Of a stretch of DNA of 64,000 nt, positions 1 through 64,000 are shown piece after piece (positions within the stretch are counted from its first letter, which is position 1; each line of letters begins with the position of its first letter). The notes beneath the pieces are model-generated. The model was not told the origin of the DNA. It made no database searches and saw only the letters and a list, made by a program, of their open reading frames with translations. The position numbers and the translations under genes are program-made. The DNA is from Haliscomenobacteraceae bacterium. Lineage in GTDB: Bacteria > Bacteroidota > Bacteroidia > Chitinophagales > Saprospiraceae. The stretch is taken from contig CANMVX010000004.1 of assembly GCA_947501115.1 (NCBI GenBank), forward strand, positions 1 through 64,000, read 5' to 3'.

Positions 1-296
1 CTCTACGATAATTTTGTACAAAAACGCTATCTATCATCTGTGAAATCTTAAAATCCTATAAATCCGTGATTCAGAACCAGGTGTTAGTGGTAAATATTAA
101 ATGAAAACCTATCGGGGAGAAGACGCGAAGCATCGCGTCTCTACGATAAATTTGTGCAAAAATCTAATGTACATTGGGCATAATTTTAGAAAATCAATCA
201 TTTTTTATCCTTTGCAAACACAAAGGCCTATTAGCCCAAGGTACCAATTAGCAAAAAAAAAGGAGGCTACCTTTTTAGACAGCCTCCTTTTTTGCG
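1..296 (+). repeat. Dispersed repeat copy R1
   Basis: This non-coding block is matched by the reverse complement of about 53575-53822 in the same order: an ATCC-rich part (AATCCGTGATTC), the word TTAGTGGTAAATATTAAA, the word CCTATCGGGGAGAAGACGCG, a hairpin at 121-140 (AGACGCGA-agca-TCGCGTCT), a stretch ending CCTATTAGCCCAA, and a terminator-like end. The first bases of the window (CTCTACGATAA) repeat the words just after the hairpin at 139, so a second tandem unit probably lies upstream, outside the window. The 70-residue ORF drawn across it is not credible. Nothing else was seen in this stretch. Confidence 0.85.
253..293 (-). terminator. Intrinsic terminator of rplS, part of repeat R1
   Basis: Read on the minus strand, AAAAAAGGAGGCT pairs with AGCCTCCTTTTTT around a 12-base loop and is followed by a run of T. 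It begins 17 bases after the rplS stop codon. The same stem and loop words (AGGCTGTCTAAAAAG) reappear at the matching end of repeat R3, so the terminator seems to belong to the repeat. Confidence 0.85.
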
Positions 297-309
297 TTGG
301 AAAATCGAA

Positions 310-663
310 TTAACGATAAATTTTCTTTTCGCGAATACGTGCTTTCTTACCAACAAGATCACGTAAGTAGAACAATTTAGCTCTACGTACCTTACCGCGT
401 TTCAATATTTCAACACTTTGAATATTTGGTGTAGCGAATGGAAAAATTCTTTCAACACCAACGCCGTTAGAAATTTTTCTTACCGTAAAGGTTTTGGTTG
501 GTCCTTGACCACTAATTTGAATGACATCGCCACGAAAAGCTTGAACCCTTTTCTTATCACCCTCAACGATTTCGTAGTTTACTACTACGTTATCTCCTGG
601 GCGAAAATTTGGGAAAGTGCTACTCGGTGTGAGTTGTTCGTGCACGTATTTTATTGCGTCCAT
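310..663 (-). CDS. rplS: 50S ribosomal protein L19
   Basis: This is L19, a large-subunit protein at the 30S/50S interface. The 117-residue product has the normal family length and hallmarks: an N-terminal [16 protein letters not shown] segment, the [12 protein letters not shown] loop, the [20 protein letters not shown] core and the basic tail [15 protein letters not shown]. The gene is monocistronic: a promoter-like pair lies just upstream and an intrinsic terminator just downstream, where the dispersed repeat begins. The antisense ORF at 418-750 is a shadow. Nothing unusual is seen in the protein. Confidence 0.98.
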
Positions 664-687
664 CTTAACTTAATTTTTTTTGACGTG

Positions 688-718
688 CAAAAATATATAA
701 ATAAACTGGTAAATACAA
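688..718 (-). promoter_or_regulatory. Promoter of rplS (Bacteroidota type)
   Basis: On the minus strand TTG (716-718) and TATTTTTG (688-695) are 20 bases apart, matching the Bacteroidota -33 TTG / -7 TAnnTTTG pattern. The -7 element is 25 bases before the rplS ATG. No experimental support is available. Confidence 0.6.
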
Positions 719-751
719 TTTTTACACATAAATACTTACAATCCTTATAAA

Positions 752-3025
752 TTAACGTAAAAGGGTTACGAATCCTTTGATTTCCACTGGAACGCCCCTG
801 GGATCTTTATAGGAAATCAAGGTAATATATACGCCTTCAGGGGATGCTGAACCGTTATTCAGGTGATTTCCGTTCCAACCCTCGTTAATATCAGCGGTAG
901 AAAAGACTCTTTCTCCCCATCGGTTCCAAATTTGAAATTTAAAATTTGTGGCACCCGTCATTATGCCTACCCCCCTGAAAACATCATTTTTACCATCATA
1001 ATTTGGCGTAAAGGCATTGGGTAAAAAATATCTTACATCTGGCCTTACATCGAGTAGTGCCTGAGCGGTATCCAGGCAGCCACTTGGGTGTGTTACAACG
1101 AGGGTAATGGTAAACATACCGGTATCCTGATAAAGATGAATGGGGTTTCTTTCCTCTAGTTGAGCTTTATCACCGAAGTCCCATCGCCAGCGCACAGCAT
1201 TAATAGATTCATCTGTAAAGACAACTTTATTATCGATATTGGTTATTTGCTTCGGTGCAAAATCAAAAGCTGCTTCGGGGGAAGAAGATATTTTAATAAG
1301 ATTGTTAAAAACGGTATCTATTTTACACCCTATGGGCGAGGTTACGGAGAGACTTACTGAATAAATACCTTCTTTGGTGTAAGTATAAGTAGGATTTAAT
1401 TTAGTACTTTTACCACCATCCCCAAATTCCCAGTTGACCTTGTAGCTTTCATCAATAGGTTTTGACAGATTATCAAAAACCATATTGACGGGAGCGCAAC
1501 CTACTGCCTGTGAGGGTTTAACAACTAAAATGGCTGGAGCTGGAAAATAGCGTACTTTTTTTGTCACCGTTTCTGTACATTGATTTAAATCTTTTACTGT
1601 CAGGGAAACAGAGAACTCACCCGCTAAGTTATATTGGTGACCTATCAATTTACCGGACCCTTTTTGACCGTCACCAAAAACCCAGTTATAACTACTTATT
1701 CCTCCACTTCCGCTCACTGACAAATCAGTGAAATTAACGGGTTGGGCATAACAAGTATCATATTTATAGGTAAAATCTGCTGTTAACTCCGGAAAAATAA
1801 GGACTTCGATATCTGCGGAATCTGCGCAACCTGTGCCCGGATTTAATAAAAGTTTGCCATTATACTTTCCAATACCAGGAAACTTCAAGGTTGGTTCCCA
1901 ATCAGTTGATGTTATTTTGGTATTTCCAATAGGGAATTCCCACTTTTGACTTTTAATAGAGGCCCGTTGATAGCTGTTATTTACAAATTTCACATCGGTA
2001 ATGCCGCAAGAAATTACTTTATACTCCTGATCTGTAACGGCAATGGCATCGCCCAGTTTAGCAAAAACCAATGGGTCACAATCGGCAACGTTAAATTGAA
2101 AATCCCGGTTTGATTTACTTATTAAAATGCCGTTTCTATATTCAGCAATACAAACCCCTACCACAAACTGTCCTTTTGCAGTAGGTTTTCCCGTTATCAG
2201 TCCTGTTTTTGAATCTATGCTTACAATGGGATCCCCGGCCATGGGCGTCGATGAAGTAATATTTCCACCACGAAAGGTAACCAGTGAATAGGGAGGAGGA
2301 CATGCAGGCGTAGGATATGCGCCTTCACAAGTTCTATAAATTACATTATTCGTAGCGGGGCCACCACCGTTAAAAGGGGCACAAAAAGAATAAACTAAGG
2401 AATCTCCATCGGCATCTTTAGCACTATGATCGTATTTTAATTCATTATTAACACATATAACCGTAGGAGGGAAGGTTTTAAATTCAGGACTATTATTGCA
2501 TACAGCCTGGGCCTCCGGGGTAATTTCTATGCCATAAGTAGATCCCACCTGATCAGGATTAATGATATTGGTGATGGTATTATTTCGACAACATCTTTGA
2601 TAAGACACGTGATATGATACATTTCCAGGTGGGAGACGAATGCCGTAATTACTTAGCTTAAATTCATAAATACCCTCTTCAACACAGATATTAGGGGGTA
2701 TTAAACAAGGATAATCAGGACGTTCTACATTCCTTTTTGACGTTAATCTTACCTGAACTCTGGAAAAAACGGAATTTTGCCGCAATCTTCCGCAATCTGC
2801 ATCCCCATTACAACGATAAATACCAATTTCTGCAATATCGTCTAACTGCGCACAATCTGTACAATTACAATCCCTATACACTTTAAGAGTGAAAGAATAG
2901 TCTCCATTTCCGAGGCATTTATACGTTAAATTACCACCAATAAGGTGTTTTGCCTGTAAGTTAACGCCCAAAAAACAAGAGATGCTGAGGAGGAGAATGT
3001 ACGGAAGAATGCGTAGATAGTTCAT
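752..3025 (-). CDS. Secreted PKD-domain protein with type B T9SS C-terminal domain
   Basis: A 757-residue exported surface protein. It starts with a signal peptide (about residues 1-25, ending LQAKH), then a Cys-rich domain of about 300 residues with YRDC, CVEEGIYEF and YQRCCRNN motifs, then PKD-like domains marked by FGDGQKGSG (about 470), FGDGGKST (about 560) and WDFGDK (about 640). The last about 90 residues (FLPNAFTPNYDGKNDVFRG ... WNRWGERVF) are a gliding-motility-associated C-terminal domain of the CHU_C/TIGR04131 type, a T9SS type B sorting signal. It follows its paralogue at 3030-5363 after only 4 bases, so the two are probably co-transcribed. The adhesive role is inferred from the domains; no enzyme domain is seen. 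Confidence 0.9.
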   Translation of the reverse strand: MNYLRILPYILLLSISCFLGVNLQAKHLIGGNLTYKCLGNGDYSFTLKVYRDCNCTDCAQLDDIAEIGIYRCNGDADCGRLRQNSVFSRVQVRLTSKRNVERPDYPCLIPPNICVEEGIYEFKLSNYGIRLPPGNVSYHVSYQRCCRNNTITNIINPDQVGSTYGIEITPEAQAVCNNSPEFKTFPPTVICVNNELKYDHSAKDADGDSLVYSFCAPFNGGGPATNNVIYRTCEGAYPTPACPPPYSLVTFRGGNITSSTPMAGDPIVSIDSKTGLITGKPTAKGQFVVGVCIAEYRNGILISKSNRDFQFNVADCDPLVFAKLGDAIAVTDQEYKVISCGITDVKFVNNSYQRASIKSQKWEFPIGNTKITSTDWEPTLKFPGIGKYNGKLLLNPGTGCADSADIEVLIFPELTADFTYKYDTCYAQPVNFTDLSVSGSGGISSYNWVFGDGQKGSGKLIGHQYNLAGEFSVSLTVKDLNQCTETVTKKVRYFPAPAILVVKPSQAVGCAPVNMVFDNLSKPIDESYKVNWEFGDGGKSTKLNPTYTYTKEGIYSVSLSVTSPIGCKIDTVFNNLIKISSSPEAAFDFAPKQITNIDNKVVFTDESINAVRWRWDFGDKAQLEERNPIHLYQDTGMFTITLVVTHPSGCLDTAQALLDVRPDVRYFLPNAFTPNYDGKNDVFRGVGIMTGATNFKFQIWNRWGERVFSTADINEGWNGNHLNNGSASPEGVYITLISYKDPRGVPVEIKGFVTLLR

Positions 3026-3029
3026 AATC

Positions 3030-5363
3030 TTATCTCATTAGTAGAACGGTTCCTGAAAAATACTGTTTTTCTCCCTTATTATCTGTATAACTGATCATAT
3101 AAATGTAAGTATCTGCGGGTGCACCCTTACTAGCGTTTGTCAGACTGCCATCCCAACCTACCCTTGGATCGGTGGATATAAAAACAGGATTTCCCCATCT
3201 TGAAAATAACTGCATTTTATAGTCCTTTAAAATTTCCAAATCACCTGAAGCGATAAATTCATCGTTAATACCGTCAAAATTAGGCGAGAATGCGTTAGGA
3301 ATATATATTCTGACTTGGGGTTTAACATATATGTCCTGTGAAATAATGTTTGAACATCCTGTTAAAATATCGGTGACTTGCAAACTGATAGGAATAAAAC
3401 CCGTATCGGGAAGCGCAAACGAAAAATTCAGCGTGGAATCTATTCTTTTATCTCCATTTTTCCACAAATGCTTTAACTGGTTGCCTGAATTACTCGTAAA
3501 AGTAACCAGTTGTTTTAGCGAAAGATCCTCTTTTGGGGAATATGAGAAGGAAGCGGTTGGGGCAATTCGAATATTCAGTTCATTGGTCAAATCTATTTTT
3601 TTGCTACATACACCATTGCCAGTGGTTAGGGTTATACTAACTTTATAAAGACCCTCCTTAGTATAGGTATGGGTTGCTGGTAAGGTGTTGGAAGTCTTTC
3701 CGTCACCAAAATCCCATTTTACAGTAAGTTCTTCCTTTGATATGTCGGGGTTCGTCGAAAATTTGATAGGGGTTCCCAGACATGCATCAGAAGGAGTTAC
3801 ATCAATATTTGCAAAACCTGGTATCGGATAATAAGGCACCTTAACGATGGTGGAATCCCGGCAGTTTCCTTCTCCTACCACCAAAAGCTGGATAGTATAA
3901 CTTCCAGATCTTATGCCGATGATGGGAAAGGTGTCTGTGCCAATCACCCAACCTTTCAAACCATTTGAGGTTGCACTGAATCTCTCCCAATCCCAACGGA
4001 TGAAGGTTGGCTTTACCAAACCCTTGTAGGTAATGTTAAGGGGAAGTGCAACACAAGAATCGCCTTTGACCTGAATTTCGGCTTTAACTTTTTGAGGAAT
4101 AACTACCTTGAAAGACAATGAATCTTTACAGGTTCCCGTCGGATTAAGGACTAACTTACCATTATAAGTGCCCGGTGTTAAAAAATCAATGGTGGCATTG
4201 CGTTGATTAGATGTAAATATCTGGGTTGGGGCAGCTCCGGTAAACGTCCAGTTATAAGAGGTAATGGCGGAGGTGTCCTGACTGTCATTTTTGAAGGTCA
4301 CTTTAGTCTCACCACAATTTTGAAAGATACTTTCACTGGTTCCGGAGACATTTGTGAGGGGTAAATTAACTTTTACTTTAGCGTCGCAATTTCCTACATT
4401 TATTTGAAAATCTCTTCTCAGCGTATGGTACAAAATACCATTCCGATAGCGTTTTACCTCAATTCCCAGTACAAACTGTCCTGTTAAAGCTGGTTTTCCC
4501 TGAATGAGGCCCGTTTGGGGATGGATGGTAAGAATACTGTTTAACCCCAGGGGCTTAGCGCTTGTGAAAGTTGGACCAACATACTGAACCTCATTGTATG
4601 GAGGAGGGAGATCCGGATCGGGGGCAACTCCATTGGCACTTTTTGCATTAGTATTGTCGGGCCCACCGCCGGTCGTTGGATTAGCCAGCGAATAAACTAA
4701 ACTGTCGCCACTGATAGAAGTGACAGACTGGTCAAAATCAAAAGACTGTCCGGCACAAAGAACGACGGGAGGGAAGTTTAAAAATTCCGGACTGTCTAAT
4801 TTTGCTTTTTGTGCCGCAGAACTTATTTCTACAGAAAACGTCGCTCCGGTTAGCGCTGGATCAACAATATTCGAAATAGAAATATTCCGGCAACATCTCT
4901 GATAACTAATTACATAAGCGGCGTCAATAATGGGTAAATCGGTTTCCAATTCATAAATTCCCTCTTCAACACATACATTAGGAGGTACTTTTAAGCATTC
5001 ATTTCCCGGATTTGGATTTATTTTTACGACGCTTGGTAAAGGGAAAATAATAGTTTTTACAGGTATATTTCTTTGATCCAGGCGGTAAATAGTAGCATTG
5101 GCAGCAAAAGTTCCCGGAGATGAATCAAAATTTGCCCCTGATCCCTGACAATCCCTATATATTTTTAACGTAAATTTGTATCGCCAACTATTAGAAAGAG
5201 GGTCATTGTTGGTATATCGAAGTATTTTGTAGCTCATTACCCCGCCAATAATGTGTTCAGCAAAAAGAGGGGTAGCGAAATTATAAAACATTAAAAACAA
5301 GAAACTCCTATTTAGCGTTAATAGGATTAATTTTGACTTTAACTTAGTTGTAAAATTTAACAT
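3030..5363 (-). CDS. Secreted PKD-domain protein with type B T9SS C-terminal domain (paralogue)
   Basis: A 777-residue paralogue of the next gene, with the same plan: a signal peptide of about 35 residues ending LFAEH, a Cys-containing N-terminal domain (HIIGG, IYRDCQGSG, CVEEGIYEL, YQRCCRN), PKD-like domains (WDFGDGKTS near residue 550) and a C-terminal CHU_C domain (IPNAFSPNFDGINDEF ... LFSRWGNPVF). The pair looks like a tandem duplication that has since diverged. It is predicted to be attached to or released at the cell surface by T9SS. The start ATG shares the palindrome CATG with the divergent gene at 5362, leaving no intergenic DNA; the signal peptide fits this start. Confidence 0.9.
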   Translation of the reverse strand: MLNFTTKLKSKLILLTLNRSFLFLMFYNFATPLFAEHIIGGVMSYKILRYTNNDPLSNSWRYKFTLKIYRDCQGSGANFDSSPGTFAANATIYRLDQRNIPVKTIIFPLPSVVKINPNPGNECLKVPPNVCVEEGIYELETDLPIIDAAYVISYQRCCRNISISNIVDPALTGATFSVEISSAAQKAKLDSPEFLNFPPVVLCAGQSFDFDQSVTSISGDSLVYSLANPTTGGGPDNTNAKSANGVAPDPDLPPPYNEVQYVGPTFTSAKPLGLNSILTIHPQTGLIQGKPALTGQFVLGIEVKRYRNGILYHTLRRDFQINVGNCDAKVKVNLPLTNVSGTSESIFQNCGETKVTFKNDSQDTSAITSYNWTFTGAAPTQIFTSNQRNATIDFLTPGTYNGKLVLNPTGTCKDSLSFKVVIPQKVKAEIQVKGDSCVALPLNITYKGLVKPTFIRWDWERFSATSNGLKGWVIGTDTFPIIGIRSGSYTIQLLVVGEGNCRDSTIVKVPYYPIPGFANIDVTPSDACLGTPIKFSTNPDISKEELTVKWDFGDGKTSNTLPATHTYTKEGLYKVSITLTTGNGVCSKKIDLTNELNIRIAPTASFSYSPKEDLSLKQLVTFTSNSGNQLKHLWKNGDKRIDSTLNFSFALPDTGFIPISLQVTDILTGCSNIISQDIYVKPQVRIYIPNAFSPNFDGINDEFIASGDLEILKDYKMQLFSRWGNPVFISTDPRVGWDGSLTNASKGAPADTYIYMISYTDNKGEKQYFSGTVLLMR

Positions 5364-5955
5364 GATTCAAATAAATAGCATTGATTTTCAAAATATTGAT
5401 CCTAAAATCTTGGCTGCAGCATTAGCTTTGAAGGAAGGAAAGATCGTATTAATTCAAACGCAAACGTTGTGGTCTTTAATATGTTTACTCGACGATGAGA
5501 AATCTATAGAACGTTTACTATCATTTAAACGCGATAACTTTCATTTTAATTATGAATGTCTGGTCGATTCCATAGAACTATTTAAGCAATATGTACCAGA
5601 TTTATCCCCACGGGTAGAAACCTTACTTTCTTTTCATTCCCGTCCCCTCAGTATTTTATTGACCGCTGATCATTTACCTGAAATCATAAGAAATTTATCT
5701 TCAAAAATAGCTTTCAGGATGGATAATTCTGTGGGAATTGGCACCATTATCCAACTTGTGAACCAGGGTCTTTGGGCTACCTCTGCATTTATCGGCGCTG
5801 AAATAAAATCCAACGCATTTGATTCAATAGATGAAAGTGCCAAAGCCCTTGCTGATGAAATCGTCGAGTTGAAAAATAGTAAAAATATTACTGGAGAAGA
5901 AGCTGTTTTGGTGGAATTAGACGAGGAGGATAACCTGGAGTTTCTAAGGGAATAA
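5362..5955 (+). CDS. Divergent TsaC/Sua5/YrdC-family protein
   Basis: A 197-residue protein with the length and motif order of TsaC/YrdC (threonylcarbamoyl-AMP synthase, which makes the t6A precursor). The N-terminal ALKEGKIVLIQTQTLWSL stands where the family has PTDTVYGL, SFKRDN matches the K-x-R region, HSRPLSILLT matches the P-T-hydrophobic strand, and GLWATSAFIGAE replaces STSANxSG. Several signature positions have changed (the P and D of PTDT, the N of SAN), so activity is uncertain; it may be a paralogue rather than the cell's main TsaC. It begins on the same CATG as the divergent gene to its left. Confidence 0.7.
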   Translation: MIQINSIDFQNIDPKILAAALALKEGKIVLIQTQTLWSLICLLDDEKSIERLLSFKRDNFHFNYECLVDSIELFKQYVPDLSPRVETLLSFHSRPLSILLTADHLPEIIRNLSSKIAFRMDNSVGIGTIIQLVNQGLWATSAFIGAEIKSNAFDSIDESAKALADEIVELKNSKNITGEEAVLVELDEEDNLEFLRE

Positions 5956-5963
5956 GTGAGTAG

Positions 5964-6452
5964 TCAGTTAATTTCCTCGAAGATTCCTTCCTTTTTGTTT
6001 TTACGGACGTTATCCCATTTAAAATAACGCCCATTCATCGCAATATAAACCCCTGTGGGTAGCGTTTGAACAAAAGCAAAAGCGGTACCTAAGTTAAAAA
6101 AACCATCAGAACTACTAAAAGTGTAAGGAACCATTGCACCAACCAGCACAATGGTTTTGTCCTTTACAAGCTGGGCAATTACGCTGGCTGTTTCAACCAT
6201 AGTATCTGTGCCATGTGTAATCACAATATTTTTTTCAGGTGTTGAAATACAGTGTTGCGCTATCGTATGCCTGTCGCTATCTTTCATATCAAGGCTGTCC
6301 ATCATCATAAGGGTAGTCCAATCAACCGGAACTTGAAACCGACCTCTTGTAAGCATTTCCGGTAAATGAGAATCTTTGAAATGAAGGGAACCGTCGAGTT
6401 CGTTATATTCCTTATCAAAAGTTCCACCAGTAACAAAAATTTTAACAATCAT
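5964..6452 (-). CDS. Stand-alone asparaginase N-terminal domain protein
   Basis: A 162-residue protein equal to the N-terminal domain of type I/II L-asparaginases. It keeps the first catalytic threonine motif (TGGTFDKEYN, residues 8-17) and the second one (THGTDTMVETA, near 79), followed by VLVGAMVP. The C-terminal domain of about 330-residue asparaginases is absent and the reading frame ends cleanly, so this is the short, single-domain form rather than an obvious truncation. The substrate is unknown; asparagine hydrolysis is a family-based guess. It lies 8 bases from the convergent TsaC-like gene. Confidence 0.8.
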   Translation of the reverse strand: MIVKIFVTGGTFDKEYNELDGSLHFKDSHLPEMLTRGRFQVPVDWTTLMMMDSLDMKDSDRHTIAQHCISTPEKNIVITHGTDTMVETASVIAQLVKDKTIVLVGAMVPYTFSSSDGFFNLGTAFAFVQTLPTGVYIAMNGRYFKWDNVRKNKKEGIFEEIN

Positions 6453-6500
6453 GAGGTTACTTTAAAAAGATTTGGTCCAGATGTTTCCTGATGGCACATA

Positions 6501-8504
6501 CTAATCATTGATTTTTATCAATTTGATTAACTTAACACCATGGTAGGGGATTTTTGTTGTAAATAAATGAGAGAATTCACCTATTCCTTTTTGTTTCCAA
6601 ACATCGCGAATCAACCATTTTCCGGGTAGATTGAATTTGTCAAGATTAAGATTAAAAAGGATTTCTTTTTCGTCACCCCATCTGAAATAGGATGCCGGAT
6701 GCTCACCGTAATTCGCCATATTGAACATACCTAAAGCATAAGAGCCGTCCTTTAATTCTTTCAGCCATATTTGTACCCCGTTGTCAAGGCCCATAAATCT
6801 CGCAGGTTTACCAAGAGGGTCCTGATTTATGTCAAGAACTTCATGATTATTTAGCAAATTAATGGTAAAAGGATCCAATCGTTCAAGCGGACATCCAATA
6901 AGCATGGGTGCTGAGAGTAAGCTGAATATACTGACATGGCTATATTGCTCATCGGGTGTCAATCGGGTAGGGTGTAAAACAGGACCTATGGACACATCAC
7001 CGATAATCATCATATCAGGATCTGCCCAATGCCCGGGGCCGGAAAATGGGGCCCATTTGTCTAAAGAGAAAGAAGTGTGATATAAACTCGTCCAACTATC
7101 TTTAATATCTGGACCTGTCCTGTACATCTGTGCCCATTTTGCCCAATCTGCCGCTTTATCAAAAGGGGCGTTATTTGATAAGCTGAATACCACATCACGA
7201 CCTGATTCTCTCAGTGCCTCAGCCATTCTAATGGTTGAAGTTAGGTCAATTCTCCAATCATATTTTAAAAAATCTACACCCCACTCAGCCATCAGTCTGG
7301 CATCTTGCTTTTCAAATTTAAATGAAGCAATACGATTAAAAGAAGGTCTGTTTACTATTATCTTTTCATGAGTTTCGCCTCCTTTTGGATAATCAGAAGA
7401 TGCGCCAACATAACCTGCATAACTTGAAATATATGGAGTAGAATAGAGGCCAACTTTTAGTCCCAGAGAGTGAATGTAATCGAACATCCCTTTAATGTCA
7501 GTAAATTTTTCATTAGGTTGAAGAGCCAGAGAAACGGAATCGCGATAGCCTTGCCAGGCATCGTCTAGATTAACGTAACTCCAGCCATAATCCTTCAATT
7601 TAAAGTTAATCATGGCATTAGCAGAGGCCATAACCTTCTCCTTATCTATTTTTTGTTCCCAGGCATTCCAACCATTCCAACCCATTGGGGGAGTAAGAGC
7701 AATGTCCTCTCCAACCCTGATTTCAAGTGCTGCGGTGGCTTTACCTTTGTTATTTTCGGCTATCAGAGTTACATTATGATTCGTTTTCTCCCTTAGGATA
7801 CCTGTTATCTGACCCGTTTTTTCATTTAGCATAAGGCCGTTCGGTAAATTTAATGCTTTGAATATCATCGGTTTGTTACCAGATGCGGCGATATTATATA
7901 AAAATGGATTTCCAGGACGAACCCCAAAAAGTTTTGGAGAATTAATTCTTGGAATGGCGGCACTTTTGGGAGTAAGTATATACTTTTTGCCCTTATTTTC
8001 TACATATCCTATAGATGAATTTTCAATCATTTCTACTCTTGCATCCAACCAATTTGCATAAGTCCGTTTATTATTAATACCACCAACTGTATCCAAAACT
8101 AAAAGTCCAAGTTGTTTGATACCTTTCAACGACACATCGACATCAATGGGGTTATCTCCCATTTTCATGTTTTTTTTCTCAAAAAGGATTTTTCCATCAC
8201 CTAAAACATAATAGGACAACGGTAACGCTGGATTTCCCTCGTCATCATTCCCAATTTTAGCCTGAAATCTTAACGCTTTTTTATCTACATTAAAAGCAAG
8301 AACACAGGGTGATTGTGCCCCAACACCTCGCTGAAAGGACAATTTATTAACCTTTAAGGTATGAGATTCGTAATTTTTTTTAGCTTTTACAGGTCTTAAT
8401 CCTTCAGAAAAGGTTTGTATTTCTAAATCATCCAACCAAATTATACTGGTTTTTTGAGCCAATGCAGGAACGGTAAATAGCAATAAAAAGAGTAAATGTT
8501 TCAC
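6501..8504 (-). CDS. Secreted alpha-galactosidase, GH27 with NPCBM and Ig domains
   Basis: A 667-residue exported glycoside hydrolase. The signal peptide ends ALAQ (about residue 17). Residues about 18-160 form an NPCBM-type carbohydrate-binding domain, 185-265 a putative Ig domain (NLPNGLMLNEKTGQITG), and from about 270 a GH27 TIM barrel (PPMGWNGWNAWEQ, YVNLDDAWQG). FLKYDW carries the expected nucleophile Asp and RTGPDIKDSW the expected acid/base Asp. GH27 retaining enzymes release terminal alpha-linked galactose; N-acetylgalactosaminidase activity is the main alternative. No susC/susD pair lies nearby, so it is not part of a visible polysaccharide utilization locus. Confidence 0.92.
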   Translation of the reverse strand: MKHLLFLLLFTVPALAQKTSIIWLDDLEIQTFSEGLRPVKAKKNYESHTLKVNKLSFQRGVGAQSPCVLAFNVDKKALRFQAKIGNDDEGNPALPLSYYVLGDGKILFEKKNMKMGDNPIDVDVSLKGIKQLGLLVLDTVGGINNKRTYANWLDARVEMIENSSIGYVENKGKKYILTPKSAAIPRINSPKLFGVRPGNPFLYNIAASGNKPMIFKALNLPNGLMLNEKTGQITGILREKTNHNVTLIAENNKGKATAALEIRVGEDIALTPPMGWNGWNAWEQKIDKEKVMASANAMINFKLKDYGWSYVNLDDAWQGYRDSVSLALQPNEKFTDIKGMFDYIHSLGLKVGLYSTPYISSYAGYVGASSDYPKGGETHEKIIVNRPSFNRIASFKFEKQDARLMAEWGVDFLKYDWRIDLTSTIRMAEALRESGRDVVFSLSNNAPFDKAADWAKWAQMYRTGPDIKDSWTSLYHTSFSLDKWAPFSGPGHWADPDMMIIGDVSIGPVLHPTRLTPDEQYSHVSIFSLLSAPMLIGCPLERLDPFTINLLNNHEVLDINQDPLGKPARFMGLDNGVQIWLKELKDGSYALGMFNMANYGEHPASYFRWGDEKEILFNLNLDKFNLPGKWLIRDVWKQKGIGEFSHLFTTKIPYHGVKLIKLIKIND

Positions 8505-8576
8505 AGGAGTAATAGTTTATTGTTTTTAAAACAGCGACAAATTAGAAAAGGTACGCTGAAAAAAAGTTTACCCTAA

Positions 8577-9758
8577 TTAGGCTGGAAAAACCTCAATGAC
8601 CATGGCAGAGGCACCTCCTCCTCCGTTACAAATGGCAGCGAGACCATAGCCACCTCCATTTTGTTGCAAGGTATGGATTAAGGTTACTAAAATACGGGAA
8701 CCAGAGGAACCTAATGGATGTCCCATAGAAACACCTCCGCCCCGAACGTTTAATTTATCGGAGGGGATAGAAAAAGTTTTGGCAAAAACCATGGGAACGA
8801 TGGCAAAAGCTTCATTTACCTCGACAAAAGAAATATCCTCCCAGGTTAATCCTGCCTTATTTAGCGCAAGCGGGGCTGCTTTAACCGGAGCAATGGTAAA
8901 CCATTCAGGCGCCACTTCGGCATCGGCGAAAGAAACAATTCTACCTATGGGTTTAATACCTGATTTTTCACCTGCTTCTTTTGAACCGAGTAATAAGGCA
9001 GAAGCACCGTCGTTTAAGGTACTTGCATTGGCTGCAGTTATAGTTCCTGTGGGAGAAAAGGCAGGTTTAAGGGAAGGGATTTTAGAGAAATCTACCTTTT
9101 TGAATTCCTCATCTTCCTTAATCACTAGATCACCTCCTTTTCTTTGAGGAATGGTAATGGGTACAATTTCGGCATTAAAATAACCATTTTCTGTGGCTAA
9201 TGCTGTTCTTTTATATGACTCAATGGCAAAATTGTCTTGTTCTTCCCTTGAAAAATGATATTTTTCTGCGGTCGCATCACCGCAATTACCCATGGCAGCG
9301 CCATTGTAGGCATCCGTTAAACCGTCTTTTGTTAAACCATCCAAAACTTCAGCATTTCCATATTTATTTCCCCATCGAAGGGACGGTAGATAATGAGGTA
9401 CATTACTCATACTTTCCATTCCGCCGGCAATCACCCAATCGTTTACACCTGCTTGAATAGACATGGCTGCTAATTGGGTTGCTTTCATTCCAGAAGCACA
9501 CACCTTATTAATGGTAGTACAAATAACGTTTTCGCTGAGTCCGGCACCTAGAGCTGCTTGTCTGGCGGGCGCTTGACCTAAATTTGCAGCGATTACATTT
9601 CCCATGTAAATTTCCTGAATTTCCTCTTTAGCAGGACCTTGCTCTGAAAATAATCCGTCGATGGCTTTTGATCCAAGGGCAGTAGCAGAAAGGCTTGATA
9701 ATGTTCCGCCAAAGCTTCCAATGGGTGTTCTTTTTGCACCATAAATAAATGCTTCCAT
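8577..9758 (-). CDS. Acetyl-CoA C-acetyltransferase (thiolase)
   Basis: A thiolase that condenses or cleaves acetoacetyl-CoA and related 3-ketoacyl-CoAs. The chosen ATG at 9758 gives 393 residues beginning MEAFIYGAKRTPIGSFGG, the normal family start; the ORF track's 16 extra residues are unlikely. The active-site Cys is in NKVCASGMK, the His in GGGVSMGHPLGSSG and the second Cys in AICNGGGGAS. It is probably cytoplasmic. The gene is divergent from tRNA-fMet, about 80 bases away. The exact chain-length preference cannot be read from the sequence. Confidence 0.93.
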   Translation of the reverse strand: MEAFIYGAKRTPIGSFGGTLSSLSATALGSKAIDGLFSEQGPAKEEIQEIYMGNVIAANLGQAPARQAALGAGLSENVICTTINKVCASGMKATQLAAMSIQAGVNDWVIAGGMESMSNVPHYLPSLRWGNKYGNAEVLDGLTKDGLTDAYNGAAMGNCGDATAEKYHFSREEQDNFAIESYKRTALATENGYFNAEIVPITIPQRKGGDLVIKEDEEFKKVDFSKIPSLKPAFSPTGTITAANASTLNDGASALLLGSKEAGEKSGIKPIGRIVSFADAEVAPEWFTIAPVKAAPLALNKAGLTWEDISFVEVNEAFAIVPMVFAKTFSIPSDKLNVRGGGVSMGHPLGSSGSRILVTLIHTLQQNGGGYGLAAICNGGGGASAMVIEVFPA

Positions 9759-9797
9759 TCTCTTTTTATTAATTAAATAATCTTTTTTGTAAAATAG

Positions 9798-9829
9798 TTG
9801 ACCCAATGTTAAAAAAAGGTGTATATTTG
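9798..9829 (+). promoter_or_regulatory. Promoter of tRNA-fMet
   Basis: TTG (9798-9800, within TTGAC) and TATATTTG (9822-9829) are 21 bases apart, close to the Bacteroidota -33/-7 consensus, with the predicted transcription start a few bases before the mature tRNA 5' end at 9841. Confidence 0.7.
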
Positions 9830-9840
9830 CAGAACGAAAT

Positions 9841-9913
<73 letters not shown>

Positions 9914-9920
9914 CAAAAAT

Positions 9921-9950
9921 AAAAGGGAATCATTCATGGTTCCCTTTTTT
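9921..9950 (+). terminator. Intrinsic terminator of tRNA-fMet
   Basis: AAAAGGGAA pairs with TTCCCTTTT around a 10-base loop, followed by T-rich sequence. This sequence lies inside the 36-bp direct repeat that recurs at 11576-11611. Confidence 0.8.
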
Positions 9951-9957
9951 ATTTTAT
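9922..9957 (+). repeat. 36-bp direct repeat, copy 1 (tRNA side)
   Basis: The block from AAAGGGAATCATTCAT to TCCCTTTTTTATTTTAT is identical to 11576-11611 except for one base (G here, A there). The two copies bound a segment of about 1.6 kb holding gene fragments and a toxin-antitoxin pair. They could be recombination/att scars or two copies of the same terminator. Confidence 0.8.
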
Positions 9958-10027
9958 GGTCATCATTGGTTAAAATAATTGTAATCACCAAAATTGACAA
10001 AGAACCTCATATTCCCGCAATAGGTAG

Positions 10028-10427
10028 CACAATGGCGACCGGATTATCCACTATTTATATAAATCACCTACAGGTGGTGAAAAGCTAAGAACAATTGATT
10101 CTCAAATAATCTATCGAATTAATTATCCTTCTTATTTGAACTCTCTTGATATTGTGAATTTTATCTGAATTATCAAAAAGGATCCTTAATGCAGATGAAG
10201 GAAGTTTCGATAATAAAGGGAATATTATTGGACAATGCTATTCTAACGGTAGAGAAAGCAAAGATGCAAAAACAGTATTTGACCGACACAATTTGCGCAA
10301 GAATTTTAAACAAATACACCCTTATTTAGATTCTCTCCATACATTTTGTGCTAAAAATAATATTGATTTGTACTTCATAGCAATGCCATACTCACACGAT
10401 TACCGAACATACACAAGTGAGGCATAA
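10028..10427 (+). pseudogene. Frameshifted C-terminal fragment of an unknown gene, possibly SGNH-like
   Basis: Two adjoining frames read as one protein-like sequence. The first (10028-10168) contains YKSPTGGEKLRTIDSQI and stops at TGA after DIVNFI. The second frame is open from 10158, reading LSELSKRILNADEG and continuing to FCAKNNIDLYFIAMPY and TAA at 10427. One indel near 10160 joins them. No start is present, so the 5' part is missing. The ending resembles the strand before the active site in SGNH-hydrolase-like proteins, but family assignment is a guess. The rest of 9958-10498 shows no intact gene; an alternative frame at 9965-10087 (GSTMATGLSTIYIN) vaguely resembles a PAAR tip motif and was not accepted. 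Confidence 0.55.
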
Positions 10428-10498
10428 CGTTTTGCAAGCAGGCGTTTAGCTCACTTTTCTTAAAATAAACCTTAATCTTTAAAAACGAATTGTTATTT

Positions 10499-10831
10499 CT
10501 AAATAAGATTTGGGCTGGCACTTACTTGCTGATATGCAGCGCTTCCTTCAATGGGTTTGATATTATTGAATTCTTGGTCTTTTTGATTTTGCTCTTCTTC
10601 CAGATCATAATCATCTTGAAGACCTAACCAAAATTTGGCGCTTGTTCCGAAATATTTGCTGAATCGTATCGCAGTATCAGCAGTGATTCTCCGATTACCC
10701 TTTATAATTTCAGAAATGCGGGTTTGAGGGAGAAAAGTTTCCTTTGCCAAACGATAGGCAGAAATCTCCATAGGTATTAAGAATTCCTCAAGTAGGATTT
10801 CTCCCGGGTGAATATTTTTTAACTTTTCCAT
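10499..10831 (-). CDS. higA: HigA-family antitoxin (XRE helix-turn-helix)
   Basis: A DNA-binding antitoxin that neutralizes the adjacent HigB and probably represses the operon. From the ATG at 10831 the protein has 110 residues, starting MEKLKNIHPGEILLEEF, the standard HigA opening, followed by a Cro/C1-type HTH (ISAYRLAKETFLPQTRISEI) and FGTSAKFWLGLQ. The ORF track's start is a TTG inside the higB stop region and is less likely. The start codon lies 10 bases after the end of higB, the normal toxin-first order of higBA. The pair sits in the scrap region behind tRNA-fMet, suggesting lateral arrival. Confidence 0.92.
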   Translation of the reverse strand: MEKLKNIHPGEILLEEFLIPMEISAYRLAKETFLPQTRISEIIKGNRRITADTAIRFSKYFGTSAKFWLGLQDDYDLEEEQNQKDQEFNNIKPIEGSAAYQQVSASPNLI

Positions 10832-10841
10832 AGCTGTTTTA

Positions 10842-11123
10842 TTAATGATAATCCACAATACTTATTTCATAAGCATCATTATTGATCCATTTGAAGATGA
10901 TTCGCCATTGATTGTTAATCCGAATACTATAGTATTCTTGCAAAGCACCTTTTAACTTCTCAAGGTTGTTAGCGGGCGGAATGCGAAGATCATTAACATC
11001 CAGAGCGTTATTGATTATCCTTAATTTTCGACGCGCAACATCTTGAATCTCGTTTGGCAATTTTTTCGACCGAATACCATTCCAAATTTTCTCTGATTCT
11101 TTATCGCCAAAACTCTTGATCAT
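10842..11123 (-). CDS. higB: HigB-family toxin (RelE-like mRNA interferase)
   Basis: A 93-residue toxin of the HigB/RelE fold, expected to cut mRNA on the ribosome when free of HigA. It matches the family from end to end: MIKSFGDKESEKIWNG, ARRKLRIINNALDVNDLRIPP, NLEKLKGA, YSIRINNQWRIIFKW and the terminal ISIVDYH. Length and order are typical, and the reading frame is intact, so the module could be functional. A 13-base palindrome just upstream is a candidate HigA operator. Confidence 0.93.
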   Translation of the reverse strand: MIKSFGDKESEKIWNGIRSKKLPNEIQDVARRKLRIINNALDVNDLRIPPANNLEKLKGALQEYYSIRINNQWRIIFKWINNDAYEISIVDYH

Positions 11124-11135
11124 TAGTTCTGATTT

Positions 11136-11148
11136 ACGTTACTAACGT
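11136..11148. promoter_or_regulatory. Candidate HigA operator palindrome
   Basis: ACGTTA-C-TAACGT is a perfect inverted repeat with a single central base, 12 bases before the higB ATG. HigA-type antitoxins autoregulate through such short palindromes over their promoter. The assignment rests on position and symmetry only. Confidence 0.55.
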
Positions 11149-11195
11149 CAAAAGTAAGTATTTATTTTTTCTTAGGCAAGTTTTTTCGCTAATAA

Positions 11196-11339
11196 AATGT
11201 TTATATTCTTCCAGCATTTTGGGTGCTACCCGAAGTGCTGGACTTTTACCACAAAACTGTCTTTGGAACAATGGCATTCGTTATTTATGCTATAGGTGTA
11301 TTCGCTTGTAAATTAAATGGATATTTTTGGAAATGGTGA
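11196..11339 (+). pseudogene. Gene remnant, hydrophobic C-terminal fragment
   Basis: An open frame without a start encodes a membrane-like tail: VLPEVLDFYHKTVFG, then MAFVIYAIGVFACKLNGYFW, ending at TGA. It is too short for a gene and begins right after an in-frame TAA, so it is either a broken C-terminus or chance. Its neighbours on both sides are fragments as well, which favours a remnant. The source family was not recognised. Confidence 0.35.
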
Positions 11340-11343
11340 ATAG

Positions 11344-11498
11344 AAAGGAAAATATCAGAGTCAAAAAGAAACTTCGAGGTTTTAGGCAGCTTTGACCCTA
11401 ATAAAATTAATGTTACAGAAACACATTTTCTTGATGGGTTTCATTTAAAGGAATTTGCAATTAACAAAATCTTCGCTTATTCTAGCTCTTCCAAATAA
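11344..11498 (+). pseudogene. Gene remnant, SGNH-hydrolase-like C-terminus
   Basis: The open frame reads FEVLGSFDPNKINVTETHF, LDGFHLKEFAINKIF and then TAA. A D-G-x-H followed by a helix ending in KIF is typical of the last block of SGNH/GDSL-like proteins, where this Asp-His pair is catalytic. No start is present. It may be the missing end of the fragment at 10028-10427, in which case the higBA pair separates the two halves; sequence divergence or a second source gene is equally possible. On the opposite strand 11482-11570 also reads as a short protein-like tail (ending NPDEFNFIWKS). No intact gene is seen between 11124 and 11663. Confidence 0.45.
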
Positions 11499-11575
11499 AA
11501 TTAAACTCATCAGGATTCAAATTAATCTCCTTTAGGATATAGGACGCACCGCTTTTATTTAGGCTGAAAGGTTTG

Positions 11576-11611
11576 AAAGGGAATCATTCATAGTTCCCTT
11601 TTTTATTTTAT
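11576..11611 (+). repeat. 36-bp direct repeat, copy 2 (island end)
   Basis: This is identical to 9922-9957 except for one base. It retains the GGGAA/TTCCC stem and the T-run on the plus strand, so it can also act as a terminator for plus-strand transcripts leaving the remnant genes. It marks the right edge of the segment between tRNA-fMet and the PAS-AraC gene. Confidence 0.8.
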
Positions 11612-11663
11612 ACAAATTGCTTTTCAATGATATATTCCTTTAAAAAGCAAATATTCCAATCTG

Positions 11664-12416
11664 TTAATCCTTGCTTTGCTTAAGGAATTCTTTAGGTGTG
11701 GTTTGGGTGAATTCCCGGAATACCTTATGAAAGGTAGATTTATTTTTGAATCCACATTGTTGCGCCATCTCAAATAGGTTGGCTCCCTTGTTTTGAGGGT
11801 CTGTTATCACTTCTTTTAATTTGTCAATTCTAAACTGATTGATATAATGTTTAAAATTATTGCCAAATTGGTTATTCACCACCTGGGAAAGGTATTTAGT
11901 ATTGCTTTTGAGACCGACGGCGACTAGTTTTATATCTAAATCAGGATCCAGGAATAAATTTTTACTGATAATTAAAGTGTTTAATCGTCTGAAAAGGGTT
12001 ACCTCATCCATTGGTTCTAAGCTGCTTGCTTTATATTTTTTTTGAATCTGAAGCATGCTATATTCACTTTCAGGTGATTTATTACTTTCATCTATTTCAA
12101 AAGCAATATAGTTTGTAAGCATTTTTTTATCGTTAAAAACGGGGTGAATAGCTAAATGACAGGAATAAGCTTCACCCGATTTTCGATAGTTTAAAATTTG
12201 GGTTTCAACAGGTAATTGTTTTTTTAACGACTTACTTATTAATTCAATGGTTTCTTTCGACGTATTTTTCCCCTGTAAAATACTACCGGGTTTTTTGCCG
12301 AGCACTTCGAATAATGAATACCCTGAAATAGCAAGAAAGGCATCATTTACCCAGATAATACTTTTCTTTTCGTCGGTAAGAATTACCGCTACTTCAGTAG
12401 ATTTGTTTTCAGTCAT
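11664..12416 (-). CDS. PAS domain-AraC family transcriptional regulator
   Basis: A 250-residue regulator. Residues about 5-110 form a PAS domain (WVNDAFLAISGYSLFEVLGK, NYRKSGEAYSCHLAIHPVF) and about 150-245 an AraC-type double helix-turn-helix (NNFKHYINQFRIDKLKEV, ANLFEMAQQCGFKNKSTFHK VFREF). The PAS loop GKKPGSILQGKNT resembles the LOV motif GRNCRFLQG but lacks the cysteine that forms the flavin adduct, so a light sensor of the usual kind is unlikely. The ligand is unknown. It is divergent from the large helicase-like gene, with a pair of direct repeats between them that may be its binding sites. Confidence 0.85.
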   Translation of the reverse strand: MTENKSTEVAVILTDEKKSIIWVNDAFLAISGYSLFEVLGKKPGSILQGKNTSKETIELISKSLKKQLPVETQILNYRKSGEAYSCHLAIHPVFNDKKMLTNYIAFEIDESNKSPESEYSMLQIQKKYKASSLEPMDEVTLFRRLNTLIISKNLFLDPDLDIKLVAVGLKSNTKYLSQVVNNQFGNNFKHYINQFRIDKLKEVITDPQNKGANLFEMAQQCGFKNKSTFHKVFREFTQTTPKEFLKQSKD

Positions 12417-12448
12417 AATATTTTCGTAAGGAAGAATGAAACATTATT

Positions 12449-12489
12449 TTTTTTAAACGGTTCATTCACTAAATGTTTTTTAAACGGTT
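12449..12489. promoter_or_regulatory. Direct repeat TTTTTTAAACGGTT x2, candidate AraC-type operator
   Basis: The 14-base word occurs at 12449-12462 and 12476-12489, 27 bases start to start, in the divergent intergenic region between the PAS-AraC regulator and the helicase-like gene. AraC-family proteins usually bind paired direct repeats, so this is a plausible autoregulatory and target site. Confidence 0.5.
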
Positions 12490-12507
12490 TCGATATCTAT
12501 ATTTTAT

Positions 12508-12515
12508 TATATTTG
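12508..12515 (+). promoter_or_regulatory. -7 promoter element upstream of the helicase-like gene
   Basis: TATATTTG fits TAnnTTTG exactly and lies about 95 bases before the ATG at 12611, just downstream of the direct repeats. No good -33 TTG is seen, which would suit an activator-dependent promoter. Confidence 0.4.
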
Positions 12516-12610
12516 TAAACAAATTAATGTATTACCTTTTAAAATTAAGTAGTTCATTTTTAACGTAAACGTGCAATTATATCAAATAGTTCGTTTCAGG
12601 TTTGGGCAGT

Positions 12611-15600
12611 ATGGGAAATGAAAGGTTAAGAACAAACGAAAAAGCTTTAGATATTTTAGCACTTTCAAAAGATATAGATTTTTTGAGGTGGGTTGCTGAC
12701 TCCGGACATTTAATTGCGCCGTCCAATCTGGTTTTTAATACGCTCTCTCCCGCGCTGACCTGGGAGATTTTTCATAAGCAAAAATTGTTTTACTCAAGAT
12801 TTGGAACGCCTTCCCTTAAAGTCGGATACCCCTTATTAATTTCAATGCAGGGAAACGAGGTTAAAGCTATACCTTTTTTTATATGGGATATTTCATTGAC
12901 GCCCGTTGATAAGGTGGGGGTAAAGTGGATGTTTTACCGGAATGTTTCCTTGTTGCCTGTAGTAAATCCAGTAATTTTAGCCCTTCCTTCCTTCGATAAA
13001 TTAAAAGCGGTGATTTCGCCATTTTTAAATAAAAATGGAATAGATCTCGATGATTTTAGAGCTATAAATCAATCTGTTGATCCTCTATTTAATAGTAATG
13101 ATGTTATTGTTCCTTTGTCTGGCGCAGATAAGGTAGAGATCAGGAAAAATGAATACAAAATTTTAAATTCGGTTCAATTAATGGTTCTTAAATCACAATT
13201 TGAACAAAAAGAAGAGCCACTTTATTTTGCTAAAAACCAAAGTGTTACCTTGCCAGGACATTCTTTTGGTTTGCAAGTTTTACTGCCTGAACAGGCCACA
13301 GCATATCAAAAGACCCTGGAAAATACGCATACTATTATTGAAGGAACAGCAGGAACAGGGAAGAAATTTTTACTTTTTAATATGGTTTCTAATGCCTTAT
13401 CGAATGGTAGATCTTGCCTTATTATTTCAGAAAATAATGGATTTTTTACATCCATGGACCATTTTTTTTCTTCAAATAATTTGGAAAATCTGGTTTTATC
13501 ACAACATGAGGGCGAACATTTAAGACAACTCATAAAAAGACTAACTTTTATTATTCAGCAGGAAAAAAATTCTCCCGTGTTTGCCGGAGATAACTTTAAA
13601 GAAATTTTGGCTTCCTGCCAAAGGCTTTTCACAAAGTTATCTATGGCTTATGGTGCGTCCAGAAAAAAAATATTTGACCAGCTGGATTGGACAGAGGTTG
13701 TTACCCTTTTTTTACAAAGCGTTAGTAGGGATGAAATTAAATTAGTTAATATTAGAATCCCTACGGATAATTTTAATTTTATACCCTCGGAATTTTATTC
13801 CTTATTGTCAGAAATTGAACCATTACAAAAAAGATTTGAAGCGATTAATACGCTCCAACATCCTTTAAATGTTTTAAATACCAGCCTTATAGACCTTTCT
13901 GATTTTGAAGAAGGAGCAGACCAGTTTAATTTACTTCTAAATGAAGAAAGGAATAACTTTCGATTTATTCTTGTTGAATATTCAAATGGTCTGGCACAGT
14001 ATTCAGATTCCTTAAATATTCGCTTGTTTAATGAAATTCAATTGATTTTAGAGCTTATAGAGGAGTTGAAAAATAAATTTGATGGATGTTTTGATCTATA
14101 CGGTAATGATTTTATTTACACGAAAAGTTTTTCTCTCCTTTTATACAGTAAAGTGGCCGGTCGGGGAAAAAAAATTGTAGAAGCGCGCGAAGAGCTAAAT
14201 GTTTTATTTCAACAGTTAAGTAATAAAATTCAAAACCAGAATATCTGGATTTTTCCTGAAATACCTCAGGATTTTGGTGTTTCCCATTTAGGAGATTGGA
14301 TGGTGTACATCGACGCATTGAAGGAAAGTGCCGTAGAATGGCAGTCCCGGCTTCCAGATTATGTGAATGAGGAAGTCCTTCGTGCCTCCAGTACCAATAT
14401 AAATTCTTTTGGGAATACGAAGGATTTATTTGTCGAACTTGAATCCTTAATGGATGAAGCTATTCAGCGTTTTAATGCTAAGTCATTCTTTCTCGAAAAA
14501 TTAGAACATCATTCCCTTACCTTAGTAGCCCGTCAAAAATGGCTGGAATCTCTGGTTAATAATTTGGATTTGATTCTTATAAATTTTCGTGACTTTCCCG
14601 TCTTTTATCAATGGCAGTTAAGTTGGAAAAATCTTTCTAAAGGAGCAAAAACAATTATTCAATCTTTTTCGACAGTTAACCCGGAAGATTGGTTAATGAC
14701 CTTCAAAAATTGGTACTTACACCAGGTCTTGTTGCGACACTACCATCACCAACTTCCCGATTCATCCCTGCCCCTGGAGACTTTTGAGGCCGATTGGGAG
14801 CTATTTCATAGCATGTTACCCCGGCAGATACAATCTCTTTGGTTTCAAAAAAGGAAAGAACGTATTAAACAGTTAAGAAAAGAAGATAAACATACCATAC
14901 AAAAAATTATTAAATGGTTTGAAAAAGAATCATTGAATGAAGTAGATTATTTATTGTTCTTAAAGGACATTAATCCTTTGTTAACAGACTGTTTTCCAGT
15001 GGTATGTATGACAGTTAATCAGCTAAATGAGCTATTTGAAGATAATCCATCTCTTCATTTTGACCATATTTTTTGGGGCGATGCATCATATCCATCTCCC
15101 GCCATTTTATCGAAATTTCAATCGCTGGCCCCTCGGGTGACTTATTTTTATAACCCTTCATTTCCTAATGAATATATTGATAATGAGCTAAAACAGAGGT
15201 ATCCAGTTTCTCTACTATCCAAAATTCATTGCTTTTATCCGGGAAATCCATGGCAACAGTGGCAGGGAGGTCACCCTACTATTCATGCAATTAAAGATGC
15301 GAATGTTCATTTTCATAGAATTAATGGTGTCCTTCAGCCGAATGGGATAAATGAGGAAGAAGCCACTTTTCTCATCGATGAGCTATCAAAAATTCGCTAC
15401 TCAACGCCTGAAAATATACCAACCATAGGGGTTGTTTGTATGACGGAAACCCAACGGAATTTTATTTCTACACTTATTTTTAAGATTCAACACCAGGAAT
15501 CAACGCTGAATAATCATTTTACTCATCTGGTAAAATATGGTTTGGAAATTCTAACGCCAGATGATATTCAATCTAAACATTTTCATTCGGTGTACCTTTT

Positions 15601-16186
15601 AACCACCTACCATGATGTAAATGAGTATGTAAACGAGGGTTGTTTTACCCCTACTGATGTGGAATTAATAGCGCAGTTACCTTTGGATAATCTGACGGTC
15701 ATAACTTCCTTTAGTAGAGCACAAATGGTGGAATTGGAAAATAAAGATGATTTATTTATTCCTTACTTAAAATTATTAGAAGCCATAAGTGTTAGAGATA
15801 TCTATTCTTTGGATTATGAGTTTCAAAAATTTAAACCCGAAGTAGAAGAATCGTTTAAAGCGCATTATCCTTCATTTTGGTCGGTATTGTCGTTGAAGCT
15901 CGAGGATAAATTGCCAACCCATGATATTCAGAAAAACATCTTTTTCAATCAGGACTTTTTTCCATTTTTTATAAAGAGAAAAATGGCTCAGTCCAATTAT
16001 ATATTTTTTCTGTTAGATGGATTTCATGCTAATGAAAGCCACACTGACTTTATTTGGGAAGTAAGACAAACGAATAAATTAAAAAAGTATAATATTGAAT
16101 TATTACCTGTCTGGACCGTAAATTGGTGGAAAAATAATAGCTTAGAAATCAAAAGGTTACTTTCAAATATCAACGATCTGGACTAA
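12611..16186 (+). CDS. Large SF1 helicase/REase-like protein with degraded ATPase motifs
   Basis: About 1191 residues from the ATG at 12611 (the ORF track starts 9 bases earlier at TTG). Its layout follows the SF1 helicases that carry a C-terminal Vsr-like nuclease domain (MTES_1575 type): an N-terminal part with PSLKVGYPLLI, a P-loop region at about 245 (EGTAGTGKKFLLFNMVSNAL), a long helical insert, a motif II region near 830 (FDHIFWGDASYPSPAIL), a motif VI-like stretch (NLTVITSFSRAQMVEL) and a C-terminal LLDGFHANESHTDF ... VWTVNWW. The Walker A S/T is Lys, DEAS has become GDAS, and the motif III Gln and TRAR arginines are not evident. It is probably not an ordinary ATP-driven helicase. Relatives occur in defence loci; that role is inference. 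Confidence 0.65.
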   Translation: MGNERLRTNEKALDILALSKDIDFLRWVADSGHLIAPSNLVFNTLSPALTWEIFHKQKLFYSRFGTPSLKVGYPLLISMQGNEVKAIPFFIWDISLTPVDKVGVKWMFYRNVSLLPVVNPVILALPSFDKLKAVISPFLNKNGIDLDDFRAINQSVDPLFNSNDVIVPLSGADKVEIRKNEYKILNSVQLMVLKSQFEQKEEPLYFAKNQSVTLPGHSFGLQVLLPEQATAYQKTLENTHTIIEGTAGTGKKFLLFNMVSNALSNGRSCLIISENNGFFTSMDHFFSSNNLENLVLSQHEGEHLRQLIKRLTFIIQQEKNSPVFAGDNFKEILASCQRLFTKLSMAYGASRKKIFDQLDWTEVVTLFLQSVSRDEIKLVNIRIPTDNFNFIPSEFYSLLSEIEPLQKRFEAINTLQHPLNVLNTSLIDLSDFEEGADQFNLLLNEERNNFRFILVEYSNGLAQYSDSLNIRLFNEIQLILELIEELKNKFDGCFDLYGNDFIYTKSFSLLLYSKVAGRGKKIVEAREELNVLFQQLSNKIQNQNIWIFPEIPQDFGVSHLGDWMVYIDALKESAVEWQSRLPDYVNEEVLRASSTNINSFGNTKDLFVELESLMDEAIQRFNAKSFFLEKLEHHSLTLVARQKWLESLVNNLDLILINFRDFPVFYQWQLSWKNLSKGAKTIIQSFSTVNPEDWLMTFKNWYLHQVLLRHYHHQLPDSSLPLETFEADWELFHSMLPRQIQSLWFQKRKERIKQLRKEDKHTIQKIIKWFEKESLNEVDYLLFLKDINPLLTDCFPVVCMTVNQLNELFEDNPSLHFDHIFWGDASYPSPAILSKFQSLAPRVTYFYNPSFPNEYIDNELKQRYPVSLLSKIHCFYPGNPWQQWQGGHPTIHAIKDANVHFHRINGVLQPNGINEEEATFLIDELSKIRYSTPENIPTIGVVCMTETQRNFISTLIFKIQHQESTLNNHFTHLVKYGLEILTPDDIQSKHFHSVYLLTTYHDVNEYVNEGCFTPTDVELIAQLPLDNLTVITSFSRAQMVELENKDDLFIPYLKLLEAISVRDIYSLDYEFQKFKPEVEESFKAHYPSFWSVLSLKLEDKLPTHDIQKNIFFNQDFFPFFIKRKMAQSNYIFFLLDGFHANESHTDFIWEVRQTNKLKKYNIELLPVWTVNWWKNNSLEIKRLLSNINDLD

Positions 16187-16191
16187 GTGGT

Positions 16192-17409
16192 TTATTTTAC
16201 GCCATCGAAAAGCCAGTTGGCCAAAGCCTGTCTGTTGGAAGGCAAAATAAATCGCTGTTGATCGAAGTTATTCCTCAAGTTGCCGAGTTCAATATAAATA
16301 GCTGGCATGGGCGCATTTTCAAGAGAGTATAATTCGCGGCTCGATAAGGTCCCTTTATAAACACCCGTTGAGCGGTTCTCCTTGTATTTTTCGCTGAATG
16401 TTTTATGAATATTATTGGCCATTTGATGTGAAATTTGACTGTTCGCCTGATGGTATAGAAAAAGGTCAACCTGTTGTTCTGTATGCCTTGAATCAACATG
16501 AATTTCTAAAAGATACTGACCATTAGGTGCTATTTTTTTATTTTTTTCGTACAATGATTTTACTACATCTATCCGCTGTTCCAATCTTTTTAGTTGACTC
16601 AGAGGGATTTTTTCACCGCCCCATACCGTTTCATCTCTATCGCAAAGTAATATTTCGTCATCTCTGATACCATCATTTCCATCCCGGGTAATCATGTAGG
16701 ACATAGCTCCTTCCTGAATAAGTTTCCTGCAGAGTCGCAAGCCAACATCATAAGCATATTCGTCTTCACAAAGCGTATGACCATTTTTCACCACCTGAGC
16801 ACCAGGATCAGGCCCGCCGTGGCCACTGATAATATAAAATATTTTACCTTTTAAAACATCAGAGAGGATCGGCGTTGATTCATATTTTCCAAAAATTGGG
16901 AACCCCTTTTCATTGGAGGTAACAGAGGTAACTGGTAAATTACATGGGGTAAAATGGTGCGGAATCCATAGCATTTTATCCGTTTGAAATGACTTTGGTT
17001 TTATGCCAGCTGAAACTAGTTGTTCATTGTATTTTTCAATTTCCTTTGCTTTCTCAAACTCCGTGATCCCTAAGCTTGATCTTATTGATTTACCGTCAAA
17101 GCCAACCTGTTTAATAGGCAAAAGGTAAGTTTTATCAAGGATTAGATTAGCCTCGGAAGATAAATTATTTAGGGAAAGAAATTTTTCCTCATTACATGAG
17201 TGGGTATCTAAATGGTAACGGACTAATAATTTTTTTATCCCATCTCCTTGTTTTGCCTTCACCGTTAACCAGTCTTCCTTGATATTTGCAGAAGATAGCA
17301 GCATAACTATGGCAAAGATTGACGATAGTAGTTTATATTTGTGTTCATGAATAAATCTAGGAGGAGTTTTCTTTTTTAAGAAATTGAATATGAAGGATTT
17401 ACATTTCAT
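16192..17409 (-). CDS. N-acetylmuramoyl-L-alanine amidase (Amidase_3)
   Basis: A peptidoglycan amidase that cuts the lactyl-L-Ala bond. From the ATG at 17409 it has 405 residues: a basic N-terminus and one hydrophobic segment (LLSSIFAIVMLLSSANI), a poorly defined middle region with a LysM-like flavour (WLTVKAKQGDGIKKLLVRYH), and a C-terminal Amidase_3 domain with zinc-site candidates in IISGHGG, CEDEYAYDVG and LEIHVD and a catalytic Glu in IYIELGNLRN. It acts in the periplasm. The ORF track start (17493) would overlap ccmB by more than 100 bases; even the chosen start overlaps it by 20, so the true start may be further inside. The stop is 5 bases from the convergent helicase-like gene. Confidence 0.85.
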   Translation of the reverse strand: MKCKSFIFNFLKKKTPPRFIHEHKYKLLSSIFAIVMLLSSANIKEDWLTVKAKQGDGIKKLLVRYHLDTHSCNEEKFLSLNNLSSEANLILDKTYLLPIKQVGFDGKSIRSSLGITEFEKAKEIEKYNEQLVSAGIKPKSFQTDKMLWIPHHFTPCNLPVTSVTSNEKGFPIFGKYESTPILSDVLKGKIFYIISGHGGPDPGAQVVKNGHTLCEDEYAYDVGLRLCRKLIQEGAMSYMITRDGNDGIRDDEILLCDRDETVWGGEKIPLSQLKRLEQRIDVVKSLYEKNKKIAPNGQYLLEIHVDSRHTEQQVDLFLYHQANSQISHQMANNIHKTFSEKYKENRSTGVYKGTLSSRELYSLENAPMPAIYIELGNLRNNFDQQRFILPSNRQALANWLFDGVK

Positions 17410-18049
17410 TTTATTGTTGTTGCGAAAAGAGTTTTTGTTAGAGTTCAGAACTCGTTCTGCTATCAGCGGTATATTTTTGTATGTAATTTCCACTTTATTT
17501 GTTGTTTATGAAACTTTTATCAAGATACAACCCAATGTATGGAATACCCTTTTCTGGATTATTCTATTGTTTGTTGCCGTTAACGCCATGGTCAAAAGTT
17601 TTGTTCAGGAAAAAGGAAACAGGGTGCTGTATTATTACAGTTTATTGAACCCATCCCATGTTTTAATAGCAAAGATAGTTTATAATACCTTGTTACTATT
17701 AGTATTAAGTTTATTAATATGGGGTTTATTTATATTTTTCGGTGATAATCCTGTAAAAGATATAGGTTTATTTCTACTTATTTTGTTTTTAGGAAGTTTT
17801 GGATTTTCGGTTACTTTCACCTTTTTAGCCTCATTAGTGGCGGCGAGTAATCAAAGTTCCACGCTGCTAGCCGTATTAAGTTTCCCATTAATAATACCGA
17901 TTATATTGATGTTAGTAAAAATATCGGCGCACGCATTAAGGCTTATACAAGACACAGCAGTTAGCGGTGACCTTGCGATATTAGTAGCCATAGACTTATT
18001 ATTATGTGGGGTTGCATTGTTGTTATTTCCATTCATCTGGAGAGATTAA
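17390..18049 (+). CDS. ccmB: Heme exporter protein CcmB
   Basis: The membrane component of the CcmABCD complex of system I cytochrome c maturation, which releases heme-loaded CcmE. The 219 residues (ATG at 17390) contain about six membrane segments and the family's opening MKDLHFILLLLRKEFLLEFRTRSAISG, QEKGNRVLYYYSLLNPSHVLIAKIVYN and a C-terminal LLFPFIWRD. ccmC follows after 10 bases. No ccmA is in the window, so the ATPase must be elsewhere. The 5' end overlaps that of the divergent amidase gene. Confidence 0.92.
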   Translation: MKDLHFILLLLRKEFLLEFRTRSAISGIFLYVISTLFVVYETFIKIQPNVWNTLFWIILLFVAVNAMVKSFVQEKGNRVLYYYSLLNPSHVLIAKIVYNTLLLLVLSLLIWGLFIFFGDNPVKDIGLFLLILFLGSFGFSVTFTFLASLVAASNQSSTLLAVLSFPLIIPIILMLVKISAHALRLIQDTAVSGDLAILVAIDLLLCGVALLLFPFIWRD

Positions 18050-18059
18050 ATGAATTATC

Positions 18060-19115
18060 ATGATTGAAAAGGGCAAAATTTGGAAATTTTCAGGGGTTAT
18101 TTTAATCGTTTATGTCATCATAGCGGGTTTATTAATTCCCTTAAAATCAGGTATTGAATCTGTCGAACCTTCTTATGGAAATGCGGGAGAAACTTTAAAA
18201 ATTCAAGTAACAGGTTACAATACGCATTTTAAAGAAGCTGGCAATTCTCTTCGAGCCTGGTTAAAATGGGAAAACGGGAAAGCTATTGCGGCTACGGAAA
18301 TGGTCGCATTAGATGAAAGGAGAATGAATTTGACCTTTTCCATTCCTAATAATTTACCTGAAAATACAGAAGTTCAGGCAGTTACCCTCTTAATTGATAG
18401 TGAGGCAGACGGCACCTCCGTGTTGCCCTCAGCGATTTTTTTAACGCAGACAGAGAAAGTATTAGCTGCAGAGGAAGTTCAATGGGTTAAACCAGGTGAT
18501 TTTTCAAATAATGGACAGATAACTTTTCCGTTCAGGAATATTTTGGGCGAAACCATTCGGAACACATATTTTCATGTGCCGCTCTGGTTTGGTATGATGT
18601 TCCTTTTTTTATTTGCAGTTATTCATAGTATTAAATATTTGAGAAAGGGGGACGCTGAATCTGACTTAAAAGCAGAAGCTTATACCCAAACGGGCATATT
18701 TTATGGATTACTTGGTCTCATAACCGGTGCTCTTTGGGCAAAAAATACCTGGGGCGCCTATTGGAGTTGGGATATAAAACAGAATATGACAGTGGTTGCC
18801 TTATTAATCTATGCTGCCTATTTTATTTTAAGAGCTTCTTTTGAAGATCCTGAGAAGAGAGCGAGAGTTTGTGCAGCTTATGGGATTTTTGCGTTTTCTA
18901 CCCTCATTCCCCTGATATATGTGATTCCAAGACTTACCGATAGCCTTCATCCGGGTTCGGGGGGAAATCCAGCTTTTGGTTCCCAGGATTTGGACAATAC
19001 GATGCGCATGGTTTTTTATCCGGCAGTTATCGGTTTTACTCTGTTTGGATTTTGGCTAAGTTCTCTCCAATTCAGGTATCTAAGACTTCAAAAATTAAGG
19101 GAAGATGTCGATTAG
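18060..19115 (+). CDS. ccmC: Heme handling protein CcmC with a periplasmic insert
   Basis: CcmC passes heme to CcmE using a tryptophan-rich periplasmic loop. The signature is present as WGAYWSWDIKQNMT (about residue 230), flanked by heme-ligand His candidates in YFHVPLWFGMMF and RLTDSLHPG. At 351 residues it is about 100 longer than classical CcmC. The excess is a hydrophilic block between membrane segment 1 (residues 8-27) and segment 2 (about 170), containing VEPSYGNAGETLKIQVTGYN, which looks like a small Ig-like domain. This arrangement is known to me from Bacteroidota. It is co-transcribed with ccmB and probably the small ccmD-like gene. Confidence 0.92.
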   Translation: MIEKGKIWKFSGVILIVYVIIAGLLIPLKSGIESVEPSYGNAGETLKIQVTGYNTHFKEAGNSLRAWLKWENGKAIAATEMVALDERRMNLTFSIPNNLPENTEVQAVTLLIDSEADGTSVLPSAIFLTQTEKVLAAEEVQWVKPGDFSNNGQITFPFRNILGETIRNTYFHVPLWFGMMFLFLFAVIHSIKYLRKGDAESDLKAEAYTQTGIFYGLLGLITGALWAKNTWGAYWSWDIKQNMTVVALLIYAAYFILRASFEDPEKRARVCAAYGIFAFSTLIPLIYVIPRLTDSLHPGSGGNPAFGSQDLDNTMRMVFYPAVIGFTLFGFWLSSLQFRYLRLQKLREDVD

Positions 19116-19221
19116 GTGATTTTTATCATTCTTTTTATGAAAATAATCAGTCATTTTACCCTCAGTATGAAACAATTTTGTACTCAATATTTTTTAAAAT
19201 ATAACCTTTAACCTTAATTTC

Positions 19222-19428
19222 ATGAGCCGATTTCTTCTAATAGTTTTTATGTCGTTCATTTCCATTTTTTCAGCTTCAGCAGCTAACGCTGATTTTATGA
19301 GAAGTATTGGAAAAATTTATGTGGTTGTCGGGGTAATGTTGTTATTGTTTATAGGAATAACCTTTTACTTAATTTTAATTGACCGCCGCCTTACCAAATT
19401 TGAAAACCAAATAAAATCAGATGAGTAA
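19222..19428 (+). CDS. ccmD: CcmD-like small membrane protein
   Basis: A 68-residue protein with an N-terminal hydrophobic segment that may be a signal peptide (ending ASAANA), then RSIGKIYVVVGVMLLLFIGITFY as one membrane helix and a short charged tail DRRLTKFENQIK. Size, topology and position directly after ccmB-ccmC identify it as CcmD, which stabilizes the CcmABC heme-loading complex. Its last 8 bases overlap the start of the glutamate dehydrogenase gene, so translation is probably coupled. Confidence 0.8.
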   Translation: MSRFLLIVFMSFISIFSASAANADFMRSIGKIYVVVGVMLLLFIGITFYLILIDRRLTKFENQIKSDE

Positions 19429-20842
19429 CCAGTTTAGTTTTTTTGACAGCGTAAATGTCTATTTTGACAGAGCAGCTGAGCATACAGGCTTGCCTCCAGG
19501 GCTTTTACAACAAATTAAAGTTTGTAATGCCGTATTCCAAATTAACTTCCCAGTTAAAATAAAAGGAGAAGTAAAGGTTATTGAAGCCTACAGAGTTCAA
19601 CATAGTCATCATAGGACGCCAACAAAGGGAGGTATCCGTTATAGTAACCATGTTTCTCAGGACGAAGTGATGGCATTAGCTGCATTGATGACCTATAAAT
19701 GTGCTATTGTCGATGTTCCTTATGGTGGTGCAAAGGGTGGTGTTAAAATCAGTCCCTGGGAATACACAGAGGAAGAACTCGAAAAAATTACCAGGAGATA
19801 TACTACTGAGTTGATTAAGCGAAATCTTATAGGTCCGGCGATTGACGTTCCTGCACCAGATTACGGCACAGGCCCAAGAGAAATGGCCTGGATTTATGAT
19901 ACCTACAGAACCTTCAAAGGGGACGAATTGGATGCAGCAGGTTGTGTAACAGGAAAACCTGTAAATCAACAAGGTATTCGGGGAAGAACGGAGGCAACCG
20001 GTAGAGGTGTTTTTTATGGCATTCGCGAAGCTTGTTCTTTTGCCGAGGATATGGAGAAAATTGGATTGACTCCCGGTGCCGCTGGTAAAACCATGATTAT
20101 TCAGGGAATGGGTAATGTTGGTTCCTATACAGGTATGATTTCTCAGGATGAGGGGCAAATTAAAATTATAGGTATTGGTGAGGCGGAAGGGGCAATCTAT
20201 CACCCTGATGGTATCGATGTCCATGCTTTATTAGCTTATAGAAAGGCAAATGGTACTATTATTGGCTTTCCCGCATTGAAAACTTTTGAAAAGAAGGATA
20301 GGGAATTAATATTGGAACAACCTTGCGATATTCTGGTGCCCGCCGCTTTGGAAAGTGTAATCACAGCAGATAATGTTGACAATATAAAGGCTAAGATTAT
20401 TGCCGAGGCTGCAAATGGTCCTATTACGGCTCCCGCTCAGGAAAAATTGCTAGCAAAAGGTACTATCATTATTCCCGATGTTTATTTAAATGCAGGGGGT
20501 GTTACCGTTTCTTACTTCGAATGGTTGAAAAATCTATCTCACATGCGTTTTGGTAGAATGGAGAAAAGATTTAATCAAAATCAATTAACTCAGGTGATTC
20601 ATCTGGTAGAGGAATTAACGGGTAGAAACGTGAATGAAAAAGAATTTGCCTTAATTGCCAGAGGGGCAGATGAAATCGACCTCGTTCGGTCTGGTTTAGA
20701 GGAAACTATGATCAATGCTTATCGCGAAATAAGAGAGGTCATGGTAAATAATCCAGCTATTCCAGATCTTAGAACCGCCGCATTTGTCAATGCAATTAAT
20801 AAAATAAGCAGTGATTATAATTCATTAGGTATATTTCCTTAA
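19421..20842 (+). CDS. Glu/Leu/Phe/Val dehydrogenase, probably glutamate dehydrogenase
   Basis: A 473-residue NAD(P)-dependent amino acid dehydrogenase that interconverts glutamate and 2-oxoglutarate plus ammonium. The substrate domain has HRTPTKGGIRYS and the catalytic-lysine region YKCAIVDVPYGGAKGGV, with PAPDYGTGPREMAWI following. The Rossmann part has IIQGMGNVGSYTG and AEAANGPITAPA. Length suits the hexameric GDH subfamily with a short insert. It overlaps the ccmD-like gene by 8 bases. A long inverted repeat follows the gene, and then an Lrp/AsnC regulator, a family that commonly controls amino-acid enzymes. Confidence 0.92.
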   Translation: MSNQFSFFDSVNVYFDRAAEHTGLPPGLLQQIKVCNAVFQINFPVKIKGEVKVIEAYRVQHSHHRTPTKGGIRYSNHVSQDEVMALAALMTYKCAIVDVPYGGAKGGVKISPWEYTEEELEKITRRYTTELIKRNLIGPAIDVPAPDYGTGPREMAWIYDTYRTFKGDELDAAGCVTGKPVNQQGIRGRTEATGRGVFYGIREACSFAEDMEKIGLTPGAAGKTMIIQGMGNVGSYTGMISQDEGQIKIIGIGEAEGAIYHPDGIDVHALLAYRKANGTIIGFPALKTFEKKDRELILEQPCDILVPAALESVITADNVDNIKAKIIAEAANGPITAPAQEKLLAKGTIIIPDVYLNAGGVTVSYFEWLKNLSHMRFGRMEKRFNQNQLTQVIHLVEELTGRNVNEKEFALIARGADEIDLVRSGLEETMINAYREIREVMVNNPAIPDLRTAAFVNAINKISSDYNSLGIFP

Positions 20843-20857
20843 TATACTCTTTTTGCC

Positions 20858-20903
20858 ATACGCTAAAATTTAATTGGGAATTAACATTTAAATTTTAGCG
20901 TAT
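20858..20903. promoter_or_regulatory. 16-bp perfect inverted repeat between gdh and lrp
   Basis: ATACGCTAAAATTTAA (20858-20873) and TTAAATTTTAGCGTAT (20888-20903) are perfect reverse complements around a 14-base loop, 15 bases after the gdh stop and 53 before the lrp-like ATG. There is no clean T-run after it, so it may be an Lrp-type operator, an mRNA-stabilizing hairpin or a weak terminator. Confidence 0.7.
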
Positions 20904-20956
20904 TTGTAATATTATTTGTTCTTTTGCGTTTATTTTTTAAAAACAACGAGTAACCC

Positions 20957-21454
20957 ATGAATAATTTACCTGCACAAGAGTCTTTAGAAAAGTTAGATAA
21001 AACTGATTTAAAAATTTTACATATTCTTCAGGAAAATAGTAAAATAACTAATCTTGATTTGTCTAAAAAAATTGGGTTGTCGCCAGCCCCAACCTTGGAA
21101 AGGGTTAAAAAACTGGAGAACACAGAAATCATTCAGAGTTATCATGCAAAAGTGAATCAGCAAGCCATTGGTTTGAATGTAAAGACTTTCGTTCAGGTTT
21201 CTTTAGCTTGGCAAAAAGACAATGCCCTAAATAATTTTATGGCAAAAGTGCAAGAGATCGACGAAATTGTAGAGTGTTATATTATTACCGGAGAAGCTGA
21301 CTTTTTAATGAAAATTGTTTGTAAAGATATTCCGACCTACGAACAACTCCTTTTTAAAACCCTTTCTCAAATAGAGGAGATTGAAAGACTCAAAACGTTA
21401 ATGACGCTTTCTACCATAAAGGATTCTTCCGTTCTACCTTTCAAATACGATTAA
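20957..21454 (+). CDS. Lrp/AsnC family transcriptional regulator
   Basis: A 165-residue regulator with an N-terminal winged HTH (KLDKTDLKILHILQENSKIT, DLSKKIGLSPAPTLERVKKLE) and a C-terminal RAM/AsnC ligand-binding domain (VKTFVQVSLAW, EIVECYIITGEADFLMKIVC). Such proteins form octamers and respond to amino acids. Its place after glutamate dehydrogenase, with a strong inverted repeat upstream, suggests it regulates itself and perhaps gdh. It converges with the small secreted protein gene at 21467, leaving 12 bases. Confidence 0.93.
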   Translation: MNNLPAQESLEKLDKTDLKILHILQENSKITNLDLSKKIGLSPAPTLERVKKLENTEIIQSYHAKVNQQAIGLNVKTFVQVSLAWQKDNALNNFMAKVQEIDEIVECYIITGEADFLMKIVCKDIPTYEQLLFKTLSQIEEIERLKTLMTLSTIKDSSVLPFKYD

Positions 21455-21466
21455 TTCTCTTCTCCC

Positions 21467-21850
21467 TCAAGGAGGACACGAGTCAGCATTAACAAAAATA
21501 GAAGACGATTTAAAGGCAAAGTAAGGCAATAGCGTTACTTTGTCTATATATTTCATAATCACATATATTTCATAACGTCCCGGCCATGGAAGTGGTATAG
21601 CTCTCTGGTCTATGGGAGTATGCCAACTCCTGAATCCTTCCTTATGGATGGCATACCAGGTATATACCGTTCCTGCATTTTCCGGTATTCTTATGTTGGG
21701 TACAGATGATATTTTGACCTGAGCCACGTTTTCCTGGCCAAAACCCGCGCAAAATGGTTTGTTTTCAACTAGTTTTATTCTAACTACTTGTGCATCAAGT
21801 TTAAGTGAGAAAATAGATAAACATAAAATAGGAATAAATAATCTGTACAT
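21467..21850 (-). CDS. Small secreted protein of unknown function
   Basis: A 127-residue exported protein from the ATG at 21850, which gives a clean signal peptide (MYRLFIPILCLSIFSLKLDAQ). The ORF track's ten extra residues are unlikely. The mature part is one compact beta-rich domain with two cysteines (PFCAGFGQENVAQVKISSV ... NADSCPP) and aromatic motifs TVYTWYAIHKEG and WPGRYEIYVIMKY that look like an Ig/PKD-type fold. No enzyme motif or sorting domain was recognised. It is an isolated gene between convergent lrp and the divergent peptidase. Confidence 0.6.
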   Translation of the reverse strand: MYRLFIPILCLSIFSLKLDAQVVRIKLVENKPFCAGFGQENVAQVKISSVPNIRIPENAGTVYTWYAIHKEGFRSWHTPIDQRAIPLPWPGRYEIYVIMKYIDKVTLLPYFAFKSSSIFVNADSCPP

Positions 21851-21970
21851 ATCATAATATATATAGACAAATATATACAAATTAAAATAAAAACATATAT
21901 TAAAGTTTGTTTTGATGTGTTCTCTTTTTTAATTGAAAAGGCTATATTGGGACAAAATAATAATGGATTT

Positions 21971-24385
21971 ATGAAAACGAATTTTCCTCTTCGGGTTAAT
22001 CTGATAGTATCAGTCTTATTCCTGTTCATTGCCTCCTTTTTATCAGCACAGAATAATAAAATTCAAGCCCTTGATTTAAAAGCTATTATGTCTGGTGAGA
22101 AATATATAGGTTATTCGCCGGAGGGCATTTTCTGGCACCCGAACAGTAAAGAAATTTTCTTTTCATGGAATCCTGATAATGATTCATTGAGAAGTACCTA
22201 TCAGGTGAAGGCGCCATTTTCAACTGCACCAGTCAAATTAGCCGCCGATAAGTGGCTGGCTTTTCCACCAGGAGGTGTAATATCTAAAAATAAAGGGCTA
22301 AGGTTCATTTTAAGGGAGGGAGATATTTATAAACAAATTTTGCCCGATGGGCCGCTCACTCCCTTTGTTATTTCTTCGGACAGGGAATTGAATATAGCTT
22401 TTGCAAAAGGTGATTCTATGTTGACTTTTCAACGAAATAATAATCTTTTCGCTATCCATTTATTTGACGGTTCAATGCGTCAACTCACTCATTTTACAGA
22501 AGTAAAACCTGCTACTCCTGCTTTAAAAAACACGGCAGAGCAATGGCTTGAAAAGGAACAGCTCGATTTATTTGATGTGTTGGAGGACAGAAAAGCGATA
22601 GCAGATAAAAGAAAGAGGGAGGAACCCAAATCTAATCTTTATTTGCCTAAACCTTTTTTTCTGCAGAACAAAAGATTGGTGCAAATGTCCCATAGTCCTG
22701 ACTTAAAATTTGTTGCTTGCAAATTGGTAACAGAAAATGCGGGTAAAGAAACTCAAGTGCCTGATTTTGTTACTAATTCAGGTTTTACAACCAATCTCCG
22801 CTCCAGAGAAAAAGTTGGCTTTCCTCAGCCTACTTACGAGATGGGTGTGTTCTTAACAGAAAAAGATTCGTTTTATACGCTGAATGTTAAGAAATTATCA
22901 GGTATTTATAAAAAGCCGGAATATCTAAAATGGTATCAGGATCCAAAAAATCCTTTTGTCGATACCTTTCCTGAGCCAAAACCTGTCGTTATCAACGGCC
23001 CAGTCTGGAGTAGTAAAAATCAACCCCTTTTTGTAGTTCGTTCCTTAGATCATAAAGATAGATGGTTGGTTTTATTAGATCCTGCCAGTGGAAAATGGGA
23101 GGAAATCGATCATCAACACGACACTGCATGGATTGGCGGCCCTGGTATTGAAAGTTATGACCAGGCGGTGGGTAATATAGAATGGTTGCCCAATGGGGAG
23201 CAATTTTACTTTCAATCTGAAAAAACGGGATTTTCTCATCTCTATTTGTACGATGTAAAATCTAAATCTGTTACACAGCTAACTTCAGGTTCTTTTGAAG
23301 TCTTAAATACCCGTTTATCTCTTGACGGACAACATATTTATTTGACTGCCAATGCGGAAGGACCTCATCAGCAACATTTTTATAAACTCAATATTGCGGG
23401 TAAAAATCTGGTGAAATTGACCTCCGGGGTTGGAAATGCAGAGGTAACTATTTCGCCGGACGAAAAATATTTAGCTATCAGATTTTCTTCCTCCAATACA
23501 CCCTGGGAACTTTTTGTTCAAGAAAATAAACCTAATGCCAAAACTATTCAAATTACGCATTCTACGTCGGATGCCTTTAGGTCATATTCCTGGAGAAAGC
23601 CTGAAATTGTTTGGTTTAAGGCCCAGGATGGTGAAAATGTGTCTGCTCGATGGTATAAACCAGAGGCAAAGGTAAGCCATAAAGGTGCCGTTATTTTTGT
23701 TCATGGCGCGGGGTATCTACAAAATGTTCATGAATGGTGGAGTACTTATTACCGAGAGTATATGTTTCATAATCTTTTAGTTGATAAAGGATATACCGTG
23801 CTCGATATTGATTATAGAGGGAGTGCAGGTTATGGAAGAGATTGGAGGACAGGTATTTACAGATATATGGGTGGTAAAGATTTGTCAGATCAGGTAGATG
23901 GTGCCAAATTCCTTATCGAAAAACATAACATAGACTCTTCAAGAATAGGTATCTACGGTGGTTCTTATGGCGGTTTTATAACCCTTATGGCGCTGTTCAA
24001 TGAAAATAATACTTTCAAAAGTGGAGCTGCTCTGAGATCAGTTACCGATTGGGCACATTATAATCATGGCTATACCTCCAATATATTGAATGTTCCTTCT
24101 CTAGATCCTATAGCTTACAAGAGAAGTTCGCCGATGTATTTTGCAGATGGATTAAAAGGGAATCTGCTCATGTTGCACGGTATGGTGGACGTAAATGTTC
24201 ATTTTCAAGATATTGTGCGCCTGTCTCAAAGATTGATTGAGCTGGGTAAGGAAAATTGGGAACTGGCCGTTTTTCCGATGGAGGATCACGGTTTTGTGGA
24301 AACAACCAGTTGGCTGGATGAATATAGAAGGATTTTACAACTATTTGATAAAACCATAGCAAAACCTGAAAGTGAGAAAAAGTAA
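21971..24385 (+). CDS. Secreted S9 family serine peptidase (prolyl oligopeptidase type)
   Basis: An 804-residue exported peptidase, starting at the ATG at 21971 that opens a signal peptide ending FLSAQ. The N-terminal about 550 residues form a beta-propeller (WLPNGEQFYFQSEKTGFSHLY repeats), followed by an alpha/beta hydrolase domain. The nucleophile Ser is in IYGGSYGGF, the Asp in HGMVDVNVHFQD and the His in EDHGFVETTSW. It probably trims peptides in the periplasm; dipeptidyl-peptidase or acylaminoacyl-peptidase specificity cannot be told. It overlaps the TonB receptor gene by 14 bases, so they form one operon, perhaps feeding peptides or their metal complexes to the receptor (inference). Confidence 0.9.
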   Translation: MKTNFPLRVNLIVSVLFLFIASFLSAQNNKIQALDLKAIMSGEKYIGYSPEGIFWHPNSKEIFFSWNPDNDSLRSTYQVKAPFSTAPVKLAADKWLAFPPGGVISKNKGLRFILREGDIYKQILPDGPLTPFVISSDRELNIAFAKGDSMLTFQRNNNLFAIHLFDGSMRQLTHFTEVKPATPALKNTAEQWLEKEQLDLFDVLEDRKAIADKRKREEPKSNLYLPKPFFLQNKRLVQMSHSPDLKFVACKLVTENAGKETQVPDFVTNSGFTTNLRSREKVGFPQPTYEMGVFLTEKDSFYTLNVKKLSGIYKKPEYLKWYQDPKNPFVDTFPEPKPVVINGPVWSSKNQPLFVVRSLDHKDRWLVLLDPASGKWEEIDHQHDTAWIGGPGIESYDQAVGNIEWLPNGEQFYFQSEKTGFSHLYLYDVKSKSVTQLTSGSFEVLNTRLSLDGQHIYLTANAEGPHQQHFYKLNIAGKNLVKLTSGVGNAEVTISPDEKYLAIRFSSSNTPWELFVQENKPNAKTIQITHSTSDAFRSYSWRKPEIVWFKAQDGENVSARWYKPEAKVSHKGAVIFVHGAGYLQNVHEWWSTYYREYMFHNLLVDKGYTVLDIDYRGSAGYGRDWRTGIYRYMGGKDLSDQVDGAKFLIEKHNIDSSRIGIYGGSYGGFITLMALFNENNTFKSGAALRSVTDWAHYNHGYTSNILNVPSLDPIAYKRSSPMYFADGLKGNLLMLHGMVDVNVHFQDIVRLSQRLIELGKENWELAVFPMEDHGFVETTSWLDEYRRILQLFDKTIAKPESEKK

Positions 24386-26459
24386 AATATATAACCACTT
24401 TTCTAATAGAAAAAGTAATCTGTTACTTTCTTTGGTATTCGTTACTTTAATGACTTCTTTGAGTGCTGTTGGACAATCAGATACCTTTGAATTACCAGCC
24501 GTTCCAATTACCGCTTCAAGAATATTGGTAGAAAGCCGTCGTATAAATCAAGCGGTAACTACCTTAACGGAAGATATTTTGTTAAAGGGACAGGCAAGAA
24601 CATCGCTTCAGGATTATGCCGCTTACGTTCCAGGTGTTTTGGCTCAAAATGCTGAAAATTATGCTCAGGATGTAAGAATATCCATTCGTGGATTTGGTTC
24701 CAGGTCTGCCTTTGGTATTCGCGGTGTTAGAATTTTAGTCGATGGTATTCCTGAAACAACCCCCGACGGACAGGCCAATGTAGATAATATCGATCCAGCT
24801 TTCATTCAAACGATGGAGGTTATCAGGGGGGTGAGTACCGTTCTTTATGGTAATGCGGCCGGTGGCGTTTTGGCCCTTTATACAAAAGATCCAACCTCTT
24901 CATTTTCAATGAATTCAGGTTACCTTTTAGGGAGTAATGGCATGAAGAAATTAGATATTTGGATGGGTGGTAAAAATACAAAAAGAGAATGGAGTGTTTT
25001 TGGAAGTAATTTTTCTCATACAGGATTTAGGGACTGGAGTCAGACGAAAACAAATTTATTTAATGGTAAATATGTTATTCATCTGCCAAAGGGTAAGTTG
25101 AAATTTTTATTAAATTGGGCTTCGAGCCCGCTGGCTAACGATCCTGGGGCTTTAGTTTCTTCTGAGCTTAGTTTATCGAGAAAGTCAGCATTTAGCAGAA
25201 ATATTCAGTTTAAGGCAGGGGAGGAGTTAGTTCAATACAGAATAGGCAGTACCTGGGATCAGCAATTAAAAAATAATAAGCAAATTCAGGTATATTCCTT
25301 TTATTCAAAACGTATTTTTGATAACAGACTTCCCTTTGAAGCCGGTGGTTATGTTTCATTTACCAGACAATTTTGGGGTGGAGGTGCCTCATTGCAGCAG
25401 TTAAAACCTACTTTTCAATGGTTAATTGGCATGGAAGCATCCAGTCAGGTTGACAATAGACAGAGATTCGCTAATAAACTCGGGGTAAAAGGTAATCTGA
25501 ATTTAGACCAGAAAGAGTTATTCCAGGGTGGAGGTATTTATGGCCAGTATCGTTATTTTTTCAGTAAAAAATGGGAAGGGGTATTGGGCGCCAGATTGGA
25601 TAAAATTAATATGGGCGTAGAAGATCTTTTTTTAACAGACGGTAATAATAGCGGAAATATCGACTACCTTAGGCTGAATCCTTCCTTAGGTTTCGTATAT
25701 AAAATGTCCACATCGTCCAGTATTTTTGGGGATTGGAGTAAACATTTTGAAACACCGGCACTTACAGAGCTCAGCGCAAATCCAAGTAATCTGGGTGGTT
25801 TTAACCCTGATTTAAAACCCCAGACTTCCTCACAATTCTCACTGGGTTATCGATATAAAAAAGTAAAATGGCTTACATCAGAGGTGTCGATATATCAAAT
25901 TGATTTAAAAGATGAATGGATAGCTTATGGATTAGAGGCTTTTCCCGGTCGAACTTTTTATAAAAATGCAGGGGTTTCCAGAAGAAATGGATTAGAAATA
26001 TTTACTCATTTTTTTCCTGAAAGTAAAGTAAGTACTATCATGTCACTTACCTTGGCTGGTCACACCTTTAAAGAGTACCTCTCAGGTTCACAAAATTATG
26101 CAGGCAACTGGGTCCCTGGTTTCTCCCCTTTTCAGTTGTTTACAGAAGTAAGATCCCAGTGGAATAAATCACTCTTCTTCTCCGCAAATATGAGGTCTAT
26201 GGGCAAACAATTTGTCAATGACAGTAATACTATTTCTGTTCCCGGATATATTTTACTAGGGGCAAGGTGCCAATATATACTGCCAGTTAAATCATCTGGA
26301 ATTGAAATTTTTGGTGGAGTAAACAACTTGCTAAATGTTGATTATTTTTCAAATATTAGAATCAATGCAGCAGCCAATAGATTCTTTGAACCAGCGTCAG
26401 GCAGAACTTTTTATCTTGGATTGAGATTAAATGTTAATCCGGTAAATAAAAATGGATAA
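24372..26459 (+). CDS. TonB-dependent outer membrane receptor
   Basis: A 695-residue receptor with a GTG start inside the end of the peptidase gene, a signal peptide (ending SAVGQ), a plug domain (VPITASRI, TSLQDYAAYVPGV, VRISIRGFGSRSAFGIRGVRILVDGIPETTPDGQ) and a 22-strand-type barrel ending in an aromatic-rich last strand (GRTFYLGLRLNV). It lacks the CarboxypepD-like N-terminal domain of the second receptor here. The plug resembles FecA/siderophore-type receptors. It overlaps fdhD by 8 bases; a molybdate or metal link is possible but speculative. Confidence 0.9.
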   Translation: MRKSKIYNHFSNRKSNLLLSLVFVTLMTSLSAVGQSDTFELPAVPITASRILVESRRINQAVTTLTEDILLKGQARTSLQDYAAYVPGVLAQNAENYAQDVRISIRGFGSRSAFGIRGVRILVDGIPETTPDGQANVDNIDPAFIQTMEVIRGVSTVLYGNAAGGVLALYTKDPTSSFSMNSGYLLGSNGMKKLDIWMGGKNTKREWSVFGSNFSHTGFRDWSQTKTNLFNGKYVIHLPKGKLKFLLNWASSPLANDPGALVSSELSLSRKSAFSRNIQFKAGEELVQYRIGSTWDQQLKNNKQIQVYSFYSKRIFDNRLPFEAGGYVSFTRQFWGGGASLQQLKPTFQWLIGMEASSQVDNRQRFANKLGVKGNLNLDQKELFQGGGIYGQYRYFFSKKWEGVLGARLDKINMGVEDLFLTDGNNSGNIDYLRLNPSLGFVYKMSTSSSIFGDWSKHFETPALTELSANPSNLGGFNPDLKPQTSSQFSLGYRYKKVKWLTSEVSIYQIDLKDEWIAYGLEAFPGRTFYKNAGVSRRNGLEIFTHFFPESKVSTIMSLTLAGHTFKEYLSGSQNYAGNWVPGFSPFQLFTEVRSQWNKSLFFSANMRSMGKQFVNDSNTISVPGYILLGARCQYILPVKSSGIEIFGGVNNLLNVDYFSNIRINAAANRFFEPASGRTFYLGLRLNVNPVNKNG

Positions 26460-27297
26460 TCAACAAAGTACCATACTATCTGTCGATTCGGTAAATATCA
26501 GCCGTTTTTTCAATAATGGTTCGCAGGAGTCAATGGTTGATTCCGTCGTTGTGGAATCACCTGTTGAAATATATGTAAAATACGGGCCTATAGAAGACAG
26601 GAAAATAAAGAAAATAGCCATGATAATGAGATCTCCCGGAGAAGATTTGGCATTGGCTGTTGGCTTCCTTTTTACGGCGGGCATTATACATCGGAGAGAC
26701 GATATTTTGCCTACTCAGAAAACTACGTATTTTCAAAAAATACAATTGGTTGAGTTAGCTTATCATTTTAATCCTATTTTTCCAAAAGATGACAGAATAT
26801 TTATAGTAAATGCTGCTTGTGGTGTTTGTGGCGCCCCCAATACAGAGGCTTTACAAGGAAATATCCCATATCCTTCCTGGGGAAAATCGAAAATAGTCAA
26901 AAGAGAAATAATCTTTGGATTAGTGAACAAGACGAAAGCATTGCAGCCACTTTTTAATAAAACGGGAGGGTCTCATGCTGTCTGCTGGTTTAATAATGCA
27001 GGGGAATTATTGCAGGTTGCGGAAGATATTGGCAGACACAATGCGCTAGATAAGGTCTTAGGGCATGCTTTGTTAAAAGATAAAAATATTCGCATGGAAG
27101 GATTTTTATTCTTTAGCGGAAGGGCAGGATTTGAAATGCTACAAAAAGCAGCCAGAGCAGGTATAAATCTTGTCGTAGCCATTGGTGCGCCAAGTAGTCT
27201 AGCCATAGAGATTGCAGAAGAAAATGATATTACGCTGGTTGGGTTTACTAATAATAATTCTTTCAATGTTTATACTCACGATCATAGAATTCAATAA
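26452..27297 (+). CDS. fdhD: Formate dehydrogenase accessory sulfurtransferase FdhD
   Basis: FdhD transfers sulfur from a cysteine desulfurase to the molybdenum bis-MGD cofactor, needed by formate dehydrogenase and relatives. The 281 residues show the family's CxxC loop (NAACGVCGAPNTEAL, about 125), GGSHAVCWFNNAGELL, AEDIGRHNALDKVLGHAL, FFSGRAGFEMLQKAARAGI and AIGAPSSLAIEIAE. No molybdoenzyme gene lies in the window, so its client must be encoded elsewhere. It is translationally coupled to the upstream TonB receptor. Two class V desulfurase genes near 60-62 kb are potential sulfur donors, but nothing links them directly. Confidence 0.95.
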   Translation: MDNQQSTILSVDSVNISRFFNNGSQESMVDSVVVESPVEIYVKYGPIEDRKIKKIAMIMRSPGEDLALAVGFLFTAGIIHRRDDILPTQKTTYFQKIQLVELAYHFNPIFPKDDRIFIVNAACGVCGAPNTEALQGNIPYPSWGKSKIVKREIIFGLVNKTKALQPLFNKTGGSHAVCWFNNAGELLQVAEDIGRHNALDKVLGHALLKDKNIRMEGFLFFSGRAGFEMLQKAARAGINLVVAIGAPSSLAIEIAEENDITLVGFTNNNSFNVYTHDHRIQ

Positions 27298-27392
27298 AAC
27301 ATCCTTTTTTTTTATTTTTTTGGCACCTATTTAGAACTACTTTTCATTTTGTTTATTTAATAGGTTTATAATCATTACATATCATTGCTTTT

Positions 27393-29807
27393 ATGTTAAA
27401 AAATTATCTAGCGCTTACCGTTGCTTTCACCTTTTTATTTCTTAGTCAGGTAAATGGACAAACAGGCATAATAAAGGGAAAAATTACTAATAAATTGACC
27501 AATGAAGCCATTGGTTTCGCTACGGTCGTTATTCCTGAAATAAATAAAGGGGTCACCTCTGATGAATCGGGGAATTATGAAATAACAGGACTTACTCCGG
27601 GTTTGTATAATGTAACAGCCAGTTATTTAGGATTTAAAGACGGTTCTGCCTTTGAAATTCAGGTTACCAATGCAAGGCCTGCTCAGGTAGATTTTGAATT
27701 GGAAGAATCTATTGAGGAACTTACAGAGGTAGTGGTTCAGGCATCTCCATTTAAAAAAACGGAGGAAAGTCCTGTTTCCCTAAGGACAATAGGTATAGCT
27801 GAAATTCAAAGAAACCCGGGAGGAGCGAGAGATATATCCAGAGTTATTCAATCTTTGCCCGGTGTGACTACTACGGCATCTTTCAGAAATGATTTAATCA
27901 TCAGGGGAGGGGCACCAAACGAAAATCGTTTTTTCCTAGATGATGTAGAAGTACCTAATATTAATCACTTTGCGACACAAGGGGCATCGGGTGGGCCGGT
28001 GGGCCTTATAAATGTAAATTTTATTAACGAGGTGGATTTTTTCTCGGGTGCCTTTCCTGCAAATAGAGGAAATGCTCTAAGTTCTGTGTTTAATTTTAAA
28101 CAAAGAGAGGGTAGAAGTGATAGAATTGGAGGTAACTTTATGGTGGGTGCCTCTGATATTGGATTAACTTTAGAAGGTCCTATTGGTGATAAAGGCACTT
28201 TTTTAGTGTCGAGCCGCAGATCGTATTTGCAATTTTTATTTCAGGCTATCGGACTTCCATTTTTACCTACCTACAATGATTTTCAGGCAAAAATTAAATT
28301 TAAACTGGACGAAAAAAATGAGTTGACCTTTATTGGACTGGGGGCCATTGATCAATTTGAACTCAATCTGGAGGCAAATGAAACCGAAGATCAACAGTTT
28401 CTATTGGATCAGCTTCCAACTACGCCTCAATGGAATTATACGAATGGTCTGGTATGGAAGCACTTTACTCAAAAGGGCTATTGGACTTTCGTTTTATCAA
28501 GAAATATGCTTGATAATAAGGCAATTAAATATGCTGGAAATGATGATAGTAAACCTGAAAACAAAATATTAGACTATCAGTCACAAGAAATCGAAAATAA
28601 GTTACGGATTGAAAGAACACTGAGAACGGGTGATTTTAAACTAACTTATGGGGGCGGCTATGAATTTGTCAAATACAATAATAATACCTTCAATAGAATT
28701 TTTACGGGTTCGGGGGCTCAAACTATCAATTATAGTTCTGCCTTTAATATGGGTAAGTATAGTCTGTTTTCTCAGGCAAGTCAAAGCTTTAATAACGAGA
28801 AACTGGTTCTTTCAGCGGGTTTAAGAGTAGATGGTAATACCTATTCTAAAGATATGTCCAATCCTTTAAATCAACTCTCTCCGCGTATTTCTTTAGCTTA
28901 CTCGCTTACAAAAAGATTGTCGGTGAATTTCAATACCGGAATCTTCTATCAATTACCGCCTTTTACTATTCTTGGTTATCAACAAAATGGTGAATTTGTA
29001 AATAAGACAAATAACATTAAGTATGTAGGTAATAAGCAAGTGGTTCTGGGGCTTGAGTTTAATACAGATTTCAACGCCAAGATTACCATTGAATCATTTT
29101 ATAAGTTTTATAATAATTATCCATTTTTACTCAGAGATAGTGTGACCTTAGCCAATTTGGGGGGAGATTTCGGTGTTATTGGCAACGAACCTGCCATTCC
29201 AAGGTCAAATGGTAGAAGCTACGGATTTGAGTTTCTTTATCAGCAAAGATTATACAAAGGGTTTTATGGAATTTTTGCCTATACTTTAGGTTGGAGTGCC
29301 TTTGAGGATAAAAAAGGCGACCTCGTTTCTTCTTCTTGGGATGCAAGGCACATCATCAGCACAACCTTAGGGAAAAAGTTTAAGAAAAATTGGGAAATTG
29401 GTATGAACTGGCGCTTCCAAAGTGGTTTACCATTTACTCCTTTTTCTCCCGCTTCCTCTCTCGTCGCCAATTGGTCGGTGAATAACAGGGGTATTTTAGA
29501 TTTTAACCAAATCAATACCTTGCGTCGGGAGGCATTTAATACGGTGGATATTCGCGTCGATAAAAAATGGTTTTTTACAAAATGGAGTCTTAATCTTTAT
29601 TTAGATATTGAAAATATTACGGGTAATGCTATTCCAAGTAATCAATTGATTTTAGATAGAGCAAAAGATGCCGATGGAAGACCTGTAGGTGGACCGGTAA
29701 TTATTAATCCGACGGCACCTTTAGCTGAGCAAAGATATTTGTTGAAAACAATAACTGATGCACAGGGGACATTGCTTCCTACGATTGGCATTATGATTGA
29801 ATGGTAA
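27393..29807 (+). CDS. TonB-dependent receptor with CarboxypepD-like N-terminal domain
   Basis: An 804-residue outer membrane receptor: signal peptide (ending SQVNGQ), a CarboxypepD_reg-like beta-sandwich (GIIKGKITNKLTNEAIGFATV ... YNVTASYLGF, about 25-110), a plug (VIQSLPGVTTTASFRNDLIIRGGAPNENRFFLDDVEVPNINH split over 150-190) and a beta-barrel ending TIGIMIEW. No SusD partner follows, so it is not a classical Sus system; the substrate is unknown. The 95 bases before it hold an AT-rich promoter region. The DinB-family gene begins 18 bases after it ends. Confidence 0.9.
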   Translation: MLKNYLALTVAFTFLFLSQVNGQTGIIKGKITNKLTNEAIGFATVVIPEINKGVTSDESGNYEITGLTPGLYNVTASYLGFKDGSAFEIQVTNARPAQVDFELEESIEELTEVVVQASPFKKTEESPVSLRTIGIAEIQRNPGGARDISRVIQSLPGVTTTASFRNDLIIRGGAPNENRFFLDDVEVPNINHFATQGASGGPVGLINVNFINEVDFFSGAFPANRGNALSSVFNFKQREGRSDRIGGNFMVGASDIGLTLEGPIGDKGTFLVSSRRSYLQFLFQAIGLPFLPTYNDFQAKIKFKLDEKNELTFIGLGAIDQFELNLEANETEDQQFLLDQLPTTPQWNYTNGLVWKHFTQKGYWTFVLSRNMLDNKAIKYAGNDDSKPENKILDYQSQEIENKLRIERTLRTGDFKLTYGGGYEFVKYNNNTFNRIFTGSGAQTINYSSAFNMGKYSLFSQASQSFNNEKLVLSAGLRVDGNTYSKDMSNPLNQLSPRISLAYSLTKRLSVNFNTGIFYQLPPFTILGYQQNGEFVNKTNNIKYVGNKQVVLGLEFNTDFNAKITIESFYKFYNNYPFLLRDSVTLANLGGDFGVIGNEPAIPRSNGRSYGFEFLYQQRLYKGFYGIFAYTLGWSAFEDKKGDLVSSSWDARHIISTTLGKKFKKNWEIGMNWRFQSGLPFTPFSPASSLVANWSVNNRGILDFNQINTLRREAFNTVDIRVDKKWFFTKWSLNLYLDIENITGNAIPSNQLILDRAKDADGRPVGGPVIINPTAPLAEQRYLLKTITDAQGTLLPTIGIMIEW

Positions 29808-29824
29808 TTAAAAAAAGTATATAC

Positions 29825-30379
29825 ATGGAACATACGCAACTTAACCTCTCTGAAGAACAATTATTTCCCTATAAATTTCCCGTTGGGAAGTTTATACAAC
29901 CCGATACTATTTCTCAGGCAGACCAGCAAACATGGACGGCTTACCTGGGAGAATTTCCAGCCCTGTTAAATAAGGTAGTGGCTGGTTGGACAGAAGAAAA
30001 ATGGGATACTCCATACAGACCAGGTGGTTGGTCTGCCAGACAACTAGTCCATCATATCGCCGATAGTCACGCTCAGGCTATGTTTCGAATTAAACTGGCC
30101 TTAACAGAAAATGAACCGACCATAAAGCCTTATCATCAGGATGGTTGGGGTAATTTATCGGATAGTCTTAAAGCCCCGGCAGAATGGTCCCTAAGTATGA
30201 TTGAAGGGGTACATGGCAGATGGAGTTTTATGTTGTCTCAACTGTCAGCAGAGGAATGGCAGAAAACCTTTTTTCATCCCGATATGAAATACCTTTTTAC
30301 CATCGAACGGGCAACAGCGCTTTATTTTTGGCATTCCAGGCACCATTTGGCGCATTTGTCCAAAATGAATGATAAATAA
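29825..30379 (+). CDS. DinB/YfiT-family putative metal-dependent hydrolase or thiol transferase
   Basis: A 184-residue four-helix-bundle protein from the ATG at 29825. It matches the YfiT/BstA branch: FPVGKFIQPD, RPGGWSARQLVHHIADSHAQAMFRIKLAL spans the first His ligand, and HSRHHLAHLSKM near the C-terminus gives the others. Family members bind Zn or Ni through three histidines, and some transfer bacillithiol to toxic electrophiles. The role here is likely detoxification or hydrolysis, with unknown substrate. The ORF track's start lies eight codons upstream, overlapping the receptor gene. Confidence 0.85.
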   Translation: MEHTQLNLSEEQLFPYKFPVGKFIQPDTISQADQQTWTAYLGEFPALLNKVVAGWTEEKWDTPYRPGGWSARQLVHHIADSHAQAMFRIKLALTENEPTIKPYHQDGWGNLSDSLKAPAEWSLSMIEGVHGRWSFMLSQLSAEEWQKTFFHPDMKYLFTIERATALYFWHSRHHLAHLSKMNDK

Positions 30380-30393
30380 AATAGGTTAAATCT

Positions 30394-30401
30394 TATATTT
30401 G
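30394..30401 (+). promoter_or_regulatory. -7 promoter element of gatB
   Basis: TATATTTG lies 17 bases before the gatB ATG and matches TAnnTTTG exactly; the expected transcription start would be about 10 bases before the start codon, leaving a very short leader. A clear -33 TTG is not seen. Confidence 0.5.
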
Positions 30402-30418
30402 CCCTGTAAGAAAAAATT

Positions 30419-31867
30419 ATGGGGCAAGAAGCATTCGAAACGATTATTGGCTTAGAAGTTCATGTGCAATTAAGCACGGAAAGTAAAGCCTTTTGCAGAG
30501 ATAAAACTGAGTTTGGGGGTAGTCCTAATTCCCAGATAAGTGCCATTTCATTGGGCCATCCAGGCACTTTACCCTTTATGAATAAAAAGCAAGTCCAATA
30601 TGCCACAAGGCTTGGACTTGCTTTAAATGGTGTTGTCAATGCGATGAATACTTTTGACAGGAAAAATTATTTTTACGCAGATCTTCCTAAGGGTTATCAG
30701 ATTACGCAAGATAAAAAACCTATCAGTGTAGGCGGTTATCTTCCCATAAAAATGGGGGATGTCTGGAAAAATATTAGAATTCATCATATTCATATCGAGG
30801 AAGATGCGGGTAAATCTATACATACCCTACATGATTCAAAATCGTTTATAGATTTAAATAGAGCTGGTATGCCTCTCATTGAAATCGTTACTGAACCAGA
30901 TCTTCGTTCAGGTGCTGAGGTAGATGCTTTTATGACAGGCATCAGGCAACTCGTTCGTTATCTGGAGATATCCGATGGAAATATGGAGGAGGGTTCCCTT
31001 CGTTGTGATGTGAATATTTCCATAAGACCGAAAGGAACAGATATTCTGAATAACCGCTGCGAAGTTAAAAATGTGAATTCAATGAAATTTGCCAGACAGG
31101 CCATTGAATTTGAAGAATTAAGACAGCAAAAAATAGTAGAAGAAGGGGGGACTGTCGCCCAGCAAACCCTTAATTTTGATCCTGCTACCGGAGTTACCTC
31201 TCCGTTAAGGTCTAAGGAAGATGCTCATGATTATAGGTATTTTCCCGAACCAGATTTACCACCTATCCAGTTAAGTGCAGATTTTCTTGCTACCGAAAGA
31301 AAAAATATTACGGTTCTTCCCTGGGAAGCCTTCCATTTTTTACATAATGAGCTTGGATTGCCGGTTCAAGAGGCTTCGATACTCTCGGAGTTGAAAGAGA
31401 TCTTTATTTATTATAAAAGTTTTTTGGAAAAGGTAGAAGACAAAAAATTACTTACCAATTTTATGGTGAATAAGTTGCTTCCTTCCCTTCACGAAAAGGG
31501 TCTTTCATTAGCCGATTCGCCGCTGTCTAAAGAAGGAATTTTACAATTTCTTTCCTTAATATCGTCAGAAAAATTAAGTCATTCCATTGCTTATCAGAAA
31601 TTATTCCCCCTTTGGATGGAAAATCCATCGCTCCATCCCTTAGATTTGGCTGAAAGTCAACAATGGTTACAAGAAAAAGAGGAGGGTAAAATTGAACTTA
31701 TTTTCAAAGAAATTATCGCAGAATATCCTCAAAAATGGTCGGAATTTACCTCTGGAAAAAAAGGCCTTGCTGGATTTTTTATGGGGGAATTAATGAAAAA
31801 AACAGGCGGAAAGTCAAATCCTAAAGAAGCTATGGATATTTTAATCTCCTTGCAGTTAAAAAAATGA
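30419..31867 (+). CDS. gatB: Aspartyl/glutamyl-tRNA amidotransferase subunit B
   Basis: GatB is the kinase-like subunit of GatCAB, which converts Glu-tRNA(Gln) or Asp-tRNA(Asn) to the amide form. Its 482 residues match along the whole length: IIGLEVHVQLSTESKAF, LGHPGTLPFMNKKQV, FDRKNYFYADLPKGYQITQ, HIEEDAGKSIH, NRAGMPLIEIVTEPD, GSLRCDVNISIRPKG and DYRYFPEPDLPP, then the C-terminal helical/YqeY tail domain (AGFFMGELMKKTGGKSNPK). The zinc-finger cysteines of many GatB proteins are replaced. gatA and gatC are not in the window. Confidence 0.97.
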   Translation: MGQEAFETIIGLEVHVQLSTESKAFCRDKTEFGGSPNSQISAISLGHPGTLPFMNKKQVQYATRLGLALNGVVNAMNTFDRKNYFYADLPKGYQITQDKKPISVGGYLPIKMGDVWKNIRIHHIHIEEDAGKSIHTLHDSKSFIDLNRAGMPLIEIVTEPDLRSGAEVDAFMTGIRQLVRYLEISDGNMEEGSLRCDVNISIRPKGTDILNNRCEVKNVNSMKFARQAIEFEELRQQKIVEEGGTVAQQTLNFDPATGVTSPLRSKEDAHDYRYFPEPDLPPIQLSADFLATERKNITVLPWEAFHFLHNELGLPVQEASILSELKEIFIYYKSFLEKVEDKKLLTNFMVNKLLPSLHEKGLSLADSPLSKEGILQFLSLISSEKLSHSIAYQKLFPLWMENPSLHPLDLAESQQWLQEKEEGKIELIFKEIIAEYPQKWSEFTSGKKGLAGFFMGELMKKTGGKSNPKEAMDILISLQLKK

Positions 31868-31894
31868 TTTTTAAAAAAGTTAAAACAGTTTAAA

Positions 31895-33448
31895 ATGGCC
31901 GATATTTCAAATTTCACACAGCATATTCTGGATGGTTATACTTTTTCAGATGATTATATCACCCTCGGCGGTGCCATGGTCGATGGACAGCCGGTAAAGG
32001 GTTTACACATTAAGGCGCCTTTAAGAATGTTTAATAGACATGGCCTTATTGCTGGTGCGACAGGAACTGGAAAAACTAAAACCTTGCAAGCGCTGGCTGA
32101 ATCTTTAGCGTCTAATGGGGTTTCTTGTTTATTAATGGATATTAAGGGCGATTTAAGTGGCATTTCTCAAAAAGGTACAGAAAATCCTAAAATAAAGGAA
32201 CGCGCAGATAAAACAGGTATTGATTGGTCGCCAACGCAAATTACCACTGAGTTTCTAACAATAAGTAAGGAAAATGGGGTTAGGCTCAGGGCAACTATTT
32301 CAGAATTTGGTCCTGTTTTGCTATCTAAAATATTGGACCTAAACGAAACCCAGGGTGGTCTTATCGCTCTCGTCTTTAAGTTTTGTGATGACAAAAATTT
32401 ACCTCTCTTAGATATCAAAGACTTTAGAAAAGCGTTGCAGTATGTTTCAAATGAAGCAAAGGCCGAAGTTGAAAATGCTTATGGTCTGATTAGCTCGGCA
32501 ACGGTGGGTACCGTTATGAGGAAATTACTTGAAATAGAAGAACAAGGTGCAGAGGTCTTCTTCGGTGAAAGGAGTTTCGATGTCGATGATCTTGTAGAAT
32601 TGGACGAAAATGGACGAGGTAAGGTGTATGTCTTAAGACTGTCTGATATTCAAACCAAACCTAAATTATTCTCTACTTTTATGCTTTGTCTTCTGGCTGA
32701 AATTTATGAGAAATTTCCTGAAAAGGGCGATAAGGAAAATCCTGAACTAGTCCTTTTTATTGATGAAGCTCACCTGATTTTTAATGAGGCTTCGGACGCT
32801 TTATTAGATCAGTTGGAGTCTATCATTAAACTGATTCGTTCCAAAGGGGTAGGCGTTTTCTTTTGTACACAGAATCCTACCGATGTTCCCGATGCTATAT
32901 TAAGCCAGCTAGGTATGAAAATACAACACGCTTTGCGTGCTTTTACTCCTAAAGATAGAACAGGAATCAAGAAAACGGCTGAGAATTACCCGGAATCAAT
33001 CTATTACAAAACAGATGAATTACTTACTCAGCTAGGTATTGGTGAAGCTATTATTACCGTGTTAAACGAAAAAGGTATTCCTACGCCGTTGGCCCATTCT
33101 ATGATGATAGCGCCAAGAACCCGAATGGACGTTATTACCAAAGAAGAACTAGATGCTAACGTTAAAGCATCAAAACTGGCTCAAAAATATAATGAGGAGG
33201 TGGATAGAGAATCCGCTTTTGAAATGCTGTCGGCAAAAATTAAACAAACAGATCCAGTTGAAAAAGAAGCGTCTAAAGTCTCGCCTCCTAAAAAAGCGGA
33301 GAAATCCGATTTTGAAAAAATTTTAGAGAGCAAAACAACTCAGGTCATTTTAAAAGAAGTAACCAGGGGAATTTTAGGCATTTTAGGCGCGAAAACAACA
33401 AGAAGGAAATCGTCATCTGGCGGTCTCGGAGGTATTCTGGGTTTTTAA
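31895..33448 (+). CDS. HerA-like ATPase, DUF853 family
   Basis: A 517-residue P-loop ATPase of the FtsK/HerA group (DUF853, E. coli YjgR type). Walker A is GATGTGKTKT (about residue 52), Walker B LVLFIDEAHLIF (about 290), followed by SKGVGVFFCTQNPTDVP, an arginine-finger-like region in the next domain, and a low-complexity, Lys-rich then Gly-rich tail (RRKSSSGGLGGILGF). The biological role of DUF853 proteins is not settled; DNA translocation is a family-based expectation. It follows gatB by 27 bases. Confidence 0.88.
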   Translation: MADISNFTQHILDGYTFSDDYITLGGAMVDGQPVKGLHIKAPLRMFNRHGLIAGATGTGKTKTLQALAESLASNGVSCLLMDIKGDLSGISQKGTENPKIKERADKTGIDWSPTQITTEFLTISKENGVRLRATISEFGPVLLSKILDLNETQGGLIALVFKFCDDKNLPLLDIKDFRKALQYVSNEAKAEVENAYGLISSATVGTVMRKLLEIEEQGAEVFFGERSFDVDDLVELDENGRGKVYVLRLSDIQTKPKLFSTFMLCLLAEIYEKFPEKGDKENPELVLFIDEAHLIFNEASDALLDQLESIIKLIRSKGVGVFFCTQNPTDVPDAILSQLGMKIQHALRAFTPKDRTGIKKTAENYPESIYYKTDELLTQLGIGEAIITVLNEKGIPTPLAHSMMIAPRTRMDVITKEELDANVKASKLAQKYNEEVDRESAFEMLSAKIKQTDPVEKEASKVSPPKKAEKSDFEKILESKTTQVILKEVTRGILGILGAKTTRRKSSSGGLGGILGF

Positions 33449-33541
33449 TTTCAATCTTTTTAAAGGCTGTTTTTTATAAAAATGTTGTGGGTATAGTATT
33501 TAGTTGTTATTTTCATTACTTTTAATGAAAAGCAACCTACT

Positions 33542-34513
33542 ATGACTCTAAATTTAAAAATGTGTATAAGCACCATCGCTTGTTTATTCACTCTTTCTCT
33601 GCATGCACAATCTGTTTCTACCAAGCCAAATTCAAAATTTGATGGTATTCAGATTGGTGTAATTACCTACTCTTACCGGAGTATGCCACATGATATAGAT
33701 AAATTAATTGAATTTTGCCTGGCTTCGGGCATCAGTGCCATTGAGTTGATGGGTGATGCAGTGGAAGAATATGCAGGGAAGCCAAAGGCTGATTTTTCAT
33801 GGAGGAGTGGTCCACGTCAGCCTATGACCGATTTGCAGAAAGCGCAAGTTGCTACTTATAATAAGCAAGTAGCCGATTGGAGAGCAACCGTTTCGATGGA
33901 TAAATTTATGGAGGTTAGGAAAAAGTTTGATGCCGCCGGTATCAAAATTTATGCCTTTAAACCTAATGCCTTTAGTCCAAATAATACCGATGAGGAGGTT
34001 TCTTACGGTATGCGTGTGGCTAAGGTTTTGGGTGCAAAATCAGTTACTCTGGAATTACCAAACGATCCAATGCAATCAAAAAGATTAGGAGAATTAGGTG
34101 AAAAACACAAAATGTTGGTTGGTTATCATAATCATACCCAGGCTACAGATGTTTTATGGGATGTTGCCCTCAGCCAATCACCCAACAACTCTATCAATTT
34201 TGATGCAGGTCATTATTTAGCCGCCGGAGGAAAAAACACCATTCCAGCTCTTCTCGCTTTTATTGAAAAAAATCATAAGCGCATAAGTAGCATGCATTTA
34301 AAGGATAGAACGACGCCTGAACATGGCGCAGGAAATTTACCATGGGGAACGGGTGATACCCCAATGAAGGAAATTTTTCAGTTGATGAAAGATAAAAAAA
34401 TGAAATTTCCAGTTTCAGTGGAACTGGAGTATGCAGTTCCTGAAGGTTCCGATGCTATTAAGGAAGTGGTAAAATGTGTGTCTCACGCAAAGAAAATGAT
34501 TTTAAGTGAATAA
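33542..34513 (+). CDS. Exported sugar phosphate isomerase/epimerase-like TIM barrel
   Basis: A 323-residue protein with a signal peptide (ending LHAQ) and an AP-endonuclease-2/xylose-isomerase-like barrel: IQIGVITYSYRSMP, GISAIELMGD, KVLGAKSVTLELP, HKMLVGYHNHTQ, INFDAGHYLAAGG, ISSMHLKDR and FPVSVELEY. Metal-ligand Glu, Asp and His positions are present. Such exported members in Bacteroidota often act on sugar derivatives, for example as 3-keto-glycoside hydrolases or epimerases; the substrate is unknown. Its last 8 bases overlap the next gene, giving a three-gene operon of exported proteins. Confidence 0.85.
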   Translation: MTLNLKMCISTIACLFTLSLHAQSVSTKPNSKFDGIQIGVITYSYRSMPHDIDKLIEFCLASGISAIELMGDAVEEYAGKPKADFSWRSGPRQPMTDLQKAQVATYNKQVADWRATVSMDKFMEVRKKFDAAGIKIYAFKPNAFSPNNTDEEVSYGMRVAKVLGAKSVTLELPNDPMQSKRLGELGEKHKMLVGYHNHTQATDVLWDVALSQSPNNSINFDAGHYLAAGGKNTIPALLAFIEKNHKRISSMHLKDRTTPEHGAGNLPWGTGDTPMKEIFQLMKDKKMKFPVSVELEYAVPEGSDAIKEVVKCVSHAKKMILSE

Positions 34514-35354
34514 GTTTTTTAAGCTAATTAACAGGATATCCATCCTGGTTTTTCCTTTGTTGTGTGTCGTCTCATTGGGTTTTTCTCAATCAGATGGCAT
34601 GCAGCGGGGTAAACTAATTATTGTGGGTGGTGGAAGTATGGCCGATTCTCTTTATCATATCTTTGGCCAGTTTGCCGGGGGGAAAGATAAGCAGATGGTG
34701 ATTATTCCAACTGCTATGAGTGATGAGGATATCGCTGAATATAACTTTAAGGACAGATTTGAAAAACTTGGGTTTTCTTCGATTAAAGTGGTGCATACCA
34801 GAGATAAATCAGAAGCAAATCTTCCTGAAAATGTGCTTAAAATTCAGCAGGCTTCCGCTATTTACTTTACGGGTGGAGACCAATCAAGAATAGCGGATGC
34901 TTTCTTAGGAACTAAAGTTCACGACGAATTAAAACGTTTACTTGAGAGAGGAGGAGTAATCATGGGATCTTCCGCCGGGGCAACCATCATGGGAACGCTT
35001 TTAATTGGTGGGGATGCCCGTGCCTTTCCAAATATAAATATGCCCTATCCGCCCGCTTTAGATTTACTGCCTGGGACTGTTTTAGATCAGCATGTGTTAA
35101 AGAGAAACAGGCAGTTCGATTTAATTCCCGTGTTGGATTCTTATCCCCATTTACTGGGTATTGCCATGGACGAGCAAACCGCCATTATTGTTTCAAATAA
35201 TCAATTCAGCGTTTGGGGTCCGTCATACGTTTTAGTGTACGATCCATTGGACTGGGCACTGCAGGTGAAAAAATTTGGGAAAATATATAAACCATTTATT
35301 ATGTTGTCCAAAGGACAAAAGTTTGATTTAATGGCCAGAAACATTGTTAAGTAA
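34506..35354 (+). CDS. Exported cyanophycinase-like S51 peptidase
   Basis: A 282-residue serine peptidase of the S51 (cyanophycinase/peptidase E) family with a GTG start and a signal peptide ending LGFSQ. Motifs: GKLIIVGGGSMAD, QMVIIPTAMS, ASAIYFTGGDQSRI and the nucleophile elbow GVIMGSSAGATIMG, with LGIAMDEQTAIIV near the C-terminus. Cyanophycinases cut the beta-Asp-Arg dipeptide from cyanophycin; exported forms in heterotrophs may act on outside polymer or other isoaspartyl peptides. The stop codon overlaps the next ATG as TAATG, so translation is coupled. Confidence 0.88.
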   Translation: MNKFFKLINRISILVFPLLCVVSLGFSQSDGMQRGKLIIVGGGSMADSLYHIFGQFAGGKDKQMVIIPTAMSDEDIAEYNFKDRFEKLGFSSIKVVHTRDKSEANLPENVLKIQQASAIYFTGGDQSRIADAFLGTKVHDELKRLLERGGVIMGSSAGATIMGTLLIGGDARAFPNINMPYPPALDLLPGTVLDQHVLKRNRQFDLIPVLDSYPHLLGIAMDEQTAIIVSNNQFSVWGPSYVLVYDPLDWALQVKKFGKIYKPFIMLSKGQKFDLMARNIVK

Positions 35355-36337
35355 TGCCTTTTTTACCCATTTTCATTTTATTATTAAGTTTTAATGTAAT
35401 GTCACAAGGAACGTATCCAACTACAGGATCGATTGAGAGATTAGATCCCAAAATGAACAGTCTTATAGCTCCCAATGCCGTTATTGAAGTGCTCTCAAAT
35501 GGGTTTATCTGGACAGAAGGTCCTCTTTACATTGAAGACGGGGACTATTGGCTATTTTCAGATATACCCCAGAATAGTATTTTTAAATGGAATGAAAAAG
35601 AGGGGGTTCGCCTGTATTTAAAGCCATCTGGGTACACAGGAACAGTACCCCGGGGCGGTGAACCTGGTTCTAACGCACTCATTCTGGATCCTAAAGGTCA
35701 ATTGGTTATGTGTCAGCATGGTGATCGCAGAATGGCCAGAATGTCGGCTCCATTAAAGGAACCTTCAGCTGTTTTTGAATCGATCGCCGGGCAGTATTCG
35801 GGTAAAAAGTTTAACAGTCCTAATGACGCCGTTTATGATTCGAAGGGGAATTTGTTTTTTACAGATCCTCCTTATGGATTAGTTGGAAATTCAGATGACC
35901 CCACAAAAGAATTACCCTTTCAAGGGATTTTTAGATGCAGCCCTCAAGGGGATATCAAGTTAATTACTGGTAAATTGGCCAGACCAAATGGTATTGCCTT
36001 TTCGCCGGATGAAAAAATAATGTACGTTTCAAATTCTGAATTTCCGGCAAGCTGGCATGCTTTTTCCTTAGATGAAATGGGAAATATACTGAATGAGCGC
36101 ATTTTCTTTGTTCCCGGTGATAACGAAGGGAAAGGTGCTCCCGATGGATTGAAAGTTGATCCACAGGGCAATGTTTGGGCAACCGGGCCGGGTGGATTGT
36201 GGATTTTTAGTCCTGAGGCTAAAGTGCTGGGAAGAATATTGACTGGCGAAGCTACCTCTAATTGCGCCTTCAATAAGAATTTTTCCGTGTTGTTCTTAAC
36301 CTGCGATGATTATATCATGAGAGTAAGACTTAAATAA
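35354..36337 (+). CDS. Exported SMP-30/gluconolactonase-family protein
   Basis: A 327-residue six-bladed beta-propeller protein with a short hydrophobic N-terminus (signal peptide ending NVMSQ). Family motifs: SNGFIWTEGPLY, YWLFSDIPQNSIFKW, FNSPNDAVYDSKGNLFFTDPPYGL, RPNGIAFSPDEKIMYVSNSE and GAPDGLKVDPQGNVWATG, with the Glu, Asn and Asp calcium/zinc ligands in place. Lactonase activity on aldonolactones is probable. Together with the TIM-barrel protein it suggests extracytoplasmic sugar-acid processing; the cyanophycinase-like gene between them fits less obviously. Confidence 0.88.
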   Translation: MPFLPIFILLLSFNVMSQGTYPTTGSIERLDPKMNSLIAPNAVIEVLSNGFIWTEGPLYIEDGDYWLFSDIPQNSIFKWNEKEGVRLYLKPSGYTGTVPRGGEPGSNALILDPKGQLVMCQHGDRRMARMSAPLKEPSAVFESIAGQYSGKKFNSPNDAVYDSKGNLFFTDPPYGLVGNSDDPTKELPFQGIFRCSPQGDIKLITGKLARPNGIAFSPDEKIMYVSNSEFPASWHAFSLDEMGNILNERIFFVPGDNEGKGAPDGLKVDPQGNVWATGPGGLWIFSPEAKVLGRILTGEATSNCAFNKNFSVLFLTCDDYIMRVRLK

Positions 36338-36407
36338 AAATGATCCATAGACATGTGACCACAAGGGTTCAGGTATGAAAAGGGTAAACTTTTTTTAGGA
36401 CGGGTCA

Positions 36408-36490
36408 GAATCCTATCATCCGTGAAATCCAGTAATCCTTAAAATCCTGATTCAAAACCAAGTATTAGAGGTAAATTTATATTGAAATCT
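36408..36490 (+). repeat. Dispersed repeat copy R2 (left part only)
   Basis: TATCATCCGTGAAATCC, AATCCTTAAAATCCTGATTC and TTAGAGGTAAAT follow in the same order and orientation as in R1 (about 31-105). The hairpin and terminator half found in R1 and R3 is absent: from about 36490 the sequence continues directly into the 3' part of the broken nhaD gene, whose stop codon lies in the repeat. Confidence 0.75.
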
Positions 36491-37125
36491 GATGGCGTTG
36501 GATGACCTAACAGTGGGACAGGTCAATGTGAATGAAAGCAAAATAAGTGGTGCTATAGCGCATACTAAGCTGGGAAGAATTAATTTTATCATCATAGGTG
36601 TGGCTGTTAATTGCCCTCCTATCCATAGCATAGTTGTGGTAACATCCCCGATTTGGCTCCAGGCACCACCCGCATTGGCAGCCAAAACAACCATACCTAA
36701 AAAAAACATTCTGATTTGCTTATCGCTGATTAATTTCCTCAGCAATGAAACCATTACAATAGTGGTTGTAAGATTATCGAGTACTAAAGAAAGAAAAAAT
36801 GTAAGAATGGAAATTGTCCAGAGTAGCTTGCGTACATCTGTGGTTTTTATTTTTTCCGTAATTACTTCAAATCCATCATGTGCATCAATGAGTTCAACAA
36901 TAGTCATGGCTCCCAATAAAAAAAACAGTATTCCTGATATTTCTCCTAAATGTTCAGGCAGTTGCTCAGAAACCAGGTGTACATCGGCACCACCCATAAT
37001 ATAAATAGTCCAACACAATACCCCTGTAAGTAATGCGCTGGCGGTTTTGTTGATTTTGATTGAATGTTCATTATTGGCTATGGCGGCATAGCCAATAATG
37101 AACAAATAGCTATAAGCAAATTCAT
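36452..37125 (-). pseudogene. nhaD: Broken NhaD-type Na+/H+ antiporter gene
   Basis: The open frame (217 residues from a TTG at 37105) equals roughly the first half of NhaD (about 430 residues): FIIGYAAIANNEHSIKINKTASALLTG, IMGGADVHLVSEQL, FLLGAMTIVELIDAHDGFEVI, LDNLTTTIVMVSLLRKLI, AANAGGAWSQIGDVTTTMLW. Its last about 12 residues (FQYKFTSNTWF) are encoded by dispersed repeat R2, so the C-terminal half has been lost there. The 5' end also looks damaged: an ATG at 37125 reads MNLLIAI, the usual NhaD start, but is one frame off from FIIGY. The product would be a non-functional half transporter, unless truncated forms work. Confidence 0.8.
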
Positions 37126-37161
37126 AAGTGTATTATATAGATTAATAAATAGGAATAATTG

Positions 37162-38448
37162 TTAAACATTATCTGTTAAAGTAATTTCCACATCCTTAAT
37201 TTTCCAATACCTTTTTGCGAGGTAAAAAAATACGGTGCCGCTGAATACTGCAAAATTCAAATCAACCAATGCCGTTGCAAACATGGTGTACAGAATAAAT
37301 CCTAGCTGAATATTGCGGCTTTTATTAAGATACCATTTTCGTTTTAAATAAATAGTGAGGAACTCTCTTTCAAAAACATCCCACGCTGCCTTCAGTAACA
37401 CTCCGATAAAAACTGCGGAGGTAACAATAGTCACATAGTCTTTAAATACCATAAACAACAAAAGAGCAATTACACCAGCCGATACTGCACCAAGCCTTGT
37501 TTTTGCCCCTTCTTTAAATAGCAATACCGAGCGGATTGTTGCCTGTGCACCGGGTATTCCCATTACAATAGCAGAAGCTATATTCGATAACCCCTGTCCG
37601 AAAAGCTCTTTGTTGTAATTTGATTTTTCTTTAGTTAGGTTGTCCATTATCAAAGCTGTAAGCAGGGAATCGAGATATCCCAATAATAAAAGTTGAAGGG
37701 CATACGGCAATGCCATCATGATGTACTCCCATTTTAAAATTTGCATTGAAGGGATATAGGAGATTGCAAGTGTTGCTAAATCAGAAATAGAACTACCATC
37801 ACTGCCAAGTTTAATATGACCTAAATTCATATTGAATACGGATGTAATTACTGTCATTATAATAATTGCAGAAAGCGTAGGCGGAATAAAAATCCTTATA
37901 TTGTGCGGCAGTTTGAGTTTTTTCAAAATAACGGGAATCAGAAAAATAAGGAGCACTGTAGATAACGCAATCACAATATTTGTTATTACTTCTCCATCTG
38001 GAGCAACTTTTCCTCCAAGCCCAAACACTACTTTGAACTGATCTATCCATATCAGCATTGCTATACCGCTCATAAATCCGAGTATAACAACTTGCGGAAC
38101 ATAAGAAATGTATTTTCCCAATCGCAAAATACTGGCTAATATCAGAAAAACTCCAAGCATTATAAATACGAGCGTAATAAACTGCTCTGCTAATATTTTA
38201 TCCTGAAAACTTTCATAAGCAAAAGCAACAACTAATGACGAGACAGCTGTCATTGGACCTGTCGGGCCTGATACGCTCAATCGTGTGCCTCCAAATAGCC
38301 CTGTAATAATTGGAATTACAGCAGCGGCAATCATCCCTGCAAAAGCGCCACGTCCGGACATAATTCCAAATGCAGCGCCTAAGGCTAGTGCGGCAAAGCT
38401 TACGGTTAAACCCGCAAGTAAATCGGTAATAATTATTCGTTTATTCAT
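37162..38448 (-). CDS. SulP-family anion permease, lacking STAS domain
   Basis: A 428-residue membrane transporter of the SulP/SLC26 family: LAGLTVSFAALALGAAFGIMSGRGAFAGMI, RLSVSGPTGPMTAV, YISYVPQVVILGFMSGIAMLIW, NYNKELFGQGLSNIASAIVMGIPGAQATIRS. It ends shortly after the last membrane segment and has no C-terminal STAS domain, which most SulP proteins carry. The carbonic anhydrase three genes upstream and the NhaD remnant downstream point to bicarbonate (BicA-like, Na+-coupled) rather than sulfate transport; this is inference from context. The N-terminal fragment of a second SulP lies directly upstream. Confidence 0.87.
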   Translation of the reverse strand: MNKRIIITDLLAGLTVSFAALALGAAFGIMSGRGAFAGMIAAAVIPIITGLFGGTRLSVSGPTGPMTAVSSLVVAFAYESFQDKILAEQFITLVFIMLGVFLILASILRLGKYISYVPQVVILGFMSGIAMLIWIDQFKVVFGLGGKVAPDGEVITNIVIALSTVLLIFLIPVILKKLKLPHNIRIFIPPTLSAIIIMTVITSVFNMNLGHIKLGSDGSSISDLATLAISYIPSMQILKWEYIMMALPYALQLLLLGYLDSLLTALIMDNLTKEKSNYNKELFGQGLSNIASAIVMGIPGAQATIRSVLLFKEGAKTRLGAVSAGVIALLLFMVFKDYVTIVTSAVFIGVLLKAAWDVFEREFLTIYLKRKWYLNKSRNIQLGFILYTMFATALVDLNFAVFSGTVFFYLAKRYWKIKDVEITLTDNV

Positions 38449-38484
38449 AAAAATAAGTTTTTGTAAATTTTTAAAAAATTCAGG

Positions 38485-38886
38485 TTATCCTAAATGAGGA
38501 ATTTGTTTTAGGATAATAATAATTCCTATACCCGAAAGCATTCCAAGTATTACGCTATTGGGGAAAAAGTAGCCTATAATGCCAAATCTTAAAATACCAA
38601 ACACTATTTGAATAATACCGGCTAAAACCACAGCAACAAGAAATACCTCAAAGCTGCCAAGATCTTTGATAGCCACAGCAACAATTGCTGCAAGTCCTGC
38701 TGCCAGACCCGATACTCCTAAATTTGAACCACTGAAGAGTCCGACGATTACGCCTCCTATTATACCTGCTATTAAGCCCGACAAAAGTGGTGCACCAGAA
38801 GCTAATGCAATACCTAAACATAAAGGTAAGGCTACAAAAAATACAACGATACTAGCAGGGAAATCGTTTCTTAGATTTTTAATCAT
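38485..38886 (-). pseudogene. SulP-family transporter, N-terminal fragment
   Basis: From the ATG at 38886 the frame encodes 133 residues of a SulP N-terminus ([72 protein letters not shown]) and then stops, where homologues continue KQIPHALGY for another 350 or more residues. It differs too much from the downstream SulP to be a recent partial duplication and the missing part is not seen nearby, so it is probably a deletion remnant. It lies 10 bases after the carbonic anhydrase gene and may still be translated. Confidence 0.78.
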
Positions 38887-38896
38887 ATTTCTTATT

Positions 38897-39541
38897 TTAT
38901 TTAAGCAAGAAATTTGTTTCCTCATAAAAACTTACCTGTCCTGTTGATAATTCATGCTTTCCGCCAATAATGCCAATTTCACCACTTTGTATCATGTGTT
39001 CAAGAATAGTACTTCTTTCCATGATAGCTTTTACGGTTCTTTTTACATTAATGGAAGCAACATTTTCTACAAAATCAGCATTTTTAGAGTTGCGATTATC
39101 TTTAGTTTCCACTTCGTCATCTACTGCGGGTCTTATTTTGGCAAGCAACGCAGTTAAATTACCCATTTCGGCATGGTCACAAGCTCCTTTTACAGCACCA
39201 CAATTGCTATGTCCTAAGACTATTATTATTTTTGAGCCAGCCAATTTACAGGCAAATTCCATGCTCCCTAATATGTCTTCATTGACGATATTTCCAGCAA
39301 TACGCACGCTAAAAATGTCACCAAGACCTTGGTCAAAAATAAGCTCAGCTGAAGTTCTGCTATCAATGCAGCTTAAAACCACAGCGAATGGATGTTGTCC
39401 ATCTGATGTTTCATTTGCCTGTTGTAACAGGTTGCGATTTGCCTTTAAATTATTGACAAACCTCATGTTGCCTTCTTTTAACAACTTCAAAGCCATTGCC
39501 GGTGTAATAGCCTCTTGTAATTCTTTTGTTATTGTCTTCAT
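38897..39541 (-). CDS. Beta-class carbonic anhydrase
   Basis: A 214-residue zinc enzyme that interconverts CO2 and bicarbonate. The zinc and active-site motifs are present: [19 protein letters not shown] (Cys, Asp-Arg dyad) and [13 protein letters not shown] (His-x-x-Cys). Length and the C-terminal [13 protein letters not shown] are normal. It heads a minus-strand cluster with two SulP genes and nhaD, a layout known for bicarbonate uptake. An inverted repeat lies just before the start codon. No signal peptide is seen, so it is cytoplasmic. Confidence 0.95.
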
Positions 39542-39555
39542 TATTTTATTATTAT

Positions 39556-39594
39556 TTTATCGTTGTCGTTTTTAAACTTGCCACTAACGATAAA
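39556..39594. promoter_or_regulatory. Inverted repeat upstream of carbonic anhydrase
   Basis: TTTATCGTT (39556-39564) and AACGATAAA (39586-39594) are perfect reverse complements with a 21-base spacer, 14 bases before the carbonic anhydrase ATG. It may be an operator for the cluster; symmetry and position are the only evidence. Confidence 0.45.
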
Positions 39595-39669
39595 CTTAAT
39601 TAAAATGAATTAAAAATTGAATGCAGATGACCGAATGTAATTGTCATCTTTAAAAGAATATAAAATAAT

Positions 39670-39972
39670 TTAATTATTTGGAGGGGGGATAAATAAAGGA
39701 ATGATATGATCAGAAATATAAATTAAAATGCGACTAAAATTATTTGTGGTATTGATATCTGTTGTCAAAAATGGAGCTTGTTTTTTACCCGAAAATCCCA
39801 ATTTTTTAAACTCCGTTTCCTTTTCTTCCGTTTCCTTAGTTTCTTCTTCAATATCGTTTAACATATCAAAAGTAAAATAAGAAACCTCTTTGAAACCCCA
39901 AAGCGATGCCATATCAACTTTAGAGAAAGTTAGGTTAAAAAAGATCCAATAAAAGATAAAGATTTTATACAT
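39670..39972 (-). CDS. Small exported protein of unknown function
   Basis: A 100-residue protein from the ATG at 39972. It has a hydrophobic N-terminus (MYKIFIFYWIFFNLTF) compatible with a signal peptide or anchor, a Glu/Lys/Thr-rich middle (DIEEETKETEEKETEF) and a proline-rich end (IPLFIPPPNN). No family was recognised. Small exported proteins ending in a similar PP motif occur near transporters in Bacteroidota, but the match is too weak to name. It is divergent from the serine hydrolase at 40067. Confidence 0.5.
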   Translation of the reverse strand: MYKIFIFYWIFFNLTFSKVDMASLWGFKEVSYFTFDMLNDIEEETKETEEKETEFKKLGFSGKKQAPFLTTDINTTNNFSRILIYISDHIIPLFIPPPNN

Positions 39973-40066
39973 AAAATAAATAATAGTAAAGCTAGTAAAC
40001 ACTCTTAAATTAATTTAGTTCTAAAGTGTTTTTTTTTTGTAAATTTACTTTTACAATATATGCTTA

Positions 40067-41374
40067 ATGATGAAGAAGTTTTTGATATCAATAATGATTC
40101 TATCTATTTTTATAGATAGTTCTTTCGCCCAAGTGGCCCTTAATTATAATCAGCTATTTCCTGATGTTTCAACTGTTTCCGAAGTTGGTTTTAATCAAGT
40201 CAAACTGCAAAGAATTGACGCTGGATTTCAGGAATTAATAGCAAGAGAACAAATACCGGGCGCAGTTGCGTTGGTAATCAGAAATGGTAAAGTGGTTTAT
40301 GAAAAGGCATTTGGTATTTCTGACCCTAAAACAAATCGGGCATATAAAATAGATGATATTTTTAGAATCGCTTCTATGAGCAAGGCCATTACTTCTACAG
40401 CGGCCATGATTCTTTATGAACAAGGCAAATTTAATCTGGATGATCCTATTTCAAAATGGATTCCAGCGTTTAAAAATATGACCGTTTTATCGTCCTATAA
40501 TCAAAAGGACACTACCTATACCACCGTCCCGGCAATCAAACCTATTACCGTTAGACAGCTATTTACGCATACTTCCGGTTTGTCGTATGGTAGAATTTCC
40601 GGCGATGTACGATTTCATGCCATTTCTGCTAAAGCTGGAATAACAGAGCTTTATACTACCGATAAGGTTTCTTTAGCTGAAAATATTAATAAACTGGCAT
40701 CCATTCCGCTCGTGTCTCAGCCAGGTGAAAAATATAATTATGCCATGGGATTAGATGTTTTAGGTTACCTGATTGAATTATGGTCCGGGCAGAAATTTGA
40801 TGTTTTTCTGAAGGAAAATTTATTTTTACCCTTAGGTATGAAAGATGCCAATTTTTATCTGCCTGAGAATAAAGCAGATAGATTGGTTCCCGTGCTTATG
40901 CCCGCTTCAAATGGAAAGGGGTGGGAAAAATATACAGGTACATATTACGATGCGGATTATCCAGTAAAAGGAGCTAAAACGTGGTTTAGCGGTGGGGCTG
41001 GCTTAAGTTGTACAGCTCGTGATTATGCGCTTTTTCTCCAGATGTTACTGAATAATGGCACAGCTAATGGAAAAAGAGTGCTAAGTCCATATTCGGTTTT
41101 TCTCCTTACCGCCGCCAATCAAACACCTGAATTAACGCCTACTGAAAAAAGTGAACAATTTAATAGCCTTGGTTTTGGAGTTATTACTTCTCTCGGGGAA
41201 GAACGTGGAAATGGTTACAAAGGTCGATTCTCATGGGGTGGTTATTTTAATACCAATTATTGGGCCGATCCTAAAACAGGAACGATTATGGTTCTCTTAA
41301 AACAAACACGGTTTGCTCCTGATGGTGGTTCCGCAAATCTTTTTACCAGATGGATTACTGCCGCTATGGAATAA
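40067..41374 (+). CDS. Exported serine hydrolase, class C beta-lactamase fold
   Basis: A 435-residue exported protein (signal peptide ending SSFAQ) of the beta-lactamase/EstB/DD-peptidase superfamily. The nucleophile motif is IASMSKAITS (SxxK), the second-site tyrosine lies in GEKYNYAMGLDVLGY, and TVRQLFTHTSGLSYG is the usual strand-turn motif. The C-terminal WGGYFNTNYWADP region takes the place of the KTG box. Most members are esterases or peptidases rather than antibiotic-degrading lactamases, so a resistance role should not be assumed. Confidence 0.9.
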   Translation: MMKKFLISIMILSIFIDSSFAQVALNYNQLFPDVSTVSEVGFNQVKLQRIDAGFQELIAREQIPGAVALVIRNGKVVYEKAFGISDPKTNRAYKIDDIFRIASMSKAITSTAAMILYEQGKFNLDDPISKWIPAFKNMTVLSSYNQKDTTYTTVPAIKPITVRQLFTHTSGLSYGRISGDVRFHAISAKAGITELYTTDKVSLAENINKLASIPLVSQPGEKYNYAMGLDVLGYLIELWSGQKFDVFLKENLFLPLGMKDANFYLPENKADRLVPVLMPASNGKGWEKYTGTYYDADYPVKGAKTWFSGGAGLSCTARDYALFLQMLLNNGTANGKRVLSPYSVFLLTAANQTPELTPTEKSEQFNSLGFGVITSLGEERGNGYKGRFSWGGYFNTNYWADPKTGTIMVLLKQTRFAPDGGSANLFTRWITAAME

Positions 41375-41400
41375 TTAATGTTTATTAAAAATTACCCTGA

Positions 41401-42285
41401 GTGATTTCAGTTTTAATTCCGACGTTCAATACTGATGTTTCTCCTTTGGTAGATTTTCTCCTGAGGCAAAATGACTTTTCTTCCTTCAAAATGGAGATTA
41501 TCATTTGGGATGATGCCTCTAACATTGCATCTTTGGGTCTCTGGGATAATGAAATTGTCTCATTTTTTAAATCTCCCGTTAATATGGGTCGATCAATGAC
41601 CAGAGAATTGCTTGCTGAAAAAGCAAAATATCATTATTTACTTTTTCTGGATGCCGATGTCTTGCCCGTTTCTACTCTTTTTTTAGCCAAATACCTCCAG
41701 CATGCTTCTGAAGATTCCGTTTTAGTCGGGGGTATTAAGTATGAAAACGATGAACCTGAAAGCAACCTATATTTTCGTTGGTTTTATGGGAAGGCAAGGG
41801 AGGAAAATTCAGTAGGAAATAGACTAAAAAACCCTTACGATCACTTTATGACAGGAAATTTCCTGGTGCCAAAATCAATATTTTTAAAGTTCCCGTTACA
41901 CGATATTATTACAGGTTATGGACATGAGGATACCCTCCTTGGGTACAAATTTCAACAGGCAGGTATCCCAATAAAGCATATTGATAATCCCGTTTTTCAC
42001 CTGGGATTAGAGGAAAATGAGGTTTTTTTTGCTAAAAGTAAAGAAGCAGTTTCCTCTTTATTGCAATTAAAGCAATTGGGTTATACTATTCCGTCGAAAC
42101 TTATAAATGGGTATAATTTATTAGAAAGAATGAATCTCGTTACCTTTTTTTCCATGTTTTATCCTTTATTTGAAAGCGTATTTTTGAAAAATTATATTTT
42201 TTCGGGGAATATTTTTTCCTTGTTTTTCTTTGATCTATCCAGATTGCTCTATTTCTGCAAATTGTCCCTTAAAAGGGGGAAATAA
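41401..42285 (+). CDS. Glycosyltransferase family 2
   Basis: A 294-residue GT-A glycosyltransferase with a GTG start (MISVLIPTFNTD). It has the nucleotide-sugar motif IIIWDDASN, the DxD-like FLDADVLP and an ITGYGHEDTLLGYKFQQ acceptor-side motif with the catalytic Asp/Glu pair. Chain or lipid substrate is unknown; it likely serves surface polysaccharide or glycolipid synthesis. Its final 37 bases overlap the 3' end of the opposing GT4 gene, so both coding ends share the same DNA. Confidence 0.87.
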   Translation: MISVLIPTFNTDVSPLVDFLLRQNDFSSFKMEIIIWDDASNIASLGLWDNEIVSFFKSPVNMGRSMTRELLAEKAKYHYLLFLDADVLPVSTLFLAKYLQHASEDSVLVGGIKYENDEPESNLYFRWFYGKAREENSVGNRLKNPYDHFMTGNFLVPKSIFLKFPLHDIITGYGHEDTLLGYKFQQAGIPIKHIDNPVFHLGLEENEVFFAKSKEAVSSLLQLKQLGYTIPSKLINGYNLLERMNLVTFFSMFYPLFESVFLKNYIFSGNIFSLFFFDLSRLLYFCKLSLKRGK

Positions 42286-43370
42286 GTTACAAATTCGGCG
42301 ATAAGCTTCTTTTCTTCCTTTTCCCAAATGAAACTTTCCGCCGCGTGCTCCGCCGCATGCACCATGTTTTTATATTGGTTTTCATTTTCCCAGATATTTT
42401 TAATAATAGCAACAAATTCTGCGACTTCCAATTTCTCTAAAAGAGAGATACTTTCATTTTCATTGGCTAATATTCTATATTCTGGAAAATCGATATGAAT
42501 AGCAGGTAATCTGGCTTGAATGTAATCAAAGGTTTTATTTGCTAAAGAATAATAGTAACTTAAACTGTTGTTTTCTAATAGATTAATTCCTATCCAGGCA
42601 TTTTTTGCTATATCAATTAATTCCTCAGGTTGAATCATACCTTTGAAAATTACCTGATTTTCGAGCCCTAATTCTTTGGTTAAAGCTTTTAATTCGTCTG
42701 ATATATCACCGTCACCTGCCAATATTAAGGTCCAGGTTGGTAGCTCTTTCATAGATTTTATTAAAAAATCAATACCTCTTCCCTGGTGAAGCATTCCTTG
42801 GTAATATATCCATTTATTTTTCCTTCTTTGGTCTGTATCTATGGTATCAATGGACTTTTTTAAAGGTACATTTCTTATGGTTACAAAGTTTACGCTATAT
42901 TTTACTGATAAATAATGAGCGAGAGATTCACTGACAGTCAAAGAAAATGTGGCAGAGGGAATGGCAGTTTTACCAACCATTTCCCAAATCCATTTTTTAA
43001 TTTTATGGTTTTGTAGTTCAGGTACTTCGGTGAATAATTCGTGAGAATCAAAAACAAAAGGTTTAGAATAAATCAGGTGATATAAGAAAGTAGCTGGCAA
43101 AGTATCAACATCTACTGCATAAATTACCTCTCTTTTTCTTGAACTCAAATGAAAAAAAAGACGAAGGTTAAATTCAAGGTAAAACAAAACACCAGTGGAA
43201 AAATAGCATTCTAAAAGATGAGTTTTAAAGGAATAGGAGGGAATTGTTTTATTCTTTTTTTGTCGGCCAACGAGAATAATATTATAGCCTTCCTTTTGTA
43301 GCGATGTGGCAATCCTTATCATTCGTTGATCGTATTGGATATCGTTGGAAACCAGCAGGGTTATTTGCAT
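42249..43370 (-). CDS. Glycosyltransferase family 4 (GT-B)
   Basis: A 373-residue GT-B enzyme beginning MQITLLVSNDIQYDQRMIR, with an N-terminal acceptor domain (VIYAVDVDTLPATF, VFDSHELFTEVPEL) and a C-terminal donor domain (WIYYQGMLHQGRGIDFLI, ILAGDGDISDEL, QVIFKGMIQPEEL). The usual EG-x7-E donor motif is altered: the corresponding region reads LSYYYSLANKTFDYIQA. It lies 6 bases from recQ on the same strand and overlaps the convergent GT2 gene by 37 bases. The substrate is unknown. Confidence 0.85.
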   Translation of the reverse strand: MQITLLVSNDIQYDQRMIRIATSLQKEGYNIILVGRQKKNKTIPSYSFKTHLLECYFSTGVLFYLEFNLRLFFHLSSRKREVIYAVDVDTLPATFLYHLIYSKPFVFDSHELFTEVPELQNHKIKKWIWEMVGKTAIPSATFSLTVSESLAHYLSVKYSVNFVTIRNVPLKKSIDTIDTDQRRKNKWIYYQGMLHQGRGIDFLIKSMKELPTWTLILAGDGDISDELKALTKELGLENQVIFKGMIQPEELIDIAKNAWIGINLLENNSLSYYYSLANKTFDYIQARLPAIHIDFPEYRILANENESISLLEKLEVAEFVAIIKNIWENENQYKNMVHAAEHAAESFIWEKEEKKLIAEFVTYFPLLRDNLQK

Positions 43371-43376
43371 AGACTT

Positions 43377-45281
43377 TTACTTATTTAAAAATAATAATCC
43401 TTCTCTCTCAATGATGATTCCCTGGTCCAACCATTCATGTAGTTTTTGTAGTAAAGCTTCCCGAACTACACCATGATAAGGAGCTGATAAAACTGAAATC
43501 GATAAGGATTTTTCAGTCAGTCGGGTTTTAATAATACTATCTAATTGGTCAATTTGAGCGTTGATTTCAGGAGATTTTTCTTTATTTGAAAGACAAATAT
43601 CACATATTCCACAAGGTTTCAGTCTTTTTTCACCAAAATACTCAACCAATGTATTCATTCTGCAAAGTTGAGCTTCAACGTATTTTAGTTGAGCTTCCAT
43701 ACGAAATTTGGCTCTGTTCTTTAAAAATGAATATCGTTCTGCGTCTATATAAAAATCATTTTGACCAGCTCTTTCTTTAGTAAATTGAAGTTGAGGTTTT
43801 TCTTTTTGAGGACGGTAGGCTAAAATCTGGAGCTTATTTAAATATTGAAGTTGCTGTTTTATTTTTTCTATCGTCATATTTAAAAAATCGCCGAGTTTAC
43901 GTTCATGAACATAAACGTAGTCTTGAAACGCACCCTGATAGGTTCGCAATAAAATTCTTAAAATAGGCTCTAAATTTGGATTTTTAAGTTGGAAATCATA
44001 CAGTTGTTCTCTATTTACTAAAATCTTGAAACTGGCAGGAACATAAATACTTTCAGAAAGATAAATCCAACCCTCCCTGGCAAGAATGGACAAACAATTA
44101 AAGGTGATAAGATTATCGAATTTATACACGCCACTAAAGTGAATTATATCAAAATCTAGAGATTCTTCTTGAGAACTTCCTGCCGCAAGCTGAAAATAAT
44201 TGGCTAGTGCCTGGTATATTTTTTTAATAACATTGATTTCCGGATAGGTTAGTGCGAATATCTTTTCTAAATTATGTTTATCATTAGGCTGAAAAAGTAA
44301 AACGGCAAAAGATTTAAGACCATCGCGACCCGCTCTTCCTGCCTCTTGATAGTATGCCTCCGGATTATCAGGTAATTCCCAATGTATCACCAATCGCACA
44401 TCTGGTTTATCAATACCCATACCAAAAGCATTGGTAGTGACCATTACTCTTATTTTATTTTGAATCCACAAATCTTGTTTTGTCGATCTTTCCTCCATAC
44501 TCAAGCCAGCATGGTAAAAGTCGGCCGATATTCTATTAGTGATAAGAAAAGCAGCTAAATCTTTTGTTTTTTTTCTGTTCCTTACATAAATAATAGCTGA
44601 ACCATTGAGTTTTTGTAATATTTTCAGACACTCCCTTTCCTTATCTTCTGTTTTCCTCACTACGAGGGAAAGATTATCTCTTGTAAATGAATCTTTAAAA
44701 ACTTCAGGATTTTTAAAATCAAGCTTATGTTGAATGTCCTGGGCTACTTCCGGAGTGGCTGTAGCAGTTAATGCAAGGATGGGTACTTTGGGAAAATGGG
44801 TTCTAATGTCAGCGATTTTTAAATAGGCTGGCCTAAAATCGTAGCCCCATTGAGATATACAATGTGCCTCGTCCACCGCAATGAGGGTTAGGGGTAATTG
44901 TAATAATCTGATTAAAAAGCGTTCTGTAAAAAGTCTTTCGGGTGATATATATAGAAATTTTACCTGACCATAAGTGCAATTATCCAGTAATCTGTCCATC
45001 TCATTTTGTCTGAGTCCGGAATATAGGGCAACGGCCGAAATATTTCGCTTCACCAGTTGTTGCACCTGGTCTTTCATGAGAGCAATTAAAGGGCTAATCA
45101 CCAGACATATACCTTCTTTACAAAGGGCGGGAACCTGATAGCACACCGATTTTCCCCCACCAGTTGGTAACAAAGCAAGGGTGTCTTTACCCTCTAAAAT
45201 GGCAGAAATTATCTCTGCTTGTAAAGGTCGGAATTTTTGGTACCCCCAATGTTTTGATAATATTTCTAATGGCGTTGAAAT
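43377..45281 (-). CDS. recQ: ATP-dependent DNA helicase RecQ, non-canonical start
   Basis: RecQ, a 3'-5' DNA helicase for recombination repair. The ORF track starts at a TTG (45173) inside motif I, but the same frame upstream encodes the conserved N-terminus PLEILSKHWGYQKFRPLQAEI and ILEGKDTLALLPTGGGKS. Between the in-frame TAA and 45173 there is no ATG, GTG or TTG, so initiation at ATT (45279-45281) or ATC is proposed, giving 635 residues. Other motifs: VDEAHCISQWGYDFRP, ALTATATPEV, HAGLSMEER, TNAFGMGIDKPDVR, QEAGRAGRDG; zinc Cys at CGICDICL; an RQC region and no clear HRDC domain. Confidence 0.85.
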   Translation of the reverse strand: MSTPLEILSKHWGYQKFRPLQAEIISAILEGKDTLALLPTGGGKSVCYQVPALCKEGICLVISPLIALMKDQVQQLVKRNISAVALYSGLRQNEMDRLLDNCTYGQVKFLYISPERLFTERFLIRLLQLPLTLIAVDEAHCISQWGYDFRPAYLKIADIRTHFPKVPILALTATATPEVAQDIQHKLDFKNPEVFKDSFTRDNLSLVVRKTEDKERECLKILQKLNGSAIIYVRNRKKTKDLAAFLITNRISADFYHAGLSMEERSTKQDLWIQNKIRVMVTTNAFGMGIDKPDVRLVIHWELPDNPEAYYQEAGRAGRDGLKSFAVLLFQPNDKHNLEKIFALTYPEINVIKKIYQALANYFQLAAGSSQEESLDFDIIHFSGVYKFDNLITFNCLSILAREGWIYLSESIYVPASFKILVNREQLYDFQLKNPNLEPILRILLRTYQGAFQDYVYVHERKLGDFLNMTIEKIKQQLQYLNKLQILAYRPQKEKPQLQFTKERAGQNDFYIDAERYSFLKNRAKFRMEAQLKYVEAQLCRMNTLVEYFGEKRLKPCGICDICLSNKEKSPEINAQIDQLDSIIKTRLTEKSLSISVLSAPYHGVVREALLQKLHEWLDQGIIIEREGLLFLNK

Positions 45282-45443
45282 GATATTTGTTTTTTACAAA
45301 TTTAAGGCTTAAAATTAGCCCAAATCATTTTTTCTACAAGATTTCATTTTTTTTTAAGTAAGGCATGATAATTGCATTCAAAAAATTAAGATTAATAATG
45401 TTGTGTTTGAAATTACTATATTTCAGCATGAAAATTTAAACGG

Positions 45444-48400
45444 ATGATACACAAACCTTCTTTAACGTTTTTTTCTGCTTATTTATTGATAATTAAGGTG
45501 ATAATGGTCTTTTTACTGGTATCGCCCTCGATATTATTAAGGGCTCAGGAGACTTTCTTTATACCTATACAATCTGATATCAGAACGTCTGACCCATTGC
45601 TTGATAGTCTGGTAAATAAATCTTTATTTACCACTTCAAAGAATAGTATCAGAAAAATATTAGCAAATGAGCCTGATAGATGGGATTTAATTATTCCATT
45701 GGAAAATGAGGCTAACTGGGTATTAGCTTTAGAAAAGGTAAAAATATGGGATAATTTAGCCAGTATAGAAACAGCCTCGGGTAAAAAGATTAGTTTGCCG
45801 TCTGATGGTGTTCATTATCGGGGTACGGTGAAAGGACATAAAGGTAGCCTGGTATCAATGAGTATTTTCGATAATGGGATGACTGGTTTTGTTAGTTTCC
45901 CAGATAGGGGGAATTTTCAATTGAATCCAAATACCCATGTTTCAATGGGGGCTTTTGTTAACCATGTTCTTTATCCCGTGTCATCTTTGCCTATAAGAAA
46001 AACTTATGAATGTGCCGCTGCAGAAGGAGAACCTTATCGAGCGGAAGAATTAAAATCTTTTGGAACCCTGAGAGCGGAACCAAAATGTATAAAAGTTTAT
46101 TATGAGCTTGATTATGATATTTTTCAAGATAAAGGGGGGATAGCGCCCTCGTTACAATTCTTAACGAGTCTTTTTAACCAGGTCAGTACGCTTTTTTCAA
46201 ATGATGGCGTGCAAATAAGGCTCTCCGGAGTGAAAATATGGGATATTCCCAGTCCATACAATGGTGCCGATTCAGAGCAAATGCTCACCCAGTTTGGGGC
46301 AACAAGGACCTCATTTACCGGGGATATTGGTCAGTTGATTTCTTATAAAGCCAGTGGAGGAATCGCCTGGGTGCGCGGAGTTTGTTCGCCCTCTCGTTTT
46401 CGTTTAAGTTTTGCAAGTATTGATGACTCATTTCAAAATTTCCCAACTTATTCTTGGAGTGTTTTTGTAATGGCGCACGAATTGGGCCATACCCTCGGCT
46501 CAAGCCATACTCATGCCTGTGTATGGAATGGCAATAATACGGCTATCGATGGATGTTATTCTACGGAAGGTGGTTGTAATAGTTTTGGTTTGCCCGCCGC
46601 TGGTGGTACTATAATGTCCTATTGTCACTTGAGAAGGGTAGGGGTTAATTTTTCTCTTGGTTTTGGGGTTCAGCCTGGAAATGTTATTCGAAATACAATT
46701 GCTCAGGCTTCCTGTCTTACAAATTGTGATGCCACAGATTTTACATTAGAAGCATCCTCGCTGATTTATAATTTTAAAGCGGCGGGAGGAAAAAGAATCC
46801 TCAATATTACTGGAAATGCAGAATGGAATATTTCAAAAAATAGTAGTTGGTTAACCTTAAGCCAAAATACTGGAATAGGTACCACGCAGATTGAATTAGT
46901 CTCAGCTATTTTTAATGGCCCGTTAAATAGAAACGATACCCTGTTTTTGACGGGCGCAGGAAAATTAATTAAAATAGCCGTCAACCAGGAGAAATTTATT
47001 GCAGCAGAATGTCCTTCAGCCACTATCGGTGTAAATAATACTGTTTTTTGTGAAAATGCGAAGGTAAATTTTAATGCGAATACCCAAAATGTAGGAAGGT
47101 ATAATTTACAATATGTATGGCAATCCAGGATAGACAGTCTCACCTGGAATACCGTATCTACAGGCATTGATAGTACCTATTCATTTATTTCTCAGCCAGG
47201 GGGTGATTTTACTTATCGTTTTCAACTCAGTGCCCCAGGGTCCGATTGTCCATTAATCACTCCTGCACCTGCTACCGTAAGAGTTATTATTCAACCTCAG
47301 GTGTCCATAGAAACAACGGATTCAACGACCATCTGTTTAGGAAATGCCGTTACCTTAAAAGAGAAATTATTTTCGCCCTGGACATCTACATTGCTTCGAA
47401 GACAGTGGTTTAAAAGCGTAAATGGTATCGCCTGGGACAGTTTGCCTGCAGCGTCAGGAACAAATCTGGTTCTATCGGGAAATGAACCAACGTCATCATT
47501 CTATCAACTCAGAGTTAGTGTCGATGGTCCATCATCTTGCCAAACAGCTATTTCTCAGGCATTCAAAGTTGATATTTTAGATACTACTTTAGTCAATGTG
47601 GTTGCTAATGATTCTTTAATCTGCCAGGGCAAACCACTTCAAATCATTTCCATAGCTCCAACGAGTGGAAGTATTGGGTTTGATTATCAATGGCAACAAT
47701 TGAACAGGCAGACTCAAATATGGAGTAATATACCCGGTGCTAACTTATCGGCCTATAACAATAATAATCTGAATACAGGTTTTTATACTTTCAGACTAAA
47801 ATATAAAAGGAAATTAGCTTCTTGTCCAGAGCTGATATCCAATGAATTACCTATAAGGGTAGATACGATTCCTTCCGTTGCCGTACTTTTCCCTTCTTCA
47901 AAATTATGCCCCGGGGAAAGTATTAGTTTAACTGCTACATCGACGCCAAATCTGCCAGGAAGTTTTATTTGGCAACAAAGTTCCAATGGAAATAATTGGA
48001 ATAATGTGTCTGGATTTAATACGGAGGTTTTAACCTATCAAGCACCTGCCGCGGGAAAATCTTATATCAGAGTTAGATTCTTACCTTCAAATTATGCCAA
48101 TTGCGACTCCATTTATTCAAATATTGGCCTTATAGAATCTGATACATCCAATTTGATCTCCTTGGTTTTATCTTCTCCAGCTGACACGCTTTGTTTAGGT
48201 GGTGCAAGTAAAATGACCTTAGTGCTGAAAAGTCTAACCAATTTACCCGATTCTATTACCTACAGATATGAGGTTAAAAGGGATACAGGAGTATGGCAAT
48301 TATTATCGGAAACCAGAGATACCTCTATTCTTTATACAACAAATGGATTAGGGAATTATGCATTCCGTGTTTCGATGGAGATTAAAGGAATAACTTGTAA

Positions 48401-51400
48401 CAGATTATTTTCCAATGAAATAAAATGGAATGTGGGGGAAACATCAATAGTTGCATTACCATACAGAGAAATAAATTTGTGTTATGGTAGCCCTTTTAAT
48501 CTAACGCCAACGATAAATAGACCAGGGGTAGGGCGTCCGGATTTTCAATGGCAGCAAAGAAAAGATTTTTCCGATTGGACAGATTTACCCGGGGCGACTT
48601 CTTTGTCTTATAATGGAAATGATACCATAAACGGAGCGGTTTATTATAGATTAAAGTACTTAAATGCTGGAATAGGTTGTTCTCCCTTTTTTACCGATAG
48701 TGTATTAGTTCGTAAAAAAGGAAATACCATTGTACGAATAGGTGCAAGTACATTGAATCCTTGTTCCGGTGCGTCTGTTATATTAGCGGCTAATACTTTA
48801 CAACCCGAAACAGAGCCGTTTTCATCTGCTTGGCAGGAATCAAATGATTCTATTTCCTGGAGAACCATTGGCAATAATTCCTTTAATTACAGTTTAACCT
48901 GGAATCAAAATACGCCGAAGTATTTTAGATTTATCTATAAAAGTAGCGTTTCTGGTTGTGATTCCAGCTTTTCAAATGTGTTAAAATTAGTTCCAAAAGC
49001 GGGTATTATAGCGACTATAAGGGCTGGAAATAATTTTTTATGTAAAGGCGATACTCTGATAAGAGAAGCAAATATAACAGGTATTGCAGGTACTCAAGGT
49101 CTTCAGTGGCAATGGAGTAAAGATGGTAATCGTTGGAATATTATCAATGGTGCATCAGGCGTAAGATTGCGCTGGGTTCCCGATTCGACAGGAACTATTT
49201 TTCTTCGACTAAAAGTTTGGGATAATCCTATTTCTTGTGACACCAGTTATTCTGTAAGACAGGAAATTAATATTTTTAATAATCCTGAAATTAAAATTAT
49301 TCCTGCTTCGGGTACTTTTTGTCAAGGTCAGCCCATTTTATTAACGGCCCAATTATCAGATTCAACCGTATCTATTCCCGTGTTTTGGCAACAAAGCAGA
49401 AATGGAACAAGTTGGGTGAATATCCCTGGCGCGGATTCTACAAATTACCGCTTTCCGGCAAGAGATTCCGGTCTGTTTTATTTTAGAGTCATTACCGGCA
49501 GCATTGGCGGTAATTGTGCCACTGGTACTTCGTCAGTGTCTAATCTTTCCGTGATTCCAACCTTTGCCGTAAGTGGAATGGCTTCTAAATCTGAAGTTTG
49601 TCAAAATGATAGTGTTACTTTAAGGGCTAGTTGGAGGGACATACCTGTGCAACCCTTTATTCAATGGTATTCAAGCAGAGATAGAATTAATTACACGCTC
49701 ATACCTGGTGGAGAGAAGGCAGAAGTCAATATAAAAAGCAATGAACCAGGTATTATTTTTTATAGAGCACAACTCACCGTGCCGGGTTATTCCTGTGGTA
49801 TCGTTTTTTCTGAACCTATTCCTGTTTCATTTCAAGGGGGACTTTCTGTGTCAGTGAATGCAGACCAATCCATTTCTTGTTTAGGTTCACCGGTAGTTAT
49901 AAGATCAGTGGTAACCAATGTGGGAAATACTCCCGTTCTGTATCAATGGGAATCAAGTACTGATAACAAAAGCTGGGAACCTATTCTGGGGGCTATTGCT
50001 GTTACCTATACTGTTCAAGCCAGTGTTCAGTCAGATAAATTTTATAGATTACGACTCATAAATAATACGTTGGCTTGTCCGCTAACTATTTCACCATCTG
50101 TAAGAGTTTTTATCACTTCCATTCCAAATGTAGTTTTAACAGCCAATAGATTGACGGTTTGTGCCGGTGAGGAGGTTAGATTACAAGGTGTCTCTAACAG
50201 AGGCTATAATTTACCCGTAACCTGGAGGTGGTTTAGAAGAGTGGGAACCGGTGCATTTACACAAATAACAGGAGCTAATGATTCTTTTTATGTCGCGCCC
50301 ACCCAGACAGCTGGAAAAACCAGTTATCAATTGCGTATGCAGGTGGGTGATGCCATTTGTGCCAGTTCAACATCTACTTCCTTAGAAATTACAGTTAATC
50401 CAAACTTCACTCTATCCCTTCAACAAGATGCTGATGAAAAATGCGTAGCAAATTTCCATCGGATTTTCGCTGTGGTTACTGGAGCAAATCGCGATTCCTT
50501 AACCTATAAATGGCAAAGAAGTTTGAATGGTTCTCAATGGGAATTTGTAGATGTGCCCTCCTTTTTTCAGTGGTATGCTCCCGTTACTGATCCAGGTTAT
50601 TTCTATAGAGTAGGGGTTCAAAATCTGGCAGGTTCTTGTGGGCTTTCTTTTTCAAATGCCATTCAGCTAACAGGTACAAAACTCCCATCTGTGAGTATTC
50701 AGTCTGCTATAAAATATGCCTGTAAAGGCGATTTTGTGCCTATTACTGCCACCGTTTCTGATAATTCCTTCCCCGTATTATATAGATGGCAATTCAGTAG
50801 AGACAACAAGTTTTGGAATACCATTGCAGAAGCCGGTTCACTCACCGAAAGATTTAATATAACTACCACCGGTATTTATTATTTCAGAGTGCAGATTCTG
50901 AAATTGGGTTCTACTTGTGTTGCTTATTCTAATACAATAACTATCAGGGGGGTACAAACTAATACGGCTACCTTGACGACCAATCAGGGTGAAAATCCTA
51001 TCCTTTGCCCCGGCGTCACTACGACCTTGTCTGCTTCCATGGGCGCGAATCTATCTTTTCCCGTTAAATATAGATGGCAGTATGGCGTGGATGGTATTAA
51101 CTGGACAAATATCAATAATGCCGTGGGTGATAAATTGGCAGTTAATCAATTAACTGGCGACAAAGCAGGGTATTACAGGGCCGTCCTTCAAGTAGATAGT
51201 AGTATATGTCCGGCCGTCACTACGCCTGCTATCTATATTAGGTCTGCCGGATTTGATGACTTTACTACGAATATTCAGGATACTTTACTTTGTTTTGGGG
51301 GCACTTCCTTGATTGAGGTTAAATCTCTTGGAAATATTCAAGGATTAAGATTTCAGTGGCAACAACTGGAATATATAGGTAATTGGTTAAATCTGACAGG

Positions 51401-53543
51401 TCAAACTGGTCCCACGCTTAAAGTTTCAGCACCTGATCCAGGGGTATTGACCTTTAGGGTTCGCGTAAGTTCAAGTGGTTCTTCTTGTCCTGAATTTTTC
51501 TCCAGACCTGTTGTTATTACACAGCTGGGTGCTACCAACGTGACGCTCAATCAGGTTAATAATACCTATTGTGAGGATGATGTACTGAATTTAACCATGA
51601 ATTCTAATATTATAGAGGATAATAGGTTGAAATACAGATGGTTTGCCAGCGTGGACGGAATAAAATATGATTCCATCGCCGGTGCAAGTCAGCTTAGTTT
51701 TCGGGTGCCAACTTCTCGGGCCGGCGTCACTTATTATAGAGGTACTTTGCAGGCAAAAGGAGGAAATTGTCCTGAAACAAGCGCTACCCCTGTATTGGTT
51801 AATGTAATTACTCGATATCGGGCAAAAATCACTACGGTAAAAACACAATATTGCGCAGGAGAAGCCTTTGAAATGAGGGCACCTGTTACACCCAATTATG
51901 TTGGTACTATTCGATACGCCTGGCAGATAAGTGCAGATAGTGTACAATGGGAAACTATTCCCGAAGCTAATAGTTTCATTTACAGGTCATTTGTAAACCC
52001 TGGAATTAATTTTTACAGGATGATTGCGGTAATTCCCAATTACCTATGTGATTCTGTTATTACCCCTGGATTAAAAATAGCTGGGGTCAATTTACCTGGT
52101 GTATTTATTTCCTCACCAACGATAGAAATATGTGTTGGAGAATTTTTTCGAGTCACTTCCAATCAGACCACATTACCAGGTAGAAGATATTTCTGGCAAT
52201 ATAGCGTAAACAAACTGAATTGGTTTACCATATTGGAGGCAACAAAACCCATTGAAAATTTAACGGTGAGCACTCCACAACTGTATTATATCAGAATGGT
52301 TATAGAGGGCGGAACCTCTTGTGGTTTTATATATTCCAATAATATAGCAGTGCAGGGTCTTTTAGCGCCTAAGGCTACCTTAAATGCCAACTATAAGGAA
52401 GTATGTGTTGGTTCTACGAATGTACTATACACCACATTTAGGCCACAGCCATTCACAGATTCTATAAATTATCAGTGGGAAGTCAGAGATAGTTTTACAA
52501 GTTGGCGCCCCATTTCTGGAGCCGTTGGAACTTTTTATAATCATATTCCTGATACGGCCGGCGTTTATTTCTTTAGAGTAGCTGTCAGATCAAAATGGTT
52601 CAATTGTCAACCCACCTATTCTGATTCCCTTTCTGTTTTAGTTAGGAGAACACCCACTTTTTCAATCACTCAAACAGATACGGTAGTTTGTACGGGGGGT
52701 AATCTCTTCCTGGATGCCAGAAAACTAGGTGGTGGTAATCTATCCTTAATAACATGGGAAAGTAGTATAGATTCATCACAATGGTTGAGGTTGGCAGCAT
52801 CTGAGAATGTTCGTTATAAAGTAAGTGCCGGACTTCCATCGAGATTGTTTTATAGAGCCAGAATGACAGATCCCGTATTTGGATGTGCTACATTAACTTC
52901 TAATACACTCCGAGCCACCATTTCGGAACAGCCAAAGATACAGGTAAGCGCAACAGATACCTTGGTTTGTTTAAATAAACCCATCCAGCTGAGGGTGACA
53001 GGTACTAATCCTTTTCATCCTAATCCACGGTTTGTCTGGCAGTATAGGATTCCTGGAACCTCTTACATTTATTTGCTTAAGGATACTCTGTCAACGTATA
53101 GTCCTCCTACCAATCGCTTGGGTACCCTAGAGTACAGGGTTCAATATACCCTGCCAATCTCAGGATGTTTTACCTCCTTCTCTACGCCTATTCCTATACA
53201 GGTTCAATTTAATTGTGACGCTCAAGAAGATGATGCCCAGGTTTTAAATAAAGGCATTTTTGATAATAAATGGCCAGAGGATAAATTATGGATGGATATT
53301 TATCCTAATCCTTCCTCTGAAAATACGAATATTCATTATTATCTGCCTCAAAAGGGGGAAGCTATTTTAACCATTACAGATTTGTCAGGTAAAAAAATAA
53401 TGGAAACGGAATTGAATAATGAGATTGGAGTACATCAATTCCGATGGGAACCAACATTGGGTACAACCCGAGGTATTTATATAGCCGTACTTAAATTTGA
53501 AAATCAACAGATTACAAAGAGAATCATACGTATTAAGGAATAG
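45444..53543 (+). CDS. Giant secreted metzincin protease with 22 Ig-like repeats and T9SS type A signal
   Basis: A 2699-residue exported protein. A signal peptide (ending LLRAQ) is followed by a propeptide-like region, a metzincin (M12-type) domain at about 210-430 with zinc motif HELGHTLGSSHTH (His345 first) and Met-turn GTIMSYC, then a BACON-like domain (about 435-520: NAEWNISKNSSWLTLS). After that I count 22 tandem Ig-like repeats of about 95 residues, each with an early Cys (C.G), a core W (yrWQxSxDG..W), an aromatic yyR strand and a late Cys. The last about 75 residues (DIYPNPSSENTNIHYYLP ... IYIAVLKF) are a Por_Secre_tail T9SS sorting domain. It is probably surface-bound and adhesive or proteolytic. 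Confidence 0.92.
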   Translation: MIHKPSLTFFSAYLLIIKVIMVFLLVSPSILLRAQETFFIPIQSDIRTSDPLLDSLVNKSLFTTSKNSIRKILANEPDRWDLIIPLENEANWVLALEKVKIWDNLASIETASGKKISLPSDGVHYRGTVKGHKGSLVSMSIFDNGMTGFVSFPDRGNFQLNPNTHVSMGAFVNHVLYPVSSLPIRKTYECAAAEGEPYRAEELKSFGTLRAEPKCIKVYYELDYDIFQDKGGIAPSLQFLTSLFNQVSTLFSNDGVQIRLSGVKIWDIPSPYNGADSEQMLTQFGATRTSFTGDIGQLISYKASGGIAWVRGVCSPSRFRLSFASIDDSFQNFPTYSWSVFVMAHELGHTLGSSHTHACVWNGNNTAIDGCYSTEGGCNSFGLPAAGGTIMSYCHLRRVGVNFSLGFGVQPGNVIRNTIAQASCLTNCDATDFTLEASSLIYNFKAAGGKRILNITGNAEWNISKNSSWLTLSQNTGIGTTQIELVSAIFNGPLNRNDTLFLTGAGKLIKIAVNQEKFIAAECPSATIGVNNTVFCENAKVNFNANTQNVGRYNLQYVWQSRIDSLTWNTVSTGIDSTYSFISQPGGDFTYRFQLSAPGSDCPLITPAPATVRVIIQPQVSIETTDSTTICLGNAVTLKEKLFSPWTSTLLRRQWFKSVNGIAWDSLPAASGTNLVLSGNEPTSSFYQLRVSVDGPSSCQTAISQAFKVDILDTTLVNVVANDSLICQGKPLQIISIAPTSGSIGFDYQWQQLNRQTQIWSNIPGANLSAYNNNNLNTGFYTFRLKYKRKLASCPELISNELPIRVDTIPSVAVLFPSSKLCPGESISLTATSTPNLPGSFIWQQSSNGNNWNNVSGFNTEVLTYQAPAAGKSYIRVRFLPSNYANCDSIYSNIGLIESDTSNLISLVLSSPADTLCLGGASKMTLVLKSLTNLPDSITYRYEVKRDTGVWQLLSETRDTSILYTTNGLGNYAFRVSMEIKGITCNRLFSNEIKWNVGETSIVALPYREINLCYGSPFNLTPTINRPGVGRPDFQWQQRKDFSDWTDLPGATSLSYNGNDTINGAVYYRLKYLNAGIGCSPFFTDSVLVRKKGNTIVRIGASTLNPCSGASVILAANTLQPETEPFSSAWQESNDSISWRTIGNNSFNYSLTWNQNTPKYFRFIYKSSVSGCDSSFSNVLKLVPKAGIIATIRAGNNFLCKGDTLIREANITGIAGTQGLQWQWSKDGNRWNIINGASGVRLRWVPDSTGTIFLRLKVWDNPISCDTSYSVRQEINIFNNPEIKIIPASGTFCQGQPILLTAQLSDSTVSIPVFWQQSRNGTSWVNIPGADSTNYRFPARDSGLFYFRVITGSIGGNCATGTSSVSNLSVIPTFAVSGMASKSEVCQNDSVTLRASWRDIPVQPFIQWYSSRDRINYTLIPGGEKAEVNIKSNEPGIIFYRAQLTVPGYSCGIVFSEPIPVSFQGGLSVSVNADQSISCLGSPVVIRSVVTNVGNTPVLYQWESSTDNKSWEPILGAIAVTYTVQASVQSDKFYRLRLINNTLACPLTISPSVRVFITSIPNVVLTANRLTVCAGEEVRLQGVSNRGYNLPVTWRWFRRVGTGAFTQITGANDSFYVAPTQTAGKTSYQLRMQVGDAICASSTSTSLEITVNPNFTLSLQQDADEKCVANFHRIFAVVTGANRDSLTYKWQRSLNGSQWEFVDVPSFFQWYAPVTDPGYFYRVGVQNLAGSCGLSFSNAIQLTGTKLPSVSIQSAIKYACKGDFVPITATVSDNSFPVLYRWQFSRDNKFWNTIAEAGSLTERFNITTTGIYYFRVQILKLGSTCVAYSNTITIRGVQTNTATLTTNQGENPILCPGVTTTLSASMGANLSFPVKYRWQYGVDGINWTNINNAVGDKLAVNQLTGDKAGYYRAVLQVDSSICPAVTTPAIYIRSAGFDDFTTNIQDTLLCFGGTSLIEVKSLGNIQGLRFQWQQLEYIGNWLNLTGQTGPTLKVSAPDPGVLTFRVRVSSSGSSCPEFFSRPVVITQLGATNVTLNQVNNTYCEDDVLNLTMNSNIIEDNRLKYRWFASVDGIKYDSIAGASQLSFRVPTSRAGVTYYRGTLQAKGGNCPETSATPVLVNVITRYRAKITTVKTQYCAGEAFEMRAPVTPNYVGTIRYAWQISADSVQWETIPEANSFIYRSFVNPGINFYRMIAVIPNYLCDSVITPGLKIAGVNLPGVFISSPTIEICVGEFFRVTSNQTTLPGRRYFWQYSVNKLNWFTILEATKPIENLTVSTPQLYYIRMVIEGGTSCGFIYSNNIAVQGLLAPKATLNANYKEVCVGSTNVLYTTFRPQPFTDSINYQWEVRDSFTSWRPISGAVGTFYNHIPDTAGVYFFRVAVRSKWFNCQPTYSDSLSVLVRRTPTFSITQTDTVVCTGGNLFLDARKLGGGNLSLITWESSIDSSQWLRLAASENVRYKVSAGLPSRLFYRARMTDPVFGCATLTSNTLRATISEQPKIQVSATDTLVCLNKPIQLRVTGTNPFHPNPRFVWQYRIPGTSYIYLLKDTLSTYSPPTNRLGTLEYRVQYTLPISGCFTSFSTPIPIQVQFNCDAQEDDAQVLNKGIFDNKWPEDKLWMDIYPNPSSENTNIHYYLPQKGEAILTITDLSGKKIMETELNNEIGVHQFRWEPTLGTTRGIYIAVLKFENQQITKRIIRIKE

Positions 53544-53574
53544 ATATATTTTATCTTTTATTTACACCTATTTG

Positions 53575-53605
53575 AAGAGGCTGTCTAAAAAGATAGCCTC
53601 TTTTT
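53575..53605 (+). terminator. Intrinsic terminator of the giant protease gene, part of repeat R3
   Basis: AAGAGGCT pairs with AGCCTCTT around GTCTAAAAAGAT and runs into TTTTT, 31 bases after the stop codon. The loop and most of the stem equal those of the rplS terminator in R1 read in the same direction relative to the repeat. Confidence 0.82.
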
Positions 53606-53822
53606 GCTACTTTATACATTGGGCTAATAGGTCTTTGTGATGGCAAAGGATAAAAATGGATAATTTTCTAAGATTATGTCCGATGGATAAAAGATTAGTA
53701 TATAAAATAATCGTAGAGACGCGATGCTTCGCGTCTTCTCCCCGATAGGTTTTAATTTAATATTTACCACTAACTCTCGGTTTTGAATCACGGATTTTAA
53801 GGATTAGAGGATTTCATGGATT
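53575..53822 (-). repeat. Dispersed repeat copy R3 (inverted relative to R1)
   Basis: Its reverse complement follows R1 closely: AATCCGTGATTC, TTAGTGGTAAATATTAAA, AACCTATCGGGGAGAAGACG, the hairpin (here 53717-53736, AGACGCGA-tgct-TCGCGTCT), CATAATCTTAGAAAAT, TATTAGCCCAATG and the terminator. The stretch 53823-54057 that follows holds no gene; it includes a half terminator word (TTTTTAGACAGCCTCCTTTTT at about 53942-53962) without its pairing arm, which looks like a scrap of another copy. Confidence 0.85.
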
Positions 53823-54021
53823 ACAGCTTACGTTTTCGTTTTAATCATACTGTTTATTTGTCAACAAGCACTGAAAGGGCGACATCAAATAGGGGCATAG
53901 TCTTGCCATCTTTATATTTTTTTTTTTTAATGCATCCATGCTTTTTAGACAGCCTCCTTTTTATGTTTGATGCTATTTTAAAATAAAAAAGAATTCTTAG
54001 GTGGTTGTATTATATATTATG

Positions 54022-54046
54022 CTTTTAGGTTAATTTTACCTAAAAG
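54022..54046. promoter_or_regulatory. Inverted repeat in the leader of ung
   Basis: CTTTTAGGT (54022-54030) and ACCTAAAAG (54038-54046) are perfect reverse complements with a 7-base loop, ending 11 bases before the ung ATG. It could be an operator or an RNA hairpin affecting the start; there is no T-run. Confidence 0.4.
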
Positions 54047-54057
54047 GGTTTTGCGAT

Positions 54058-54732
54058 ATGGCTAATGTTAATATTGAGGAAAGTTGGAAAGAAGTTTTAG
54101 CGGAGGAATTTAATAAACCGTATTTTGAGGAAATTGTCTCCTTCATTAAGGATGAGAAACTAAAAGGTAAAATAATTTATCCTCCGGGTAATAAAATATT
54201 TGAGGCCTTTCGACTTACTCCTTTCCATAAGGTTAAGGTGGTGATTATAGGGCAAGATCCATACCATAATCCCAATGAAGCTATGGGTTTAAGTTTTTCT
54301 GTTCCGCAAGGGGTCCGAGTTCCGCCATCCCTTCAGAATATATTTAAGGAGTTATCTTCCGATTTGAATATGCCTATACCCAGTCATGGAGATTTAACTA
54401 AATGGGCGGAACAGGGCGTATTATTGCTAAATGCTTGCCTGACGGTGGAACACGGTGTTGCGGCATCCCATCAGGCCATTGGCTGGCAATCTTTTACCGA
54501 TGTCGTTATTCAAAAGTTATCAAAACAAAAAAATGCCGTTGTCTTTATGCTTTGGGGTAATTACGCCAAAAGAAAACGTGATCTCATCGACCCAATGAAA
54601 CATTTAATCTTAGAAGCTGCTCACCCTTCGCCTTTAGCCCGAGGTGCTTTCAATGGTAACAAACATTTTTCTCAAGCCAATACTTTTCTCGTTTTGAACG
54701 ATCTTTCACCCATAGATTTTAATTTGAAATAA
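54058..54732 (+). CDS. ung: Uracil-DNA glycosylase
   Basis: Family 1 UDG, which removes uracil from DNA in base excision repair. The 224 residues have the catalytic water-activating motif GQDPYHNPNEAMGLSFSVP, VPPSLQNIFKEL, GVLLLNACLTVEHG and the DNA-intercalation loop HPSPLARGAF. Length is normal. The stop codon is followed after one base by the start of the membrane hydroxylase gene, so they are co-transcribed, though no functional link is apparent. Confidence 0.97.
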   Translation: MANVNIEESWKEVLAEEFNKPYFEEIVSFIKDEKLKGKIIYPPGNKIFEAFRLTPFHKVKVVIIGQDPYHNPNEAMGLSFSVPQGVRVPPSLQNIFKELSSDLNMPIPSHGDLTKWAEQGVLLLNACLTVEHGVAASHQAIGWQSFTDVVIQKLSKQKNAVVFMLWGNYAKRKRDLIDPMKHLILEAAHPSPLARGAFNGNKHFSQANTFLVLNDLSPIDFNLK

Positions 54733-54733
54733 A

Positions 54734-56023
54734 ATGGAAACATACGGTTTTGTTCTTCTTTTTGCGATTCCCTTTTTTCTGGTACTTATGATTATAGAAT
54801 ATGTCTATCAATGGAAAATAGGTGAAAAGTTTTCACCCTCCATGGATACTATTTCCAGTCTTAGTTCAGGACTAACCAATTCAATAAAGGATATTCTGGG
54901 CTTGAGTGTTTCTATTATTAGCTATGGATATTTGGTTGAACACCTTTCCCTATTTCATATCGAATCATCCATTCCAGCCTTTATAATCACTTTTTTGGTA
55001 TTGGATTTTCAGGGATATTGGACGCATCGCTTTCAACATCGCATTAATATTCTCTGGAATAATCATATCATTCATCATAGTAGTGAGGAATTTAATCTGG
55101 CCTGTGCACTACGCCAAAGCATTTCTTCCTTTGTCAATTTATTTACTTTTTTCTTGTTGCCTTGTGCTATTTTAGGTATTGAGGTTCAAGTAATTGCAAC
55201 GGTAGCTCCCTTGCATTTATTTGCCCAGTTCTGGTACCATACCCGCTACATCAAAAAAATGGGCTGGTTGGAAAATATCATAGTAACGCCCGCTCACCAT
55301 CGGGTCCATCATGCAATTAATCCTGTTTACATGGATAAAAATTTTAGTCAGATTTTTATTTTCTGGGATAAATGGTTTGGCACTTTTCAGGAGGAGTTGG
55401 AAATGGAACCTGCGGTTTATGGCGTTTCAAGACCAGTAAGAACGTGGAATCCTATTAAAATAAATTTCCAACATCTGTTGCTGCTGATTAAAGATGCCAT
55501 CAGAACAAATAATTTTGGGGATAAACTCACTATCTGGTTCAGACCCACCGGCTGGAGACCAGACGATGTGAAGGAGAAATATGCAGTGGAAAAGATTGAG
55601 GATGTCAATGATTATGAAAAATTTAACCCTCCGGCAGACCATCAGCTCATTTTATGGTCCTGGTTGCAGTTTGCTTTCATCTTGCTGAATACCCTGTTTT
55701 TCTTTGGTAGCATCTCCAAAATTGGCACGCCAAATATATTTTATTATGGTTTGTATGCCTTTATATCTATTTATGCCTACACGGAATTAATGGATAGAAA
55801 TAAAAAAGCCATTTATTGGGAATCTATTCGTTTAGTTTTTGTGCTTCTGTTTTTATTTCAAACAGATAGTTGGTTTGGCTTAGAAACTTTTATTCCTTTC
55901 GGAAATGGAATAATCATTCTTTTTAGTATTATTTCCTGGATGTGTTGTTTATACTTTAGCCTAAAAACACCCTCTAATTTATATCAGGAGAGTAAAAAAT
56001 TGAGTTCGTTGCGATTAAGTTGA
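54734..56023 (+). CDS. Fatty acid hydroxylase/sterol desaturase-family membrane enzyme
   Basis: A 429-residue integral membrane di-iron enzyme. The histidine boxes are HRFQHRINILWNNHIIHH (about 98-115), a His in the middle region (APLHLFAQFWYH) and AHHRVHH (about 190). After the catalytic part come a cytoplasmic segment and about four further membrane helices, the two-part layout of alkylglycerol monooxygenase-like proteins. It probably hydroxylates a membrane lipid; the substrate is unknown. The C-terminal 40 bases overlap the 3' end of the opposing SNF2 gene. Confidence 0.88.
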   Translation: METYGFVLLFAIPFFLVLMIIEYVYQWKIGEKFSPSMDTISSLSSGLTNSIKDILGLSVSIISYGYLVEHLSLFHIESSIPAFIITFLVLDFQGYWTHRFQHRINILWNNHIIHHSSEEFNLACALRQSISSFVNLFTFFLLPCAILGIEVQVIATVAPLHLFAQFWYHTRYIKKMGWLENIIVTPAHHRVHHAINPVYMDKNFSQIFIFWDKWFGTFQEELEMEPAVYGVSRPVRTWNPIKINFQHLLLLIKDAIRTNNFGDKLTIWFRPTGWRPDDVKEKYAVEKIEDVNDYEKFNPPADHQLILWSWLQFAFILLNTLFFFGSISKIGTPNIFYYGLYAFISIYAYTELMDRNKKAIYWESIRLVFVLLFLFQTDSWFGLETFIPFGNGIIILFSIISWMCCLYFSLKTPSNLYQESKKLSSLRLS

Positions 56024-58926
56024 TGCGTGCCGGTACCACTTAAAATGTCTTCAGCAAGTTGACTTTTCTTTTCTTGTAAATGCAGTATTTTCTCCTCAAT
56101 ACTTTCTCTGGTGATGAATTTTAACGCCATCACTGACTTTTCTTGTCCTATGCGATGAGCTCGCGCAATGGCTTGTTGTTCCGTTGAGGGATTCCACCAT
56201 GGATCTAAAATAAAAACGTAGTCTGCTGCGGTCAGATTAAGTCCCGTTCCACCTGCTTTTATAGAAATGAAAAAAGCTTGCACCGTTGGGTTATTTTCAA
56301 ATAATATTATCTGTTTTTGTCTTTCTTCCGAGGTTAAAGAGCCTGTTAACCAGGCATAAGGGGTATTTGTCTGTTCAAAATAATCTTTGAAAATGCTCAA
56401 ATGTTTGACAAAGGAACTAAAGAATAGCACCTTATGACCACTCTTTTTCACCTCTTCCCATTTTGCACAGATATCTTGAAATTTGCCACTTTCTTTAGTA
56501 TAATCTTCATAAACCAGGACAGGATGATTTACCAATTGCCTTAATTTTGTAAGAGTCTGGAGCAATTCCATTCTAAAACGGGAATCATTTTCATTGAAAT
56601 TTTCAAGTAAATAGTTTCTTGCCGCTGACTTTTCCTTTTCATATAATTTTTTCTGTTCGACAGACATTTCACTATAGAAAATCTGAGTTGTCAAAGGGGG
56701 TAAATCTTTTGCCACCTCCTCTTTCGTCCTTCTAAGTAAAAATGGACTTACCAGGCTTCGTAATTTTGCCTTTTTATCTTCATCACCTATGCGTTCTATG
56801 GGTAAAATGAATTCTTTCTTGAAAAAATTAAAATTTCCAAGTAAATCTGGATTGATAAATTGCATCTGTGACCATAAGTCAGATAAGGAATTCTCGATAG
56901 GTGTTCCACTCAAAGAAATCTTATGGTTAGCCTCCAGTTCATTGATATTAATAAATGCAGCACTATCCTTATTCTTAATCTGTTGACTTTCATCTAATAT
57001 GATATACTCGTAGGTCATTTGAGACAAAAGGGTAGCGTCCCTTATAACCGTTTGATAAGTTGTTAAAATGACGTCATACCTTTTTAACAATCGGATATCC
57101 TTATGGCGTTTATTCCCTGTGTGCTTATAGACAAATAAATTGGGAGCAAATCGGGAAAGTTCTTTTTCCCAATTAAAAACCAAACTGGCAGGTAAAATGA
57201 CCAGGGTATGTAAAGATTGAAGAAAACCGGCATCTTTTGCTGCGAAAATATCCAGTTGCCTACCTATATTATTTTTTTCAAATTCCTTTCCTTCCTCAAT
57301 TTTTCTCTCTTTAGCGTACAATAAAACGGCAATGGTTTGTAGTGTTTTCCCCAAACCCATGTCGTCTGCCAAGCAAGCACCCAGATTATTATGATATAGA
57401 TCTGCCAGCCATTTATAACCAGTAAGTTGATATGGCCGCAGTTCTGCCTTTAAAAATCGGGGAAGTTGTATTTCTAAAGTCTTAGTTAAAGAAGTTTCCG
57501 GCAAAGAAATGTCAGCCTCCTGTAATAATGTATATTGGCTTTTATTAATACGTAGTGACTGTTCGTCTGTCTTAGCAAATTGCGTAATGTCTTTAAATTT
57601 ATTCATCCATTCCAGTGGAATTACAAAAACACTACCGTCGGGTAAGGGATAAAGCCTTTCATCTTTTCTAATGAATGGAGCGAGAAGTCTGAATGAAAAA
57701 GAATGTTTTCCTACGGTAACTGCGCCATCTATATCGAACCAATCGCCCGTTTGTTTAGTGTCCAGTGTTAGGGTAGGGATGTGCAATGAAAGGGGCATCC
57801 CGGATTCTATTATGTCGCCAATGACAAAACCCTGCTTTTCAAGAGATACCTTATGCTCGCTCAACCAATGAAGCATGGCAAAAGTATCACTTTTATCCTC
57901 TGATACCTTACTGGTAAAAACGCCAGTTCCCTCAATAACATGTAATCCGGCAAGGTGAAGTAAATCTATAAATTCCTTTTCGGCCTTTGCATCACGGGTA
58001 ATTTGCGTAATTGTTACCTCTTCTCCCTGAAAGGAGAGACCTGCTTTTTTATCCTTTTTATCATACCAACTAAATTCTGTCTGTTCATAAATCATTTTGA
58101 CCTCTAACACTTTCCCTTCGCCAAATAAATGATCTGCCAGATCTAAACGGCAACCTGTTAATTTTCCAGATTGTATGACCGCAAAGCCAGTAGCTTCGAA
58201 ATCGAGTTGCGCTGCAATTTTTATAATAAATTTTTGGAAATAGGTTTTTACGGAACTTTTTGGAATTCGGACTTCATCTTTCTGTAAAAATGGCTTAACC
58301 ATATTTCCATTGATTTGAGAAACCCTATACAAAACATAATCTACTAATAACCAGCCTGGATCATTTGAAATGGGCGTAACATCTTTATCCTTTATACGCC
58401 ATATAATCCCATTATTTGATAATCTCAATTGATAGGTTACCCCTAAATCATCTCTATGAAAAGTCAGGTGAGGTTGTAAATAAGTGGTATCTAGTTTTAC
58501 TATAAAATCTTTTACTAATACTCTCCGATCGATAGCCCAGGTAAGGGAAAAATTATTTTCAACTAAAATGGTTAGAAATTCATTCATCCTTCTTTGTACA
58601 AATTGAATGATTTTAGGTTGCACAGCCTCATCTTCCATTAAGGCTTCCAGTGATTTAACTTTCTTTTTTGGGGGAGAATATTTTTTTTCCAGCTTATCGG
58701 GTAATAAATCATTTATTATCTGAAAAAGTCGGTTTTGTGATTCATTTATAGGTAATTTGAAACTTACCACAGTTTCTGGGGTAGCTTTTTGTTTGATATG
58801 AGCTAAATTCCCTAGTTTATCTTTGCTAACAACGTAGGCGTTTGGCAAATACAAACCTGGTAAAACCTCGGCAATATTATAAACTATGTCAACATTTCCT
58901 TCCATTTCCCTCAATTCATTCAACAT
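55984..58926 (-). CDS. SNF2-family DEAD-like helicase
   Basis: A 980-residue Swi2/Snf2 ATPase, probably a DNA translocase. The N-terminal about 480 residues are a family-specific region without a recognised catalytic motif. The motor core follows: RPYQLTGYKWLADLYHNNLGACLADDMGLGKTLQT (motifs Q and I), LVILPASLVFNWEKEL, YEYIILDESQQIKN (motif II as DESQ), SLSGTPIENSLSDLWSQM, VLFFSSFVKHLSIF, FISIKAGGTGLNLTAADYV and QAIARAHRIGQEKSV. It is the last gene of the glmM-to-SNF2 chain, starting 11 bases inside the dehydrogenase gene, and its end overlaps the convergent hydroxylase by 40 bases. Confidence 0.93.
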   Translation of the reverse strand: MLNELREMEGNVDIVYNIAEVLPGLYLPNAYVVSKDKLGNLAHIKQKATPETVVSFKLPINESQNRLFQIINDLLPDKLEKKYSPPKKKVKSLEALMEDEAVQPKIIQFVQRRMNEFLTILVENNFSLTWAIDRRVLVKDFIVKLDTTYLQPHLTFHRDDLGVTYQLRLSNNGIIWRIKDKDVTPISNDPGWLLVDYVLYRVSQINGNMVKPFLQKDEVRIPKSSVKTYFQKFIIKIAAQLDFEATGFAVIQSGKLTGCRLDLADHLFGEGKVLEVKMIYEQTEFSWYDKKDKKAGLSFQGEEVTITQITRDAKAEKEFIDLLHLAGLHVIEGTGVFTSKVSEDKSDTFAMLHWLSEHKVSLEKQGFVIGDIIESGMPLSLHIPTLTLDTKQTGDWFDIDGAVTVGKHSFSFRLLAPFIRKDERLYPLPDGSVFVIPLEWMNKFKDITQFAKTDEQSLRINKSQYTLLQEADISLPETSLTKTLEIQLPRFLKAELRPYQLTGYKWLADLYHNNLGACLADDMGLGKTLQTIAVLLYAKERKIEEGKEFEKNNIGRQLDIFAAKDAGFLQSLHTLVILPASLVFNWEKELSRFAPNLFVYKHTGNKRHKDIRLLKRYDVILTTYQTVIRDATLLSQMTYEYIILDESQQIKNKDSAAFININELEANHKISLSGTPIENSLSDLWSQMQFINPDLLGNFNFFKKEFILPIERIGDEDKKAKLRSLVSPFLLRRTKEEVAKDLPPLTTQIFYSEMSVEQKKLYEKEKSAARNYLLENFNENDSRFRMELLQTLTKLRQLVNHPVLVYEDYTKESGKFQDICAKWEEVKKSGHKVLFFSSFVKHLSIFKDYFEQTNTPYAWLTGSLTSEERQKQIILFENNPTVQAFFISIKAGGTGLNLTAADYVFILDPWWNPSTEQQAIARAHRIGQEKSVMALKFITRESIEEKILHLQEKKSQLAEDILSGTGTHQLNRNELNFLLS

Positions 58927-59887
58927 GCAGGTCGAGCTTAAATAATTTCGAAATTTTTTGTGTCATTACGTAGGCATGCCTTGGCACAGATTCATAAGAT
59001 ATACCCGCTAAATGTGGATTTAAAATAACATTTTCAGCCATTTTAAGGTACTGAAAAGGGGGTGGTAAGGAAGAAATATCAAGCGCATTAAATGATTGTT
59101 CTTCATATTCTATGACATCCAGTGCAGCCCCTTTGACCTTTCCTTCTTTCAAATGGTTGACTAATCCCTCCGTTTCTACAACGCCTCCACGTGCCGTATT
59201 TATAAGGAATATTTCTTTTTTAAACTTCTTTAAATAGGCATAATCAATAAAATATTTGTTAGCCTCATTTAAGGGAATATGGATAGTTAAAATATCCGTT
59301 TCACTAAAAAATTCATCTTCCTCAACCTGTTTAGTATATGTAGGAACGGAAAAAACGGGAGAAATATCCCGAATTAAAATTTCAACCTCGAATCCTGACA
59401 ATCTTTGGGCGACCGCACGGCCCATATTACCAAATCCCAGTATTCCCACTTTTTTACCTTTTAGTTCTATGGCTCTATTGGCATTCCGATCCCATATATT
59501 TTGACTAACTTCCCGATCAGCTTTCCCCAATTTATTTAGCATCATCAGCAGAAGACCGAGGGTATGTTCAGCCACAGTATCTTTGCTGGCTTCAGGTGTG
59601 GTAAAAATAGTTACCTTATTTTTTCTTGCGCTTTCCTCGTCAATATGTTCAATACCTACACCCAATCTGCCAATAAATAAAAGATGAGGAGCAGCTTCGA
59701 AAAAGGTAGCGTCAAGTGTCCAGCGACTTCTAAGGATCACACCTTGATATTTATGTAGTTCCGATTGTAGTGACGCGAAAGAGGATTGAGTATCGAGTGT
59801 AACTGTAAATCCATGCTCAGTTAAAAAATGAGCTAGTAATGAATCGGCCTGATCCAGCATTAAAATATGACCTGGTATGTTTTTCAT
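58916..59887 (-). CDS. D-2-hydroxyacid dehydrogenase (PGDH-like)
   Basis: A 323-residue NAD-dependent dehydrogenase from the ATG at 59887 (MKNIPGHILMLDQADS); the ORF track's start would extend into the desulfurase gene. Substrate-domain motifs are GVILRSRWTLDATFF and GRLGVGIEHID. The Rossmann motif is GKKVGILGFGNMGRAVAQRL, and the catalytic Arg is in NTARGGVVETEGL, the Glu in AALDVIEYEEQ and the His in LNPHLAGISYES. No ACT domain is present. It follows a cysteine desulfurase and is likely phosphoglycerate dehydrogenase-like, which would supply serine for cysteine; the exact substrate is inference. Confidence 0.88.
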   Translation of the reverse strand: MKNIPGHILMLDQADSLLAHFLTEHGFTVTLDTQSSFASLQSELHKYQGVILRSRWTLDATFFEAAPHLLFIGRLGVGIEHIDEESARKNKVTIFTTPEASKDTVAEHTLGLLLMMLNKLGKADREVSQNIWDRNANRAIELKGKKVGILGFGNMGRAVAQRLSGFEVEILIRDISPVFSVPTYTKQVEEDEFFSETDILTIHIPLNEANKYFIDYAYLKKFKKEIFLINTARGGVVETEGLVNHLKEGKVKGAALDVIEYEEQSFNALDISSLPPPFQYLKMAENVILNPHLAGISYESVPRHAYVMTQKISKLFKLDLHVE

Positions 59888-59894
59888 GAATAAA

Positions 59895-61034
59895 TTAATA
59901 CCTGTAAATATTGGAAATGATTTCAATGACCTTATCTAATTCTGATGAAGTATTCAGGTGTGAGAAGGAAAAACGAACGGATACGTGTTGATTTTCAGGA
60001 TAAATAGCTCTGAGAACGTGCGAACCCGTATCAGTTCCAGAGGAACAGGCACTTCCTCCACTCGTACTTATGCCTTCAATATCGAGATTAAATAATAGCA
60101 TGGTTGCTTTTGGATTTGGTGGAAATCCAATGTTTAGTATTTTAGGATGGCTATTTTCAAGACCTGGACCATTTATCTGAATCCCCGGAATGACATTTTT
60201 TAGACCATTAAATAATTGTAATTTTAGTTTTTCCAGGTGAGCAAACCTCTCTGATTTTTCTGACATGGCAAGATCGAGGGCAATAGCCATACCAATAATC
60301 CCTAATAAATTTTCTGTTCCACCCCGCATATTTCTCTCTTGGGAACCACCATGTTGAAAAGGGGGAATGGCATTTTCATTCCTTATATAGGCAAAGCCGA
60401 CGCCTTTTGGACCGTTAAATTTATGTGCTGAACCAACTATAAAGTGTACAGGAATGTTTTGTAAATCAATGTCATAAAATCCTACAGACTGGACTGTATC
60501 GCTATGAAACAAAGCGTCATATTTCTGGCAAATGGCTCCGACATTTTCCCAATCTAGAAGGGTGCCCGTTTCATTGTTGCTATGCATAAGGGAAACGAGC
60601 ACTTTTTTATTTTCTTCCTTAGCTAAATGTTCCTCGAGGGAAAGGATAGATGGATTTCCTTCTGTATCGAGGGGTAAATAAATTACCTTTATTTTTCCTT
60701 CTTTTTCTAAAATTTCAATGGTGTGAAGAACGGCATGATGCTCCGTTGCTGCCGTAATGATCGTTTGTACCCCTAATCCGCTGACAGCACCCTGAATAAT
60801 CATATTATTCGATTCTGTAGCGCCGGAGGTAAAAAAGATTTCCCCGATAGAGCAATTGAAATGATTCGCCATCGTCTTTCTTGCTTTTTCAATCAGTGCC
60901 CGGGAGGTCCTGCCTTCTGAATGAATGGACGAGGGATTTCCATAATTATTAAGCATGGTTTCATGCATCAAATGTATCACCTGAGGATGCAATGGCGTAG
61001 TGGCCGCATGATCTAAATAAATTCGTTGTTGCAT
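59895..61034 (-). CDS. Cysteine desulfurase (IscS/NifS type)
   Basis: A 379-residue PLP enzyme that removes sulfur from cysteine for Fe-S clusters, thiolated tRNA and other cofactors. Motifs: YLDHAATTPLHPQV, NPSSIHSEGR, the PLP lysine in VGSAHKFNGPKGVGF and the catalytic cysteine loop STSGGSACSSGTDTGSHVL. Length fits the IscS group. The ATG overlaps the stop of the upstream class V gene by one base, so they are translated together. No iscU or sufC lies beside it. Confidence 0.93.
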   Translation of the reverse strand: MQQRIYLDHAATTPLHPQVIHLMHETMLNNYGNPSSIHSEGRTSRALIEKARKTMANHFNCSIGEIFFTSGATESNNMIIQGAVSGLGVQTIITAATEHHAVLHTIEILEKEGKIKVIYLPLDTEGNPSILSLEEHLAKEENKKVLVSLMHSNNETGTLLDWENVGAICQKYDALFHSDTVQSVGFYDIDLQNIPVHFIVGSAHKFNGPKGVGFAYIRNENAIPPFQHGGSQERNMRGGTENLLGIIGMAIALDLAMSEKSERFAHLEKLKLQLFNGLKNVIPGIQINGPGLENSHPKILNIGFPPNPKATMLLFNLDIEGISTSGGSACSSGTDTGSHVLRAIYPENQHVSVRFSFSHLNTSSELDKVIEIISNIYRY

Positions 61035-62512
61035 TAGAAGGGCGTTTCTAAACAGTGTATAACAGGATCTTCCTTTTCATTTGCTATAAACTGCTGATGA
61101 ACAAATTCGTTTGTTTTTGGGTGATAATTATAATCTTTAGACCACTCCTCTTTATGTAAAACCACCGCTTCAATAGCATCGATAATAAAGTTAATTTCTT
61201 CATTTGTTTGCGTCGGGTGAATACTCATTCTTATCCAACCTGGCTTCCCTGTCAAATCTCCTTTATTTATTTTATCTGTTATGTTTTTTGAGTACTCATT
61301 TTCAACATGAAGTAAATAATGCCCATAAGTACCCGCACAGGAGCAACCCCCTCTTGTTTGGATACCAAATCGGTCATTTAACAGACGGACTCCCAGATTA
61401 TAATGAAGGTTTTCGATATAAAAAGAAATTACCCCAAGTCTGTGGGTGTGTTGACCAGCTAAGATATGTAAACCCTTAATACTTTCTAATCTAGGCATGA
61501 TAATAGCTAAAAGCTCTTCCTCCCGTGCCAGGATTTTATCGACCCCCATTTGTTCTTTCAATCGGATAGCCAGGGCAGCCCTTATGGTTTGTAAAAATGG
61601 AGGGGTTCCACCGTCTTCTCGGGCCTCAATTTCTTCAATATATTTATGTTCACCCCATGGATTTGTCCAGTTGACTGTTCCTCCACCGGGATCATCAGGA
61701 ATTTCATTTTTATAAAGAGAAGGATGAAAAACTAAAATGCCGGAAGAACCGGGGCCACCTAAAAATTTGTGCGGAGAAAAATAAATGGCATCCAGTTGCT
61801 GCTTTTTATTTACCGGATGCATATTTATGTCGATATAAGGGGCAGAACAGGCAAAATCAACAAAAATAAGACCATCATGAGCATGCATAATTTCTGCCAT
61901 TTCGTAGTAGGGTGTGCTGATGCCTGTTACGTTGGAGCAAGAGGTGACAGCGGCAATCTTTAGTTTTCGATGTTTATACTTATCTAATAAGGATAGTAAA
62001 TTTGCCGGGACCACCAAGCCGTCTTCATCGGGAGGAATAACAATGACCTCTGCTACGGTTTCCAGCCAACTGGTTTGGTTAGAATGATGTTCCATGTGCG
62101 TAACAAAGACCACGGGTCTGTTTTCTTCATCTTCCTTAACTAATCTATCTTTGTATTTTTCGTGGATTTTCAGTCCTAAAATTCGTTGAAATTTTGATAA
62201 AACGCCGGTCATTCCAGAATGGGAAGCGATAAGAATATCCTTTTCATCGGCACCTACATGATGTTTAATTATGTTCCTCGCTCTTTTATAGGCAGAGGTC
62301 ATGGCATTTCCCGTGTAGGTTGTTTCGGTATGGGTGTTGCCAATATACGGAGCAATATCTATTAATAACCTCTCTTCCAGGGGTTCATACAAACGACCGC
62401 TGGCAGTCCAGTCGGCATACACGATTTTCTTCTCACCGAAAGGTCCATGGAAATGATGATTATTTCCCAGTATATTTTTTCTGAACGGTTCAAAATAGTC
62501 TTGTAAACTCAT
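61034..62512 (-). CDS. Class V aminotransferase-fold protein, desulfurase-like
   Basis: A 492-residue PLP-dependent protein of the class V family. It has YADWTASGRLYEPLEERL, the PLP-site HSGMTGVLSKFQ, THMEHHSNQTSWLET, the Schiff-base Lys in YFSPHKFLGGPGSSG and a Cys-containing loop TRGGCSCAGTYGHYLL. Cysteine desulfurase or selenocysteine lyase-like chemistry is possible. It is over 100 residues longer than IscS or SufS, through C-terminal and internal additions. It is flanked in tight overlaps by glmM (4 bases) and the IscS-type gene (1 base); the two class V genes are distant paralogues, not a recent duplication. Confidence 0.85.
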   Translation of the reverse strand: MSLQDYFEPFRKNILGNNHHFHGPFGEKKIVYADWTASGRLYEPLEERLLIDIAPYIGNTHTETTYTGNAMTSAYKRARNIIKHHVGADEKDILIASHSGMTGVLSKFQRILGLKIHEKYKDRLVKEDEENRPVVFVTHMEHHSNQTSWLETVAEVIVIPPDEDGLVVPANLLSLLDKYKHRKLKIAAVTSCSNVTGISTPYYEMAEIMHAHDGLIFVDFACSAPYIDINMHPVNKKQQLDAIYFSPHKFLGGPGSSGILVFHPSLYKNEIPDDPGGGTVNWTNPWGEHKYIEEIEAREDGGTPPFLQTIRAALAIRLKEQMGVDKILAREEELLAIIMPRLESIKGLHILAGQHTHRLGVISFYIENLHYNLGVRLLNDRFGIQTRGGCSCAGTYGHYLLHVENEYSKNITDKINKGDLTGKPGWIRMSIHPTQTNEEINFIIDAIEAVVLHKEEWSKDYNYHPKTNEFVHQQFIANEKEDPVIHCLETPF

Positions 62513-63897
62513 TTTGCTAATTGATTTAAAAAGTCACCTTTTATTTTTTCAGCTAAGGCTATCGCTTTTTCTACGGAATTAGCTTCTGCATATATACGAA
62601 TAATTGGTTCGGTATTGCTGGCGCGCAGATGAACCCAGGCATCGTCGAAATCTATTTTCAGGCCATCGATTCGGGATACGTCGGCCTCTGCGTAAGAGCT
62701 TGCAAGTTGGTCTAAATTTGCAGATAAATCAATCCCTTCAGGAATTGACATTTTACTTTTTATTATAAAATAGGTAGGATAGGTTTTTTTTATTTCTGAG
62801 ACAGTTAGGTTTTTGGTAGCCATAAGCGAAAGAAACAATGCAATGCCAATGAAGGCATCTCTTCCGAAATGTAGATCGGGTACAATGATACCACCATTAC
62901 CTTCACCACCGATCACGGCATTGGTTTTTTTCATTACCTCTACCACATTGACCTCACCTACGGCACTGGCAGCATATTGACCACCATGTAATAAGGTAAT
63001 GTCTCTCAATGCCCTGGTAGAGGAAAGATTAGAGACAGTATTACCTTTTTTGAGAGATAATACATAATCAGCTACTGCGACTAAAGTGTATTCTTCTCCA
63101 AACAAATGCCCGTTTTCATCTATCAGCGCAAGTCGGTCAACATCGGGATCCACAGCGATGCCCAAAGCACCTTTATCTGACTTCACTGCATCGCAAAGAT
63201 CAGTTAAATGTTCTGGTAAAGGTTCGGGGTTATGGGCAAAATCACCGTGAACTGCACCATGTACCAGGGAAAATGTACATCCTAAAGCTTTTAAAAGGGT
63301 AGGTACAAAAATGGCACCTGTTGAATTTATCGGGTCTATGACAATGTGGAATTTTTTAGACCTAATAGCATCTACCTGAACAAGAGGATGATTTAAAATA
63401 GCTTCAAGGTGGTAGTCAAAATGAGTCTCATTATAATGGGTCAATTTACCAAGTTGATCAATATTTGCATAGTCGATAATTTCTGGCCGGGCCGAAATAT
63501 CCAACAATGTTTCTCCATCTTTTGCTGAAATAAACTCCCCCTGGTCATTTAAAAATTTTAGTGCATTCCATTCCCGCGGATTATGACTGGCGGTTATAAC
63601 GATACCTCCAGCCGCATTCTCTTTGGTTACCCACATTTCAACCGTAGGCGTAGTAGATAATCCAAGGTCAACGACATTAAATCCCATGGAAATTAACGTA
63701 TTATTTACTAATCCAGCTACCATAGAACCTGAAATTCTGGCATCCCGACCTATAACTACTTTACATTTATCATTTTTTTGCTTTAGCCAGTGCGCGAAGG
63801 CAGCGGTCATAACGACAATATCAATGGCAGTTAAGTTTTCACCTGGTCGCCCACCAATGGTTCCCCTGGTTCCGGAAATAGATTTTATTAAAGTCAC
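62509..63897 (-). CDS. glmM: Phosphoglucosamine mutase
   Basis: GlmM converts glucosamine-6-phosphate to glucosamine-1-phosphate for UDP-GlcNAc and peptidoglycan. From the GTG at 63897 the protein has 462 residues starting MTLIKSISGTRGTIGG, the usual start in Bacteroidota; the ORF track's TTG start lies upstream of the -7 promoter element. The phosphoserine motif is GIVITASHNPREWNALKFL, the metal site AVDPDVDRLALID, the sugar loop GGEGNGGIIVPD and the phosphate site RASNTEPIIRIYAEA. It heads the minus-strand chain and overlaps the next gene as ATGA. Confidence 0.93.
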   Translation of the reverse strand: MTLIKSISGTRGTIGGRPGENLTAIDIVVMTAAFAHWLKQKNDKCKVVIGRDARISGSMVAGLVNNTLISMGFNVVDLGLSTTPTVEMWVTKENAAGGIVITASHNPREWNALKFLNDQGEFISAKDGETLLDISARPEIIDYANIDQLGKLTHYNETHFDYHLEAILNHPLVQVDAIRSKKFHIVIDPINSTGAIFVPTLLKALGCTFSLVHGAVHGDFAHNPEPLPEHLTDLCDAVKSDKGALGIAVDPDVDRLALIDENGHLFGEEYTLVAVADYVLSLKKGNTVSNLSSTRALRDITLLHGGQYAASAVGEVNVVEVMKKTNAVIGGEGNGGIIVPDLHFGRDAFIGIALFLSLMATKNLTVSEIKKTYPTYFIIKSKMSIPEGIDLSANLDQLASSYAEADVSRIDGLKIDFDDAWVHLRASNTEPIIRIYAEANSVEKAIALAEKIKGDFLNQLAK

Positions 63898-63914
63898 CTT
63901 TTTTGATTTTGCAG

Positions 63915-63922
63915 CAAATATA
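63915..63922 (-). promoter_or_regulatory. -7 promoter element of glmM
   Basis: Minus-strand TATATTTG lies 17 bases before the GTG at 63897. Its position between the track's TTG (63933) and the GTG supports the GTG as the true start. Confidence 0.55.
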
Positions 63923-63941
63923 CAAAATAGCAAGCATCTCT

Positions 63942-63949
63942 TATCTTTG
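63942..63949 (+). promoter_or_regulatory. Possible promoter for a gene running off the right edge
   Basis: TATCTTTG fits TAnnTTTG on the plus strand. An open frame reading (TTG)EKYLGIDKMIF starts at 63963 and continues past the window end; an ATG occurs at 63990. Too little of it is visible to identify a gene. Confidence 0.3.
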
Positions 63950-64000
63950 TAAAAAAAAGGCTTTGGAGAAATACCTGGGAATCGATAAAATGATATTCCT

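Follow-up and report, generated by a model that had tools for sequence, protein, structure and literature searches.

A constrained Saprospiraceae relative of SF1B helicase-nucleases with degraded helicase and nuclease motifs

Pseudohelicases as such are already known from single cases. AddB and RecC are SF1A-type subunits of complexes that contain an active partner, and PriA is an SF2 helicase with a role in replication restart. In AddB and RecC the SF1 fold is retained with most of the motifs lost, and it now serves as a surface for binding or scanning (PMC4824097). The D. radiodurans PriA is a bacterial pseudohelicase in which the motifs have decayed in one lineage and the binding functions have been kept (PMC4504706). 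The architecture of an SF-I helicase joined to a Vsr-type nuclease has also been described, MTES_1575 being the Vsr-fold domain in such proteins (PMC3710099). The PDC-S37 and Hhe helicase-nucleases share the domain order of the protein studied here, i.e. N-domain, RecA1, helical insert, RecA2 and Vsr-like C-terminus; no description of Hhe was found in the literature searched. Nor did the open-licence literature searched contain a dead SF1B helicase-nuclease that spans the Saprospiraceae and loses its motifs and lobes by degrees, and the lineage appears to be undescribed there.

The gene lies in a stretch of 64,000 nucleotides from a Haliscomenobacteraceae bacterium (contig CANMVX010000004.1), called the window below, and its features are collected in Table 1. 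An earlier note, made from the letters of this DNA, had claimed an intact frame of about 1191 codons with the layout of an SF1 helicase and a C-terminal Vsr-like domain. There is indeed one uninterrupted frame, of 1191 codons when counted from the ATG at 12611; a TTG at 12602 is the other candidate start, and the stop codon occupies 16184-16186.

Table 1. Coordinates in the window of the gene, the parts of its product and the two flanking genes
Feature	Position	Strand	Basis or remark
Whole gene: probably inactive SF1B-type helicase with C-terminal Vsr/MTES_1575-like domain	12611..16186	+	Uninterrupted frame
N-terminal domain, aa 1-220	12611..13270	+	Relatives show weak DUF4011 match
RecA domain 1, first part, aa 221-330; Q-motif Gln at aa 228	13271..13600	+	pLDDT mostly >90 near P-loop
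Altered Walker A GTAGTGKK, aa 245-252; Ser/Thr to Lys	13343..13366	+	GKK in 7/7 genus members
Helical insert, aa 331-790 (~460 residues), long coiled-coil helices	13601..14980	+	AlphaFold2
Degraded motif II, GDAS for DEAS, aa 823-826	15077..15088	+	Alignment to intact paralogues
Degraded motif III, YNPSF for GDxxQ; QLPP loop after it deleted	15149..15163	+	
RecA domain 2, aa 881-1045; motif IV QR kept (aa 948-949), V and VI lost	15251..15745	+	
Motif V site, DIQSKHFHS vs NIQGDERDI	15563..15589	+	Alignment to intact relatives
Motif VI site, Arg of TRA to Leu (aa 1023)	15671..15694	+	Alignment
Vsr/MTES_1575-like domain	15866..16183	+	Homology in relatives and predicted topology
PAS and AraC-type regulator, divergent neighbour	11664..12416	-	Pfam PAS_9, HTH_18
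N-acetylmuramoyl-L-alanine amidase, convergent neighbour	16192..17493	-	Pfam Amidase_3; synteny

With the window protein alone, the best Pfam matches were below the cut-off and fell on the P-loop or on AAA_12, MTES_1575 was below detection, and a search of the solved structures (PDB) gave no matches. In PADLOC it matched mad8 at 4e-5 and PDC-S37 at 8e-5 (8.4e-5), P-loop region only, and no match extended over the whole length of the PDC-S37 or Hhe profiles. A profile of its relatives matches chains of UPF1/NAM7, Aquarius, SMUBP2, SETX and DNA2 in the PDB. An AlphaFold2 model of the window protein was built from 39 sequences and has a mean pLDDT of 79.8. RecA-type lobes are present, the stretch at about aa 331-790 forms a long insert made of helices only, and the C-terminal domain has a restriction-endonuclease/Vsr topology. 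Among the best solved structures found by Foldseek are SETX, UPF1 and DNA2 (E about 3e-6 to 6e-5, probability 1.00), and model and search agree on an SF1B (UPF1-like) core topology with two RecA-like lobes. The positions of the SF1 motifs match in the model: a strand (240-245) is followed by a loop and a helix (251-264), with pLDDT >90 around the P-loop, and a strand at 819-822 stands directly before GDAS. Modelled by itself the helical insert is again all-helical (pLDDT 82.6), and a fold search of solved structures with the isolated insert returned coiled-coil noise only (best E 0.16). The claimed layout is thus borne out by the AlphaFold2 topology, by Foldseek and by the matches of relatives to Pfam MTES_1575.

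Within this fold the window protein has none of the SF1B motifs I (GxxGxGK[ST]), II (DExx), III (GDxxQ) and V (QGxE), nor the arginine of motif VI. Walker A reads GTAGTGKK at aa 245-252, as the earlier note had it. Its reading of motif II as GDAS for DEAS also agrees with alignment to intact paralogues, whose FDEAS aligns to WGDAS, giving D to G at aa 823 and E to D at aa 824. The suspected losses in motifs III and VI are real, with YNPSF for GDxxQ and Leu for Arg, and motif IIIa has gone as well. What is kept is Q228 (the Q-motif Gln), K251 together with the P-loop glycines, and the QR of motif IV. No second P-loop-like string besides GTAGTGKK occurs anywhere in the protein, and neither its sequence nor the model has an intact Walker A or B elsewhere, which favors a pseudoenzyme. 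With the Mg/phosphate side of the nucleotide pocket altered in the genus (Thr to Lys, Asp to Gly), the protein of this genus would not be expected to hydrolyze ATP.

The C-terminal domain has the predicted topology alpha-beta-beta-beta-alpha-beta-alpha (AlphaFold2), and MTES_1575 (PF18741) is matched by 26 of the 39 aligned members at E<=0.1. By fold and homology it belongs with the MTES_1575 (Vsr-fold) nucleases. It differs from the homologous MTES_1575 REase domain (Vsr family, PF18741) in the acidic active-site pair, where the Asp of beta-2 is Pro (aa 1118) and the Glu of beta-3 is Leu (aa 1134); Asp 1136 is retained. Intact relatives mostly carry Asp and Glu at these two positions. Judged from the sequence, both the motor and the nuclease chemistry have very probably been lost.

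Losses of this kind might belong to a gene decaying under relaxed selection, and drift of the catalytic motifs, loss of domains and absence of the gene from some genomes are in keeping with that. Yet the gene is present in all seven genomes of the genus at 90-94% identity with the frame intact (the G003 copy is divided over two contigs at an assembly end). All seven share GKK and GDA(S/Q), and substitutions held in common so exactly are therefore neither sequencing error nor chance. Over about 1190 codons the mean pairwise dN/dS between genus members (Nei-Gojobori) is 0.14. By part it is 0.22 in the N-domain, 0.18 around motif I, 0.11 around the dead motif II, 0.109 in the helical insert and 0.107 in the C-terminal part (aa 1046-1191). 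For comparison, we obtained 0.12 for the PAS-AraC neighbor, 0.09 for the amidase and for an intact paralogue, and 0.02-0.05 for ccmB, ccmC and glutamate dehydrogenase. The gene evolves faster than its housekeeping neighbors yet is clearly constrained, dead motifs included. It is not a pseudogene, and is under purifying selection in this genus. These values contradict relaxed selection, and in-frame stops are few among the family-level matches listed; simple decay is therefore a most improbable explanation. Random decay of the homologues, which would speak against a pseudoenzyme, is not what we see.

Of 248 Saprospiraceae genomes, 131 gave homologues in a profile search, usually a single copy each. 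Outside the family a phylum-wide sample gave only sporadic and much weaker matches, and in the two that were aligned (L122 and L123) the motifs are intact. A tree of 84 sequences (FastTree) placed 73 degraded and 11 intact proteins on opposite sides of one branch, and this branch has an SH-aLRT of 100 in another tree, built from a reduced set. The degraded proteins are a monophyletic Saprospiraceae clade, apart from the intact helicase-nucleases; between genera the degraded protein is about 20-25% identical. Motif V (QGxE) is present in 11/11 intact proteins and in 0/73 degraded ones. GK[ST] is found in 11/11 and 48/73 respectively, and the degraded members that keep GDxxQ, the DE of motif II and the Arg of motif VI number 10, 18 and 22. 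None keeps all motifs together, and the window genus keeps 0/6. Under parsimony the P-loop has changed about 8 times and motif II about 13 times. It appears that motif V was lost first and the others repeatedly.

The pattern of conservation in the clade is far from uniform. The Q-motif (with Q228 at the 97th percentile), the first and third glycines and the lysine of the P-loop, and the QR of motif IV stand at the 93rd-99th conservation percentile. The columns of motifs II, III and VI and of the Gln and Glu of motif V fall to the 2nd-74th. Trp, Asn and Tyr residues of the helical insert and fold residues are 90-100% conserved, while catalytic columns drift. Across the family the losses concentrate on the residues of hydrolysis and coupling and the fold residues are conserved, which together with the selection within the genus and the lack of another Walker A/B supports the pseudoenzyme proposed in the earlier note. 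Since the nucleotide pocket is kept in much of the clade, the main rival to a non-enzymatic binding or scaffold role is a switch, in which ATP or another nucleotide would be bound without hydrolysis and would control conformation, in the manner of other hydrolysis-dead P-loop proteins. The percentiles of the Q-motif Gln, P-loop GxGK and motif IV QR argue for this, as do GK[ST] in 48 of the 73 and the K251 and Q228 of the window protein. However, in 7/7 genus members Lys stands in place of the Mg-binding Ser/Thr and Gly in place of the Walker B Asp. In relatives, parsimony counts at least eight P-loop changes, and whole lobes are deleted, in some of them at the same locus. We consider a switch rather unlikely. 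Nucleotide binding may still matter outside the genus, because a good P-loop, the Q-motif Gln and the motif IV QR are retained by many clade members there.

Aureispira-type homologues of about 1040 aa are without the entire RecA lobe 2. Homologues of 711-802 aa are without the N-domain, and in most of them no P-loop can be recognized and lobe 2 is largely or wholly missing; the N-domain is deleted in L178, L180, L181, L182 and L192. The short forms are nested within the degraded clade at no fewer than two or three places, on long branches whose exact positions are weakly supported. The helical insert is largely present in all truncated homologues (occupancy 0.79-1.0), and the C-terminal fold is likewise kept. 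Kept in every descendant, even in those without P-loop, N-domain or one whole RecA domain, these two parts are therefore likely to be the functional ones. The motifs have been lost family-wide in a gene that is nevertheless selected in a fixed chromosomal place, and on balance we favor a non-enzymatic binding or scaffold function as its present role, centered on the helical insert and the C-terminal fold. As the insert has no recognizable fold relative, the idea of a binding scaffold is drawn from retention.

In the mechanism that we propose, the protein is a domesticated helicase-nuclease without catalysis, and an ancestor related to SF1B helicases with a Vsr-like nuclease of the PDC-S37/Hhe type would have become fixed chromosomally early in the Saprospiraceae. 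At the level of sequence, the coupling residues of motif V have been lost, and most lineages have also lost the ATPase, arginine-finger and nuclease residues. The helicase lobes may now be a rigid frame undergoing dismantling, with the present function most likely borne by the ~460-residue insert and the C-terminal Vsr-like fold. Like AddB and RecC, the window protein is a helicase fold with lost motifs under selection, i.e. a pseudohelicase, but it is SF1B/UPF1-like and no partner was found. Unlike D. radiodurans PriA, its relatives also lose whole RecA lobes.

AddB and RecC have lost motifs from their helicase-like domains in a similar style (PMC4824097), which suggests that the protein might be the inactive subunit of a heteromeric helicase-nuclease in the style of RecC:RecB or AddB:AddA, its active SF1 partner being encoded at another locus. 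An intact paralogue of 1492 aa in the genome (G000:C11) might serve. Yet many carriers have no close copy of it (e.g. G007, G020, G021 and G026), no helicase gene is adjacent, and the genome also encodes two PDDEXK_1 proteins (1052 and 899 aa) that are likely AddA/AddB. We regard an inactive subunit as improbable. A heterodimer with the 1492-aa paralogue in particular is not supported by co-occurrence, and a substitute for RecBCD/AddAB was rejected, since the two PDDEXK_1 proteins are already encoded.

The earlier note had also suggested a protein derived from defense. As ancestry this is supported, since the intact sister proteins match candidate-defense models in PADLOC: the paralogues L107 and L120 match PDC-S37 at 1e-123 to 7e-124, and intact sisters match Hhe at 1e-71. 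Typical members of the degraded clade match PDC-S37 at 1e-18 to 1e-40. A defense island around the gene was not found. When 18 window proteins were compared with PADLOC, no defense genes were detected near the gene; the exceptions were a RecQ-like helicase (DpdF models) at a distance of about 27 kb and a small protein with weak CARF/CasR matches. The gene thus has neither the defense-island context nor the patchy presence of PDC-S37 and Hhe, from which it differs also in the loss of the helicase motifs and nuclease residues and in having the synteny and distribution of a resident chromosomal gene. The protein could in principle act in phage defense non-catalytically, for instance by sensing phage proteins directed against the intact helicase-nuclease or by acting as a decoy for them, and the matches of the sisters and an evolution faster than that of the housekeeping neighbors would fit. 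With defense genes not found nearby, conserved chromosomal synteny, and a presence that is broad and usually single-copy, we think this quite unlikely; a present-day defense function is not supported.

Synteny was counted over 55 homologue groups (grouped at >80% identity), using those with usable flanks. The PAS-AraC regulator is adjacent in 16 of 42 groups, always divergent, and a MORN-repeat lipoprotein in 18/42 with fixed orientation. A GH3 plus beta-lactamase-fold protein occurs in 15/43 groups, and in 9/43 there is the amidase, again in constant orientation; the frames beyond the amidase are ccmB and ccmC, both named by inspection. The gene is often within a syntenic cell-wall and housekeeping block that includes PAS-AraC, GH3, amidase and ccmB. 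In L189 this block is present and the helicase homologue is missing, so the gene is not essential across the family. A strict tie to the regulator was rejected, as the regulator is also found without the gene in L189, L190, L191 and L193-L197. Often divergently adjacent, yet also present alone, it gives only a hint of co-regulation.

Tentatively, these observations could be joined into a single history. A phage-defense helicase-nuclease may have been domesticated in the Saprospiraceae ancestor and turned into a non-enzymatic, core-like protein of a cell-wall/regulatory locus, its motor stripped stepwise (motifs, then RecA lobes) and its new function carried by a helical module of previously unrecognized fold, possibly under PAS-AraC control. 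Such a history would be a documented case of a defense-type enzyme reused as a resident protein of the cell, and annotation of these proteins as helicases or defense genes would be wrong. Several of the 711-802-aa forms keep the gene order, with PAS-AraC and a MORN-lipoprotein gene alongside, and some adjoin the amidase and ccmB genes too. One family, partly at one syntenic locus, holds a graded series from near-complete motifs to the loss of whole lobes, in which the use of a helicase fold after the death of its motor is directly testable by comparative genetics.

The gene block around the dead helicase is an old syntenic block in Saprospiraceae, found in the window and also at L083, L085, L088, L094 and other homologue loci. 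Its members are genes for a MORN-repeat lipoprotein, a PAS-AraC regulator, the dead helicase, DUF3267, a GH3 + beta-lactamase-fold protein, an amidase, and ccmB/ccmC. The HigA-like antitoxin frame and its ~93-aa partner were called at their place in only three of the seven genus loci (the window, L069 and L071), and so probably reflect a recent insertion or loss.

The homologues of the dead helicase with most erosion (711-768 aa) retain similarity mainly in the helical insert and C-terminal domain; a Pfam scan of the one examined, that of L181, recognised no domain. A tight subclade (L096, L098, L100, L101, L103 and L106) has lost the P-loop Lys, reading GTG then A/V, and has a different gene neighbourhood that is conserved internally.

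The intact paralogue of the genus lies beside DUF1501, cytochrome-like and amine-oxidase genes. Domain scanning of its L107 orthologue placed GYF_2 at the N-terminus and a GreA/GreB C-terminal domain (PF01272, 2.5e-8) at the C-terminus, making it a helicase-nuclease that bears a transcription-factor-like tail.

Elsewhere in the window, the 598-aa frame strongly matches the PADLOC DpdF and PsyrT models and, rather than being a defence gene, probably encodes a helicase of the RecQ type. A very long frame is also present.

Coordinates of the features discussed
Feature	Location	Strand	Remark
HigA-like antitoxin frame and ~93-aa partner	window 10499-11126	-	HigA-like by inspection
Syntenic block	window 11664-19115		
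598-aa frame	window 43377-45173	-	
Very long frame	window 45444-53543	+	2699 codons
Intact helicase-nuclease paralogue	G000:C11:66615-71090 (L112)		1492 aa; orthologue of L107:6933-11408
Most eroded homologues	L181:4621-6924, L182:4793-6925, L192:2702-4996
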